Positions 1 to 56,187 of a DNA stretch of 56,187 nt are shown piece by piece (position 1 is the first letter of the stretch; each line of letters starts with the position of its first letter). Source of the stretch: a virus. The stretch is taken from positions 1 through 56,187 of IMG/VR virus record IMGVR_UViG_3300036979_000103, one strand, 5' to 3'. A model generated the notes under the pieces. The model had not been told where the DNA came from and made no database searches. It was given only the letters and a program-made list of their open reading frames with translations. The translations under genes and the position numbers were made by a program.

Positions 1-1234
1 TCATTTGTATATCCCAAGCTCTAACTTTATACCAAGGAACATCTTCATACTTATCTGCATCAAGATCCATGAACTTCCAGTCAAGAATGTTCACATTACC
101 ATCTTCTTCAATAGCTAAGAAATCCACAGTACCTGCAATTTTTCTTTTCTTATCAAATATTCTAACTTCAGACATAAATCTAGTTCCTTCAGGAAATGAA
201 TTAAGTCTTGCCTCTAGATTATCTTTAAGCATTTTATACATTCTTACATCCTTTGGATTTAACTTAGATACATAATTAGAATCATCTAATGGTTCTTCTC
301 TACGTAACCCTGTAGTAGGATCTACAAATACTAATTGTGCATGTTCAATATCAGCATGTCCATCTGTACCTTTTTCTCCTTTAAGATCATTTAAAGCTTT
401 TTTAAATCCTTCATCTCCAGGACCCTTAAATACTTTATCATAAAACTCTTTTACATAATCAGAAACTCTTCGTACAGCTTTTATATCACCTAATTGATAA
501 ACACCTTCATCTAATGTAATTTTATTAGATACATCTAATAAATCATTAAATACTTTTTCTCCATTAGAGAATTGGAAATATGCACTCTCTTCAGATACAT
601 CTATGTCTTCTATACTGGCTATCTTACCAGACAATACATCTAAAGATGCTTGATCAAATCCACTTCTTGCAAAGAATAATCCTTTAAGATAATCAACAAT
701 CTTATCAAACCAATTTTTAGCAAGAGTATTTTCTAATCTATTAGTTAAAACTTTAGCAATAGCTTCTTCTTTAAGTTTTAGATAATCTCTCTTACCATCT
801 TTCTGATAAGCTGGATTATTACCATAAGTAGCCACCACTTCATCTAATATAGGATTACCATTTATTTCTTTTAGAAGTTGTTGGTATAAGACTGGATTAG
901 TTTGTTTAATAATAGCTACAGCAAAGTGCATAGCTTCTTCAGGAAGAGCTTCATTCTCTTTTCCCTCTACCACTTGAATAAGTTTTTGCATGATTAAAGC
1001 AACACCATTAGCATCTACTTTCTTACCATCTACTACTACATTACTGACAATTTTATAATCAACACCAATCGATTTAATGAATTCTTTCATTAAGCTGATT
1101 AATTTTGGAGAAGCTTTCTGAGCAGCAGTTTCTTTAGCAATTTGTTTATCATATTCAATCTCAGCTAGAATAGGATTACCCACTCTAGCTAAAATTTCTT
1201 GAAATGCTGGATCATTTGGATTTGTACAAGCCAT
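1..1234 (-). CDS. PD-(D/E)XK superfamily nuclease, truncated at the window edge
   Basis: The frame is open from the ATG at 1234 to the left edge, giving 411 residues with no stop, so the C-terminus lies outside. Near the visible end it shows the PD-(D/E)XK core: a Glu in FMSEVRIF, then IAGTVDFLAI, then NILDWKF (the D-x-K pair), followed by an aromatic helix starting PWYKVRAWDIQ. This matches RecB/Cas4-like nucleases, which cleave DNA using Mg2+. The N-terminal 200 residues are helical and unrecognised. Its start overlaps the stop of the giant polymerase gene (TAATG), so the two are probably translationally coupled, which suggests it is a virion cargo or late protein processing DNA during entry or packaging. 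The nuclease fold is well supported; the role is inferred. Confidence 0.8.
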   Translation of the reverse strand, partial: MACTNPNDPAFQEILARVGNPILAEIEYDKQIAKETAAQKASPKLISLMKEFIKSIGVDYKIVSNVVVDGKKVDANGVALIMQKLIQVVEGKENEALPEEAMHFAVAIIKQTNPVLYQQLLKEINGNPILDEVVATYGNNPAYQKDGKRDYLKLKEEAIAKVLTNRLENTLAKNWFDKIVDYLKGLFFARSGFDQASLDVLSGKIASIEDIDVSEESAYFQFSNGEKVFNDLLDVSNKITLDEGVYQLGDIKAVRRVSDYVKEFYDKVFKGPGDEGFKKALNDLKGEKGTDGHADIEHAQLVFVDPTTGLRREEPLDDSNYVSKLNPKDVRMYKMLKDNLEARLNSFPEGTRFMSEVRIFDKKRKIAGTVDFLAIEEDGNVNILDWKFMDLDADKYEDVPWYKVRAWDIQM

Positions 1235-4200
1235 TAGTAACAGTCTTTTAGTTTATTAATTACATCTTCTTTATTCTCAGCTAAAGCATCATTGATATAT
1301 AGTTTAGCTTGATCAATTGTCATTTTATATTTAGTAGCAAAGTTAGTTAAAATTTGCTCTTTATCAACGTTTGAAAAGTCTTTTATTGTATCAAATGATT
1401 CAACACCTTCTTGTACAATTGCATTCAATTTAGAATCTATTTCAGCATTAGATATTTGTATATTAGAAGAAGATGGTAACACTTCCACCTCATCACTTGC
1501 TCTTGTTATAGCTGTATAGAACCATCTTGCAGCATCCCATGATTCAGCTACATAGTTTTGATTAACAAATACTTTTTTCCATTGAGACCCTTGAGATTTA
1601 TGTGCTGTAATAGCATATCCGTATGTAGCAATTGATATAGCAGGACTTAACTTTGTTCCTTTCTTAGTATTCATCATCCATCCATCTAATGCACTATATA
1701 GTCCTGGACTACTTTCTCTAGCAGCTTTTAATATTTGTGCATGATATATACTTGGTTTATCTACATTAGGTAGAAACAATGTAGGAACTTCTATTCCTTC
1801 ATTATTAACTACAAATGCTAAATAGATATCATACTTACTAGATTTTCCAAAATTGTCTGTAAATGTTATATCAAATTTTGTTGGTTCACCTCTTACATCT
1901 TTTGCATTAAACACTTCAGAGTTTGAATAATCAGAAGAGTTAGCTATAGAAATAATTGTCTCACCTGGATTCAATATATTTTTAGCAGCTTCGCCAAACT
2001 TAGCTTCTCTTGCTAATTTATTCATTAATAGTCTTTCATTATTTGTAGCAACAATCATAGCTACATCTTCATTAGCTTTTACAGCTTGTTTGAAGTTTTC
2101 TACAAATTCATTTTTAGATCTTGTCACTTTAAAATCTTCTGTAGATTCTGTAGGAACATATGATTTTTTATCATTTCTAATAACTGTAGCCACTTTTAAA
2201 ATACTACTATCTAAAGACTGACGTTTAACCTCTGTTAGTTCTGTCTTATCATTCTTCACTTCCTGCACCTTACCTTGGAATAAACCAGAATCTTCACCTA
2301 CAGGTTGTAATTGATAACTATCTCCCATAAAGATAAGTACATTGTTCTTACGTTTAGTTGAGTCTAATAAATCTGCCATCAATGTTTTCTCAATCATAGA
2401 AGATTCATCTATAATAATTACAGAGTTTTTAATATCAGCACTTTTCTCCCACTCTCCTTGGTCATTAGGTTCACCATATATTGTCTTATGTATAGTAGAA
2501 GCTACAGAACCAACACCAGTAGATTTTAGTTTATCATTTAACACCTTAGCTGCTTTGTTTGTAGGAGCAATAACTAGTATAGCTTTTCCTGCTTGCTTAG
2601 CATATTTTGCTATGTTCTCAGCTATTGTAGTTTTTCCTGTTCCTGCATATCCAGCTAACAAATAATGACCATCACCTTTTCTATCTATAAGCGTAGATAT
2701 TTCTTCTAATGCTTTTCTTTGTCCTGATGTGTAACCAATCTGTACATTTCTTAAATCAAATATAGAAGGTCTATTAAGTTGTTGTTCCATAAAAGGAGCT
2801 TCAGCTTCTGTAGGTTTAGAAAAATCATATACATACATTTTACCTTTTCCTTCAAACCATGATTTAGATGTAGGAAATTTAAATTCTTCAGCAGAAGTAA
2901 GTCCTTCTGATTTTAAAATTTGTTCTTGTCCACCAGCCTCACCTATTGTAAGTAGTCCTCTATTAGTCACATTAAATTCAACACCGTTGATGTTAGTTTT
3001 TGCTGTAGCTCCTACAGGAAGACCAATATATTCAAATTCTTTTTGAGTTCTGATTGTAGTAGTTTTTTGTCCACTAGCAATTTTTTCTTTATTATCAGGT
3101 TGTAAATTAATCGTTACTCTTTCAGGAGTTTCTTCAGTTACAGCTTCTGTAGGTCTAAGTTCTTCTCTTACTTCCATAAGTAATCTTGGAAACTCTTTAC
3201 CCCATTTACCTTTATCTTGTACATGCGTTAATTCTGCATTTCCTGTAGCTAATAATTTAATAATAGCTTCTGGATTTTGTTCAAAAGATTGTTTTATTAA
3301 ATCTTTCATAATTCTAGAAGAATTAGCATCCCATTCTTTTGTTCTAAGTCCTACTATTTTACCTCCTAAAGATTTTACTTGTGCAGGAGAATATTTTCCA
3401 GTTATATCATTTAAAAAACTTTGTACATCTAAAGGTTGATCTGTAACTTTACCAGCAAATGCTAATTTTGCTTTTTGAAAAGCAGTTTCAACATTTTTAA
3501 AAGTAACTTGTGGTAAATCTTTTCCAATATATTTAAAAACTCTAAAAGCAAAATTACTTAATTCAGCATTCTCTCCTGTACCTGCATAGATATTTATTTT
3601 TTCTCCACTCAATGCTTGTGCAGGTTTAGTTATAGTTGTTTCAGATGCAATAGCTGGTTTGCTAGGCATACCTGGTTGTAAAGGCATCACTCTTCTCATT
3701 GTAACTGTTATTCTATATGAACCTGGTTCATAAGATTTGCCATCTAATTTAGTTATTAATTCTGGTAAAAAACTATCTTGAGGTTTAGCAAAAGTTCTAT
3801 GATAAACTTCTCTGTTTACACCATCAACACCAAATACATATCCTGCACCTGCTTTAAGATCTAATTGTTTAGGAGAACCATCTCTTGATTCAATAGAGAA
3901 GTTTCCTGTTCCACCAATGTTAATTCCTATAACAGGATAACCAATTGCTGATCTACTTTCATCTACATCATTATGAGAACTAATAAAACTAGTTGGTTCA
4001 TAAAGATTAATGATAGCACCATCGTAATTAGTCATATCTACACCTGTAGCTTTTTGCATCAACTCTCTAAATCTTGGAGTGATAGGTGCTAAAGGTTGAT
4101 TGTTAATAGAACTATCATAGTATCCATATTTAGTTTTGTTTCCTGGATTTATAACATCTAGAATGTTCATAGATTGTTTTCCAGGATTATTTGATTTGTA

Positions 4201-7200
4201 ATCCCATCTTAATCCTAATCCAATCATTTTACTAGCAGCTGGACCTTTAAGCGTTCTAGCAGCTTGTTCTTCTAAGAATGGTTTTAAATAATCAAATAGT
4301 TCAAGTTGCTCATCTTTTGTAAGAGCTTCTTGATTTACATATATACCATCTTTAACTTTTACTCCTTTAGGTTCTCCAGCCATTTGTTTAGTTGCAGCTT
4401 GCGTAGGTTTATTTCTTTCAATGTATTTTTTATAAAATTCTGTATCTGTAGTAAATTTATAATTTCCAGAAGCATCTTCTCCAACATATATTTCTTGATC
4501 AGGAGTTGGATAAATATATAACTCGTTTCTACCTACTTTACTCATTGTATTCCAATTATCTTTATTCAAATACCAGTATTGACCATCAATGTTCAGTTGT
4601 CCTTTAGATACTTTCTTAGCTCCCATTTTTAAAAGAACAGATTCTGTATCTTTTGGAGATAATAAAATTTCTTCTTCCTCACTTACAGAAGAAACTAATA
4701 CTTCTGTTGGTAAAGATGTAGGAGCAACTTCTTCTTGACCTTGTGCAGAAAATGCATTAACAATGTCATCATCTTTCAATTCTTCTTGAATTGGCATACC
4801 TCCATTATCAATAGCAGAAGGAGTAAAATCTGTATTTATTTCAACAGCTCTGTTACCATCACCATATACATTAATTTGTTTATAGTAGTAATCATATCCT
4901 TTCACTTTAGGATCTGCATTATATATTTTTAATGGAATACGATTACCAAATTCATCAACATTATTTGTATACACTTTCTTATAATAGTATGCGTTATAAA
5001 GATCTTGTGAACCTTTTTGTTTCATAATAGCATAATCTTTCTTAGTGATTTCTAAACCAGTTGTAATGTTAATTTTCTTACCTTCCACATTAGTTACCAC
5101 TTTAGGAATCTTTAAGAAATCAGAAGACAATTGGAATGAATTAAATGTATCATTCAATACAATTAGTTTTCTTGATGTTTGTGTAACACCTTTCATTGAC
5201 TTAAAGTTTGGTAAGAAATAGATTAATTCATCTTCTCCTGTATTAGGATTCATTCTAACGCTTTTTTCATTGTACTCTCCTGTATAAGCATTAGGTTGTG
5301 GAGTGTGTACATACGGTCTAAACTCAGTGAATACATCTGTGTTTGTGAAATTGTTTCTTTCAAACATTCCATTCTCAAAAGCTTTAATACTTTTGTCAGC
5401 TCTAAGTTGTTCTATAATAGGAGCAATCTTAGCTGCATAATCTTCTACAGGAATAATGTTTCTTATAGATATAGCAGATTGTCCTGTTCCTTGTAGAATA
5501 GCTACATTAACAATGTTATTATAAAGAGCATTGAGTTCTGGACCAGAATCTCTTAACTCTCTCATCATACCTACATATAAATTCTCATTATATGCATCTT
5601 TAACATTTGCTTTAAGTTCTATAGATTTAGCAGATCCATCTCTATTTCCTGGTACAGGAACTAAATCTTGTAAGATTTGTACAGAAGGGTATTTTTGTTT
5701 AGCTTGTTCTAATTGATTAACCACTGCAGTTTCAGAATCTACAAGCAAAGGTTTAATCATATCTGACATAACTGTGTTATTCTGTATAACATAATCTATA
5801 AAAGAATTTTTGATTAAGTTAGCTATCTTCTCATAGTCATCAGCAGACATATATTTTCTTGTAGCATATCTTTTCAATGTAGATAATGTGTATGCTTTGA
5901 TTTCAGGAAGTTCTGATTTCATAATTGCACCAAAAGATCCAAATGATTTTGATAAAAGTTCAGCTTGTTCACCAATGAATGTATTCTTTAATACATCATT
6001 TACATTAGATATTAGATTAAAATTACTTGCATTGAATGTTCCCCATTCTTTTTTAAGAAGAGCATCTGAACTACCAAATCTTGTTGTGTCATAATTTACA
6101 GCTTGTGTGTAGCTGAATAATTGATCTGCTAATATTTTATATTTAATAAATTCATTCAATATTAAATGTTGTTCAGCATTCTTAAGTGCACTAAGTTCAC
6201 CAGTCTTTCCATACTCTTCTATGTTATCAAGAAGTTGTTCTACAGATATTGCAGCATCTTCTAATGCTTTTTCTGTTGTAGGGAATAAAGTTTTAATATA
6301 TCCTATATTACCTTTGTTAGCTACACTTTTAGAACCTGTGTTATCTAAGTATTCTAAATACTTCTCTATGATAGGTTGATTTAAAAATAATATTCCTTCA
6401 TTAGCAGCACCAATAGATTCTAAAAACATGAATGTAGAAACTACGACATCACTCTTTACAATCTTAGTAATGAATGGGTTGTTAGCAATATCCACAAATG
6501 CTGTAGCATATCCAGATAATCTATTTGAAATAAGTTGTTTACCATCAGCAGTTGTTGTTCCAGATAAAGAAACATAACTTCTACCATTAACATCAATTCT
6601 ATTATGAGGAAGAATTATATCTAAGTCTTCTATAAATCTTCTATCTTGTTCAGATAGTGTTGCAAGTTTAGCAGGATCTAAATACACTTTAGCTTTCTGT
6701 CTTAACGAAAGACTTGTAATATTAACAGCAGCAATACCTACCCATCTCTTAGCAGTTATGAATCCATGACGCATTTTTGTCATGTAGTTTCTATTGATAA
6801 GTCTTCCTTTAACTTTTGATTCAGTGTATCCTCTTTTAGTATCTAATAACTCAGACATTTTCTCTAATCCAGCATCATCAATAGGTGTAATCAATTTAAC
6901 AAAGTTTTCCTTAAGTGTAAGAAGTTCTTCTAATGAATCATAGTACTCATTCTCAAGAGATTTCTTATACATTGTATTTGCATAATCATTTTTTAATTGT
7001 TGATTAAGTTGATTCAATGAAAGTTTATCTTTATCTGCATTTAAATTCTCTTGTTGATTAACAATATATTCAGAAGGACTTAGATTTTTTTCAAATGCTT
7101 GTTCTATTATATTTTGTAAAAGTTTAGAATGGTAGTTGTAAAAGTCTATCTGATCATTAGTCATCAATGAATCAATATCTGCAATTGATTGTGCACTAGC

Positions 7201-10200
7201 TGATTCAATTATTCTTAATACATCAATTGTTTTTGATCTAAAATCATCGTATTTTTCAATTTTATTGATTTCTTTTTGAATGGTATCTTCATACACTTTA
7301 CCATAGAAAGCTTTAGTAGCTTGTTCAGATCCTTTATATGTAACTAATCTAACATCACCATTAGCATCAGTGTATATAGATTTAAGATACATATTCAATT
7401 TATCAATATCAAAATCCGATCCTGCTTTAGTAGTGATTTCTGAAGGTACTATCACTGTACTTCCCATATACTGTGGTAAGAATCCTTTCACTCTAAACAC
7501 TTCAACAGAAGATAGAGCTTGTGTAGGAATTCTAAATCCTATACCAGTTAATATCTTTTTACCTTCATCTGTTTTTAAATATTCAAGAATTTGTTCATCT
7601 GTCTTCTTTCCAAATTTATCTTTGAACCAATGAGGAAGCATCACTTCACAATAGCGTTTTTCATCCTCATCTTCATAGAACTTAAGTGTGTCATCTGTAA
7701 GCATCACATCTTTCTTTTCTTCTTCTGTAAGAGCAGCATATTGAGCCTTAGTAATCTTAACCCAACCTTCATCAGTCTTTCTTGCAAGACTTCTTCCTTC
7801 TGTAGCTTTCTCAAACATTGTAACAGGAGCTTGTACATGAGGAGCTCCACTCATTGATGGAGAGATTAATGCTTTATTTACTAATGAATATAGAATACTT
7901 TTAATTTGGAAATATGAAGGAGAAGCTTCGAATGGCATAGAGAATTGACCATCTTCATTTAATTGAATTGTATCTTTTGCATTTTCAGATAACTCTCTTC
8001 TCATCATTTCATACATCAATGTTTCAGATATTCTCTTGTTATCTTCAAGAGCATATCCATCACCAAGATCTACAACACCAATTTTATTTAGTAACTCATT
8101 ATATTCATTTAAGTTTAAAAGTCGCAATGCTTTTGTATTTCTTTCAGCAGCATTTTTAATTACTTCTTTTCTTTCAGGAGTGGCACCAACAGGTTCTCCA
8201 TTTTCATAAAGATCCACTGTAGATAATTTTGTAAGCTGAGAACCTCTTGTTTGAGTTTTCTCTCCCTCAGTCATAGTTTCTACTTGTGTACCATATATCT
8301 TCCAAGGAACCTCAACTATATTGTTTTCTCCATATTCAGAATTGTTAAAATCACCATTACCATCATATACATTATGAAGATCTTGTGCTCCCACCTTTCT
8401 ACCAGATACAACAATGCTGTATCCAATATTTTGATCAAACATATTGTCATACATTTTTTGTAGACTAGTTCCTTCAACCATGTGATAATAAAGAGGCATT
8501 TGAGATGTCTTATCTAATACAAGGTCTATTTCTTTTTTATCAGCTTTGTTTCCAGAGATGATAGGTTTTCTTACAGCAAGTTTATGCTTAGGCATATCAA
8601 ATTTCAACAATACAGCATCTTTTGCTTTCAATTCAGTGTTGTCACCATAAGTCCATGTAATATCTTTTCTAGAATCATATGCTCTTCTTGTGTAAGCCAT
8701 ATGCCATTGATGAAATGCTTCAGCTTGAGTAGTCCATTGTCCTTCTTTAAGAGCAATCTCTTTATGTGTATTATCCATTAACCAAGACATTCCATCTGAC
8801 TCATCTGTCTTAGCATATTTCTCTTTTATTTCTTTTGGAATATTTGGCATCATAGCAATACTACCAACAATATCTATATTGCTAAATGTAATAGTTTTGG
8901 TGTATGATTTATAATTATGATGTCCTGGTGCCTTCGCATCTAACTTAATATCTCCTACAGAGTTATATTGTCTTTTTAAGAAGTTATTATATTCAGGAGT
9001 ATCAAATGTTCTTCTTCTACCAGATAGGAATGATTTAATACGTTTTGTTTCATCTAGTTTTCCTTTCTCAGTTTTAAATTGATAAGGATCTCCAAATAAT
9101 ACTTTATGATATTCTTGATTGTTTATCTCATAGTTAATATTGACAAAGTTTATAAAATTCATCACTTCATCAAATGTAACTTTACCATCTAATTTATATT
9201 TCTTTAAAAACTCTGTATCAAATTTAGTAAGATAGTATTCATCTTCTCCAACCATTGATATTTGATTAGAACTAACCAATGTATCAATAGTTTCTTTTGA
9301 TATATCTTCTACAAAGTTTTTTATATGATTATCTATCTTGGTTCTATTCTTAACAATATACTTTTCAATTTTATCAAATGAATCTTCGTCTTTAATCATT
9401 TTTTCAATAGCTTCAACAATATCTTGAGGAAGAATATCTTTCATGATTCTAAGTTCTTGAGACTTAGCTCTTGTATATAGATTTTGTTTTCTATCTTCTT
9501 GTGCTAATTTTATATCATCAATTAAATAGTTATTGTATATGGTGTAGATTTTATCCCAATGGTTACCCTCAAGAACATCATCCATAGAAATAACATTACC
9601 TAAGTTCATCATCCATTCTGTGGAGCTATCTCCAGGAATAAGAACATAATATTTACCATTGATGTTTTGATTAATCTCTTGGACAAATCTTTCAGCAAGA
9701 CCTAATTTAGCTGTAGATTTATTTTTTCCAGTAAGTTCATTTTTACTTCCTTGGATATATTCCACTTTAATTTCAGAAATTCTATTTCCATCTTTATCAA
9801 AGAAAAGTCCTCCTGGTTTTAATATTTCACTTCCTCTAGAATATACATCATTCAATTGAGGCATTTTTTGTAAAAGCTCAGTTAATGTTTTAGATTCATT
9901 GAATGTATTTTCAAAATAAGAAGGAGCATTGTTTTCTGAGAATGCACCAATACGTTGTCCTTCCACACCAAAGTATGTAGAGTCTTGACTAGGATTATTC
10001 ACTTTAGTATGTAGTCCAGCTAATATTCTAAGAGGCCCATTGATATCTAATCTCTTAGCATCAAATGTCATTAACTCATTATTCTTACCTAAGTAAGTGT
10101 GAATAGAATCTACAGCATCTGTAAATAGTTTTACCTCAGATGTTTTCTTTCCTTTTACAATAGTTTCTTTATCACTAAGTGCATTGTAAGTTCCTTCAGA

Positions 10201-13200
10201 AAATTCTACACCTAATTTATTTAAGAAGCTTAGCATATCGTTAGATTTCTTAATAGGAAGATCTGCAATTGCTACTGTGTTTATTTTATAAACATTTTCA
10301 TTTTTACTATTCTTACCATAAGTAATCACTTCACTTTTAACCTTACCTAAAACTTTCATGTTATTAATCCATGAATCTGTAGTTTGTTTAACTATTGTAA
10401 ATATGTTAGCATTGTTTGTGTATACATCTCCTTCTTCAGAAATATATTGTATTAACGCTTCAGGTTTTTGTCTTGTAAATGTATTGAAGAATTGAATAAA
10501 CAATCTCCAATCTGACTCTTTGAATAGACCAAAATCAAATGTATGTGTTTCTCTATTTCCTCCTAATGCTGCAAATACAGAAAGATAGTTTGAATCTTCT
10601 TTTGCGAGCTCTATAAGTTTATTAGTAAACTCAGCAGGATCATTTGTATTATGTAATCTATCTAATAGTGTAGCAAACACTCTATTAAAGTTTAAAAGTT
10701 TTAATCCTCCAATATCAGAAAGATTATAATCAGGAATTTTTAATTCTTTTCCTTTCTGCACTTTAGTTTGGTTCAATGCTTTTCTTTCAGTTAATGTAGA
10801 TAACAAGAACTTAAGAGCTCCTGTAGAATGTTTCTTCCAGTCTACAGAGAATGTATCTTGTGCATATTCTTTTCCATTAGCATTCTCATCATTTATAGAT
10901 ATAACATCTTCTGCATTAAATGATATACCTGTTGTTCTTAAGAACTCAATAGATCTTTTAACAAGTTCATTATATCTTTTTTCACCTAATGCATCTACTG
11001 CTCCAACAGATTCATATTCTTCTTTAACTTGATTGAATACTTGTTCTCCTGTAAGTTTTTCAGGATTGAATAAAAGATCTTTTCTTCCTTCTCTAAAAAT
11101 AATAAGTTTCACCTTAGCAACCATATCTTGAATAAACTCATTGGTAGCTTTCTCAGATAATCCCTCTATTGCTCTATATTCTGGAGCCATTGATTTTGCT
11201 CTTTCTGATAGTTTTGTTTCTTTAAACTTACCAGAATCAATTGCATTAAATAATTGATTCTTCAAAGAAGGATTAATAATAAATGCTTTGAAGAAGTCTA
11301 CTATCTTCATAAAGAAATTACGTATAGCTTGACCTAATGATATAGCTTCTAATTTACCAAGTCTAAAATCAGCAAAGTCATCAGCAATTCTTTCTTTAAT
11401 TATTTTATCAGATATATATGGATCTGAATAATCATATTTTTTACCAGATTGTCTATCTGTAAATTCTCCTTTTTTATTTCTGAATTCAGTAAGTAAATTA
11501 TTCTTTTCAGTTTCTGTTAAGAAGTCAGACCATATAGCTTCAAATATTTCATGGTACTCTGTACCTTTTAATCCACCTCTAACAAACTTAGCAACACCAT
11601 CTTCAAATACACCCCATGCTCTTATATCTCCTCTTTCAATAATGTTTTCTAATATCTCAAAAGGAATGAAAGGAACCTTTTCTGCATGCCATAATTTGAA
11701 TGCTTCTAATTCAGAATTAGTCATTCTATCAATAGAGTCCTTTCCTTTTTCTCTAAACTCAGAAGGACCTTTTTTATTTCCAAAGTTAAAAGAAGAATCA
11801 AATGGTTTTTCTTCTGATACTTCTTCATCAGAAACTTCTTCTTCTGCTGGAGCTTCTTTCTTTTCTTTAGCTTTAGGAGCTGCTTGTTTAGGAGCATTTG
11901 CTAAATCTATTATTTCTCTACTAACTTTTATATTAGCAAATAGTTTTGCCTTCTCTTCTAATAAAAGATCTTTACCTAATGCTGCTTTAATATCATCTGG
12001 TACATTAGCTTCAGTAACTGGATTAGATGCTATTGTAGATAGATTAGAATCAATTGCATTTATTAATGGGCGTTCTGTAGAAAGTTTTGTAATAGTATCA
12101 TTATTAAGTATCTCCACCTCAACAATACTTTCACCATTCTCTTTAATTATCTTTCCTATAAATGATATAGGACCTGCATTAATAATATTAGATGTATTAA
12201 CTTTTTTATTATCTAATTTGTATTCACCAACAACATCACCATCTTCTTCAACAATAATCTCTTCTTCTATTTCTTCTTTAACTGGAACTCTATCATAAGG
12301 AAGAACTTCTTTATCTGTTATAAATGTATACTTTTGTTTATATGGATTGTTGTTATCTGTTGGTTTAGCTGTATGTGTAATCAATGGTGTATCTTCTGTT
12401 GAACGAGAAGATCCATCAGGATTTTTACTAGATAATAAATATGTTTGGTAGTTCTTCCAAATAACACGTTTTAAAGCACCATCTTTATCTACAACATATT
12501 CTGTAAACTTTTTAGAAGTTCCTTCTTCTAACGTTCTATTATTAACTGTAATGAATGCATCTTGAAGAGCATCCATGATTTCTTTTCTACTATTAGGAAT
12601 TGCAGACAATGGAAAAGATTTATCACCAATTTTAAATTCCATTGTATTAGTATCTATACCTATTTGACTAGGTGTAGATGTATCTGCTTTAGATCTCCAA
12701 AATAAAACGTTTTGTAAAAATTTAGAATAGTTATAATTTAATTTTACAGGTTTACCACTATTAGATTTTTCAATTAAGTCTTTTGCTAATGCATCTATAA
12801 CAGCAAATATATTACCTGCTTGTTTGTTTGTAACATTTTTATTATTTGCAAAATCTAAAAGATCACCATAGTTAATTAATGTGGTTCCTTTAGTAAAAGT
12901 TAAAAGCTCTCCATTGTGTTCAAACTTACCAGTTGTAACAACATTTAATAAACCATCTTGATTAGAAATTATATCTTCTCCATCTGGTCCAAGTATATCA
13001 GACATGTGATTGTCTTCATATACATCATTGATTTTGTTTTGTCTAGCTATTCCTCTTGATATAGCAAATGAATAAGGAGTGTATCCTTCTTGAGCAAATA
13101 CATCTTCTCTAAATATCTTGTAAGCTTCTAAAGCTTTTGCAGCTTCTATTTCTTGACCAGCTCTAACTTTTTCATATCCTCCTTCTGTATAAAGACTAGC

Positions 13201-16200
13201 AGAAGTCATTGTTTGAAAAATAACATGATCTAATATAGTAGGATTTTCTACTCCCACTTCACTTATCGCATTACCATCTACATCAACAAAGAAATTTCCT
13301 TCAGGTGTTTGTAGAATATACACTTGAGCCATGAAACCCATTTCAACATTAGTTTCATCTTCAGTAAGAGTGTCTCCTATTTGTTTATCAAATGAAAGTT
13401 GTACAATTCCTTCAAGTCCTAATTGTTTTGCATTGTTAGGAGTAACAATGATAACTTTCATATCAGGTCTATTCTTAGAGAACTTAGCATTGTTTAAGAA
13501 CTTTCTAGATCTTTTTACATGTGGTAAATTATTTGTATACTCACCAGCTGTATCTTCAGAAGCACTAGTTGAAGAAAGAAATAATATATCAACATCTTTT
13601 CTTTGATCCTCTGATCCAAAATACTCACCTGGCTCAATAAAAGTAGTTTCTACATCTGCAGAAGACAATTCTAATTTATCTTGCTCTGCATCAATAACTT
13701 CTTTATCCTTACCTAATTTCTCTTCTTGAGTTTTTATTTTAGCGTATCCTTGTAATCTTGAAGGATCAATGTTTAATATATCTCCATTAACATCTTCCAC
13801 CTTAACTGTACCATCTTCATTTGTTGCTAACACTTTAACCTTAGATAGATTAGTATTCTCATCAGTTAAATCTTTAGCTTCTTCTTTAGCTTGCTCTTCA
13901 GTCTTATGAAAAGATGAAGTACCATCAGGAGCTATCACTTCATATCTATCTTCAGCAATTTTATTAATAGAAGCTTTCTTTGTAGCTTTCACTTCGTACT
14001 CTCTATTAACTTCTAATGGTTCCTGTTTTTTCTCACTGTTTACAAATGTGGCACCAGTGACAGTTTCATCAGCTTCTTCAGCAGCAACTTGGTTATTAGC
14101 AATATCTTTTGCTTGTTTGAAATATTTATCAAATCCTTCTTCTGCAGAAAGATTATCAAAAATTTCACTTGCTAATTTTTTATATGCACTATTTTTATTA
14201 ATGTCAGCTCCATATACATATAACTCTGAAGCATTTTCAAGACCTACAACATCTTCTTTCTTACCATCTTGATTATTCAATTCAAAGTTCAGTAATGAAT
14301 GAAATGTTTTTAAATCAAGAGATCCACCATTTAAAGCAATATTAATCTTTTCAGATTGTGTACGTAAAGCTTTTACTTGCTCTCTAGTAGCTTTTTTATC
14401 TGCAGGTGTAGTATAATCAGTTATTGTTTTATTTAATTGATTAGCTCTTTCCTCATATGATCTAGATAATTCTTTTAATGAATCTTTATCAGTGATGCTA
14501 GCTAAAGTGTCATTATCAATAAGAGGATTTATTTGTGACACTTTATCTTGTATAGAATCAAGTCTATGGTTTACATCATCTTTGATTGATGCATAATAGG
14601 TAAGATCTGTTTTCCAATTTTCAAAGGTGTCATGATTAGCATTCTCATCTATTGCTTCAGGAGTTTTTGGATCTGTAGAAGAAGTAAATGGATTTTTAAA
14701 TGTAGAATTAATAGCTTCTGATGTTTTATTAATATCATTAGCTTTCTCAATTAATGAATCTACATATCCACTTACAGTTTTTTGATTAGATGAATTAAAA
14801 TCCATTCCAAAAGTCTTTTGGAAATCTTCTCTATCAAGATCTTTTAACATTTTTAATTGTTCAATTGTAACATCATGCATTCCTGATGGAATACGTGATT
14901 GTACAAAATTGAAAAACATATCATTTTTAAGATTTTTATATCTGAATATATCACCACTCTTAGCAGCTTCATTCATTTCTTTTGCTATACCAATAGAATT
15001 TAATGTATTATCATACTTATCAGAAAGAATACCTGTCATTCCATATCTATTAAGCATGTTAACAGAAGAGTTTAATCTAGCATCTTTACCTTGTCCTTTT
15101 TTATAATCATACATTTGTTGCCCTCCACCAATTAACATAGCAGTAAGTCCACCAACAATCATATTGTTTATACCTTCTGTAGTATTAAACTGCTCAGATA
15201 ATCCATAAGTAGTAGAACTAGTTATTTCTTTTAAATCATCCCAGTTTTGTTTTTTAACTGGATTATTAAGGTTTTTATATTTTCTTGTATAGTAATCATA
15301 TGTTCCTCTCTCAGCAGCAAATTGTCCACCTTCTTCATATACACCTTCAGATAATACATTAGGAAGTTTAGGTTTAACAAAATCCCAAACTCTATCTTTT
15401 ATACCTGCAGCAGATTTCTTTTCAAATACATCAAAGCTTCCTTCTTTAAGACCCACCTTACCAGATTCTCCTATACTTCTTGTAAGACTTCCTGTAACAT
15501 TTTTCTGTGCTGTAGTAAAAGACTTAAATAAATTATCAAACTGCACAGCATTAGATACAGTGAGTAATGCCATGTTGATACCAAATCTAGTATTCATTGC
15601 ATCAGTAGAATAGTCTTCTATTTCTTGAAGAGCTTGTCCTATTGGTTCTTCACCAAAGTTATTATCTTTATATTGTTGGATTAATTCTTCTTTAACATGT
15701 CTGTATCCATCTCTAGCTTCAACACCAGATTCTGTCTGTGCAGCTCCCCAACTAATAATACCATAACGTGCACCATTCAATACTTTTTCAGACTGAGCTA
15801 AGTTTCCTAATTGTTGTATTTTTAAAATCTGTTTCTCACTCTTCCCTAATGTTTTTGCTAAGTCTAATACCTTATCAACTTTATTAGTTCCACCTGCAAT
15901 TTTATTCATCCACAAAGCAGCTTTACCTATTTGACTAGCAAATAATGGAACTGCTCCTATACCTTCTGTAACAAAACCAATTGCAGCATCTTGAACAACT
16001 GCTCCTGCTATAGCACCAGCTGTAAATCCAAGATTTTTAATAACTGATTCTCCCCAAAAGTTTGCAGAACCTGGAGCAAAAGGAATCATCGCTAGATATG
16101 GATGAGCTTTCTCTTCTCTAGTCATATAATTAGGAAGAACATCTTCAAAATTCTTAATCCAATTATCTATGCTTCCTTCATATCCATCTGGATCACCAGC

Positions 16201-16656
16201 TAATCTAGCCATACGTTCTGATGCACTACCACTTTTAAGAGCTGATATTGTATTAGGAATATCTGTAAGAGATTGTGCAAATGTACCAGTAGCTGTAACA
16301 CCAGCCTTAACAAGACTATGTCCAAGTTTAGTATACCAAGATTGTTGTAACCCATATATGTTTTCAAGATCTACATCTCTTTCATACATAGGATAACGTT
16401 TATTATCTAATAATGTTTTTGCACTTACAGAACTAAAAGGTCTATCAAATGATCTTTGAGTTGGAGCTTGTACATTAGCAAGTTCATCTAGGCTTAATCC
16501 CATCTCAACTTTATGATCATTACTACCCCAATTTCCACCCATATTAGTATTTATCTCTCTTGTTACAGGAGATCCTAATGGTGCTTGTGGTAATCTAATT
16601 TCATTGTCAGATCTATCAGAAACATTATCTATAAGTTCATTGTCAAAAATTGGCAT
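1234..16656 (-). CDS. Giant virion RNA polymerase fused to AlkB-like, NADAR, ASCH-like and SF1 helicase domains (5140 aa)
   Basis: This is a multidomain virion protein of the crAss-like phage RNA polymerase family. Asp3081-Phe-Asp3083-Ile-Asp3085 inside GSDFDIDKLNMYLKS is the metal-binding DxDxD motif of that family, related to two-barrel polymerases, and is preceded by the conserved GFRIPTQALSS stretch. Other parts in order: hydrophobic helices at about 205-250 and 495-515; a zincin-like but altered HEIFE at 1702-1706; an AlkB-type 2OG-Fe(II) dioxygenase at about 4180-4325 (H4228, D4230, H4286, a C-terminal Arg near 4316); a NADAR domain at about 4350-4497 (VETAFQKAK, LLMEVREEL); an ASCH-like domain at about 4510-4612; and an SF1 RecD/Dda-like helicase at about 4635-5060 (Walker A GYAGTGKTT, IIIDES, AITAHKSQGSQW, YTAITRA). 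Family knowledge says the polymerase is packaged and transcribes early genes after entry. The extra domains could remodel or protect nucleic acid. No frameshift is seen. Confidence 0.9.
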   Translation of the reverse strand: MPIFDNELIDNVSDRSDNEIRLPQAPLGSPVTREINTNMGGNWGSNDHKVEMGLSLDELANVQAPTQRSFDRPFSSVSAKTLLDNKRYPMYERDVDLENIYGLQQSWYTKLGHSLVKAGVTATGTFAQSLTDIPNTISALKSGSASERMARLAGDPDGYEGSIDNWIKNFEDVLPNYMTREEKAHPYLAMIPFAPGSANFWGESVIKNLGFTAGAIAGAVVQDAAIGFVTEGIGAVPLFASQIGKAALWMNKIAGGTNKVDKVLDLAKTLGKSEKQILKIQQLGNLAQSEKVLNGARYGIISWGAAQTESGVEARDGYRHVKEELIQQYKDNNFGEEPIGQALQEIEDYSTDAMNTRFGINMALLTVSNAVQFDNLFKSFTTAQKNVTGSLTRSIGESGKVGLKEGSFDVFEKKSAAGIKDRVWDFVKPKLPNVLSEGVYEEGGQFAAERGTYDYYTRKYKNLNNPVKKQNWDDLKEITSSTTYGLSEQFNTTEGINNMIVGGLTAMLIGGGQQMYDYKKGQGKDARLNSSVNMLNRYGMTGILSDKYDNTLNSIGIAKEMNEAAKSGDIFRYKNLKNDMFFNFVQSRIPSGMHDVTIEQLKMLKDLDREDFQKTFGMDFNSSNQKTVSGYVDSLIEKANDINKTSEAINSTFKNPFTSSTDPKTPEAIDENANHDTFENWKTDLTYYASIKDDVNHRLDSIQDKVSQINPLIDNDTLASITDKDSLKELSRSYEERANQLNKTITDYTTPADKKATREQVKALRTQSEKINIALNGGSLDLKTFHSLLNFELNNQDGKKEDVVGLENASELYVYGADINKNSAYKKLASEIFDNLSAEEGFDKYFKQAKDIANNQVAAEEADETVTGATFVNSEKKQEPLEVNREYEVKATKKASINKIAEDRYEVIAPDGTSSFHKTEEQAKEEAKDLTDENTNLSKVKVLATNEDGTVKVEDVNGDILNIDPSRLQGYAKIKTQEEKLGKDKEVIDAEQDKLELSSADVETTFIEPGEYFGSEDQRKDVDILFLSSTSASEDTAGEYTNNLPHVKRSRKFLNNAKFSKNRPDMKVIIVTPNNAKQLGLEGIVQLSFDKQIGDTLTEDETNVEMGFMAQVYILQTPEGNFFVDVDGNAISEVGVENPTILDHVIFQTMTSASLYTEGGYEKVRAGQEIEAAKALEAYKIFREDVFAQEGYTPYSFAISRGIARQNKINDVYEDNHMSDILGPDGEDIISNQDGLLNVVTTGKFEHNGELLTFTKGTTLINYGDLLDFANNKNVTNKQAGNIFAVIDALAKDLIEKSNSGKPVKLNYNYSKFLQNVLFWRSKADTSTPSQIGIDTNTMEFKIGDKSFPLSAIPNSRKEIMDALQDAFITVNNRTLEEGTSKKFTEYVVDKDGALKRVIWKNYQTYLLSSKNPDGSSRSTEDTPLITHTAKPTDNNNPYKQKYTFITDKEVLPYDRVPVKEEIEEEIIVEEDGDVVGEYKLDNKKVNTSNIINAGPISFIGKIIKENGESIVEVEILNNDTITKLSTERPLINAIDSNLSTIASNPVTEANVPDDIKAALGKDLLLEEKAKLFANIKVSREIIDLANAPKQAAPKAKEKKEAPAEEEVSDEEVSEEKPFDSSFNFGNKKGPSEFREKGKDSIDRMTNSELEAFKLWHAEKVPFIPFEILENIIERGDIRAWGVFEDGVAKFVRGGLKGTEYHEIFEAIWSDFLTETEKNNLLTEFRNKKGEFTDRQSGKKYDYSDPYISDKIIKERIADDFADFRLGKLEAISLGQAIRNFFMKIVDFFKAFIINPSLKNQLFNAIDSGKFKETKLSERAKSMAPEYRAIEGLSEKATNEFIQDMVAKVKLIIFREGRKDLLFNPEKLTGEQVFNQVKEEYESVGAVDALGEKRYNELVKRSIEFLRTTGISFNAEDVISINDENANGKEYAQDTFSVDWKKHSTGALKFLLSTLTERKALNQTKVQKGKELKIPDYNLSDIGGLKLLNFNRVFATLLDRLHNTNDPAEFTNKLIELAKEDSNYLSVFAALGGNRETHTFDFGLFKESDWRLFIQFFNTFTRQKPEALIQYISEEGDVYTNNANIFTIVKQTTDSWINNMKVLGKVKSEVITYGKNSKNENVYKINTVAIADLPIKKSNDMLSFLNKLGVEFSEGTYNALSDKETIVKGKKTSEVKLFTDAVDSIHTYLGKNNELMTFDAKRLDINGPLRILAGLHTKVNNPSQDSTYFGVEGQRIGAFSENNAPSYFENTFNESKTLTELLQKMPQLNDVYSRGSEILKPGGLFFDKDGNRISEIKVEYIQGSKNELTGKNKSTAKLGLAERFVQEINQNINGKYYVLIPGDSSTEWMMNLGNVISMDDVLEGNHWDKIYTIYNNYLIDDIKLAQEDRKQNLYTRAKSQELRIMKDILPQDIVEAIEKMIKDEDSFDKIEKYIVKNRTKIDNHIKNFVEDISKETIDTLVSSNQISMVGEDEYYLTKFDTEFLKKYKLDGKVTFDEVMNFINFVNINYEINNQEYHKVLFGDPYQFKTEKGKLDETKRIKSFLSGRRRTFDTPEYNNFLKRQYNSVGDIKLDAKAPGHHNYKSYTKTITFSNIDIVGSIAMMPNIPKEIKEKYAKTDESDGMSWLMDNTHKEIALKEGQWTTQAEAFHQWHMAYTRRAYDSRKDITWTYGDNTELKAKDAVLLKFDMPKHKLAVRKPIISGNKADKKEIDLVLDKTSQMPLYYHMVEGTSLQKMYDNMFDQNIGYSIVVSGRKVGAQDLHNVYDGNGDFNNSEYGENNIVEVPWKIYGTQVETMTEGEKTQTRGSQLTKLSTVDLYENGEPVGATPERKEVIKNAAERNTKALRLLNLNEYNELLNKIGVVDLGDGYALEDNKRISETLMYEMMRRELSENAKDTIQLNEDGQFSMPFEASPSYFQIKSILYSLVNKALISPSMSGAPHVQAPVTMFEKATEGRSLARKTDEGWVKITKAQYAALTEEEKKDVMLTDDTLKFYEDEDEKRYCEVMLPHWFKDKFGKKTDEQILEYLKTDEGKKILTGIGFRIPTQALSSVEVFRVKGFLPQYMGSTVIVPSEITTKAGSDFDIDKLNMYLKSIYTDANGDVRLVTYKGSEQATKAFYGKVYEDTIQKEINKIEKYDDFRSKTIDVLRIIESASAQSIADIDSLMTNDQIDFYNYHSKLLQNIIEQAFEKNLSPSEYIVNQQENLNADKDKLSLNQLNQQLKNDYANTMYKKSLENEYYDSLEELLTLKENFVKLITPIDDAGLEKMSELLDTKRGYTESKVKGRLINRNYMTKMRHGFITAKRWVGIAAVNITSLSLRQKAKVYLDPAKLATLSEQDRRFIEDLDIILPHNRIDVNGRSYVSLSGTTTADGKQLISNRLSGYATAFVDIANNPFITKIVKSDVVVSTFMFLESIGAANEGILFLNQPIIEKYLEYLDNTGSKSVANKGNIGYIKTLFPTTEKALEDAAISVEQLLDNIEEYGKTGELSALKNAEQHLILNEFIKYKILADQLFSYTQAVNYDTTRFGSSDALLKKEWGTFNASNFNLISNVNDVLKNTFIGEQAELLSKSFGSFGAIMKSELPEIKAYTLSTLKRYATRKYMSADDYEKIANLIKNSFIDYVIQNNTVMSDMIKPLLVDSETAVVNQLEQAKQKYPSVQILQDLVPVPGNRDGSAKSIELKANVKDAYNENLYVGMMRELRDSGPELNALYNNIVNVAILQGTGQSAISIRNIIPVEDYAAKIAPIIEQLRADKSIKAFENGMFERNNFTNTDVFTEFRPYVHTPQPNAYTGEYNEKSVRMNPNTGEDELIYFLPNFKSMKGVTQTSRKLIVLNDTFNSFQLSSDFLKIPKVVTNVEGKKINITTGLEITKKDYAIMKQKGSQDLYNAYYYKKVYTNNVDEFGNRIPLKIYNADPKVKGYDYYYKQINVYGDGNRAVEINTDFTPSAIDNGGMPIQEELKDDDIVNAFSAQGQEEVAPTSLPTEVLVSSVSEEEEILLSPKDTESVLLKMGAKKVSKGQLNIDGQYWYLNKDNWNTMSKVGRNELYIYPTPDQEIYVGEDASGNYKFTTDTEFYKKYIERNKPTQAATKQMAGEPKGVKVKDGIYVNQEALTKDEQLELFDYLKPFLEEQAARTLKGPAASKMIGLGLRWDYKSNNPGKQSMNILDVINPGNKTKYGYYDSSINNQPLAPITPRFRELMQKATGVDMTNYDGAIINLYEPTSFISSHNDVDESRSAIGYPVIGINIGGTGNFSIESRDGSPKQLDLKAGAGYVFGVDGVNREVYHRTFAKPQDSFLPELITKLDGKSYEPGSYRITVTMRRVMPLQPGMPSKPAIASETTITKPAQALSGEKINIYAGTGENAELSNFAFRVFKYIGKDLPQVTFKNVETAFQKAKLAFAGKVTDQPLDVQSFLNDITGKYSPAQVKSLGGKIVGLRTKEWDANSSRIMKDLIKQSFEQNPEAIIKLLATGNAELTHVQDKGKWGKEFPRLLMEVREELRPTEAVTEETPERVTINLQPDNKEKIASGQKTTTIRTQKEFEYIGLPVGATAKTNINGVEFNVTNRGLLTIGEAGGQEQILKSEGLTSAEEFKFPTSKSWFEGKGKMYVYDFSKPTEAEAPFMEQQLNRPSIFDLRNVQIGYTSGQRKALEEISTLIDRKGDGHYLLAGYAGTGKTTIAENIAKYAKQAGKAILVIAPTNKAAKVLNDKLKSTGVGSVASTIHKTIYGEPNDQGEWEKSADIKNSVIIIDESSMIEKTLMADLLDSTKRKNNVLIFMGDSYQLQPVGEDSGLFQGKVQEVKNDKTELTEVKRQSLDSSILKVATVIRNDKKSYVPTESTEDFKVTRSKNEFVENFKQAVKANEDVAMIVATNNERLLMNKLAREAKFGEAAKNILNPGETIISIANSSDYSNSEVFNAKDVRGEPTKFDITFTDNFGKSSKYDIYLAFVVNNEGIEVPTLFLPNVDKPSIYHAQILKAARESSPGLYSALDGWMMNTKKGTKLSPAISIATYGYAITAHKSQGSQWKKVFVNQNYVAESWDAARWFYTAITRASDEVEVLPSSSNIQISNAEIDSKLNAIVQEGVESFDTIKDFSNVDKEQILTNFATKYKMTIDQAKLYINDALAENKEDVINKLKDCY

Positions 16657-16667
16657 AATCTATTATT

Positions 16668-19358
16668 TTATTTATAGGTTTTTAAAAAATCAGAAACAGT
16701 TCCAGGACCAATGTTTTTCATTTGTTCCTGAACAGTAGCAAGACTAGAAAATTCATTTCCAATATATCCAGTTTGCCATACTCCATTATTTTGTGCATAC
16801 ATTCTAAGAATGTAACTATCATTTGGTCCACCATCATTATCAGCAGATCCTTCAACATCAAATCTAACTAAAGGTGCCAATGCTGTATGTGCTAAGCTAG
16901 GAGCATTATATCCACTTAAACGAGCATTAGTTGCAGCTGAACTATCATTACCTCCTATTAAGTTAGTTGTATGTGCAGCTGAAGCAAACACTTGTGCTTT
17001 AATATCATTCCAAGGATTACTTTGAGCAATTTTTGAAGAGTATGTATATAACTCTTGAGCTGTAATAGGAATGATTTGTTTATCTTCTCCACTTGTTACA
17101 ACCAAATTAGCTGATCCATCATATTTCTTTTCTATTGTATAGGATGCATTTTTATCTTCTCTAATTTTAGATAATACTGATGGTGAAAAGTCTCCCCATT
17201 TTTGAACATCTACTTGTCCAAGCTTTTGGTATTCATTTAATTTATTTCCAATTATTTGATCAACAAGAGTTTCATCACCTTTATTGTTTTTATAATCAAT
17301 AGTTCCAACTTGCATTTGTCTTTCAGGCATTCTCTTAGCTAAAAAGTCTGATTCAAAACTTCTTTTCTCTTGTTGTATTCTATATAATTGAGGATCGTAT
17401 TTTTGTTTAATTGAATGTGCTTTACTAAGTAATACTTTTTCTGTTGGAGTTAAATCTTTACCTAAATAGTTGTGTACATAAGCTCTTGCCAAAGCTTCAT
17501 TTTTTGTACCTTTAGTTGATTTCAATAATCCATTAACATCTAATGATGTAGTACCTACACCACCACCTCCAGTAGCACCTGCACCACCTCCAGTTGTAAT
17601 AATAAATGTTTCAGCATTTTTTGAAAAGTTATATAACTCAGTTGATGTATATAAAGTTCTTCCCTTAGAATCATTTACTCCACCTTCTTGTCTAAGAATG
17701 TCTTGTGATCTATCATCAAATATACTTGATGCATCTTTAGTAGCTTTGTACAAAGATTGTTTTTGACCTAATGTAATTTCAAGTGCTCTTCTTTCTTCTA
17801 GATATTTAGCTAGATTAGGATTATGTAAACTCTTAACTAACTTAGATGGGTTCTGTGCATACTCTCTTGCTAAGTAATCTAAATAAGTTGTTTTCTTTTG
17901 ACTTGTAGCTAATGAAGGATTTGTCACCTTATCTAAATATTTGTTAGTAAGAAGATCAATTTGACCAGATACTATAACTACACCACCTTTTGTTCTTTCT
18001 CCACCTATACCTAATATTTCTTCATTTAATTTTCCTGCAGATGGAGTGTCAATATCTGTAGCAATTGCTTGATCTGTAACTGGTATATCACCTGTAGCAA
18101 GACCTCCTTTAAGTTTAGCTGCAGCTAATGTTTGTTCAGCATAGAATTTAGTTACTCCCCAATTGAATGATCTATCTTGATTTCTTTGATCTCTTGCAGC
18201 ATTGTCATATGAAAATTGTAACTGTCTTTTCTGCATGTCTGCTTGAAAATATGGATTAGCTTTATACTCTTGTTCATAACTTTGGTATGAAAGATCTTCG
18301 GCTAATCCAGTTAAAGTTTTTTCTGTATAAATTTTATATTTATATTGTTCAATATCTTTATTAGAATCTATATCTTCTATTTGTTTAGTTAATTGTTTTT
18401 CTAAAGAACCATCTAGTAACACTTTGTTTGCATCATTTATTTTTGCTTGAAGTGCATTTTTCTCAACATTTGTTAATTTAGGATTTGTTGTTAATTCTAA
18501 ATTATACTGCATCACTTTATCAGATATTATTTTTTTCTGATTATTATAATTTTTAGTAGATTGTTCTTTAAATGTATCAGCAGTAGCACCTCTATAATGA
18601 TACCATGAATCTATTTTTAATTGCTCTTGATCATTTTCATTTAAAGAGCTATAGAAGTTAGCTAGAATTTTCTCAGCTGGTTTACCCTTCACCTTAACAG
18701 CTAACATAGCATCATCTATTTTAGCCACTCCTTTTGAAGGATCTAATGATGCATTCCCTTTTGCATCAAAATATAATGTGTTACCAGCATTATCTCTCTT
18801 ATATGGATTCTCAATAGATTTATCCACTTCATGTATCTTATCAGCTACTTCTCTAAGTTTTTTATCTATATCAGTATACTGAGTGTATCTACCAGTGTAA
18901 GATTCTTTTATATCTTTTTTATTAATATATTTACCAACGCCTTCTTCAAACTTAGCTCTATTTTGAACAGATGATTTTCCAGCTGCTTCAGCTTCATTTA
19001 ATATCTTTTGTTCTCTTCTTATTCTAGCAGTAGAGCTTACAGCATTGATTACATTTTCATCTTTAGCTATTTGATTAGTCATTCCATTAACAGAATTAAC
19101 TAATTGGAAATTAGAGAAATCACCAGCTGCAACACCTTTAAGATTATTACCAAGAGCATTAAGTTTAGATTGTAGATATTTTTTATCTAAATCACTAGCA
19201 ACATCCATTCCTGCAATATTGTCAATTGTAGTTTGTATTTTTTCTACACCTTGTTCATACTGTTGTTGTTTTTGCATACCAACTTTCACCATTGCCTCTA
19301 CAGGTAATTGTGATACGTAAGGATTAAAAGTTGGGATTTTGTCAGTATATGAAGCCAT
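16668..19358 (-). CDS. Putative virion cargo protein, helical (896 aa)
   Basis: I recognise no enzymatic domain. The protein is largely helical and charged, rich in Lys, Gln and Asn in its first 350 residues (VEAMVKVGMQKQQQYEQG near the start), with a Gly-rich patch near residue 590-600 and few cysteines. Its place directly upstream of the polymerase gene, only 11 bp away, matches large cargo proteins packed in crAss-like virions and ejected with the DNA. It is the first gene after a candidate promoter at 19404-19438, so it and the polymerase probably share one late transcript. The start is the first ATG of the frame and lies about 40 nt after that promoter. The cargo role is inferred from order and composition. 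Confidence 0.65.
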   Translation of the reverse strand: MASYTDKIPTFNPYVSQLPVEAMVKVGMQKQQQYEQGVEKIQTTIDNIAGMDVASDLDKKYLQSKLNALGNNLKGVAAGDFSNFQLVNSVNGMTNQIAKDENVINAVSSTARIRREQKILNEAEAAGKSSVQNRAKFEEGVGKYINKKDIKESYTGRYTQYTDIDKKLREVADKIHEVDKSIENPYKRDNAGNTLYFDAKGNASLDPSKGVAKIDDAMLAVKVKGKPAEKILANFYSSLNENDQEQLKIDSWYHYRGATADTFKEQSTKNYNNQKKIISDKVMQYNLELTTNPKLTNVEKNALQAKINDANKVLLDGSLEKQLTKQIEDIDSNKDIEQYKYKIYTEKTLTGLAEDLSYQSYEQEYKANPYFQADMQKRQLQFSYDNAARDQRNQDRSFNWGVTKFYAEQTLAAAKLKGGLATGDIPVTDQAIATDIDTPSAGKLNEEILGIGGERTKGGVVIVSGQIDLLTNKYLDKVTNPSLATSQKKTTYLDYLAREYAQNPSKLVKSLHNPNLAKYLEERRALEITLGQKQSLYKATKDASSIFDDRSQDILRQEGGVNDSKGRTLYTSTELYNFSKNAETFIITTGGGAGATGGGGVGTTSLDVNGLLKSTKGTKNEALARAYVHNYLGKDLTPTEKVLLSKAHSIKQKYDPQLYRIQQEKRSFESDFLAKRMPERQMQVGTIDYKNNKGDETLVDQIIGNKLNEYQKLGQVDVQKWGDFSPSVLSKIREDKNASYTIEKKYDGSANLVVTSGEDKQIIPITAQELYTYSSKIAQSNPWNDIKAQVFASAAHTTNLIGGNDSSAATNARLSGYNAPSLAHTALAPLVRFDVEGSADNDGGPNDSYILRMYAQNNGVWQTGYIGNEFSSLATVQEQMKNIGPGTVSDFLKTYK

Positions 19359-19403
19359 ATTCTTTTTTATATTTTACATACTATGTATGTCGGTTAGCAA
19401 ATG

Positions 19404-19475
19404 TAATATGAATTATTAGAACTACCAAAATTAATAATCAATTCTGGTAATTCTTTATAATTAAATTAGTTATAT
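19404..19475 (-). promoter_or_regulatory. Bacteroidota-type promoter with upstream palindromic element, copy 1
   Basis: On the minus strand, TACATTTG (a perfect TAnnTTTG -7 box, 19411-19404 region) is preceded by 20 nt and TTTGG. Exactly 17 nt further upstream lies AAAGAATTAC, joined to a near-perfect dyad whose arms are TATAAYTAA and TTAGTTATA (about 19455-19475). The dyad overlaps the stop codon of the upstream cargo gene. The same arrangement with the same 17-nt spacing occurs at 36966-37044, which argues for a shared regulatory module. It would drive the 896-residue cargo gene and the polymerase gene. Confidence 0.7.
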
Positions 19476-22400
19476 ATTTTTATAAGATCTTACAACAGAA
19501 CCATTTTTAGCTGTATCTTCTTTTTTCTTTTTCTTTTTTAGAATAGTTTCATACTCATATCCTTCTGGAGCAGTGTCTTTACCAGAAATTCCTCTTCCTT
19601 GCATATTGAATTGTGCAAGAGGATTCATGTTAATAGCTCTTCCTTGATCATCATATCTGTAGTTATACAAGTTTTCATATACACCAAGTTCTCTATTCTC
19701 AAGTTTGTTCTTAGCATATTTATCAGCAATAGAATTAAGAGCAGCTTGTGTTGTAGCTTTAGTATTAGATAAAGCTTGTGATTGTCTTTCATATTGTCTA
19801 TCAAAGATACTAAGATTTTTAAGTTTAGCATCATTTAGAATATTTCTATTCTCACCATACACTTTATCTTTCATAGCTTGGTTAGCTCTAAACTGATCTC
19901 CTAACACTCCTTGATTAGCTTGATACTTCTGAGCATTCAAATTAGCTTGAGCTGCTGGATTATATCCTACCATTCTTTGCATAGATCTATAATCTGCTTG
20001 ATTAGCATTCAATTGATCTTGTAAAGAAATATCATAAGGTACACCAATCTCTGGTTGATACCCTTGAGCTGGTACAGGTTCTAATTGATTAGAAGACATT
20101 GCATACATCTCTGGATATAACTGTGCCATATCAAGTGCTTCTTGATCAGAAGGTCTTAAATAAGGAATAGCTGCGTTAAGAATATCCATCCAATTTGCAC
20201 GTTCATCAGCTGGAAGTTCTGAAGGAAGTGTATCTGATGATGCAGTTTTAGTTGTTGTTGGTGTAGTGGTAGGTATTTTATAATCAATAGCTTGATTCAT
20301 AAGCTCATGAAAAGGTCCAACTTGTTTATCTGTTGCAAGTTTTATTGCAATAGCTTTTTTATCTTCAGGAGTTTTTCCTTTAGCTAAAGCAGCTTTAACA
20401 TCTTCAGCATCTTGACCACTGTATCCTTCAATACGTTTAATAAGTTCTTCAGATCTTTTAGGATCACTAAATGCAGAATACACTTTTGGTTTCCATACAT
20501 TTTCATATGTTGTTTCATTTTTCCATAAATCTCCACCTGATGTTTCTCCAATAGGATTATAATCAATAGCTCCTGGTTTTTTACCTAACACTTTATAAGC
20601 ACCATCTTGTGCTTTTGTAAAACTACCACCAAACTTAGCATATTGTGGTTGAGCTTCTTTATCTATCTTCACTTTACCTCTTGCAAGATCATCTGCAACT
20701 ATACCTTGTTCTTCTGCTGTATCATTAATAGCATTCTGAAGAGCAGCTGCATTTATTTTTCTATCAGCAGTTTGTTTTAGTTTCATGTTAGCTCCTTGTA
20801 TATTAGCTTGTAATGCTGTCATTTTAAGTTTATCAAATGATGTCAATGGTGTAAGACCATTTAATTCATTAGTTGATTTCTCTATAACTTTGTTTTGTCT
20901 TTCTTCTATCTTAGATAAATCATTTACATAGTTTTTAAACTTCTTACCCTTAGCAGATTTATCTCCTAATAAATCTAAATATTGATTAGGAATCTTTAGA
21001 TTACCAAATACTACACCAGACTTTTGAACTTCTCCAGTTTCAGGATCTATTGTTCCACCTTCTTCTAATTCAACCATAGGCTCTCCTCTTTCAACTTCTA
21101 CTGGATTACCACCATATGTAACACCGATACCTGTTTCTCCATTAGGAGATCTCTCTTCATGACTCTTACCTCTAAACATAACTGTTTCTCCTGTACCTGG
21201 TAGATAAGGATTTTGTGAAATAGTTTCAGCTCCTCCACCCCAGTGTGTTTGTAACTCTCCACCTAATCCATATGATTTAACTCCTCCACCATCTCTATAT
21301 GTTTCCATAGCTCTTTCACTAGGAGGTGTATAAGCTTTTAAATGTCCACCAGCTCTGTATTGATCTTTATGTGCATAATCAGCAAAGTCTTGTGCATTAT
21401 GATCACCAAACATTGTAATCACTTGTGGGTTATATTCAGGATTCATATATCCTCCATCCTCATAATTAGGAATATCACCACCATTTTCCATATATGATTG
21501 GTTCTGTCCTTGAATTGATTGGAACCCAGAATTAAGACCCATCTTTGTTATATTTCTTTGTGTAGCTGCTTGAGCTTTTTTCATTGTCTTAGCATTTGTA
21601 TCTAATGCATTTCCTGCTATACCACCAACAAATCCACCAATTGCTCCACCAATAGGTCCTCCAATAGCAGTACCTGCAGTTGAACCTATTGTACTACCTA
21701 TTTGTCCACCAGCATTTTGACCACCCATTGCTTCTTGTCCTATATTTGTAGCCATTCCTCCAATAGCTCCCCATGGAGTTGCACCACCATCTTGCATCTG
21801 ATGCAATCTTCCACCATGGTAAAAAGATTTTTGTTGATCTACATCATATAATGGCTCATATTCAAGATCATCATATATAGAATTACCATTACCATAAGTA
21901 TTTTGTATCTCTGTTGGATTACCTCCTATTGATCCACCATCTTCATACATAACAAAGTTAGGTGTAAACCCTTCACCTAATGCTCTAGGTGTAGCTTGTC
22001 CTAATTGTTTAGATGCAGGTCCTGATATTCTTTTTGCACCTTCTCCTAAATAACCAGCTCTCTTAATATATTCTTTCCCTGCTGGAAGTCCTTTAGCAAA
22101 TGGTATATTTTTAACATATTTAACTTTACCTAAAGCAGGTAATGCATCTGCAGCTTCAATCACTGCTTTTTTATATTCTCCTTCACTTGCATAGTCTGAA
22201 GCATTTCCTACAGCGTTTATCCAATAAGCTGGATTTACAGTACCAATTACTTGATCATAAGCATTTTTACTATACTTAGAAAATCCTTCACCAGGTAATT
22301 CATTATATTTAGAATAATGTCCTAATGTTTGCATTGGATTAGCTAAAAGTTCTCCAAGTCTAGTAATCATATTTCCTTCATCTGGTGCTCCTATATTTCC

Positions 22401-23723
22401 TTGATTTTTTGTATATTTAGGTTTACCTTTCATTGCCTCAGCATATGATTGCATAGGAGCTTCTGGTTTAATAGGAGTAAGTCTTCCTGTAGGAGTTTCT
22501 CTATGTTGAACAGGTGTACGTGATTGAGAACTACTTCTAGAAGGAGCAGTTCTTAAATTTTCTTTTTTGAATCTAGGATCATTTAATTCACCTAATAGTT
22601 TTGTATTATCTTTTGCAGTTCCTGATGTATAACCAAGTCTCTTAGCTTCACTCCATGGAAGTCCTGTTTTCTGAACCCAGTTATCTCTAGCAGAGTTAGA
22701 ATCAAAATTTGATGGTTTTTCTTGAATAGGTGTTATAGCATCAACTTCAGGAATGATTGGTTCTCTACCCATCATACCTCCAGGACGATCTTCTACACCA
22801 CCACCATCTTGTAATCTAATACCATTTCTAGCAAGAGGATTAGTTCCTACACCATATATAGGAAAGAACTCTTCACCAGTATTTTGTATATCTTCTGGTC
22901 TTACATACTTTCTTTTTATTTCTTCTGGTCTAGTTTTTGAAGCTTCTAATGTAATATCACTTACAACCTTTTGTTGTTCAGCTGCTTTTCTAGCTCTTCT
23001 CTCTCCTCTCAAAGCTTCATATCCTTCATATAGTTTTCCAGCAGGTCCAGCATATTTTGAAACTGCATCCATGAATCCACCTCCTTTATTTCCAACAGGA
23101 GTATTTGGAGATCCAATTATTTCATTGTTTTGTTTTGCTATTTCTTCATCTGTAAATCCTTGGTAAGGCTGTCCATCAACTTCTGGTGTTTCAAAATCAT
23201 TATTAATAGGAGGTTTACGAAACTTTGGATTAGCTTGAGAAGAAGAAAACATTGGTTGATTATTTTGATACCAACCACCAGTTTGTGCTCTAGGAATAGA
23301 AGTTCCATATCTAGCACCACCACCAAGCATGCCCATAACATCTTCCATTCCACCAGCTTCACCTGCACCAGCTTCACCACCTTCTCCACCAAATAATTTA
23401 CCTAATGAACCAATCATACCACCAATACCACCACTAGAAGCTGGAGCAGCAGGTGCAGTAGCAGGAGGAGTTTGAGCAGCAAGTTGTTTCTGTCTCATCT
23501 CATCTGTCATACCAGTGACATCCATATCTGCTTGATTATACATAGTTTGAAAGTTAATCATCTTAGGATTTGATGTTTGACCACCTCCACTGATAACACT
23601 ACCCATCTGAGCTTTCTTAAAAGCTTTACCATGTTGTTTCATAAATGCTTCCTCAGAAGGATATTTCTTGTAGAACTCTTTCTCAGATTTTACTCCAGCG
23701 ATTTTTAAAATTTTTGCTTTCAT
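19470..23723 (-). CDS. Large virion cargo-type protein with repeated Gly-Gly motifs (1417 aa)
   Basis: No catalytic domain is recognised. The N-terminus (KKYPSEEAFMKQHGKAFKKA, then QMGS) looks like the leader of large Bacteroidota-phage virion proteins. The protein is punctuated by short motifs of the form (Q/E/N)-(D/N)-G-G: RLQDGGG, MYEDGGS, QMQDGGA, MENGGD, YEDGGY, YRDGGG, LEEGGT, and TAKNGS near the end. A Gly/Ala-rich membrane-active stretch (GGAIGGFVGGIAGNAL) sits near residue 690. The region around residues 860-1050 is the most regular, followed by a Gln/Asn-rich helical tail. The next gene upstream starts its protein 1 bp beyond (stop at 23725), so they form one transcript. Likely a packaged, possibly ejected protein; this is inferred from context. 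Confidence 0.65.
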   Translation of the reverse strand: MKAKILKIAGVKSEKEFYKKYPSEEAFMKQHGKAFKKAQMGSVISGGGQTSNPKMINFQTMYNQADMDVTGMTDEMRQKQLAAQTPPATAPAAPASSGGIGGMIGSLGKLFGGEGGEAGAGEAGGMEDVMGMLGGGARYGTSIPRAQTGGWYQNNQPMFSSSQANPKFRKPPINNDFETPEVDGQPYQGFTDEEIAKQNNEIIGSPNTPVGNKGGGFMDAVSKYAGPAGKLYEGYEALRGERRARKAAEQQKVVSDITLEASKTRPEEIKRKYVRPEDIQNTGEEFFPIYGVGTNPLARNGIRLQDGGGVEDRPGGMMGREPIIPEVDAITPIQEKPSNFDSNSARDNWVQKTGLPWSEAKRLGYTSGTAKDNTKLLGELNDPRFKKENLRTAPSRSSSQSRTPVQHRETPTGRLTPIKPEAPMQSYAEAMKGKPKYTKNQGNIGAPDEGNMITRLGELLANPMQTLGHYSKYNELPGEGFSKYSKNAYDQVIGTVNPAYWINAVGNASDYASEGEYKKAVIEAADALPALGKVKYVKNIPFAKGLPAGKEYIKRAGYLGEGAKRISGPASKQLGQATPRALGEGFTPNFVMYEDGGSIGGNPTEIQNTYGNGNSIYDDLEYEPLYDVDQQKSFYHGGRLHQMQDGGATPWGAIGGMATNIGQEAMGGQNAGGQIGSTIGSTAGTAIGGPIGGAIGGFVGGIAGNALDTNAKTMKKAQAATQRNITKMGLNSGFQSIQGQNQSYMENGGDIPNYEDGGYMNPEYNPQVITMFGDHNAQDFADYAHKDQYRAGGHLKAYTPPSERAMETYRDGGGVKSYGLGGELQTHWGGGAETISQNPYLPGTGETVMFRGKSHEERSPNGETGIGVTYGGNPVEVERGEPMVELEEGGTIDPETGEVQKSGVVFGNLKIPNQYLDLLGDKSAKGKKFKNYVNDLSKIEERQNKVIEKSTNELNGLTPLTSFDKLKMTALQANIQGANMKLKQTADRKINAAALQNAINDTAEEQGIVADDLARGKVKIDKEAQPQYAKFGGSFTKAQDGAYKVLGKKPGAIDYNPIGETSGGDLWKNETTYENVWKPKVYSAFSDPKRSEELIKRIEGYSGQDAEDVKAALAKGKTPEDKKAIAIKLATDKQVGPFHELMNQAIDYKIPTTTPTTTKTASSDTLPSELPADERANWMDILNAAIPYLRPSDQEALDMAQLYPEMYAMSSNQLEPVPAQGYQPEIGVPYDISLQDQLNANQADYRSMQRMVGYNPAAQANLNAQKYQANQGVLGDQFRANQAMKDKVYGENRNILNDAKLKNLSIFDRQYERQSQALSNTKATTQAALNSIADKYAKNKLENRELGVYENLYNYRYDDQGRAINMNPLAQFNMQGRGISGKDTAPEGYEYETILKKKKKKEDTAKNGSVVRSYKNI

Positions 23724-23724
23724 A

Positions 23725-26700
23725 TTAATTGTATTTGTTTAACCAGCCTCCTGGTTGTGGTTTATTATAATTTGTAAAGTTAGTTAGATTATCTAGATTC
23801 TGCAAACCTTTCTGTTCTTGCCTTAATCCATTCTGAGCTTTCTTAGGTCTTTTACCTTTTGGGTATTCATCTACATACTCAGCTCCTTCAAAGTTATAGT
23901 CTTCACCAGGATACATCATTTGTTCTTCTCCTGTATCTGCTATTCCTAATATTGGTTTAGTTAAAGGTTTACCTGTTAGAGGATCTGGTTTCATTGTTAT
24001 GTTACCACCTGATATTCTTGTTGGTTCATCTGGATGATCCCATTGTCCTCTATCATCTTTGATAATTCCACCTTGTTTTAAAGGTTTAAATTTGTTTGTT
24101 TGTTTGTCATAAACTTCTACATGTTTTGAATTTACAACTTTATCTGAACTAAAATTATTTTTATTAACTCTAATTGTTTCTAAATCAGCTTTATCTCCAA
24201 ACCAGTTTTCTTTATTACCTTTTGTCCAATATTTAACATTTTGATTCCCACCTTTTTGTTTACCTATTCTTGGAAATACTCCTTTTGATTCTCGTATAGC
24301 ATCTATTTCTTTTGGAGATAATACTCTATAATTATACCCAGGTTCTGATAAATGTCCAATTCCTTTATATTCTCCTAATTGAACATTTTTATCAAATACT
24401 CTATTTTCAAATCCTTGAGGAGTTTCTATAGAAGAACCAAAAGATTGACCATTTGTTCTTAACCCTTGTCTTAATTCAGGAGCTACACTTGTTCTAAATC
24501 CTGAAGTAGGATTTCCAACTTCTTTATATCTTTGTAACCAATGTTCTTTTAATAATTTCACATTGTCAAGAGGAATTGGTTTTGGGTTCTTAAATTCATG
24601 AAAATATGTAGGATACTGTTCTGTCCCAACATTATAAGGAATAGGACTATTAGGATTAGTTAATGAAGTTCTTGGAATTTCAGCAATATAACTTGTTTTA
24701 TTTCCAGGACCTTCTACAAAAAAGTTTTTATTAAAAGGATTACGAAAATCTTTACCATATCGTTTTGCAACATCTAACATTGATGACATATATACATCTT
24801 CTCCAAAAGTAGAATTTGGACGACCGCTTATGACTCCTGTCTCTATAGCTTGATCGAAACCACTTTTTCCTATACCTCTATAATAAGCTTCTGAATTAGG
24901 TTTAAATGCCCAAGGATTATATTTATAAGTATTAGATAATAAACCTTCTTCTGTTGTTAATGCTATTTTTGCTGCATTAAACCCTTCACCAATTAATGGT
25001 GCAGCTTCAAATCCTAACATTAAAGGATCACCAAGTAATCTAGCTGACATTGGTATATCTGCACTTTCTCCTGAAGCAATATCTCCAAAAGATTTATTAC
25101 CATATATTCCCTCAACAGGAATTGACAAAGGTTCTAATGTACCCATTACATCACCAACTTGTGTTGATATTGGATTATCAATCATGGCTTGCTTTTCTTT
25201 TTTAGAAAAGTAATCAGACTCCTGTTTCATGTAATCCATTGCTGGTTTTGGAAGAACTAATGAACCTAATCCTATTAATCCTTTTCTCCATTTATTAACA
25301 TCTGTTGCATCATTGTAATCTGCATTAGCTTCATATGCTCTTTCAAAATTAGAACTGTTAGCATTCTCAGTTTGCATTCTATCTATGTATGCACCACGTT
25401 CTTCACCCTTAAGTTGTGGATGTATCTTAATATATTCATCAAAAGCTAACTTATTTATATAATCTTCGTATTCTTGTTTTCTAGATTCAGGAAGATTCTC
25501 AAGAGTTTGCCCCATGTTCTTTTCAAAGTTACCTAAGTATTTTTGAGCATAGTCTTCCCATTTATTTTTTGCAGCAATTTCTTTTCTAGTTTTTCCAAAC
25601 TCTGTTAATGGTTTAGATGGAACAACTACTTCATCTAATAAAATAGGAGAGCGACCACCTTCATCTGTTACAACTTCACCTTTGTTATATGCTTCTTCAT
25701 ATTCAGGTGTACCATATTGAACTTGTGCACCAGCTTGTGCTACATCATATTTAGATAACCAAGATCCATTCTTACTAATAGTCTTAGGTTTGAAATCTAA
25801 TCCATTCTGATAGTATTGCATCTCTTTACCATTCTGTGCACTAGCCATTGTTTTCTTTGCGTACTTCCCATTACTAGGAGCAGCTCCTTGTGTACGTGCA
25901 TATGAGAAACCTGGAGCTCCTGCTATGGTTCCACCCATTGCAAATTTCTCTTGAGGAAACATTATGTTTTCTCCTTTTTCAACTGCTGGATGTCTTACAG
26001 TTTTTTCCCACTCATCTGCTTCTTGCCATGTTTTAAATGGACCACCAAGATGTTCTTTAGTTTTTCTAAACTCACCAATAGGATCATATAAAGGTTTACC
26101 ATATTTAAAACTAGGAATCAAATATGCTGGTTCTCCATTCTCTCCACCTATAGACATAGCTCTTTCACTACTAGGATCAGCATATGGTATTCTATATCCT
26201 TGTGGTAACTTATCACTAGTAGGTTGTAGGAAAGTTAATTCTTTTCCTTCTTGTGCTTGAGGAACATAATTAACTGGATAGACAGAACCACCCATTTGAT
26301 AATGTGGTGTTATCTCCACTTTATTTCCTAAACCTTTTCCAGCACCTATTTGATAAAAATCTCTTAGCCTAGAATAATAGTCCATATCTTCTGGAGAATT
26401 TACATAACCTGATTCTTCACTACGACCTTCTCTTGTATTATATTTCCAAGATTTAGCATGTCTTACTTCTGGCTGTATTTCTGCATCAGCATCTATATCA
26501 AAATCACCTTGTACTAATCCTGCTGGACGTAGATTGTTTTGTATTGCCTGTATAGGTTGTCTAGAAACTTCAGGAGGTGCTTGGTATGTAATATCATAAT
26601 TTCCATCTGATTTTTTTCTATAAACCATATTTTTTAAATCTCCTTCATATCTACCTTTAGCTATTTCTTTTGTTAAAGGTGTCCATCCTGTATTAGAAGG

Positions 26701-27309
26701 TTTTGTAGTTTTTTTAGTTGTAGTAGGTTTTACTATTACTTGTTGTTGTGGTTTTTTCCAAGAAGGTACAGTAAAAATTAAATTGTTTTTTATTCCCTGA
26801 GCAGAAGAATATACATTTGTTTTATGTATAGGTTTTATTTTATTAAACTTATTTTCAACTTGTTCATGATAGGCAATATCTTTAAAACTATTTCTTGTAT
26901 TGTCATCCAATTTATGTAAAAGTTCTGATGGAGCTTCTCCTAAATTTCCATTTAAATAATCACCTACAAATTTTTTGTTTCTATTACTATAATTGTATAA
27001 ACTTAAACTATCTTGATAGGCTTTATATCTAGGATCATTTTTTGATTCTACATACTTAGGTGCTTTACCACCATTCTGAAACTGTCCTCCCCATGCAGGA
27101 GAACTATTTCTACCTACATTAGAGAATCCATCTCCTTCCATTCCTTCAGGAGCAGAAGCTTGTGAATCATTGTAATTATCTAACCAACCACCATTCTTCA
27201 TGTTGTTAGAATTATCTCTACCACACTCATGACATATGTACATATCTTTCTTACTAGAATCAGATTTGTTCCATGACCATCCACATGTGCATTTTACTTT
27301 ACCAGTCAT
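23725..27309 (-). CDS. Large virion cargo-type protein with zinc ribbon and ADP-ribosyltransferase-like segment (1194 aa)
   Basis: Residues 7-29 form a zinc knuckle (C7, C9, C26, C29). A short motif ending in WL-x-x-Y occurs three times: GGWLDNYN (W42), NGSWLSKYD (W517) and GGWLNKYN at the C-terminus (W1189), together with Gly-Gly motifs like those of the next gene. Near 680-790 is a hydrophobic, possibly membrane-active region. Residues about 800-930 resemble an ADP-ribosyltransferase fold: AYYRGIG with R811, then VYMSSMLDVAKRYG near 840, then YIAEIPRT near 873, but I see no clear ExE motif. A second unassigned domain follows (VKYWTKGN, then KVVNSKHVEVYDKQ). The start overlaps the stop of the 288-residue gene (TAATG). 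Packaging as cargo is inferred; the transferase call is tentative. Confidence 0.6.
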   Translation of the reverse strand: MTGKVKCTCGWSWNKSDSSKKDMYICHECGRDNSNNMKNGGWLDNYNDSQASAPEGMEGDGFSNVGRNSSPAWGGQFQNGGKAPKYVESKNDPRYKAYQDSLSLYNYSNRNKKFVGDYLNGNLGEAPSELLHKLDDNTRNSFKDIAYHEQVENKFNKIKPIHKTNVYSSAQGIKNNLIFTVPSWKKPQQQVIVKPTTTKKTTKPSNTGWTPLTKEIAKGRYEGDLKNMVYRKKSDGNYDITYQAPPEVSRQPIQAIQNNLRPAGLVQGDFDIDADAEIQPEVRHAKSWKYNTREGRSEESGYVNSPEDMDYYSRLRDFYQIGAGKGLGNKVEITPHYQMGGSVYPVNYVPQAQEGKELTFLQPTSDKLPQGYRIPYADPSSERAMSIGGENGEPAYLIPSFKYGKPLYDPIGEFRKTKEHLGGPFKTWQEADEWEKTVRHPAVEKGENIMFPQEKFAMGGTIAGAPGFSYARTQGAAPSNGKYAKKTMASAQNGKEMQYYQNGLDFKPKTISKNGSWLSKYDVAQAGAQVQYGTPEYEEAYNKGEVVTDEGGRSPILLDEVVVPSKPLTEFGKTRKEIAAKNKWEDYAQKYLGNFEKNMGQTLENLPESRKQEYEDYINKLAFDEYIKIHPQLKGEERGAYIDRMQTENANSSNFERAYEANADYNDATDVNKWRKGLIGLGSLVLPKPAMDYMKQESDYFSKKEKQAMIDNPISTQVGDVMGTLEPLSIPVEGIYGNKSFGDIASGESADIPMSARLLGDPLMLGFEAAPLIGEGFNAAKIALTTEEGLLSNTYKYNPWAFKPNSEAYYRGIGKSGFDQAIETGVISGRPNSTFGEDVYMSSMLDVAKRYGKDFRNPFNKNFFVEGPGNKTSYIAEIPRTSLTNPNSPIPYNVGTEQYPTYFHEFKNPKPIPLDNVKLLKEHWLQRYKEVGNPTSGFRTSVAPELRQGLRTNGQSFGSSIETPQGFENRVFDKNVQLGEYKGIGHLSEPGYNYRVLSPKEIDAIRESKGVFPRIGKQKGGNQNVKYWTKGNKENWFGDKADLETIRVNKNNFSSDKVVNSKHVEVYDKQTNKFKPLKQGGIIKDDRGQWDHPDEPTRISGGNITMKPDPLTGKPLTKPILGIADTGEEQMMYPGEDYNFEGAEYVDEYPKGKRPKKAQNGLRQEQKGLQNLDNLTNFTNYNKPQPGGWLNKYN

Positions 27310-28175
27310 TACTTATAAGATATTTGACTAGGGCTCAGGATAAACTGGCTCACTAGATGCGTTGTATTACTGTTGTCTAAGATGTGACGAATTTTAAGTT
27401 CCTTGGCTCTTAAAGTGGCTTTCTTGAAGCTTCTAGGACCATAGTCCATATTAGCTTGGTTTATTATTTTATCAACAGATAAGCTTTCACATCCTGTATT
27501 AAATAATGGAACCTGAGAACTTTTCTCTAATGCCCAGAATGTATTGTACTGATAGAAGTTATCACTCTTAGTGTAAGTGATAGTTTTGCTCTCAGCATTG
27601 AAAATAGGATATTGCATATAAGCTCTTAAGTTATGTAAAGGCTTAGCTACAAGTTCTAATAGTCCAGAGCTTTGTTGTCCATTATATAGAATAGCTTTAT
27701 TAAACCATTCATCATTTGTTTCTATTCTTGTGTTATCATTATATACACCATCAGGTATATTAATATATTTATATGCTTTAGTATAGTCTTTTACATTCTG
27801 AAGGATTTCATCTTGAAAATTATATGAAAAAGGATATTCAATAACATATGGTTGTATCACTCCATAGAATGAATTATAAAGTGTTATGTTAGTTAAATGT
27901 CTCCATACACAAGCTGTAATAGTTTGTGAGAATTGAATGTTTGCATATTGCTCTGTTGTAATAGGAGCAAGAGTTATAGTCTTTTCTGCTGTACAATCTC
28001 CTACAGATTTAATTGTAATCATTGTGACATCATTATTTACAATGTAACTAATACCAGCAATAAGAGTTTTCTTAGGCACATTCTCTGCTATGATATTTCC
28101 AAATTGGTCATAGATAGTGAATGGTCCAGCAGTTGGTCCAGCTTTTGTTAACTTTATTGTTATTGTTTTTGACAT
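27309..28175 (-). CDS. Putative virion protein with duplicated N-terminal beta domain (288 aa)
   Basis: Residues 1-75 (TIKLTKAGPTAGPFTIYDQF at the start, IKSVGDCTAEKTITL at the end) align by eye with the N-terminus of the 142-residue fibre-type protein at 37123-37551 (ITLTTAGTDSGPFDLYSDL, VKSNGDCVNYIDIPL), so they share a domain, probably a beta sandwich used for attachment. The remaining 210 residues are aromatic-rich (YNSFYGVIQPYVIEYPFSYN) and unrecognised. It lies 11 bp downstream of the 1782-residue tail protein and is coupled to the next cargo gene. Its place suggests a tail or cargo-interacting component; no function is assigned. Confidence 0.55.
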   Translation of the reverse strand: MSKTITIKLTKAGPTAGPFTIYDQFGNIIAENVPKKTLIAGISYIVNNDVTMITIKSVGDCTAEKTITLAPITTEQYANIQFSQTITACVWRHLTNITLYNSFYGVIQPYVIEYPFSYNFQDEILQNVKDYTKAYKYINIPDGVYNDNTRIETNDEWFNKAILYNGQQSSGLLELVAKPLHNLRAYMQYPIFNAESKTITYTKSDNFYQYNTFWALEKSSQVPLFNTGCESLSVDKIINQANMDYGPRSFKKATLRAKELKIRHILDNSNTTHLVSQFILSPSQISYK

Positions 28176-28186
28176 AATTTATTAGT

Positions 28187-31100
28187 TTAACAAGATGGAA
28201 AATCTACTATTACACCATCTAACATTTCTACAACTTGATATATTCCAGTTAAATAAATTACATAGTATCCATCTACATTTGGTGTAACACATCCTGTTGT
28301 AGCATTATACACTGTATTACCAATTACAGGAGATAAATTATCCCACCATCCAATTAATAATGAACTAGGTCCACATGTAACTATATTTAAACAAGCTGCT
28401 GCTAAACATGCATTTGTAAACGATGATGTAAAATCTCCTATTGTTGTTGTTGAGAATATTAAGTTATAATTATATAAATGACTACCAGTACAAATAGTTG
28501 TACTAGTTGTTGTAGTTGTACTAGTAGGAACACATTGTACTATTTCTGTAATTACTCCTGACACAATATGATATACATTTGTTGTTGTATTTGCACTTTG
28601 ATCTGTGAAATACCAACCATCAGGCATAACTGTACAATCTGTTCCAGTGCCTATGTATACTGTTTGTAATAATGAAAGACTAAATGCTTGTCCAATAATA
28701 AATGTATATACAAAGTCTGGACTACTTGTTACATAAGCTATAGCAGCACATGCATCTATTTGACTTCCTGTTGAATTAACAGTTGATGGTGGTACTAATG
28801 TATTATATCCTGTAATTAATTCGAATGTAGTTATTGTAGTAGGTCTTGTGCAAGGTGGTGGAACTGGAGGAACTGTAATCACTGCTGTTCCTACAAGTGT
28901 ACAATTTGTTAGAACTACTGTTCCAGCTAATGTACAATCTAAAGGAGCTTCAGTAGTGGTAGTTGTTGTAGTTGATGATGTGCTACTACTAGTAGTAGTA
29001 GTTGTACTAGGTGTAGGAACTATTTCTCCTGCAACTAAATCAAAATCTTCGCAACATCCATTAATCCCTGAATAGAAGAAATTGTTTTCTGCTATATAGA
29101 AATTAGGAATATAACTATGGAAAGAGATCCAGCTCTTAGTATTTACATTGTAAGAAAGTGTCCAAGACTTATTACAGAAATAATCTGGATCTGTCAAATA
29201 CACTTGTGTTCTAAATACAAACTCATTTATAGTTTCTTCAATATAGAATTGTCTTAATACATCATCGTATTTAATATTAGGATCTAATGGAATGTAATCA
29301 AGTTTTGATATAATAACTCTATCAAACTTACTATCATATACACCATGTAATCCTATACCTGTAAAGTTATTATCTGTATCTACATTTGGATAGTATCTAA
29401 GTATTTCAAATGCTAAGTGGTCTGTAAAGAATCTGTTCATTCCAGAACCAAATGCAGAAAGATCTACTGATTCAGTACCAGAGATTAAAAACACTTGTCC
29501 TCTCTTAGCATCTACAGTTATTTGTCCTTGTGGTATTTTTAATAAGAACTTGTTCTGACTACCTACATATCCAAGATCTGTTTCAGCAAAATCAATTGGA
29601 GGGGCACCTTTAAATAATGCTGGGTTACCTACATATGCAGCTTGTGGATTACTTGTATCAATCGTAAGAAGATTGTTATACATCAAACTCTTATTCTCAA
29701 ATCTAGCTAATATAGCTCTGTTCTGAATACCATCTAATGATGTAAGATCTCCAAAGTTTTGAGGGAAATCAAAATATGAAAGTGCTCTATATGTTAACCA
29801 GCTATTCACCTTATTGTCTGAATCAATATTTTGTGAATCAGAATAGATTGCTCTAAATGGATAATATGTATAACACAATTGAGTAGTCCAATCTGGAGGT
29901 AAATGTGTAAATGTATTTTCTTTATTCTGTTTAGAGAATGTTACATTATATGTATATGTATTATCATTTGCTATAGATACAAATTCTTCTTGTACCCAAT
30001 CATCGGGAATACTTGTACTAACATGTGGCCAGAAATCACCTTCTCTATTATTGAATGCTTGTCTAAGATCTGTATTGTAAGAACTCTCACAATAGAAATT
30101 AGGCACTCCATATGCAAATAGATAGAAGTATCCATCATAGAATGTTCTATTAGGATTATTATCTGGAGGACCAGGGAGTTGATTATTAGGACAATCAAAT
30201 TTGTGAGCTTTATAAGATATAATATTTGTAAGTGTACCTGTACCACCAGATTGTACTACATAATCTTCTAATATAGATCTAGCAGAATGCCAATATTTTG
30301 GATATGCTATATTACCAATCTCATCATAGAATATATCTGAATCATCAGGAGCATTAACTCTATTATCTATAAAGAAAGGAAGTTTTGTTTTGAATGCAAA
30401 ACGAGAGATGAATGTATCACCACCAAAAACTATTGATGTTCCTGATGAATAAATATCTGTTTGGAATCCTGTATCAATTGTTTCATATGAATACATTTGT
30501 CCCCATTGATTTACAAACTGATTCTTTAATGATGCATAATAAGAAACTACACGTAAATCTTGTTCTGTAACAGGAGAAGAACATGATGATGTATCTCCAA
30601 TAGTAAATCTTGAATAGTCTGTAACTTTAGGATTTCCTGCAACAATCATATTAGGACTATTACTAGGAAATGGTAACACTGGTTTAGCATCATCAGTTTT
30701 TAAATAAACTGAAGATTCTCTTCTATAATTATTAATAGGAAATGTATCTCCTACTGATTGTACACCAGGAATTAAATATCTTTTTATATCTAAATTTCTT
30801 TGCTTAACTCCTTGATTATTAGGTATAGCTTCTGAATAGTTATAATCAGCTATAGAGTTAAATGATTGAGCATAGTTTCTTCTTGTAATACCATTTACAT
30901 ATATTGTTAAATATGCTTGGTATACAGTGAACATTGCTGTTACATTAAATCCTACACTCATATCTGCTACATTCTGTGAACTTTTAAGAGCATCCTCTTG
31001 TGCTTCTTTTGTAAGAAGTTTATATTTTGCATTACTCTTCACTTGAACAAAATGTCCTTTTCCACCACCAAACATTACATTCTCTAATTTAAGAATACCT

Positions 31101-33535
31101 CCTAAGAATGGTTGTCCAAAAGATGTTTCAGGTGAATTAAATATTTGTCTATGAGAATTAACTATTGCTTTTTGTGGAACTTCTACTTTACAAGCATCCA
31201 CTCTAATTTCTTGATGAAGACGAAATTCTTCATTATCATTTCCTGAATTATTAACAGGGGGAAGTCCTTTTATACAATTTAAATAATATGAACCTGCATT
31301 AGAAGCAATAATGTTTCCAGGTACCCATTCCTTTGACAATCCCATTACTGTATCTTGCCATCCCACTTCATATCCAGCTTTACCAGTTCCAATATCAGTT
31401 TCACCTACTGTTACAAACCACACATCATAATTTGATGGAGATACATTAGCTACTATTCCAGCAGCAGGTGTTTCAAAACCACCTCTATTAGTATTCATTT
31501 TATTGAATTGTCCTGGACCAAGTGGTAATGGTCTAGTAATAGAACATTGTACAGTTTTACCTAGTTCAGTAATTTTTATTTTTGAACGTTTATTAGTGTT
31601 ACAACTAGTGATTTCAAATTCAACATAAGTAGGTGTACCAGTTTCTGGCATATTAAATTCAAACACATTAATATCCCATGGCTCACATAACTTTGTCCAT
31701 GCATTATTCACTTCATTTAAAAATGGATCTTCTTCAAGATCATTATATGGATAGTTTGGATAGTAGTAGGATTGTCCTTCTCTTTCATATGTTCCTACAT
31801 TTCTAAGAATACCTTTTGCTATAATAGATTTATTTGTTCCTCTATCCCCTCTTACTATCTTGTATCCAATAATATCATCTTTCTGTTCAGCAGTTAATGA
31901 AGATGTAGTGATAAGATTTCTTATATCAGCATTGTTCACTCTAACACCAATAGGAAATACAGCATCATTACCCATTACCATTGTTGAAGGACCAGTGAAT
32001 ATTTTTGATTCATATGCTGGACTAACAAGAATATCTGGGAACTTATGATGTCTAATTGGTAAACCAGCAAGATCTCCCCATACATCTACATTACAAGGAT
32101 ATTCATCTGTAGATTCCCAATAAGCAAATTCACCATATTGATATGATCCTTTGTATGTAGGATCTGGTGAATATTCTGGAGCAGTACCAAGAACACTTGC
32201 TGTATTATATATTTTCCAATAAGGACTATAGTTTGTGCCTGGTTCAGGTTCACCTATAAAGTCAGCACTTGTATCAGGTATATTTGGTTGAGAGAACTCA
32301 TTGTAGTTTTGTTCTCTTCCAGGAATATGGAAACCATCCGTTTGTTTACCATTCTTTAATAAGAATACAATTTCAAATGCATACACTTCATCACGTAGAT
32401 ACCCACGTAAGTTTGTAGCATTTAATTCATCAGCATAGTTTTCAGTGGCAGGAATTCTATATGTTTCCCATAATAGATTTATACCAGAAGCAATCTCTTG
32501 ATAGTTAATTCTATCTATAGATGTAAGATTATCCCATACAAGAACATCTTGTACAGATGTAATATCTTGCGCAATATCATAGTAAGGAAACTTTTCAAAT
32601 ATATCATTGATAGTTAATCTTATCTGAGTTTTGTTTTGACCTGTATAAGTAATTCGATCATTAGCTTCTTCAATAAAATATGTTCCTACTAACTCTACAG
32701 AAGTTATTCCATTAATTGTTTTAATAACAGCTAAATTGAAATATTGATATTGTCCTGTAGTATCTAATCCTGTCATATTAAGAACAATAGATTTTCCAAC
32801 AGTGTAATTATAATTAACTGTTGTTATAAAAGGATCTGCAATAGGTGTAGGATTGGTAACAGAATAATATGATGTATAAGGATTACCAGCAGCATCAGAA
32901 TACTGAGCAGCAAACTGATATGTACCAGTAACAAGTTCTCCTCCTGTAGTAATATCTGTTACAGCAATTTGTGGAATGCTAAAGTTTGGTTGTAACTTAA
33001 GTTGATTACAATCCACCTCATCACTATATATAGGATCACAGAGTGTGCTTCCTGTTTGTAATAGTTTTGGTATATTATTAATATCTAAATATCTTCTTGG
33101 ATTGATTCCATCTGTCCAATATATCTCTGTAGTACAGTTTGTAATCTTATGTACAGTTTTATGTATAGGATGGTTAATACTAAAGTTAAGACAAACAGCA
33201 TCGACTAATGTATTATATATACAATCATTATTATCCATATATCCAATCTGACTATCATTTGTATCAGGATTAGTTATATAGAATATATGTTTGTTCTGTT
33301 CATTAATAAAATGCGTACCAATTAATATATATCCTTTAGGAAATGTAACACATAGTTCATTCCCTTGTTCATTCTGATAATTGACAGAACTAGAATCAAA
33401 GTTTTCTAAGGCAGCATTTAAGGCATAAGTTAATGTACCTGGTTTAATCTGGTTCAAAGTTTGATCCAAGTTTAATCCAATAGTAGCATTATTATACTCT
33501 TGTCTAATATTACCTTTTGGTTGCTCTTCTGCCAT
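28187..33535 (-). CDS. Very large tail protein, muzzle or stabilisation candidate, with Thr-linked C-terminal modules (1782 aa)
   Basis: By size, by position after the ring proteins, and by its beta-rich, Tyr/Asn/Pro-rich sequence this fits the large tail protein that forms the distal muzzle, or stabilisation protein, in crAss-like virions. Residues 1 to about 1500 form the conserved body. After about 1505 come Thr/Ser tracts (PTPSTTTTTSSS and similar) that separate small Cys-containing modules. Two of them, at about 1593-1665 and 1710-1782, are repeats of one another: both contain (Q/N)TVY, a TG-x-C step, DG(W/Y)Y, and end in a Cys. These are likely surface-exposed host-contact modules. It starts 6 bp after the preceding ring-protein gene and shares its transcript. 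Family assignment rests on context and size. Confidence 0.65.
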   Translation of the reverse strand: MAEEQPKGNIRQEYNNATIGLNLDQTLNQIKPGTLTYALNAALENFDSSSVNYQNEQGNELCVTFPKGYILIGTHFINEQNKHIFYITNPDTNDSQIGYMDNNDCIYNTLVDAVCLNFSINHPIHKTVHKITNCTTEIYWTDGINPRRYLDINNIPKLLQTGSTLCDPIYSDEVDCNQLKLQPNFSIPQIAVTDITTGGELVTGTYQFAAQYSDAAGNPYTSYYSVTNPTPIADPFITTVNYNYTVGKSIVLNMTGLDTTGQYQYFNLAVIKTINGITSVELVGTYFIEEANDRITYTGQNKTQIRLTINDIFEKFPYYDIAQDITSVQDVLVWDNLTSIDRINYQEIASGINLLWETYRIPATENYADELNATNLRGYLRDEVYAFEIVFLLKNGKQTDGFHIPGREQNYNEFSQPNIPDTSADFIGEPEPGTNYSPYWKIYNTASVLGTAPEYSPDPTYKGSYQYGEFAYWESTDEYPCNVDVWGDLAGLPIRHHKFPDILVSPAYESKIFTGPSTMVMGNDAVFPIGVRVNNADIRNLITTSSLTAEQKDDIIGYKIVRGDRGTNKSIIAKGILRNVGTYEREGQSYYYPNYPYNDLEEDPFLNEVNNAWTKLCEPWDINVFEFNMPETGTPTYVEFEITSCNTNKRSKIKITELGKTVQCSITRPLPLGPGQFNKMNTNRGGFETPAAGIVANVSPSNYDVWFVTVGETDIGTGKAGYEVGWQDTVMGLSKEWVPGNIIASNAGSYYLNCIKGLPPVNNSGNDNEEFRLHQEIRVDACKVEVPQKAIVNSHRQIFNSPETSFGQPFLGGILKLENVMFGGGKGHFVQVKSNAKYKLLTKEAQEDALKSSQNVADMSVGFNVTAMFTVYQAYLTIYVNGITRRNYAQSFNSIADYNYSEAIPNNQGVKQRNLDIKRYLIPGVQSVGDTFPINNYRRESSVYLKTDDAKPVLPFPSNSPNMIVAGNPKVTDYSRFTIGDTSSCSSPVTEQDLRVVSYYASLKNQFVNQWGQMYSYETIDTGFQTDIYSSGTSIVFGGDTFISRFAFKTKLPFFIDNRVNAPDDSDIFYDEIGNIAYPKYWHSARSILEDYVVQSGGTGTLTNIISYKAHKFDCPNNQLPGPPDNNPNRTFYDGYFYLFAYGVPNFYCESSYNTDLRQAFNNREGDFWPHVSTSIPDDWVQEEFVSIANDNTYTYNVTFSKQNKENTFTHLPPDWTTQLCYTYYPFRAIYSDSQNIDSDNKVNSWLTYRALSYFDFPQNFGDLTSLDGIQNRAILARFENKSLMYNNLLTIDTSNPQAAYVGNPALFKGAPPIDFAETDLGYVGSQNKFLLKIPQGQITVDAKRGQVFLISGTESVDLSAFGSGMNRFFTDHLAFEILRYYPNVDTDNNFTGIGLHGVYDSKFDRVIISKLDYIPLDPNIKYDDVLRQFYIEETINEFVFRTQVYLTDPDYFCNKSWTLSYNVNTKSWISFHSYIPNFYIAENNFFYSGINGCCEDFDLVAGEIVPTPSTTTTTSSSTSSTTTTTTTEAPLDCTLAGTVVLTNCTLVGTAVITVPPVPPPCTRPTTITTFELITGYNTLVPPSTVNSTGSQIDACAAIAYVTSSPDFVYTFIIGQAFSLSLLQTVYIGTGTDCTVMPDGWYFTDQSANTTTNVYHIVSGVITEIVQCVPTSTTTTTSTTICTGSHLYNYNLIFSTTTIGDFTSSFTNACLAAACLNIVTCGPSSLLIGWWDNLSPVIGNTVYNATTGCVTPNVDGYYVIYLTGIYQVVEMLDGVIVDFPSC

Positions 33536-33540
33536 AATTA

Positions 33541-34515
33541 TTAATTATTACGTCTTCTACCATATCTATTAGTACGGTTAGGAAGTTCATACATATTAAA
33601 TCTATTAAGATCATTTTTGATCCTTCTTTGTTTCTCCCAAGGAGTTTGTTTCTTAATCTCAATACTAGCCATAATGAAAGCTTCTTCATATGCTTGTTTG
33701 TGATACATCAACTTCTGTTGTAACTGATTAAAAGTTTCATCATTAGTTTGATTTGTAAGAGTTTCAAACACTTTAAACTTAAGGAATGCCTCTACATACT
33801 CTCTAATACGATAATTATCAGGAATCAATTGATTTCCTATCTCATCGTATTCTGTAGCATAGAATATCAAATGTACTACACCATTTCTAAAATTAGTTAC
33901 AAACTTATTATCTCGTATATCAAAACTATCATAACTAGCAGAGCCAGGAGTGAATTGATGTATAGGTGGAGCTTCAGCATAGAAGTCCCAGTTGTTTGTA
34001 TATTCTACACCACAATTCATTCTTGCGGAGATGTTTCCAGGCTTAAGTAAGTAGTCATGAGTAAATCCTCTAGCTACACTATTATTTGTCTTGTATACAG
34101 CTTGTACTAGCACAGGCATGCAGGTACCATCACATTGTGGAGTTTGACATCCAGGTTTGTTACAAGGAGTTCCTCCAATAGTTAATGGTGCCACCTGAAT
34201 AGTAGTAGCTGAAGCAGCTTGTGAATAGAATGAATTAGCTGTCTGATATGGATATCCAGCTACCTCTGTAGTCATCCAAGCTTCTCTAACAGCATAAAAG
34301 TTATCAGGAAGTCTAGCTTCAAAGTCTTCAACAAACAAAACCTCATCAGTAATTACATAGGTAGTTCTTCCTAACTTCTTTAGAGCTTTGTCTAAATATG
34401 TAGGAAATAATAAATCATCCACAGCACCTGTATCAAAGTAAGATTTTAATTCTTCTTTTACAGTTGAGTAGACAGGTTCTGGGCTTATGAAAGCATATTT
34501 ATAATAGTACGACAT
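33541..34515 (-). CDS. Tail ring or connector protein candidate (324 aa)
   Basis: The protein is of mixed alpha/beta type, starting SYYYKYAFISPEPVYS, with a long C-terminal helix and a basic tail (RTNRYGRRRNN). It belongs to the compact set of genes between the metallophosphoesterase and the large tail protein, where crAss-like phages keep their ring and tail-tube proteins. An unusual Cys-rich insert (CNKPGCQTPQCDGTCMP, about residues 118-134) could bind metal or form a surface loop. The start lies 3 bp after the stop of the preceding gene. I cannot say which ring position it occupies. Confidence 0.6.
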   Translation of the reverse strand: MSYYYKYAFISPEPVYSTVKEELKSYFDTGAVDDLLFPTYLDKALKKLGRTTYVITDEVLFVEDFEARLPDNFYAVREAWMTTEVAGYPYQTANSFYSQAASATTIQVAPLTIGGTPCNKPGCQTPQCDGTCMPVLVQAVYKTNNSVARGFTHDYLLKPGNISARMNCGVEYTNNWDFYAEAPPIHQFTPGSASYDSFDIRDNKFVTNFRNGVVHLIFYATEYDEIGNQLIPDNYRIREYVEAFLKFKVFETLTNQTNDETFNQLQQKLMYHKQAYEEAFIMASIEIKKQTPWEKQRRIKNDLNRFNMYELPNRTNRYGRRRNN

Positions 34516-34518
34516 AGT

Positions 34519-34995
34519 TTATGATTTCCATTGATTATAGATGTGTTGATACTTGTCGCTGGTTTTCAAGTAATGTGATAATAGTCTTGAGGTTAATCTA
34601 GAAGGTTTGAAATACCAAAGGTCAGAATTTTTAAATCTTGCTGATTGCTTAAACCACATCCAACCAAAAAAATAACCTTCCGTATGATAATTAAAGTTAT
34701 AAATAACTTTTCCTTTCTCTTTAGTCTTTTGCCAATCGATTGGTAAGTTAACAAATTCTTTTCCATCTATACCTTTTAATTTTCTTCTTTTCTTTTTGTT
34801 GATAGAGAATTCTCCAAATCCATAAGGTAGCTTTGCTTTGTATCCTGTCTCTAATATATACTCTTTGAATAGTTCATTATAAGTGTAGATGATATTTCTC
34901 CACTCATCATAAGTAAGTATTACAGATGGATGTTTTTTACAAAACTGATTATAGTTGTCTTTACTAGAAGATCTCCAATCAACCTTTGTCCTCAT
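34519..34995 (-). CDS. Conserved small tail-region virion protein (158 aa)
   Basis: A compact, basic and aromatic-rich protein. It has a central KKKRRKLKGI patch followed by a Trp/Phe-rich segment (YFFGWMWFKQSARFKN). The basic and aromatic character suggests packing against DNA or other connector proteins. Its start codon overlaps the end of the 242-residue gene at 34995, so the two are likely coupled. Proteins of this size sit at this place in other crAss-like genomes as ring or connector components, but nothing in the sequence gives a specific function. Confidence 0.55.
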   Translation of the reverse strand: MRTKVDWRSSSKDNYNQFCKKHPSVILTYDEWRNIIYTYNELFKEYILETGYKAKLPYGFGEFSINKKKRRKLKGIDGKEFVNLPIDWQKTKEKGKVIYNFNYHTEGYFFGWMWFKQSARFKNSDLWYFKPSRLTSRLLSHYLKTSDKYQHIYNQWKS

Positions 34996-35723
34996 TAATT
35001 AGTTGGTTTTGTATTTGGTGCTTGTCCATCAATTCCTTCTTGACTAGTATCTGTTTTAATATTGAAATAAGTAGATAATAGTTTCTTTGATGTTAATTCT
35101 AAGACTTGTTGTTCTAAGTATCCAGGAAGAGCAAACTCTTTATCTAAAGGATTCTTACATATTTCTTCTTCGGTGTATTCTGGTGTACCACATCCACATT
35201 CTGGATACATAAGATCGTTGTGTACATCTTCTTCAAAGAATGCTACAAATCTAATTGCTTTAAGCATCGGATTATTTACATATAGATATCCATTAGATAT
35301 CCAGAAGTATTCTTGATTCTTAATTACAGGAAGAGTTAATAGATTTATATATCTATTTACAGTTATTTCTTTTAACTTCTTTCCTTGACCACTCATAGCA
35401 TTAATAGAATAAACTCCTTGTATAACATACTGATAGTTTCCTTCAGATATACGTGGGAGTTTATATCTAGTTCTAGCTATAGAACATGGATCTACATAAT
35501 CACAGCATTCAGAAATAGATACTTCCATCATTTCTAAACAAGGAATGGTAGTGAATAACGTATCAGTAGCCCAAAGCTTTCTTAGATTGGTTTCTCTCTT
35601 AATTAACAATAGAGAATTGTTTCTTATCTCAGAAGCAATTGCTCTATCTGTAATAAGACTATCTGTAGAAAGTATCTTGTGGACACTTCTAATATCACTT
35701 ACTAATTTCCTTAATGTTGCCAT
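34995..35723 (-). CDS. Tail tubular or ring protein candidate (242 aa)
   Basis: Size and place match the tail tubular or ring proteins below the portal in podovirus-type crAss-like phages. The N-terminal half is helical (LRKLVSDIRSVHKILSTDSL). The centre has cysteines (CLEMMEVSISECCDYVDPCS) and a beta-rich segment, then ECGCGTPEYTEEEIC, then a helical C-terminus with QVLELTSKKLLS. It is placed 2 bp downstream of the metallophosphoesterase gene and overlaps the next gene, so all belong to one transcript. The role is from context; a role in closing the channel or holding DNA is possible. Confidence 0.6.
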   Translation of the reverse strand: MATLRKLVSDIRSVHKILSTDSLITDRAIASEIRNNSLLLIKRETNLRKLWATDTLFTTIPCLEMMEVSISECCDYVDPCSIARTRYKLPRISEGNYQYVIQGVYSINAMSGQGKKLKEITVNRYINLLTLPVIKNQEYFWISNGYLYVNNPMLKAIRFVAFFEEDVHNDLMYPECGCGTPEYTEEEICKNPLDKEFALPGYLEQQVLELTSKKLLSTYFNIKTDTSQEGIDGQAPNTKPTN

Positions 35724-35725
35724 AA

Positions 35726-36937
35726 TTATATTCGAGTTTCGTACTCTGCAATCTTGCCTAACTTAGTATCATATACTAATGCTAAAGCAGCTCTTACTGA
35801 ATGTACGTAGTTATTATCTAAGTGCCATCTATCTGTTCCAGATAAGCTAGGCATTTGTTGTATTCTTACACCTTTGACTTCTTTAGCCATATAGTGATGT
35901 TTATCTCCTGTGTGGATCTCTCTGTATTTTGCATTACCAAAGAACTGACCATATTCAGGATGTGTAGCAAACAATAATGGAAGGTCATCTAACTTGCAAT
36001 TACCATGGTGCCATCCAATGAATGTATTACCTAACACCTTTGCTTTGATAACTGAATGTTCTCTTATAAAGTCTACATCAAGATCATCTTTAAAATATAC
36101 ATCTAATGCATGAGCTAAGTAAAAAGATTTAGTTCTATCATGATTACCCTGTACAAGTATCACTGTAACATCATTACAATGTTGTCTTAACATGTTAATT
36201 GTATCTACAAGAATAGCAAATCCTAATTCATATTCAGAACTATAATCCATTATAGTATCTTGTGGTGTTCCCTGTGTAGTTTGATTTTGATAATTATCTG
36301 TATGAAAGAAATCATTAGATATAGGTAACACTACAGTGTTTATATTATAATTAGCTCTAACCTTCATAATCAAAGACTGAGCCACATTGAAATATCTTAG
36401 AGCTCTATCTTCTGGACGATTATCACCATCTACACATCTCTTAGCTATATGAAAATCAGATAGAGATATTTCTACATCTACATGATCCTTATCAGTTGTA
36501 TGATCTGCCTTAGCAATAGTTATATTATTTGGTTTGTAGTTTTCTAAAAACTTAGCAAAGTCTTCAGGAGAGTAGTCTTTTGCTTCTTTTCTTTTTGAGA
36601 AGATAGATGAGGTGAATCTTCCATTCGGTAACATCTTTGACCAGTAGTTGGTTATGATGTATTTATCTAAGTTTATCTTGTGTAGTTTAGCTAGTGCTAT
36701 ATCATCTTTAGGATCAAAGTCTGTGACTATTGTACTTTCTATGGTTCCTTTTTCAATATTTACTTTACGTTCTTCTGTGTAATTTTTTACAGGATCATCA
36801 TCTTTTTCTTTAAGCTCTTTCATAAGCTCATTCACTTCATATTCACTTATTCCTAGTTTTTCAGCATAGAACTTTTTACTTTTCTTCTGGCTTAATAACT
36901 CTTCTAATCGATATAACAAGCTTTGATTTTCAGACAT
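35726..36937 (-). CDS. Calcineurin-like metallophosphoesterase with N-terminal helix-turn-helix (403 aa)
   Basis: The core motifs of calcineurin-like phosphoesterases are all visible: SDFHIAKR with D161 and H163, a variant of the second motif (SNDFFHTDN), GNHD at 264-267, GWHHG near 311, and the C-terminal HTGDKHH near 340. These ligate two metals and hydrolyse phosphodiesters or phosphomonoesters, with possible substrates including DNA, RNA or nucleotides. Residues about 10-40 (FYAEKLGISEYEVNELMKEL) look like a helix-turn-helix. It is the first gene after a strong terminator and a candidate promoter, leading the ring and tail-protein operon, which is an odd place for an enzyme. It may process DNA ends in the virion or host nucleotides. 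Enzyme family firm; substrate unknown. Confidence 0.85.
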   Translation of the reverse strand: MSENQSLLYRLEELLSQKKSKKFYAEKLGISEYEVNELMKELKEKDDDPVKNYTEERKVNIEKGTIESTIVTDFDPKDDIALAKLHKINLDKYIITNYWSKMLPNGRFTSSIFSKRKEAKDYSPEDFAKFLENYKPNNITIAKADHTTDKDHVDVEISLSDFHIAKRCVDGDNRPEDRALRYFNVAQSLIMKVRANYNINTVVLPISNDFFHTDNYQNQTTQGTPQDTIMDYSSEYELGFAILVDTINMLRQHCNDVTVILVQGNHDRTKSFYLAHALDVYFKDDLDVDFIREHSVIKAKVLGNTFIGWHHGNCKLDDLPLLFATHPEYGQFFGNAKYREIHTGDKHHYMAKEVKGVRIQQMPSLSGTDRWHLDNNYVHSVRAALALVYDTKLGKIAEYETRI

Positions 36938-36965
36938 ATGTATTCATATTAGTTAAAAAATATCG

Positions 36966-37044
36966 TAAAGATAAACAATAGTTTTTATATATTCCAAATA
37001 ATTTTAGTTAGAGCTGTAATTCTTTATAACTAATTTAGTTATAA
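36966..37044 (-). promoter_or_regulatory. Bacteroidota-type promoter with upstream palindromic element, copy 2
   Basis: On the minus strand, TATCTTTA (36973-36966) resembles the TAnnTTTG -7 box. TTTGG at 36998-36994 lies 21 nt upstream of it as a -33 box. Exactly 17 nt beyond that is AAAGAATTAC, fused to a perfect dyad at 37024-37044 with 10-bp arms (TTATAACTAA and TTAGTTATAA) and one central base. It matches the element at 19404-19475 in order and spacing. It would drive the metallophosphoesterase and tail operon after the terminator just upstream. Confidence 0.7.
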
Positions 37045-37045
37045 A

Positions 37046-37076
37046 ACAAAAACTCCCCAAGAAAAGTCTTGAGGAG
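37046..37076 (-). terminator. Rho-independent terminator after the fibre gene cluster
   Basis: On the minus strand a 10-bp stem (CTCCTCAAGA with TCTTGGGGAG, one G-U pair) and a CTTT loop are followed directly by TTTTTGTTTT. A second hairpin (AACCTTGT with ACAAGGTT, about 37077-37107) lies between it and the stop of the 142-residue gene. On the plus strand that second hairpin is followed by a T run, so the pair may act in both directions. It separates the fibre genes from the metallophosphoesterase operon. Confidence 0.85.
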
Positions 37077-37122
37077 AAACCTTGTAAAACCAACAAAACA
37101 AGGTTTTTTATTAATTTTTAAA

Positions 37123-37551
37123 TTAAGTCAGACAAGTTCCTATTAAACTTATTATTGGACCAGCTGTTGTTACTGTACCTTCTAATGCACAAAAACTAAA
37201 TGTAGTGTCTACATAAATTTCTTGAAGATCACCAAAGCAATCTGTATAATATATATTTCCTGGAAAACCATCAGCAGATGCAGAGTATTCAATACATTCT
37301 ACAGTGGTTGTTGTTGTAGTGGTTGTTGTATATCCAGGTAAAGGGATATCGATATAATTAACACAATCACCATTTGATTTAACTCTTATGATGTTTGTGT
37401 AATCAGGAACTAATGCAGATGCATATCCTGCTAATAAAGATGCTTTAGAAACTCCTGATTCAAATGCTGATGTGTAACCATCAAGATCTGAATAAAGATC
37501 AAAAGGACCTGAATCTGTCCCAGCTGTTGTTAATGTTATTAATACTGTCAT
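37123..37551 (-). CDS. Small fibre-type protein with Thr linker (142 aa)
   Basis: It has two modules. Residues 1-73 share a domain with the start of the 288-residue protein at 27309-28175 (GPFDLY, then IRVKSNGDC). A run of nine or so Thr follows (GYTTTTTTTTTV). Then comes a roughly 60-residue Cys-bearing unit containing NIYYTDCFG, which resembles the units of the 411-residue fibre gene. This looks like an attachment domain joined by a flexible linker to a binding module. It is the last gene before a strong terminator. Exact role unknown; likely surface-exposed virion protein. Confidence 0.55.
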   Translation of the reverse strand: MTVLITLTTAGTDSGPFDLYSDLDGYTSAFESGVSKASLLAGYASALVPDYTNIIRVKSNGDCVNYIDIPLPGYTTTTTTTTTVECIEYSASADGFPGNIYYTDCFGDLQEIYVDTTFSFCALEGTVTTAGPIISLIGTCLT

Positions 37552-37574
37552 ATTTTATTGATTTTAAATTAAAC

Positions 37575-38168
37575 TTAACAAGGTGTACATCCTGGAGGAC
37601 ATTCTGTTCCTACGAACAGTGAACAACCTTCTCCACAATCACAAAATAAATCTCCAACAGTAGTTGTAGTTGTAGTAGTAGAAGAAGTGCTGGTACTTGT
37701 AGAAGTTGATGTACTGGTGCTTGTAGAAGTACTTGTACTAGTTGAGGTTGATGTGCTTGTAGATGTTGAACTACTACTAGTTGTTGTAGTTGTTGGTGGT
37801 ATAGTGGTAGTAGTACTAGTAGTTGTTGAAGTTGACGTACTTGTGCTTGTACTTGTGCTTGTAGAAGTAGAGGTGCTTGTAGAACTACTACTTGTAGTGG
37901 TAGTTGTTGGACAACATATATTAAGTTGGTTATTAATATTAATCACATCTTCTGATAAAATCATTAAATCTTCAGTGATATTTGTAATGTCTTCTGTAAG
38001 CAATGCAACATCTGCTGCAACATTACATATAACACTATTGAACTTATCAAGGATTGTATTTAATCCATCACAAGTTTTTACATCTGTACAAGGAAGAGGA
38101 GTGCTGTCGTATGTGATAGCACTCGTTCCTATTATTGTTATGTTATTTATTTCAGAGCAATTAGCCAT
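37575..38168 (-). CDS. Fibre-type protein with two long Ser/Thr repeat linkers (197 aa)
   Basis: Residues 1-88 align by eye with residues about 45-118 of the neighbouring 411-residue protein: both have C-x-x-L-N-x-I-L, a helical coiled-coil-like segment, and end in CCP. After that most of the chain is alternating Ser-Thr (STSTSTSTST, twice), with a short Cys-rich end (FCDCGEGCSLFVGTECP). It looks like a duplicated and shortened version of the 411-residue fibre with its binding modules reduced. The repeat DNA is prone to slippage and so may vary in length. The antisense strand shows an open frame only because of this repeat. Confidence 0.55.
   Translation of the reverse strand: MANCSEINNITIIGTSAITYDSTPLPCTDVKTCDGLNTILDKFNSVICNVAADVALLTEDITNITEDLMILSEDVININNQLNICCPTTTTTSSSSTSTSTSTSTSTSTSTSTSTTTSTTTTIPPTTTTTSSSSTSTSTSTSTSTSTSTSTSTSTSTSTSTSSTTTTTTTVGDLFCDCGEGCSLFVGTECPPGCTPC
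37677..37914. repeat. Low-complexity Thr/Ser-coding tandem repeat
   Basis: A stretch built from GTAGT, TGTACT and similar short units encodes the Ser/Thr linkers of the 197-residue protein. Comparable shorter tracts occur near 28500, 28970, 37310, 38520, 38810, 39050, 40610 and 41735, always at module boundaries of fibre-type proteins. Codons are mixed (ACT, ACA, AGT, TCA), so it is not a simple homopolymer, but it could recombine or slip between genes. Confidence 0.75.
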
Positions 38169-38185
38169 TTGATAGTTGATTTAAT

Positions 38186-39421
38186 TTATACAGGTATACA
38201 TTGTCCACTCACTGAGCAGTTAGCATACAATATATTATATGTACTTGCTGTAGCTGGGAAGTATACAGGAACATTATTTTTATAATAAAATAATTGTATA
38301 GTACTTAATGCTGATGTTTTTATACAAAATCCACTAAGTCCTGCTACAGTAAATTCAGTATCAACATTTGATTCATCACATCCACTATTTTTTGAAGTGG
38401 TTAGATAAACTGTATTATCAGCTTTTCCTGGTGCAGGTGTATTACCTGTAGCATCATCTAAATCTGTTTGAGAAATAGTTACATGAACACATGAACAAGG
38501 ATAAGGATAACCTGTTGTAGTGGTAGTAGTTGTAGATGAGCTTGTTGATGTAGTAGTTGTAGTAGAAGAACTTGTTGATGTAGTAGTAGTTGTTGGACAA
38601 ACTGCTCCAATACAATCAGTACCTATTGATATAGTTACTAATGGATTTGTAGATACAGCACAACATCCACACACTTTTATAATTTCACCAGCTGCAATTG
38701 GAATAAAGTCACTAGTAATATCATCACAATCAGTATATGAAAAGAAGTTACTTACAGTGTCTGTATTATGAATAGTAAGACATTCACAAGGAATAAAGAT
38801 TGTTGTTGTAGTGGTAGTAGTTGAACTTGAACTTGTAGTGGTTGTTGTAGTATTACATGGACCTGTTGGTGTAGCAATCACTGTTCCAGGAACTGTTAAA
38901 GGACTATCTGATTCAATACATATTTCTGTATCACCTGGTAACAATACAATAGCTTCTTCTAAACCTGTAATACAATCAGTAACAATTATAGCTAATGGTG
39001 TAACTCCAGTGTTAGTTAATAAGAAACTTTCACAAGGAGCATTTGCAGTGGTTGTAGTGGTAGTTGTAACTGGACAACATACATCTAATGTATCATATAT
39101 ATCACTTATATCATTATTGATAATTAATATTTGTGAATTAATATTATTTACTTGTGTTGTTAATGTAGTAATCTGAGAAAGTAAATTACATATAATTTCA
39201 TCAATCTTTTGTAATATCACATTAAGTGTATCACATGGTTCAGCTGTTGTGCATGTTAATGCAGGACCATTATAAATAACAGTACTAGAAGCAGTTAATG
39301 TTGTTGAACATGGATCATTAGTATTGCAACCACTATTTGTGATTACAGAACTACATCCACAAACATCATTTATAACTACGTCTGTACAACTAGGATTTAC
39401 TGGTAAATATGGATATGCCAT
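38186..39421 (-). CDS. Modular fibre-type protein with repeated Cys modules and Thr linkers (411 aa)
   Basis: The N-terminal part (about 45-118) carries PCDTLNVILQKIDEIIC and a coiled-coil-like stretch ending in CCP, shared with the 197-residue protein next to it. Three further modules follow, each set off by Thr/Ser tracts (TTTTTTTANA, TTTTTTSSSSTTTT and similar): about 127-195, 213-275 and 305-411. Modules 1 and 2 share a pattern with C near the start, a D-C step (VTDC, YTDC), then I-C or V-C. Such modules probably fold as small beta domains on the virion surface. Likely head or tail fibre; the binding target is unknown. Confidence 0.6.
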   Translation of the reverse strand: MAYPYLPVNPSCTDVVINDVCGCSSVITNSGCNTNDPCSTTLTASSTVIYNGPALTCTTAEPCDTLNVILQKIDEIICNLLSQITTLTTQVNNINSQILIINNDISDIYDTLDVCCPVTTTTTTTANAPCESFLLTNTGVTPLAIIVTDCITGLEEAIVLLPGDTEICIESDSPLTVPGTVIATPTGPCNTTTTTTSSSSTTTTTTTIFIPCECLTIHNTDTVSNFFSYTDCDDITSDFIPIAAGEIIKVCGCCAVSTNPLVTISIGTDCIGAVCPTTTTTSTSSSTTTTTSTSSSTTTTTTTGYPYPCSCVHVTISQTDLDDATGNTPAPGKADNTVYLTTSKNSGCDESNVDTEFTVAGLSGFCIKTSALSTIQLFYYKNNVPVYFPATASTYNILYANCSVSGQCIPV

Positions 39422-39434
39422 TTTTATTTATTTA

Positions 39435-40580
39435 TTAAGGTCTGTATTGAATATAATAACAACCTAATCCAGGTTGGAAGTTTGCATGAGCTCCTCCTCC
39501 TCCTTGTGATGCTACTGTTACTGATGTAGCTGCTGTTAATGTAACATTCTCAGCAAGTAGAGGTCCACCTGCATTTACTACTGTAACAAATCCAGCAGAT
39601 CCATTAGGTGTAGGTAAAAATGAAGTTGATACAAATGCTGGATTATTAGGAGTTATAGTATGTGTATGTGGATTAGGAGATATAGCAGTGGTAGCTGTGC
39701 TACCAGGATGAGCATGTGCAGGTATTTGACCAATTGCTAATGTAACATTGTTATTACCCACTATTGTTGAAGATAAACTATAAATAGGATTTCCTGATGA
39801 TGGATTAGTTTGTGAAGGCATTGTAAGTCCTAACATAGAACCATCTGTTGTTCCTACACCTACAACTCCTCTTTTATCTGGTGTACCATTCCTACCATTA
39901 CATAAATAAATCTTTTCCCAATTAGTTCCAAGAATACCAGCACCGTCACCATCAAAATTACCAGCAATTGGACCATAATATTCAACTACCGCATAAGGAA
40001 CCATTCTATTATAATACTTTGTACTTGTTCCAATACTAGCTAGATAAGCTGCAATATAATCATTAACTCCAGGGTGACCTGGACTAGCAGTGATAGGTAC
40101 ATATTGATTACGTACTTCTAATTCTAATGCAATTAAATCAACTTCTAATTCACAAACTTTATCTATTACAGTTTGTAAAACAATATGTGTATCTGCGTTT
40201 GGAGAGATTCCTAAACAATCAGTATCATAAGGTGCGTTCAATGTAGTTAGAGTTACAACAATAGCATCTATTTGATCTTGTAAATCACAAGCAGCTTGAA
40301 TAAGAGCTTTTGATATATCTACAATTGATATATCATTACATGTTGAACATACAGGAAGATATGATTGTACAAGTGCACATATATCTATACTGCTAAGATC
40401 TATTTTAACTCCTACACCAGTTATCACTGATGAAAGATATGTAGTGATTGATTCTTCTACAGCAGATAATGTATCTCCATTTTGAATTCCTAGGGCAGGA
40501 ATATTTATTCCTGTATATTTAACGCATCTATCAGAGACAATCTCTGTACATCCATTAAAACAATTTGTGCAATTAGACAT
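39435..40580 (-). CDS. Fibre protein with collar-type C-terminal domain (381 aa)
   Basis: Residues about 185-381 match the phage tail collar, or short tail fibre tip, family: a beta-rich domain with EKIYLCNGRNGTPDKRG, GQIPAHAHPG, a His-rich PHTHTI stretch, and the typical ending GGGGAHANFQPGLGCYYIQ. That domain forms trimeric fibre tips which touch the host surface. The N-terminus has CVKYTGINIPALGIQNGDTL, an anchor motif seen in fibre proteins of Bacteroidota phages, then helical coiled-coil-like segments. It lies 13 bp upstream of the 411-residue fibre gene. This is the clearest receptor-binding candidate in the window. Confidence 0.75.
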   Translation of the reverse strand: MSNCTNCFNGCTEIVSDRCVKYTGINIPALGIQNGDTLSAVEESITTYLSSVITGVGVKIDLSSIDICALVQSYLPVCSTCNDISIVDISKALIQAACDLQDQIDAIVVTLTTLNAPYDTDCLGISPNADTHIVLQTVIDKVCELEVDLIALELEVRNQYVPITASPGHPGVNDYIAAYLASIGTSTKYYNRMVPYAVVEYYGPIAGNFDGDGAGILGTNWEKIYLCNGRNGTPDKRGVVGVGTTDGSMLGLTMPSQTNPSSGNPIYSLSSTIVGNNNVTLAIGQIPAHAHPGSTATTAISPNPHTHTITPNNPAFVSTSFLPTPNGSAGFVTVVNAGGPLLAENVTLTAATSVTVASQGGGGAHANFQPGLGCYYIQYRP

Positions 40581-40599
40581 ATTTTTTATTTTAAAAGGT

Positions 40600-40968
40600 T
40601 TAAACTATTGTTGTAGTGGTGGTGGTAGTTGTAGGATTCTCAACAACTGTAATATTACAAGGAACTTCTAAACAAGGCTCTGGAGTGTTGCATTTACTAA
40701 CACACCCAACAGTGAGACGTATCACTCTACTAGCAATAGCATTTACTGAGAATCTATGAGCGTAATTAGGATTGATGTATTTATATAATAGTATTCTTCT
40801 GTATGCTATCAATTGAAGAATATCACCAGCAGGTATAGGCTGATTCAACATATATGAAATATTGTTGTACAAACTATTACCAAGCTCTGCTAACTTGCAA
40901 TCTATTTTCTTAAGTAAGGAAGGAATGTTTGCACATTCTGGACAATTAGTTAGTCTAGGTGATAGCAT
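40600..40968 (-). CDS. Small virion protein ending in a Thr tract (122 aa)
   Basis: Starts at the ATG at 40968, 1 nt after the stop of the mini zinc-ribbon gene; the frame is open 13 codons further (to 41007), but that would overlap the mini gene by 38 nt. The protein opens MLSPRLTNCPECANI, has a helical middle, a Cys-bearing segment (LTVGCVSKCNTPEPCLEVPC) and ends in NPTTTTTTTTIV. The Thr tract at the very end suggests that a C-terminal module was lost or that the gene is a truncated member of the modular fibre set. No function is recognised. Virion attachment role inferred from its neighbours. Confidence 0.55.
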   Translation of the reverse strand: MLSPRLTNCPECANIPSLLKKIDCKLAELGNSLYNNISYMLNQPIPAGDILQLIAYRRILLYKYINPNYAHRFSVNAIASRVIRLTVGCVSKCNTPEPCLEVPCNITVVENPTTTTTTTTIV

Positions 40969-40969
40969 A

Positions 40970-41062
40970 TTATTTATTTTTAGCTGCACAGTGTGCACAT
41001 AATCCATTAGTCAATTGACAACCACACCCCACTTTAGCTCCGCAATCTGAACATTGTGCCAT
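40970..41062 (-). CDS. Mini zinc-ribbon protein (30 aa)
   Basis: A short gene between two virion genes. It encodes 30 residues with six cysteines (C4, C7, C13, C15, C22, C25) arranged as C-x2-C, C-x-C, C-x2-C, suited to bind one zinc. It starts 3 nt beyond the stop of the 187-residue gene and ends 1 nt before the ATG of the 122-residue gene, so the whole interval is neatly filled, which supports it being real. The arrangement resembles other small zinc ribbons of tailed phages. Function unknown; possibly a structural stabiliser. Confidence 0.65.
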   Translation of the reverse strand: MAQCSDCGAKVGCGCQLTNGLCAHCAAKNK

Positions 41063-41064
41063 AA

Positions 41065-41628
41065 TTAATAAAAGTTTATTTGGTAGTTGTTACCTGAACA
41101 ACCACAGTTTGATTTTAAGAAATTGTCTAACATATTATCTGCCTGAGCATATAATCTATTTGATTCATATTCTGCACAGTTATTAGCTGCAGCAATTGCT
41201 CCTTGAATAAAGAAGTTAATTGTATTTAATGTTACGCTAGATTGCGTTTTAAGGGCCCTATCACACTCCATCATATTTAATTGGAGAAAAGCATTGTCAA
41301 ACTTTTCTTGAAGCCTGTCAACACGTAATATGGTTTTCTCTACATAATTTAAATATGCAGGAGCTACAGAATATCTTAATCTATATACTCCATCAGGAAG
41401 AGGTTGGTTACAACCAGCTTCTGTGATTCCTAAATTAGAAGATGTAAATACATTCAGCTCATTAGGAACGAAAGGTAGTATTTTGATTCCAAATCCTGGT
41501 ATATCAATCTCAATAGATGGTGCAGAGACCACTGGAGGATTGGTAGGATATACAGACGCATCTGCAACACCAAGTGTAAATACATTATAAGTAGGAACTA
41601 CTAGTATATCTAATTGTAAGTTTGCCAT
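41065..41628 (-). CDS. Conserved virion protein (187 aa)
   Basis: The protein begins with a beta-rich half (LDILVVPTYNVFTLGVADAS) and turns helical after residue 100 (YVEKTILRVDRLQEKFDNAF), ending in a Cys/Asn-rich tail (SNCGCSGNNYQINFY). It lies between the 392-residue gene and the mini zinc ribbon, in the part of the structural block where crAss-like phages keep head-fibre and auxiliary proteins. The DNA in front of it holds a stable hairpin at about 41643-41687. I do not recognise a family-specific motif; a virion role is from context only. Confidence 0.5.
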   Translation of the reverse strand: MANLQLDILVVPTYNVFTLGVADASVYPTNPPVVSAPSIEIDIPGFGIKILPFVPNELNVFTSSNLGITEAGCNQPLPDGVYRLRYSVAPAYLNYVEKTILRVDRLQEKFDNAFLQLNMMECDRALKTQSSVTLNTINFFIQGAIAAANNCAEYESNRLYAQADNMLDNFLKSNCGCSGNNYQINFY

Positions 41629-41642
41629 GTTTTTTTAATAAA

Positions 41643-41687
41643 TATGCCAGAGGAATATGAGTGATATCCTCTTTCCCCTGGCATAGG
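41643..41687 (-). other. Stable RNA hairpin upstream of the 187-residue gene
   Basis: On the minus strand TATGCCAG pairs with CTGGCATA as an outer 8-bp stem, and AGGATAT inside pairs with ATATTCCT with one bulge. It is followed by TTTATTAAAAAAC and the start codon about 15 nt further on, not by a T run, so it is more likely an mRNA-stabilising or processing hairpin than a terminator. Confidence 0.6.
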
Positions 41688-41720
41688 TTATTTAATAATA
41701 TTTTCTACTTCTTCTTATCC

Positions 41721-42899
41721 TTAAGGAATGTTAGTAGAAGTTGTAGTAGTAGTAGATGCAGGAGCACTAGAAGTTGTAGTAGTTGTAGTGATACAAGGAG
41801 ATCCTTGATCAACAACATCACCTAACGCAGCAACTAATACAGCAGAAATTGCAGCAGAAACACCACTTGTTAAAGCATTTGGAGCAGCAATAATTATACT
41901 AGAATCTTCTTGAATGTAATCACCCCATTGGTATGCAGATTTATCATATTCATTAAATTTAACATAATATGTATCATAAGTAACACCACCAGATACCCAA
42001 GTCTCAAAGTTCTCGTTGTATCCATTCATTCTGTAAAGGTGTTTCAAATACCCAGCTTGGTAGCTATAGAAATTTTTCTCTAATTGAGCAATCTCTGCAG
42101 ATGTACCAGTAGCATAAGAAGCACGTTGAGTGATGATAGGTTGAGCAACAAAGTTACAAGCATCAGCAACGATAAAGTCAGCAGTAGTAGCTGGACCAGC
42201 ATAAACAAAAGTTCTGAAAGACATTCTGTCATATTCAAAAGGGAACGCTGCGATATCACAAGGTTGACCATATTGTGTCAATGGTTTTCCAGTAATACGT
42301 AAGATAGTTCCACCAATGTTTTCAAATGTGTAGAATGTAGAGAAAGAAATGTTGTCAGGATTGTTTCCTGGAGCTTTCAAATTTAATTGATAGATTAACT
42401 CATTGATGATAGTGTTATCACTTACGTCATCACATGGGTTACTGTCACAGTTACAACAAGGAGCTTGGATAGTTACCGAACGAGTGAAACCATTGAAATA
42501 CAATGTATCAATATAAGAAGAGTGAGCACGTAATGTTAACGTGATAACTTCTCCACATTGTACAGTGAAATCAGTTACATCAGTAATTTGATTAGCAGCT
42601 GTTGGACATCCTGATACTTTGTACCATTCAGTTACATTAGATTTACAAGCAGTACCTGTTACGCATCCAGCAATTCTGTCAGATCTTTTAGATCCTTGCA
42701 AATAAGTGTTTGTTCTACCTTGAGCTACGTAGAAATACGGAGTAGCAAGAATAGATGTAGCATCAACTGCAGAATATGCACTGTTGAAGATACCAACTTG
42801 ACCTGCTGTCAAGTTTTGTGTTGAAATTGAGCCAGAGCTAGGGAGTGCAGTTTGCCCTACTGGAACCACGAAGAGCGTGGTTAATGAAAAATCAGCCAT
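41721..42899 (-). CDS. Putative head-fibre or auxiliary virion protein with Thr-rich tail (392 aa)
   Basis: A beta-rich protein (ADFSLTTLFVVPVGQTALPS at the start; LTLRAHSSYIDTLYFNGF, then CCNCDSNPCDDVSD in the middle) with a hydrophobic C-terminal stretch (ALTSGVSAAISAVLVAAL) and a Thr/Ser end (TTTTTTSSAPASTTTTTS). The codon usage and base composition are slightly more GC than its neighbours. Its position two genes after the capsid region fits an abundant virion surface protein. The terminal Thr tract matches the linkers of the fibre genes, as though a further module had been lost. The precise role is not identifiable. Confidence 0.5.
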   Translation of the reverse strand: MADFSLTTLFVVPVGQTALPSSGSISTQNLTAGQVGIFNSAYSAVDATSILATPYFYVAQGRTNTYLQGSKRSDRIAGCVTGTACKSNVTEWYKVSGCPTAANQITDVTDFTVQCGEVITLTLRAHSSYIDTLYFNGFTRSVTIQAPCCNCDSNPCDDVSDNTIINELIYQLNLKAPGNNPDNISFSTFYTFENIGGTILRITGKPLTQYGQPCDIAAFPFEYDRMSFRTFVYAGPATTADFIVADACNFVAQPIITQRASYATGTSAEIAQLEKNFYSYQAGYLKHLYRMNGYNENFETWVSGGVTYDTYYVKFNEYDKSAYQWGDYIQEDSSIIIAAPNALTSGVSAAISAVLVAALGDVVDQGSPCITTTTTTSSAPASTTTTTSTNIP

Positions 42900-42927
42900 T
42901 TTATTTATTTATTAAATGTTAAAAAAA

Positions 42928-43659
42928 TTATTCGTTTGTTTGTATTCTGAACTGTGCACTTTGTACTGCAGCAGCGTTCTCAGTATACATTGCTAGATTT
43001 TGTACTGTAAGATCTAACAGTTCATCTTCTAAATATAGTTCAAGTTCGCAATCTTGATCAAATGATGGTTCCCCATCTAACATAATATATCCTGTCTTAT
43101 TTATATATAAAGGATATCTCATATACATTATCTGTAAGTTCACAGGAGTGAATGTACCATCTGTGAATACACTTATCTCATCTGATGCTAAGAAGTTAAA
43201 TGTTTCTTGATATTCAAATGAAGGTTTGTAATGATCATTATTTAATATGAACTGAAGATCACCATGTTTAGCAAGATCTCTATTGATCCATACCTTTCTA
43301 TTTTTACATCTTCCTTTGTCTGCTAGTAGATAACTATCTACATAGAACATATACTGTGGTTCAAGTAAATGAACATTTGCAGACCATTGATTTAAATCAG
43401 CATCTTTTAATCTCAATACTAATGGTTGGTGATTATAATCCATTACAAGACTTTGTAAGTCTTCATAACGTTTCTTAAACGCATCCATTCCTAATCCACT
43501 AGTAACACTAATACCATCAACTTTCTGCTTTATCAACTTAATCTGAGCCTCATTCAAAGCTAAGATCTTGTCTTCTAGTTGAATCATTTGATGCTCATTA
43601 GTTGATAGTTTATTTAGTTTCTGATCGATCTTGTATAATAAACTATCTACTGGTATCAT
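42928..43659 (-). CDS. Conserved structural protein downstream of the capsid gene (243 aa)
   Basis: Residues 1-75 are helical (LLYKIDQKLNKLSTNEHQMI) and may form a coiled coil. The remaining part is beta-rich, with LLEPQYMFYVDSYLLAD, GRCKNRKVWINRDLAKHG and PLYINKTGYIMLDG. This helix-then-beta layout would suit an oligomeric virion protein. It is placed between the 323-residue gene and the 392-residue gene in the conserved crAss-like structural block. I recognise the general place but not which virion component it forms; an auxiliary capsid or connector role is possible. Confidence 0.55.
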   Translation of the reverse strand: MIPVDSLLYKIDQKLNKLSTNEHQMIQLEDKILALNEAQIKLIKQKVDGISVTSGLGMDAFKKRYEDLQSLVMDYNHQPLVLRLKDADLNQWSANVHLLEPQYMFYVDSYLLADKGRCKNRKVWINRDLAKHGDLQFILNNDHYKPSFEYQETFNFLASDEISVFTDGTFTPVNLQIMYMRYPLYINKTGYIMLDGEPSFDQDCELELYLEDELLDLTVQNLAMYTENAAAVQSAQFRIQTNE

Positions 43660-43685
43660 ATTCTTTTATATTTTTAAACTAGCTA

Positions 43686-44657
43686 CTAAATAGCAGCTAG
43701 TTTTTTAGTTTTCAATTTACCTTCTAATATTAATAACTCATCTTGGTTATCATCATCAGCTAAGAATCTAATTAAATCTTCTTCATCTTTTGCCACTTCA
43801 TATTCACCTTCATAAATCTTACCATTAGGTTTGGCTCTGTAGATTGAATGTGTAATAGCTTGTTTAACTAAATCTTTAATATGGAGTAAGGCATCTTTCA
43901 TATCTGCAAATCTATTGAACACTTCAACTGGACTCAATCCTGAATATTTACCATTCTTGAATTCTGTTTGTTTCAACACATTGTCTACTAAGTTGTATAC
44001 TACTTCTTCTTTTGTTTCTTCTGTTACTGGAAGTCCTAAAAGTCTTGCAACTTTTTTCTTCTTCTCAGGAGACATAGAATCAAACTTAACAATAGCTTTG
44101 TTGATCAATTGTTTTTTCTTGTAGATCACCGCATTTTCAATCTCATCATCCACAACATAAAATTGTGTATCAGCAGCAAATTCTCCTCTTTCCCAAGCTT
44201 GATAGCTAGAAGCAATTGTAGGATGAACTCTTAACCATGAAAAAGCAATTTCTTGGAAAGGAACTGATAGATCAAAATAATTGTCACCATCTAATAACTT
44301 AACTGACTGAACGTGAGTTTGGTCATCTGTTGATAATGATAATCCGTAGTTCCAGAATTGTGATCTAGGTCCTAAATCAATATCACCTATTTCATTCTCA
44401 AGTTTTGTTCTAAGAGCTTTCACTCTTTCGATTTCTAATTCTCTTTCTAAAGGATCTTGAATACGTTTAATATAAGAAGCATTCTCATCTAAGCCTGTTC
44501 TATATTTACCATCTAATTCCTTGTAAGGATATTTGAATACTCCTGTACCAGGGATTCTTGTCATTCCTTTTTGCGATAGTCCACTATCCATTGTTTGAAG
44601 TTGAGCGCTATTTGAATAGTCTCTCTTAATAGTAGAAATTTTACCTGTCTTACCCAT
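43686..44657 (-). CDS. Conserved structural protein of the capsid block (323 aa)
   Basis: It opens with a basic extended segment (GKTGKISTIKRDYSNSAQLQ), followed by helices with many charged residues (LERELEIERVKALRTKLENE), a beta-rich middle around FDLSVPFQEIAFSWLRVHPT, then a small helical domain (KFDSMSPEKKKKVARLLGLP) and an acidic end (FLADDDNQDELLILEGKL). The helix pair after residue 190 looks like a small DNA- or protein-binding fold. It is the first protein gene after the capsid gene, separated from it by the terminator and the tRNA. Virion role from context; family not identified. Confidence 0.55.
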   Translation of the reverse strand: MGKTGKISTIKRDYSNSAQLQTMDSGLSQKGMTRIPGTGVFKYPYKELDGKYRTGLDENASYIKRIQDPLERELEIERVKALRTKLENEIGDIDLGPRSQFWNYGLSLSTDDQTHVQSVKLLDGDNYFDLSVPFQEIAFSWLRVHPTIASSYQAWERGEFAADTQFYVVDDEIENAVIYKKKQLINKAIVKFDSMSPEKKKKVARLLGLPVTEETKEEVVYNLVDNVLKQTEFKNGKYSGLSPVEVFNRFADMKDALLHIKDLVKQAITHSIYRAKPNGKIYEGEYEVAKDEEDLIRFLADDDNQDELLILEGKLKTKKLAAI

Positions 44658-44693
44658 AATGTAGTTTAATTTTAAAAATTGGTTTTAATTTGT

Positions 44694-44763
44694 AGCGAAT
44701 TGAGGACTCGAACCTCGCTTCTGGGTTATGAGCCCAATGTGCTGACCAGTTACACTAAATCGC
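44694..44763 (-). tRNA. tRNA with anticodon CAT (Met, or Ile2 if modified)
   Basis: The transcript folds as a cloverleaf: acceptor GCGATTT with AATTCGC (one T-T mismatch), D stem GTGT with GCAC, anticodon stem TTGGG with CCCAG and loop CTCATAA, T arm GAGG-TTCGAGT-CCTC. Only one base lies between acceptor and D stem, where two are usual. No CCA is encoded. It sits between the capsid gene and the next structural gene, on the same strand. Confidence 0.9.
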
Positions 44764-44878
44764 AATTTGTAGAGTGGTTCCACCGAAGGAACCTGAACAT
44801 AGATACTATCCATTTCAAACACTCTATTTGAGAAGCTTCCCCTCGAGGAGGGAGAGGAGGTGAGGGGAACCATCTCGG
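44764..44878 (-). other. Structured non-coding stretch upstream of the tRNA
   Basis: Two foldable parts are visible. At about 44767-44823, TAGAGTG and CACTCTA close a three-way junction that contains hairpins GTTCC/GGAAC and ATAG/CTAT. At about 44837-44870, TTCCCCTC pairs with GAGGGGAA around a pyrimidine-rich loop. GC content here is higher than in nearby DNA. Open frames across it only arise by chance. It could be a small RNA, a leader for the tRNA, or a processing signal. Confidence 0.5.
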
Positions 44879-44922
44879 AAAAAAGAGATGTGTGCTGTTC
44901 TATTATGGGAAGCATCACATCT
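44879..44922 (-). terminator. Rho-independent terminator after the capsid gene
   Basis: On the minus strand AGATGTG-A-TGCT pairs with AGCACACATCT (11 bp, one bulged A) around a 14-nt loop, followed by CTTTTTTCC. It begins 12 nt after the capsid stop codon. It would cap the capsid transcript, partly or fully, ahead of the tRNA. Confidence 0.8.
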
Positions 44923-44934
44923 ACGTTTTTGTTA

Positions 44935-46497
44935 TTAGAATTGTGGCATTTCCTCAATCAACACAGTTCTAGACAAATCTTCAATAAAGACATCACATCT
45001 GTCTTTCATCCAGATTTCGTATCCTGGGAATTTATTAGCAGAGCTCATACCTTGAGATTTAGCAAAACCTAAGTGGTGACGAGTACCATCAATATAACCC
45101 CAAGTCATAGAAGGTGCACCCTTCATACGTACCTCACGGATGTTGTTTACCATTGAACCATCAGACATTGGAGAAACATCAAACACCATAAATACTGGAG
45201 TGCTCTTTTTGTTTTGTCCAAACTCTAAGTTAGATTGTGGTAAATCTAATTCTTTTAAGTGAATCAATTCAACTCTACCAGTCTCACGAGTTACCATTGC
45301 ATCAAATGCAAAGTTGTAAGTGATATGTTGTCCTTCACCTTGTAAGTATCTGTTTCCAGAATCAGCCATGAAAGTAAGACCTGAATTTAATGCATCTGTT
45401 TTCAAAGCTTGTTGGAATACATCGAATCCAGCTTCATTAGTATACATCTTAACACTTCTATCTTTCACATCCACTCTTCTGTAGAATAAATCTCCAAATA
45501 CAGAACGGATTAAGTTAGCAGAGAATTCACCTCTGTTATATTGTACCAAGTTTCCATTGTTACGCATTCTGTGGTATACACCAGCAGATGTTCTTTTCAA
45601 TTCTTGTTTAGAACCTCCAGATTTAACTGTACCTGGTTTAGCCCAGATCATACGTTTAACTTTCAATTCAATCATAGATTTACGCATCCAGAATTCAATG
45701 AACGGTTCCCATTTAACATCATTACGTGTAAGTGGTAATTGGTTACGTCTTTGTGGAGCATATACCAAGATGTCTAATGGTTTACCAGAAGCATCTCTCA
45801 TCATTTTGTCATCAGCCCATTCAGTAATTTTGTGCTCATATCCATATGCAGAACCTAAAGATTCAAACATTGTGATTTGCTCACCTAATCTTGGAAGACC
45901 TAATAAGTCTTGATCAAATTCTCCAATAGCTGCATCAACTAATTCTAGTTCAACACCATATTGTAAGAATACAGGATTAACAAAATCAACTTGTGGATTA
46001 TCAGTTACTAATGTAAATGAATAAAGGTAACCCATGTTCCAAGGTAATGGATCTTTGATCACGTAGAAACGTGGACCATACTGACGTGTACCTACAGAGA
46101 TGATAGCATTTTTAGAGAACTCATTAGTGTCTAATACTAATTGGAACTCTTGACCATCGATACCTGTTTTACCAGCATCAATTAAAGCTTGCGTAGTTGC
46201 AGGAATGTCAATAATTTTTGGGAATTTGTAAGGAACTGCTACTTGCCATTTCCATGCATCACTATTATTATCAATGTAATAAGGTGTGCTTTTGTTGATC
46301 ATGTCTAAGAAGTCATTACTGTAAAGTGAGCTCTGAGTATATAAAGAGATGATCTTTTTATCATAGTCTGCAGGCTCAGTAGAGTGAAAACTCTCTAAGT
46401 GGTTAGAGTCAGTTAGTTTTCCTACCGCACGTTTGTCCATAGACGCTACACGAGCATAAGTAAAACCAGTTAACCCAGGAATTGTTTGAATTGCCAT
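44935..46497 (-). CDS. Major capsid protein, HK97-fold crAss-like type (520 aa)
   Basis: Size and place, downstream of terminase, portal and scaffold candidate, match the crAss-like major capsid protein, and the sequence has features of that family: an N-terminus MAIQTIPGLTGFTYARVAS, a beta-rich core with PRFYVIKDPLPWNMGYLYSF, and a C-terminal part with MSDGSMVNNIREVRMKGAPS. It would build the icosahedral shell from many copies. It has no long leader that would be cut by a protease. Leader DNA has no Shine-Dalgarno sequence but is A-rich, as usual in Bacteroidota and their phages. It is cotranscribed with the scaffold gene 34 bp upstream and followed by its own terminator, which fits high expression. 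Confidence 0.85.
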   Translation of the reverse strand: MAIQTIPGLTGFTYARVASMDKRAVGKLTDSNHLESFHSTEPADYDKKIISLYTQSSLYSNDFLDMINKSTPYYIDNNSDAWKWQVAVPYKFPKIIDIPATTQALIDAGKTGIDGQEFQLVLDTNEFSKNAIISVGTRQYGPRFYVIKDPLPWNMGYLYSFTLVTDNPQVDFVNPVFLQYGVELELVDAAIGEFDQDLLGLPRLGEQITMFESLGSAYGYEHKITEWADDKMMRDASGKPLDILVYAPQRRNQLPLTRNDVKWEPFIEFWMRKSMIELKVKRMIWAKPGTVKSGGSKQELKRTSAGVYHRMRNNGNLVQYNRGEFSANLIRSVFGDLFYRRVDVKDRSVKMYTNEAGFDVFQQALKTDALNSGLTFMADSGNRYLQGEGQHITYNFAFDAMVTRETGRVELIHLKELDLPQSNLEFGQNKKSTPVFMVFDVSPMSDGSMVNNIREVRMKGAPSMTWGYIDGTRHHLGFAKSQGMSSANKFPGYEIWMKDRCDVFIEDLSRTVLIEEMPQF

Positions 46498-46531
46498 TGT
46501 TATTCGTTTTTGTTAATTATTTATTGTTTTG

Positions 46532-47785
46532 TTATAAGAACCATGATTTTGAATTAGCACCACCACCAGCTACACCAGTTGATTTAGCTTTTGTAACTTG
46601 TCTTGCAACTTCTCCAAATAACTCGTTAGACTTTTTAGTCACACCTGTTCTTTGTATAGTTGATAATGTAGGATCTTTCTCTAACATCTTCAAAAGAAGT
46701 CCTATTTTAACTTTCTGTGCATGATTCTCTGGTCTTTTAAGATCCAAGATAGCACGATCAAAATCAGTTAAGGTTTCTCCTGTTGGAGTTTTCCACTTAT
46801 CTACTAATAAGAAGTCTTGTAATTCTGTTGCTAATTTTGGATTGATTGGAATACCATCAAACTCTTTTGATTTCACCTTATCATTTAAGATGGTTTGTAC
46901 ATTACTTATGTACTGATTTCTAATAGCTTGCTTTTGTTGTAACTCTTGTTCAGACTTAGCTTCCATTTGTTGCAACTTAGCAGCTTCTTTTTTAACTAAC
47001 ACCTTGTGGTGTTTAGCAGCTACATTCTCAAGATCACCATAGTTTTTAAGTCTTTCGATTTCTGTTTCCACATCATCTGGCTCAAAACCTTGATTAGTTA
47101 ATGCTTGCTTCATTATTCTTTCTTGATTGTTTTCATCAGAAAGATCCATCTCAGCAAAGTTTACTACTTGATTATATGTACCAAAATACTCTTTTGGATT
47201 AACTCCTTTTACAAATATGGCTTCAAAAGCATCTTGGTAATCTTCACCAAATTGCCCGATAAAATTTTCTACAATTTCTGTAGCACCTTTTTTCTTTTCA
47301 CTATTGAATCTTTCTAAGAAATCTTCTGCAGTTGTTACTGGTTCTTGATCATCATCATCAGATGTAAATACACCTAGTTTATAAAGATCATTTGCTAGAG
47401 CACTAAATTGTGTTCCTTCTGGAGCAGCATCATCAGCATCTTCAGAATCAGTTGATTTAGGAGCAGTAGTTTTTACTGGAGCAGGAGTGTCATCATCATC
47501 ATCAGAATCACTTAAGAAATCTGAGATCATTGATTGACCTTCAAGTTTTTCATCATCTGTTTTACCATCAACACTTGCAGGAGGAACAATGTCCTTACCT
47601 TTTGGTACATCTGGTTTAGAAGGTGCAGCAGGTGCATTTGCTTCATTAATGATTGGTGTAACATCTTCTGGATTACCAGAAGCAGTTTCAGGTTCAAATA
47701 ACCCTTGAAGTAATTCTTGATTACCCATTCCCATTTCCATAGTATCCTGGATACTAAAGTTGCTTATATCTAAATTATCAGCCAT
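46532..47785 (-). CDS. Scaffold candidate, acidic and helical (417 aa)
   Basis: Placed between portal and capsid genes, the usual place of a scaffold. The first 150 residues are acidic and disordered with Asp runs (SDFLSDSDDDDDTPAP, FTSDDDDQEP). Then comes a helical region (AAKLQQMEAKSEQELQQKQA) likely to form a coiled coil, and a short basic C-terminus ending SKSWFL, which could bind capsid protein. Those are features of many tailed-phage scaffolds. Its transcript begins at a candidate promoter at 47819-47849 and continues into the capsid gene. Function is from layout; no direct homology is recognised. Confidence 0.65.
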   Translation of the reverse strand: MADNLDISNFSIQDTMEMGMGNQELLQGLFEPETASGNPEDVTPIINEANAPAAPSKPDVPKGKDIVPPASVDGKTDDEKLEGQSMISDFLSDSDDDDDTPAPVKTTAPKSTDSEDADDAAPEGTQFSALANDLYKLGVFTSDDDDQEPVTTAEDFLERFNSEKKKGATEIVENFIGQFGEDYQDAFEAIFVKGVNPKEYFGTYNQVVNFAEMDLSDENNQERIMKQALTNQGFEPDDVETEIERLKNYGDLENVAAKHHKVLVKKEAAKLQQMEAKSEQELQQKQAIRNQYISNVQTILNDKVKSKEFDGIPINPKLATELQDFLLVDKWKTPTGETLTDFDRAILDLKRPENHAQKVKIGLLLKMLEKDPTLSTIQRTGVTKKSNELFGEVARQVTKAKSTGVAGGGANSKSWFL

Positions 47786-47818
47786 ATGTAGTTGTATTTA
47801 TGTTTGGTTTTATTTATG

Positions 47819-47849
47819 TAAAAGTATAATAAGAGTTTATAATATCAAA
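47819..47849 (-). promoter_or_regulatory. Candidate Bacteroidota-type promoter for scaffold and capsid genes
   Basis: On the minus strand TTTG (47849-47846), 19 nt, then TACTTTTA (47826-47819), close to TTTG-N19-21-TAnnTTTG. It lies about 34 nt in front of the scaffold start. It lacks the palindromic upstream element of the two other candidates. Confidence 0.5.
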
Positions 47850-47904
47850 GTGTTATTGGTTGTTGAGTGCCAATTTTGTTGATAATATAGCATTAATGTT
47901 TTTA

Positions 47905-47922
47905 TCCCCTCCGAAGAGGAGA
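47905..47922 (-). terminator. UUCG-loop hairpin just after the portal gene
   Basis: On the minus strand TCTCCTC, loop TTCG, then GAGGGGA: a 7-bp stem with a very stable tetraloop, 6 nt after the portal stop. It is followed by TAAAAAC rather than a T run, so it may stabilise the 3' end or terminate weakly. Confidence 0.5.
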
Positions 47923-47928
47923 AGTTTT

Positions 47929-50514
47929 CTAACCTTTTTTGTTATTCCTACCCTTGGCATTTTCTTTAGCAACAGCTAAATCATTTGCCATATTCTCTCT
48001 TTGCACTTGAAGCTTCTCTTTTTCTATAGACATCTTATCGCTAGCTTGTTTATTCTTAGATTGAATATCAGCCATCTTTATTCCATAGTCTTTAACAGCT
48101 GTTTCTTGGTCATGAGCTAATCTGCTCACTTCCATTACATCAGGAATAGCATTAGCATTAATATCTTCTGATTCAACATTACCAAATCCTGTAGCTTGTA
48201 TAATAGCAATCTCTTTCTTAGATAATCTATCAAGTTCTCTTTGATAATCATCATGAGCTTGATCAGCTTGTTTCATTTGAATAGCTTGTTGCATTTGAGC
48301 TTGAGCTTGTTCTTGTTGTTGCTGTAATTGTTGTTGTTGCAACTGGTTAGCTTGTTCTTGCTGAGCCATTTGTCTATCTCTAAGATCTTTAAATGTTTTC
48401 TTCATCTCTCTCATAGACTTAGTAGAATACAATTCTATTATATCATAAAGTGTGCCACCATTCTGAATAACAGCTTGAGAAAGTTGTCTAAGCTCATTAA
48501 ACATTTGAGTGTCTTCAGGTCTATTAGTTAAGAACACTTTTAAGTCTCTAAACTTAAGATCTGTACCATTCACTTGTACAAATGCAGATTCTCCTTCAGA
48601 TGTAATATATGAAAGTGTACTCTGTGGTTTTGATGATTCTACATAAAGTGCAGCATCAATTATAGCTTGATAGAATTGTCCCATCACATACTCGTGAGCC
48701 ACAAATAAAGGCTCTGTTTGAGAGTAACTTTGTTGCATGGCAGTGTTAGTACCTGTAGCACTTTCAGAGGCAGAAACAGATCCCATACGTTGTTTAGACA
48801 TACCTACAAGTTCCCAACACTCTTGTTTCATTTGTTGAGCTAATGTATATCTAGATTGTATCTCTTGTGTACGTGTAAGATCAAGAGCTGTAAATTGATT
48901 GAATGAACTAGGACTCTTTAAGTTCTCAGGAGAGTCATCAATAAATACCACTCCTCTATTACGTGCTTCCATTTCCCATATGTCAAGAGCATCTTGCGCA
49001 TCTCCATCTTTAGGAATAGGAATGTGTCTTAATGACATAAGCTGAACCTTACCCACCTCTTTCTCAAGAAGTTTATACAATTGGTTCATACATACATTAT
49101 ATATCACTTGAAAAGGTTTCATAAGATCTACTAAGCTTTTAGCTTCTGTATTCTTCACCTCATATGTTGTTCCTATAATAGGACAATAGTTTAATAGTTT
49201 AAATGGTTTGATATGATAGATATCTGGACCAATCTTTGTTCCTTGATACCATTCATTAATCCATCCCCATTCTAATGATTGTTGTGTAGGTATTGTTCCT
49301 GATTTGTAAGTTTCATCAACTAACATTGATTGCTCATTACCCATCTCATCTATATAGATAAGCTTACCTATCTTTCTTTTAGATATCCAATAGCTTCTTA
49401 CCACTACATATTTATATCCAAATGAACTTACATTGTTAGTTAAGCCTAAGAAATCTTTTAATCCATCATTGTTTTCTTTCATCTCTGATTCAATAATCAT
49501 ACGAGTCTGAAGAACTAATGGATCAAAGGTATCATACATCACAGAATCTTGTCCTGGAACAGCATCTGGATTACCAAGATTTGATTCTCTAACATTAATT
49601 AATCCATAATCTTGTAAAGAACTACGTAAGTGATCTATTTCTTCTTTAGTAAGATCTGGAATAGATTCAATAATTTCAGATAGTTCCATAACATTTACAG
49701 TACCAGCAGCATATGCTCCTTGTGCTCTACCTGTAGGATCTGATATATATTTTCTATCTGGTGTAGATAAAAACCAAGTGTTTTTTGGATTAGCCACTTC
49801 AACATTAAATCCAAGCTTCGAGTTATCTTCATATATATGATAGAATTCTCTAGCAGATATTAATAAATCTCTAAATGCATCTTCGCTCTTTTCTTTAATA
49901 TTGAATTCAGCTTTCTGACATGTAAGAATATGATTAGCCCATTTCTCTGCAACAGATGTATAGCTATCTAACTGATCCTTAACCTGTTCCATTGTCATTT
50001 GTTGCAATTGCTCAGGATCAATTTCTTCTCCTGACATAGCAGCTTTTGTAACTAATTGTTGTTTAACTTGATTAATTACATATTCTTGTAATGTATCAGT
50101 CTTGAATTGTAATTCTTCTGCTTGACTATCATCATCAAAAGCTTTCACTCTAAATGTATCAGGTCTTTTAGATATCTCACCTACAAGTTCATTAATAGGC
50201 GTAGTGATAATAGAATACATCTTCACATAAGCAGGAAGTTCTAGATCTGATGTAAGTACATCTGTAAAACTTCTCACCTCTGGTTCTTGATAGAAATCCT
50301 CCATACGAAGAATCCCTTTCATAAGATCATAGTTCTTTACGAATGTATCTCTATTCTTTACATACTCAGCGTATGCTTTATTAGAGAAATAATCCATTGT
50401 GTTCTTGATCCAACTCTCATCTTGTTTTTCTTTTTCTGTCTTAAACTGATCAGGGAATATATTCAGATAAGCGTATCTGATAGTTGCATCTTTTGTATAT
50501 CTAATTATTGCCAT
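47929..50514 (-). CDS. Portal protein, crAss-like type (861 aa)
   Basis: The portal forms the ring at one capsid vertex through which DNA enters and leaves. Its place right after the large terminase (1 bp between them) and its size match. Conserved-looking parts include SIITTPINELVGEISKRPD near residue 105, VNVMELSEIIESIPDLTKEE, and MGSVSASESATGTNTAMQQS near residue 590. The C-terminal 200 residues are a long Gln- and Lys-rich coiled coil (QLQQQQLQQQQEQAQAQMQQ), probably the portal barrel. It probably ends its own message at the UUCG hairpin just downstream. The identification rests on order and size with good agreement. Confidence 0.85.
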   Translation of the reverse strand: MAIIRYTKDATIRYAYLNIFPDQFKTEKEKQDESWIKNTMDYFSNKAYAEYVKNRDTFVKNYDLMKGILRMEDFYQEPEVRSFTDVLTSDLELPAYVKMYSIITTPINELVGEISKRPDTFRVKAFDDDSQAEELQFKTDTLQEYVINQVKQQLVTKAAMSGEEIDPEQLQQMTMEQVKDQLDSYTSVAEKWANHILTCQKAEFNIKEKSEDAFRDLLISAREFYHIYEDNSKLGFNVEVANPKNTWFLSTPDRKYISDPTGRAQGAYAAGTVNVMELSEIIESIPDLTKEEIDHLRSSLQDYGLINVRESNLGNPDAVPGQDSVMYDTFDPLVLQTRMIIESEMKENNDGLKDFLGLTNNVSSFGYKYVVVRSYWISKRKIGKLIYIDEMGNEQSMLVDETYKSGTIPTQQSLEWGWINEWYQGTKIGPDIYHIKPFKLLNYCPIIGTTYEVKNTEAKSLVDLMKPFQVIYNVCMNQLYKLLEKEVGKVQLMSLRHIPIPKDGDAQDALDIWEMEARNRGVVFIDDSPENLKSPSSFNQFTALDLTRTQEIQSRYTLAQQMKQECWELVGMSKQRMGSVSASESATGTNTAMQQSYSQTEPLFVAHEYVMGQFYQAIIDAALYVESSKPQSTLSYITSEGESAFVQVNGTDLKFRDLKVFLTNRPEDTQMFNELRQLSQAVIQNGGTLYDIIELYSTKSMREMKKTFKDLRDRQMAQQEQANQLQQQQLQQQQEQAQAQMQQAIQMKQADQAHDDYQRELDRLSKKEIAIIQATGFGNVESEDINANAIPDVMEVSRLAHDQETAVKDYGIKMADIQSKNKQASDKMSIEKEKLQVQRENMANDLAVAKENAKGRNNKKG

Positions 50515-50515
50515 T

Positions 50516-52546
50516 TTATCTAAATATTTTATTTTTTGGTGTGTTAAACATTGATCTGCTTTCTGTAAACAGAGTATTCTTTTTGTTCTTCTTGAACATT
50601 GATTGTATTCTTACATCTTGCTCTCCTCCTATTTTTCCCATAATGGGATCTAGTTTCATTGCTAAAGCTATTGCAAGCTCCGCAGCAATGATTCTATCAA
50701 AGTTGCCTGATTCATTATACTGAATCATCTCCTCAAGTAGAACAGGATCAAATATCTTGGCCATACCTTTTATCTCAGACTTAATGTTTCCATCTTCATC
50801 CTTCTCTGTATGTACCACTTCTTCTGTATATTTTTTAAGACATCCATGTAAGAAGTCTCTAATTTTCTCAGAAGATCTATGTATTCCGTAATCCCTTCTC
50901 ACTGTGGTGTTTGGAACTATTTCTTTTAACCAATCTGGTTGTCTCTCTAAATAGTGAGCATCTCCTTTGGCTATCATGTAGTCTATGAAAGATATCTCAT
51001 CGTTCTCACACAGAGCTCTAGCATTGTAATACTTGATTAAATATCTAGCTTGCTCTTCCCATGTTTCTTTCTTCTCTGGCCTAGCACAATAACTAGCAAC
51101 AAACATATCTTGATACTTCTCTCCTGATATTGCATGCATACGTTTGTATATATAGACAGATCCTAAAGATGAACTATAAGCAGACTTCCCCTGTCTATAA
51201 GGGTCAATCCCTGCTACATATAATCCATAAGGAGGACTTTCTATTGGGAACTCATATATCACTACAGGAGCTTCTTTGTTATCACTATTCTTAAGAGGGA
51301 AGTTTGATATAGGCACCTTATCTGTAAACTCATGTTTTACTCCTTGCCCATCATCATACAAAATAACAGGTGTTCCTGTTCTTTCTTGTGCTAACAGTCT
51401 GGCTTTCTGACGTTTAGATGCTTCAATATCAAATATGTTCGTATCCTCATTCAAGAATATATCATCCACTTCTTGTGGGTAGTACATCTTCTCTTTTAAA
51501 TAAGCTAGTCTATCACCAGCTTTCTTTAATCTTTCAAGATTGTCATTTGTAATCTTATCTGCTTTCTCTTCATTAGATACTAACATCTTTACATTATGCA
51601 GTTCTGATTCTGCTGGTTGTTCAAGATAGGCTCCAAGACTGGATTCTTCTTTAGCTTCCATTCTATATTTATGGGAGATGAATAGTCCATGAATTCTTTG
51701 ATCATCCTTTGCACTATTGTATTCAAGGAAGTTAAAATTCTGTACATCAAACATTAAGCTTTTTGCATCCATGAAGTTCTGCATATCTCCACCTGTACCT
51801 GTAAGAATTGGAGAACATCCCCAACCAAATGGTGTGGTGAAACCTGGTGTAGCAGCTTGTAGTCCTCTGAGGAAATTACCCTTACCTATCTCATCAATAA
51901 TAAGCCTTCTAGGTTTTGTACCTGCAATAGCCTCTTCATTATTACCACCATCTAAGTTACGAATAAGGATCTGAGAAAAGGGGATTCGCTCTCCTGCTTT
52001 TGTCTTGATCCCTAATGTAACTTGGTTTTTCCAGTTGTCTTCTACCCTCTGCCATCTCCAGGCTTCAGGTAAGAAGTTTAATCCTTTGTCAATCTTATCT
52101 GTGATAAGCTTTATATCGGGAGCATTCAATCCTGCTATAATGTTCTGGGAATTCTCATCGAATGTTGCCCCATGACCTATGTAGGAGCTCTCAATTACTG
52201 ACTTAGCTAAACGACGAATGCCTAGTATTACCAGGCCTTTCTTTTCTGTATGTGCTCTATCTATTTCGTTTGTTATAATCCACTCATTATCACGTAGATA
52301 TGGATTAGCATATTTTTGGTTAATCCTTCCACGCTCATCAATTGTATCCACCTCTGTATTCCAGAAGTTTAAATGCCAATATAGAAAAGGGTTAATATAC
52401 ACTCCTCCCATTGTACAGCCATCAATACATAATTGTTTATGGAAAGCATAGAACGCTTTATACTCATCTGAATCCTTACTTGGAACTCTTTTCTGATTGA
52501 TGAACCAATCGTTGTAATCAATACTTTGTAAGCCATCTATTATCAT
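50516..52546 (-). CDS. terL: Large terminase subunit (676 aa)
   Basis: This is the packaging motor ATPase and nuclease. The N-terminal half is the ATPase: a variant Walker A GIRRLAKS at 109-116, Walker B RRLIIDEIGK with D218 and E219, and a coupling motif ILTGTGG. The C-terminal half is the RNase H-like nuclease: AGIDPYRQG with D448, then CENDEIS and a final acidic helix (IIAAELAIALAM). It cuts the concatemer and pumps DNA into the head through the portal, encoded next. Its ATG overlaps the stop of the 110-residue gene (TAATG). The deviant Walker A is typical of crAss-like terminases. Confidence 0.92.
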   Translation of the reverse strand: MIIDGLQSIDYNDWFINQKRVPSKDSDEYKAFYAFHKQLCIDGCTMGGVYINPFLYWHLNFWNTEVDTIDERGRINQKYANPYLRDNEWIITNEIDRAHTEKKGLVILGIRRLAKSVIESSYIGHGATFDENSQNIIAGLNAPDIKLITDKIDKGLNFLPEAWRWQRVEDNWKNQVTLGIKTKAGERIPFSQILIRNLDGGNNEEAIAGTKPRRLIIDEIGKGNFLRGLQAATPGFTTPFGWGCSPILTGTGGDMQNFMDAKSLMFDVQNFNFLEYNSAKDDQRIHGLFISHKYRMEAKEESSLGAYLEQPAESELHNVKMLVSNEEKADKITNDNLERLKKAGDRLAYLKEKMYYPQEVDDIFLNEDTNIFDIEASKRQKARLLAQERTGTPVILYDDGQGVKHEFTDKVPISNFPLKNSDNKEAPVVIYEFPIESPPYGLYVAGIDPYRQGKSAYSSSLGSVYIYKRMHAISGEKYQDMFVASYCARPEKKETWEEQARYLIKYYNARALCENDEISFIDYMIAKGDAHYLERQPDWLKEIVPNTTVRRDYGIHRSSEKIRDFLHGCLKKYTEEVVHTEKDEDGNIKSEIKGMAKIFDPVLLEEMIQYNESGNFDRIIAAELAIALAMKLDPIMGKIGGEQDVRIQSMFKKNKKNTLFTESRSMFNTPKNKIFR

Positions 52547-52878
52547 TATCTTCTACCCTTTAAGAAATCTTCAGCCATACTACCAAGCTCAACACCACCT
52601 CTAACAGGCACCACCTTAGCTTCTTCTTTCTCACGAAGTTTCTCAACTTGTTCTAATAGAGCTAGGTAATTTTTCATTGTCTCTTGTACAAACTTTCCTT
52701 GAGCTTCAATGCTTGCTATCACCATAGGCATAGCACCACCAGCTTTGGTTTCTTTCCATTTGATTCTATCCTCTAATGTATGTAAGGGATTTAAATCAAC
52801 GTATTGTTTCCAGCTTGATAATTGTTCTTCAGCCCAATCAAGTTCTGTATTTATGTATGTAGTTTTCTTTAATGCCAT
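52546..52878 (-). CDS. Small protein upstream of terL, small-terminase candidate (110 aa)
   Basis: A helical, charged protein (WAEEQLSSWKQYVDLNPLHT; ETMKNYLALLEQVEKLREKE is coiled-coil-like) ending in a basic tail (FLKGRR). It is translationally coupled to the large terminase gene by a TAATG overlap. The size, helical nature and place match small terminase subunits, which recognise DNA, but no DNA-binding motif is plain. That assignment is only by position. Confidence 0.5.
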   Translation of the reverse strand: MALKKTTYINTELDWAEEQLSSWKQYVDLNPLHTLEDRIKWKETKAGGAMPMVIASIEAQGKFVQETMKNYLALLEQVEKLREKEEAKVVPVRGGVELGSMAEDFLKGRR

Positions 52879-52888
52879 TTTGTATGTT

Positions 52889-53158
52889 TTAGTCTTCCTC
52901 CTCTTCGAACAATGTTCTCTCCAAATTCATGCCATCTTTTATAATGGCTTCTATTTCTTCTTCATCATGATTGACATCCATCTCTAAGCTTGCCTCATAT
53001 TTTTGAAGAGAAAAGAATAGCTCTCTGTCTGACACACCCCATAATTCAGATCCATCAATAGCTGTAGAAATGTGTCTTCCCATATTATATGTAGTATGGG
53101 CTTTTCTCAAACGCTTTAATGTCTGTAGTATTTGGTGATAGTAGTTTGGCTGTTTCAT
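52889..53158 (-). CDS. Conserved hypothetical protein, acidic C-terminus (89 aa)
   Basis: Basic N-terminal half (YYHQILQTLKRLRKAHTTYN) and a strongly acidic second half (EMDVNHDEEEIEAIIKDGMN, ending in FEEEED). It overlaps the end of the 93-residue gene by 4 bp and precedes the terminase pair by 10 bp. Function not recognised. A part in packaging or as an assembly partner is possible from the location. Confidence 0.55.
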   Translation of the reverse strand: MKQPNYYHQILQTLKRLRKAHTTYNMGRHISTAIDGSELWGVSDRELFFSLQKYEASLEMDVNHDEEEIEAIIKDGMNLERTLFEEEED

Positions 53159-53436
53159 ATAAGATCATTTATGTCATCATCAGAAAGACTTTTCTTATTA
53201 GTGTCTGGTGTGTCATCATTAGAATAATCCATTTCTATTTCATCATCATTATCATCATCATTCCTTTCATCATGTAACATGTATTCAGGTTTGATTGTTA
53301 TCTGTATAAGATCTTTGACAGATCCATTCTCATCTTTCTGCTCACCTGATAAATCAATAAAATCAGCTCCACTATCATAAAGATCTTGGAGGATTTCAAT
53401 AAGAGGTTGCAATGGTATTTTACGTAGTTTTAACAT
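53155..53436 (-). CDS. Conserved hypothetical protein, acidic (93 aa)
   Basis: The first half (KLRKIPLQPLIEILQDLYDS, then GADFIDLSGEQ) looks like a small folded domain; the second is Asp/Asn-rich (NDDDNDDEIEMDYSNDD) and probably disordered. It overlaps the zinc-ribbon gene by 17 bp and the 89-residue gene by 4 bp, so the group is a tight operon. No family recognised. Confidence 0.5.
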   Translation of the reverse strand: MLKLRKIPLQPLIEILQDLYDSGADFIDLSGEQKDENGSVKDLIQITIKPEYMLHDERNDDDNDDEIEMDYSNDDTPDTNKKSLSDDDINDLI

Positions 53437-53704
53437 CTTCTGTTTGTGTTTCTGCAGACAGCCATTTCTTTAATGGACATTCACATGTTAGACATTTAGT
53501 CTTGGCAGACAATGTACATCCACAATTTGTGCAATGTGCATCTGGTCTTAGCGATTTGTAATCTTTCTTATTTGAAGAATGTTCTTCACATGCTTCGCAT
53601 ATCAACATTCTACTTGTAGACACATCAATTATATGCTTATCTAAAAATGCTTGAGGGGTGAGATTGTTTTTCCAACCTTCTACTATTTGATTTAGTTTAG
53701 ACAT
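53420..53704 (-). CDS. Zinc-ribbon protein of the terminase-proximal cluster (94 aa)
   Basis: Two zinc-binding parts are visible: ICEACEEHS near residue 36, and HCTNCGCTLSAKTKCLTCEC at about residues 58-77, then PLKKW. Such small multi-Cys proteins sit beside the IHF-like gene in crAss-like genomes. The N-terminus (KLNQIVEGWKNNLTPQAFLD) is helical. A zinc-stabilised DNA- or protein-binding role is likely. It overlaps the next gene downstream by 17 bp and the IHF-like gene by 8 bp. Confidence 0.65.
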   Translation of the reverse strand: MSKLNQIVEGWKNNLTPQAFLDKHIIDVSTSRMLICEACEEHSSNKKDYKSLRPDAHCTNCGCTLSAKTKCLTCECPLKKWLSAETQTEDVKTT

Positions 53705-54053
53705 TGTCTTCTTTTATTTTTGGTTTTAACATCTTAATATCATTTGTCACTGTAATCATTCTCAATTCTGTAGAATGTCTTTTCTTATCTGTTGTAAGTG
53801 GATCCGCTAATGTATTCTCATAAGCTTGCTTTATCTGTAACAGCTTTCTATAATGTGTACTGGCTTTCTTTGTATTAAACATAAACTTACCAAACCCAGA
53901 TATCTCTACACTATCATTTGTATTCAAAGCATCATTGGCTGAATCAAACTGATGTGTAACCACTTGATCAATCACCTTCTCTGATACAACAATATTAATT
54001 GACATCCTCTTGATGATCCACTCCTTTACTGTCATTGTGCTTGGCTTCTCCAT
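53697..54053 (-). CDS. IHF/HU-like DNA-binding protein (118 aa)
   Basis: The sequence has the IHF/HU core: a helical N-terminal part (VKEWIIKRMSINIVVSEKVI, then DQVVTHQFDSANDAL) followed by the diagnostic SVEISGFGKFMFNTKKA and a basic helical end. Proteins of this type bend DNA and are a conserved trait of crAss-like phages, usually just upstream of the terminase genes. The first ATG overlaps the preceding gene by 59 nt; an ATG at 54035 is a possible alternative, but the VKEWI segment belongs to the family, so a start much further in is unlikely. Role could be genome packing, origin function or terminase assembly. Confidence 0.85.
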   Translation of the reverse strand: MEKPSTMTVKEWIIKRMSINIVVSEKVIDQVVTHQFDSANDALNTNDSVEISGFGKFMFNTKKASTHYRKLLQIKQAYENTLADPLTTDKKRHSTELRMITVTNDIKMLKPKIKEDNV

Positions 54054-54393
54054 GTACTAGTTTTATATCTAATGTTATATTCTTTGTAAAATCAATCACA
54101 ATGATTGGGTTCACCTTCACCTTACCATTCTCCTTGATGAATATTCCCACCTTCTTCAGCTTACTGATGATGTTATTGATAGAAGGAGATGTACTATTAT
54201 ATGTCTTACAGAATTCTTCTCTTACATTAGCATATGTAATGTTTCCTTTAATAGCTGTAAAAGATATCAATTGAATTTCTCTTTCTGTTAGATGTAGATT
54301 GTTTATAGCAGATAGTATACTGTAATACTTCTCAGCTAGCTCAATGTCTGTATAAACATCCTTCTTAAGTTTTTGTATAATCATTGGTTCCAT
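53995..54393 (-). CDS. Winged-helix-type DNA-binding protein (132 aa)
   Basis: The centre (LTEREIQLISFTAIKGNITY, then NIISKLKKVGIFIKENGKVK) has the helix-turn-helix and wing pattern of winged-helix regulators. A C-terminal extension (NITLDIKLVHGEAKHNDSK) is of unknown role. It is the first gene of the minus-strand block, starting 26 nt after a host-type promoter whose DNA carries a dyad. It may control its own transcription or that of the block. Family is probable; target unknown. Confidence 0.65.
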   Translation of the reverse strand: MEPMIIQKLKKDVYTDIELAEKYYSILSAINNLHLTEREIQLISFTAIKGNITYANVREEFCKTYNSTSPSINNIISKLKKVGIFIKENGKVKVNPIIVIDFTKNITLDIKLVHGEAKHNDSKGVDHQEDVN

Positions 54394-54814
54394 AATGTAG
54401 TTTTATCTAATCATGTTACAAAGATATACAATAAACATATACATTGTATACTTTTTTTATTTCCAATGCTATATTATGACTAAAATCTCTATAGAAGCGT
54501 AGAAGATAACCTCGCCCAACCACCACCCCAAAGGTATAACATAAATTTTATATCTTCCAAAACTTTTTTAATTTTTTTTTTCAAAATTTTAGAATGTGTT
54601 GTGTATGTGGGAATTAGGTCCACTCCATATCAATACCCCCTGTACAATTTGAGTGGTTGGGGTATTCCCCCACCAATCTCACGCTCACAACGTACTGTGT
54701 GTTTCAATTGGTAGGAAACGTGAAGAATGGACTCACGATGATCCCAATTTATCAGAGAGATAGAAAGCTCTGATTACTTTATTAATTATTATTAATCTTT
54801 AACAACTTAATCTT
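54394..54814. other. Divergent intergenic region with pseudoknot-like folding potential
   Basis: A 421-bp region without a credible gene between the two oppositely oriented blocks. It contains the dyad promoter at 54419-54449, a T-rich low-complexity tract with a run of ten T at 54572-54581, and a GC-richer part at 54600-54740. There CCACTC (54620-54625) pairs with GAGTGG (54651-54656) while ATACCCC (54633-54639) pairs with GGGGTAT (54659-54665): the order is interleaved, as in an H-type pseudoknot, and GTGGG/CCCAC (54607-54611, 54669-54673) could close it. Two more hairpins follow (GTTTC/GAAAC, CGTGA/TCACG), and ATCAGAG/CTCTGAT at 54751-54774. No clear plus-strand promoter is seen. Could hold an origin, packaging site or non-coding RNA. 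Confidence 0.6.
54419..54449 (-). promoter_or_regulatory. Candidate promoter and dyad at the head of the minus-strand block
   Basis: On the minus strand TATCTTTG (54426-54419) is a perfect TAnnTTTG -7 box; no good TTTG lies at -33. A dyad with 7-bp arms (ATACAAT at 54426-54432 and ATTGTAT at 54443-54449) overlaps the box and could be an operator, for instance for the winged-helix protein encoded first. Confidence 0.6.
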
Positions 54815-55042
54815 ATGAAGATAGTTGAGATCGTTGATCGTGATCCTAATCATGCAAACAGATTGTTTGATTCTAATGGTGTTGAGTATTCACACGCATT
54901 AGGAATGGAAATCTTTGAGTTACCGTTCAAAGCTTCTATTAATGATAGAAGATTTGTAACAGGAATAGTATTGTTTAATGGTTTAATCATTGCAGAAATG
55001 ATTAACAATACCATTAACATTGGGGAATTAATAGCGTTGTAA
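54815..55042 (+). CDS. Hypothetical protein (75 aa)
   Basis: First gene of the plus-strand set. Small mixed alpha/beta protein (MKIVEIVDRDPNHANRLFDS at the start, FVTGIVLFNGLIIAEMINN later). I recognise no family. It is followed by three back-to-back dyads that include a terminator. The divergent orientation suggests an early or middle gene expressed separately from the virion block. Confidence 0.6.
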   Translation: MKIVEIVDRDPNHANRLFDSNGVEYSHALGMEIFELPFKASINDRRFVTGIVLFNGLIIAEMINNTINIGELIAL

Positions 55043-55098
55043 TAGCGCTATTGATTCCATCAATACCCTATTTGGGATTCCATCCCAAAACCCTTTTT
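55041..55098 (+). terminator. Cluster of dyads ending in a rho-independent terminator
   Basis: Three dyads in a row: AATAGCGCTATT (55041-55052, perfect palindrome), ATTGAT-TCC-ATCAAT (55050-55064), and TTTGGGAT-TCC-ATCCCAAA (55071-55089) followed by ACCCTTTTTAC. The last is a convincing terminator; the first two may add stability. Confidence 0.75.
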
Positions 55099-55146
55099 AC
55101 ATTCGGAGTGAATAATAACTCAATATAAATTAAAAACAGAAACATT

Positions 55147-55659
55147 ATGTTAAAATTAAAAAAAGCTTCAGAAAGAGTAAGCACATTGAAAACTGTTGGT
55201 ACAGTTGCAGAATTTGTAGGTAAAGGCGGTAAATACAATTTTGCAAGCCTAAAGAACTTTAATGGAACCATTGTTAATGGTGTTAAAGTTCTTAAAAAAG
55301 TCTCTATCAAATTAGAAGATAAAGACGGAAACTATGAATACGTTAATTGTTCTAAACCTGTAGGAGATTGGTTGCGTGAAGTTACAGGAGAAGAACTAAA
55401 AGGAAGACTTAATGAAATTGGTTCATTACCAATCCTTGAACTTCCTCAAACTATTGCAGACGAGAATGACCCAAACTTTGGTCAGCCTTACATGGTAATA
55501 GACGAAGAAACAGGAGAAGAAAAGCAATTGGTTCTCTATTCTATTGGTTTCACAGGTGCAACAGACATGTCTGCTACAAGCGTTAGCATCACAGACGAAA
55601 TGCTTAAGAAAGAAGTTGCTAAAAGAGCAATCAATTTCGAAGACCTTATTGCAATCTAA
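55147..55659 (+). CDS. Hypothetical protein (170 aa)
   Basis: A soluble alpha/beta protein with a basic N-terminus (MLKLKKASERVSTLKTVGTV), a beta-rich centre (VLKKVSIKLEDKDGNYEYVN) and an acidic C-terminus (AINFEDLIAI). No catalytic motif is clear. It is not part of the virion gene set, is preceded by a terminator and followed by another, so it is a single-gene transcript. Expression of such monocistronic small genes is common among early genes of phages. Function unknown. Confidence 0.65.
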   Translation: MLKLKKASERVSTLKTVGTVAEFVGKGGKYNFASLKNFNGTIVNGVKVLKKVSIKLEDKDGNYEYVNCSKPVGDWLREVTGEELKGRLNEIGSLPILELPQTIADENDPNFGQPYMVIDEETGEEKQLVLYSIGFTGATDMSATSVSITDEMLKKEVAKRAINFEDLIAI

Positions 55660-55676
55660 TTGCAATACAATAGCAG

Positions 55677-55700
55677 GCCCACTAACGTGGGCTTGTTATT
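55677..55700 (+). terminator. Rho-independent terminator after the 170-residue gene
   Basis: GCCCAC, loop TAAC, GTGGGC, then TTGTTATT: a 6-bp GC-rich stem followed by a T-rich stretch, 18 nt after the stop codon. Confidence 0.85.
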
Positions 55701-55703
55701 ATA

Positions 55704-55739
55704 ATAAAAGTTTATTTCACCGTAGTAAAAACTTTTATA
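55704..55739 (+). repeat. Direct repeat with internal dyad, copy 1
   Basis: A 34-nt unit that begins AAAAGTTTATTTC and ends TTTTATA, with arms AAAAGTTT and AAACTTTT that can pair. It matches copy 2 at 55818-55854 at about 30 of 34 positions by eye. No frame of useful length crosses it. Confidence 0.75.
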
Positions 55740-55800
55740 CATTATATATAAGAATGGATTCAGAGAACATTTGGGTGGGAAACACAAAGAAATAGGCTAC

Positions 55801-55816
55801 ACCTATATATATAGGT
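55801..55816. repeat. Perfect 16-bp palindrome
   Basis: ACCTATATATATAGGT equals its own reverse complement. It lies between the two copies of the 34-nt direct repeat, immediately before copy 2, which is the place of an operator or regulator site. Confidence 0.6.
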
Positions 55817-55817
55817 A

Positions 55818-55854
55818 TAAAAAAGTTTATTTCTCCCTCGTAAAAAGTTTTATA
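55818..55854 (+). repeat. Direct repeat with internal dyad, copy 2
   Basis: Second copy of the 34-nt unit; differs from copy 1 mainly in the centre (CTCCCTCG for CACCGTAG) and at one base of the right arm. The conserved outer parts suggest protein binding or a shared RNA hairpin ahead of the 64-residue gene. Confidence 0.75.
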
Positions 55855-55953
55855 TGAGGATAAAATGATAGCAGTGTAGACCTCTCCATTATAAACAAGC
55901 ACAAATACAATAGCATAAAAGCATACAACATAACCAATAAATATAGCATTACA

Positions 55954-56148
55954 ATGAATATAACAATAAATCAAGGTACAACTGATGTACTTATAGATAT
56001 AGAAGATCTTATTAGTCTATTAGAATATAAAGTTGTTGCTCTTAGGTTATATAAAGAACAAGGAGTTGATGTCACTGATAGACTCATTGATACATTAGAT
56101 GGTCATTTACGTTTACAAGAATATCTTTTATCTATATATAAAGAATAA
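55954..56148 (+). CDS. Hypothetical small protein (64 aa)
   Basis: Starts MNITINQGTTDVLIDIEDLI and continues helical to the end (LRLYKEQGVDVTDRLIDTLD; LQEYLLSIYKE). The upstream 294 bp carry the two direct repeats and the palindrome, and a terminator-like hairpin follows. Family not recognised. The compact helical nature resembles other small early-phage proteins. Confidence 0.55.
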   Translation: MNITINQGTTDVLIDIEDLISLLEYKVVALRLYKEQGVDVTDRLIDTLDGHLRLQEYLLSIYKE

Positions 56149-56155
56149 TAATTAT

Positions 56156-56177
56156 AGGCTCTTCTTAGGGCCTTTTT
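56156..56177 (+). terminator. Terminator after the 64-residue gene
   Basis: GGC and GCC at 56157-56159 and 56070-56072 region of the last line (stem GGCTC with GGGCC, one wobble) followed by TTTTT at 56173-56177. Short stem but ideal placing a few bases after the stop codon. Confidence 0.6.
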
Positions 56178-56187
56178 AAATCTCCTT

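Follow-up and report, generated by a model that had tools for sequence, protein, structure and literature searches.

A predicted Crassvirales virion RNA polymerase fused to exchangeable enzyme domains, with facing cysteines where the chain is split

The DNA analysed here, called the window throughout, is a 56,187-base virus fragment whose contig edge falls within a gene. ORF analysis of the window revealed, on the minus strand at 1234..16656, an unbroken reading frame of 5,140 codons, whose 5,140-aa product contains only two cysteines, at residues 3003 and 5139. A single uninterrupted frame of 5140 residues had been claimed in the original prediction, which placed it at 2754-16656; the length and the high coordinate hold, and the low coordinate does not, because 2754..16656 corresponds to 4,634 aa and an ORF bounded at 2754 loses the helicase described below. 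Upstream of the giant ORF lies an 896-aa ORF (16668..19358, minus strand) that is free of cysteine and so carries none at its terminus. Further upstream, PHROG matches at 44935-52546 identify the crAss-like large terminase, portal and major head protein, accompanied by further virion protein families, and a tRNA-Met gene (CAT) sits amid the structural genes at 44692-44764. On the other side, the next ORF (1..1234, minus strand) runs off the contig edge after 411 aa. We call it gp65-like from the gene order; it is conserved in relatives, being 52-89% identical to their counterparts, and gives a weak exonuclease match (PHROG 298, 4.8e-4).

Up to residue ~3990, the giant protein combines two parts known from Crassvirales. 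Residues 1 to ~1820 (11197..16656, minus strand) are homologous to gp47 of crAss001 (blastp 1.8e-22, profile 2.6e-38) and weakly to gp67 of phi14:2, and thus correspond to what is elsewhere a separate virion protein, here fused ahead of the polymerase; the end of this gp67-like segment was placed from relative L063, in which the chain is split at that point. A scan of genome contigs with the gp67-like segment found no relative. The following gp66-like RNA polymerase core (residues ~1831-3990; 4687..11166, minus strand), conserved in relatives up to ~3990, matches the phi14:2 virion RNA polymerase both by phmmer (PDB 6vr4, 1.7e-22) and by blastp against gp66 (2.6e-27), and has tblastn matches in 104 phage records, most of them crAss-like. 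It contains the predicted DFDID catalytic motif with D3081, D3083 and D3085 (residues 3081-3085; 7402..7416, minus strand), invariant in eight aligned sequences. The sole other cysteine of the polymerase, residue 3003 (nt 7648-7650), lies in a YCEV motif that is likewise invariant across eight aligned sequences. The DxDxD motif within a gp66-homologous core and the crAss-like terminase, portal and capsid neighbourhood are both hallmarks of a Crassvirales virion RNA polymerase, and together they support, at the level of sequence, the reading of the giant ORF as such a polymerase carrying accessory enzymes in one chain.

The relatives share the core up to residue ~3990, whereas the sequence beyond it is not common to them. 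In the window, enzyme cargo extends the gp67-gp66 core by ~1,150 aa, and this cargo is positioned exactly at the border with the gp65-like next virion protein. Three of its domains, all named in the original prediction, have Pfam matches exceeding the curated cut-offs. An AlkB-type 2OG-Fe(II) oxygenase (residues 4161-4321; 3694..4176, minus strand; PF13532, 6e-13) retains the iron ligands H4228, D4230 and H4286 and the RxxxxxR motif (RITVTMR, 4315-4321); a NADAR domain (residues 4362-4486; 3199..3573, minus strand; PF08719, 2.5e-11, and PHROG 1017) scores 44.5 bits against a cut-off of 35.1; and an SF1 helicase of the Dda/RecD-like kind (residues 4642-5057; 1486..2733, minus strand) matches AAA_30 (PF13604, 4.5e-31), UvrD_C_2 (4.9e-13), the Dda-like PHROG 325 (6.6e-76) and, in the PDB, RecD2 and Dda, with an intact Walker A (4669-4677) and DESS motif (4750-4753). 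Between the NADAR domain and the helicase lies a 111-residue segment (residues 4509-4619; 2800..3132, minus strand) predicted to be ASCH-like. That it is a real conserved module is confirmed by its recurrence, at 46-48% identity, in L030, L035 and L064, but the ASCH identity could not be confirmed: the window copy has no Pfam match, the ASCH matches of two of the three relatives' copies fall below threshold (E 0.05-0.09), a PDB profile search did not settle the identity, and its AlphaFold model, of medium confidence (pLDDT 75), matches no PDB fold in Foldseek. A scan of viral contigs with this segment alone gave no matches, the copies having come solely from polymerase loci; in L064 (7544-7873) the copy lies within the polymerase core, a second place of insertion. 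As judged from these matches, the cargo is made up of three recognisable enzymes and one putative ASCH-like module fused onto an RNA polymerase.

Scans of viral contigs yielded 89 distinct polymerase ORFs, and the extension past the core was surveyed in 87 polymerases, the window included. It can be absent or reach ~1,500 aa, and in 45 of the 87 it measures at least 100 aa. The cassettes found there include helicase (9), HExxH (9), AlkB (6) and NADAR (6) domains; these counts, which rest partly on local profiles each seeded with one sequence, are approximate, and some second-round cross-hits are noise. ASCH-like, macro-like, DUF7831, cpYpsA and His-phosphatase cassettes also occur. The four-domain string of the window appears only once among the 87, in the window itself. 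The nearest sister (L001/L011, whose ORF lies in two pieces, one at either end of a single contig) has a ~89% identical core and a 93% identical helicase, but its NADAR is only 50% identical and AlkB is absent. Conversely, L002, L003, L108 and L154 have AlkB domains 91-93% identical to that of the window, even with core segments just 74%, 72%, 49% and 43% identical, respectively, which argues that cassettes move between phages. By sequence comparison, then, the domain string of the window represents a single state of a slot that varies, not a fixed machine. In L002, L008 and L010 the gp65-like protein has additional head segments, and in L063 there is an extra head segment at the split between the gp67-like and gp66-like parts, with motifs that look by eye like those of an ADP-ribosyltransferase. 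The C-terminal extensions, 19,282 residues in all, contain 19 copies of Q[LI][DSNG]LF, a clamp-binding-like motif (carried by L002, L005, L006, L009, L010, L026, L034, L044, L136, L154 and others), against none in 322,076 core residues.

The ends of these proteins follow a simple rule. The giant protein of the window terminates in a tail segment ending KLKDCY (residues 5090-5140; 1237..1389, minus strand), a tail type shared with relatives bearing other cargo (e.g. L011, L133, L146 and L154), with its cysteine at residue 5139 of 5140 (1240..1242, minus strand). The gp65-like ORF that follows has its sole cysteine, in the 411 aa seen, at residue 3 (1226..1228, minus strand). Almost always where the chain is split, the upstream protein ends in a cysteine and its downstream partner starts with M-x(1-4)-C, the proteins being otherwise almost free of this residue (polymerases contain 1.9 on average). 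Of 90 distinct polymerase ORFs, 88 have a cysteine within their last five residues, although these tails fall, by a crude grouping, into about 25 types shared by descent and are therefore not independent; uniform placement would yield 0.22 such tails among 86. The two exceptions are L053, which stops early inside the core, and L079, which is fused to the next protein. Correspondingly, 94 of 95 gp65-like heads have a cysteine at residues 2-7. The outer ends of the chain lack it, as seen for gp65-like tails (0/80), upstream-ORF tails (0/31) and polymerase heads (1/71), the single positive head being that of L063, in which the gp67-like and gp66-like parts are separate genes and the gp67-like tail ends KQCS. 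In L059, the extra gp65-like head segment forms a separate 534-residue ORF with cysteines at position 3 and at the last residue, while L079, a fusion of all three parts, has zero cysteines in 5,491 aa. Of a further 55 apparent cysteine heads in other ORFs, nearly all come from a single family of Cys-rich downstream proteins, of which the member tested is collagen-like.

The rule extends beyond the clade of the window. We inspected 17 named Crassvirales genomes from three families, recoded ones being translated with code 11, so that internal stops are expected in them. Junctions between unfused members of the trio carry both the tail and the head cysteine in all 17 genomes, with the tail residue 0-8 positions from the end; for crAss002 this count includes a corrected start, the head cysteine at annotated residue 35 corresponding to residue 3 of the close relative cr107. 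The gp67-gp66-gp65 trio of phi14:2 has four cysteines in 5,398 aa, all of them at the two junctions. In crAss001, DAC15 and cr128, the gp47-like gene lies on the strand opposite the gp50-like gene, and both ends keep their cysteine. Fused chains are usually without these residues, but some, such as gp33 of crAss002, retain internal cysteines. Outside the group, the phage contig L012 (6899-19562), in which no crAss similarity was detected, encodes a Dda-like helicase within a protein of 3,002 aa, next to a protein of 1,225 aa; both have a single cysteine, located where the two ends face each other (with a GTG start). This signature hints that the arrangement may be used more widely.

Several other explanations of the long chain and of its cysteines need to be weighed. 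The window is a metagenome contig, and a sequencing error that joined separate genes had been named as a way in which the fusion could be false. However, every one of the domains also occurs as an in-frame fusion in relatives taken from other assemblies: core, NADAR and helicase in one frame in L011, AlkB in the complete ORFs of L002 and L003, NADAR in L005, and helicase in L021, L038, L054, L055, L057, L076 and L092. With the same kinds of fusion in so many independent contigs, and with an ORF that terminates on a conserved cysteine tail, an assembly or frameshift artefact is extremely improbable, and we regard it as ruled out by these relatives. The sheer size of the chain and the variable, loosely ordered linkers joining the cargo would suit a polyprotein that a protease cuts into the polymerase and separate enzymes, as was also suggested originally. 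Between core and cargo, though, we noticed no conserved motif for cleavage. Relatives instead divide the chain in their DNA, as distinct genes whose boundaries recur at fixed positions and carry facing cysteines. A protease is thus neither required nor indicated, and proteolytic processing is, in our estimation, improbable.

As for the cysteines themselves, the distance between their tail and head codons is usually 13-42 nt, which could point to a DNA or RNA boundary element, such as a site of coupled translation or of recombination, rather than to a protein function. Against this stand the variable codon spacing, the use of both TGT (73 at either end) and TGC (12 at either end) and the persistence of both cysteines in L063 and L080, in which an ORF that by eye appears homing-endonuclease-like intervenes between chain genes (L063:5556-6236 and L080:13381-14121). 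The genomes of crAss001, DAC15 and cr128, with the genes apart on opposite strands and cysteines still at both ends, largely rule out a junction element at the DNA level, and a boundary element of any sort thus seems very improbable. A more serious competitor is that the terminal cysteines act as ligands of a metal such as zinc, or as part of a non-covalent dock, instead of forming a disulfide. Such an arrangement would require the same facing ends in the same order, would dispense with any redox change and could have two cysteines share a metal with other ligands. Yet there is only one cysteine per end, the surrounding tail and head sequences vary between types and no conserved partner histidine or cysteine was noticed, so we consider a metal site or dock unlikely, albeit less so than the other alternatives.

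Taken as a whole, the data are best explained by a polymerase gene with exchangeable cargo whose product is packaged, the separate proteins being linked by a cysteine pair, a reading that we hold to be probable. It builds on the architecture, the variability of the slot, the exchange of cassettes and the cysteine rule documented above. Packaging of the window's protein is likely by homology, as gp65-67 of phi14:2 and gp47/49/50 of crAss001 have been detected in virions by mass spectrometry (PMC10172136). The polymerase, its cargo and the gp65-like protein would be packed in the head and threaded via the tail into the cell; the crAss001 study describes cargo that crosses the tail in a partly unfolded state and suggests that there may be room for about six copies of each of the polymerase-associated proteins (PMC10172136). 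Once injected, the polymerase would transcribe early genes, and the cargo would act at once on nucleic acids, in roles that we infer from the domain families. The AlkB domain may take off alkyl adducts, and the helicase may travel along or open the incoming DNA. NADAR domains of phages were proposed to counter ADP-ribose-based defence (PMC9503650), and the one described here may strip ADP-ribose from bases, possibly opposing DarT-type toxins.

The presence of facing cysteines at each break and their usual absence from fusions fit a link that stands in for a peptide bond, and suggest a way to join the parts end to end for delivery. The upstream tail and downstream head cysteines would probably hold separate proteins end to end, most simply through a disulfide that arises inside the particle and is reduced once in the cytoplasm; in fused genes, the peptide bond would replace this link, and the cysteines are usually gone. 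It counts against a disulfide that it would have to form after assembly in a reducing cell, often in anaerobic habitats; other disulfides have nevertheless been resolved in crAss001 virions (PMC10172136). As to whether Crassvirus cargo is a cysteine-stapled, end-to-end chain that travels through the tail as one thread and parts in the reducing cytoplasm, we see the chances as evenly balanced.

Crassvirales virion polymerases are known to be large multidomain proteins (PMC7886860). The phi14:2 trio with gp66 (PDB 6vr4), gp67 and gp65 and the gp47/gp50/gp49 trio of crAss001 share with the window a homologous DxDxD core and agree with it in functional order and in the terminal cysteines; unlike them, the window fuses gp67 with gp66 and adds the cargo. 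A related layout is seen in giant fused transcription ORFs of Suoliviridae such as cr55_1 (4,551 aa) and cr272_1 (6,386 aa, with in-frame stops under code 11), in which a gp67-gp66-like fusion is followed by a separate protein with cysteines at the break. In combining unrelated effector domains within a giant chain, with lineage-specific shuffling, the window also resembles the polyvalent proteins, which are thought to be injected (Iyer et al. 2017, PMC5512222); however, AlkB, NADAR and ASCH are absent from the text of that paper, whereas the window has AlkB and NADAR, and of the LPD-type linker domains the window gives only LPD14, at E 0.12, below the cut-off. In Thermus phage P23-45, the virion polymerase is likewise reported to reside inside a virion protein (PMC10770324) of ~5,000 residues, there fused to the tape measure rather than to enzyme cargo. 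Our keyword searches of the literature, which covered few subscription papers, returned no paper on a crAss-like RNA polymerase with NADAR and nothing on cysteines or disulfides of cargo proteins. Within that scope, the earlier impression that the full domain string had not been described is upheld, and neither the slot nor the cysteine rule was found, the individual parts being of known kinds.

These observations present the packaged phage polymerase as a carrier of exchangeable enzymes that would be delivered at the very start of infection, and they name the place at which the enzymes are swapped. The cysteine rule, in turn, offers a simple, order-wide hypothesis for how huge separate proteins may be kept in order and in equal numbers through packaging and ejection. 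Because reduced and unreduced samples of crAss001 virions have already been described for mass spectrometry (PMC10172136), it may be testable on existing data.
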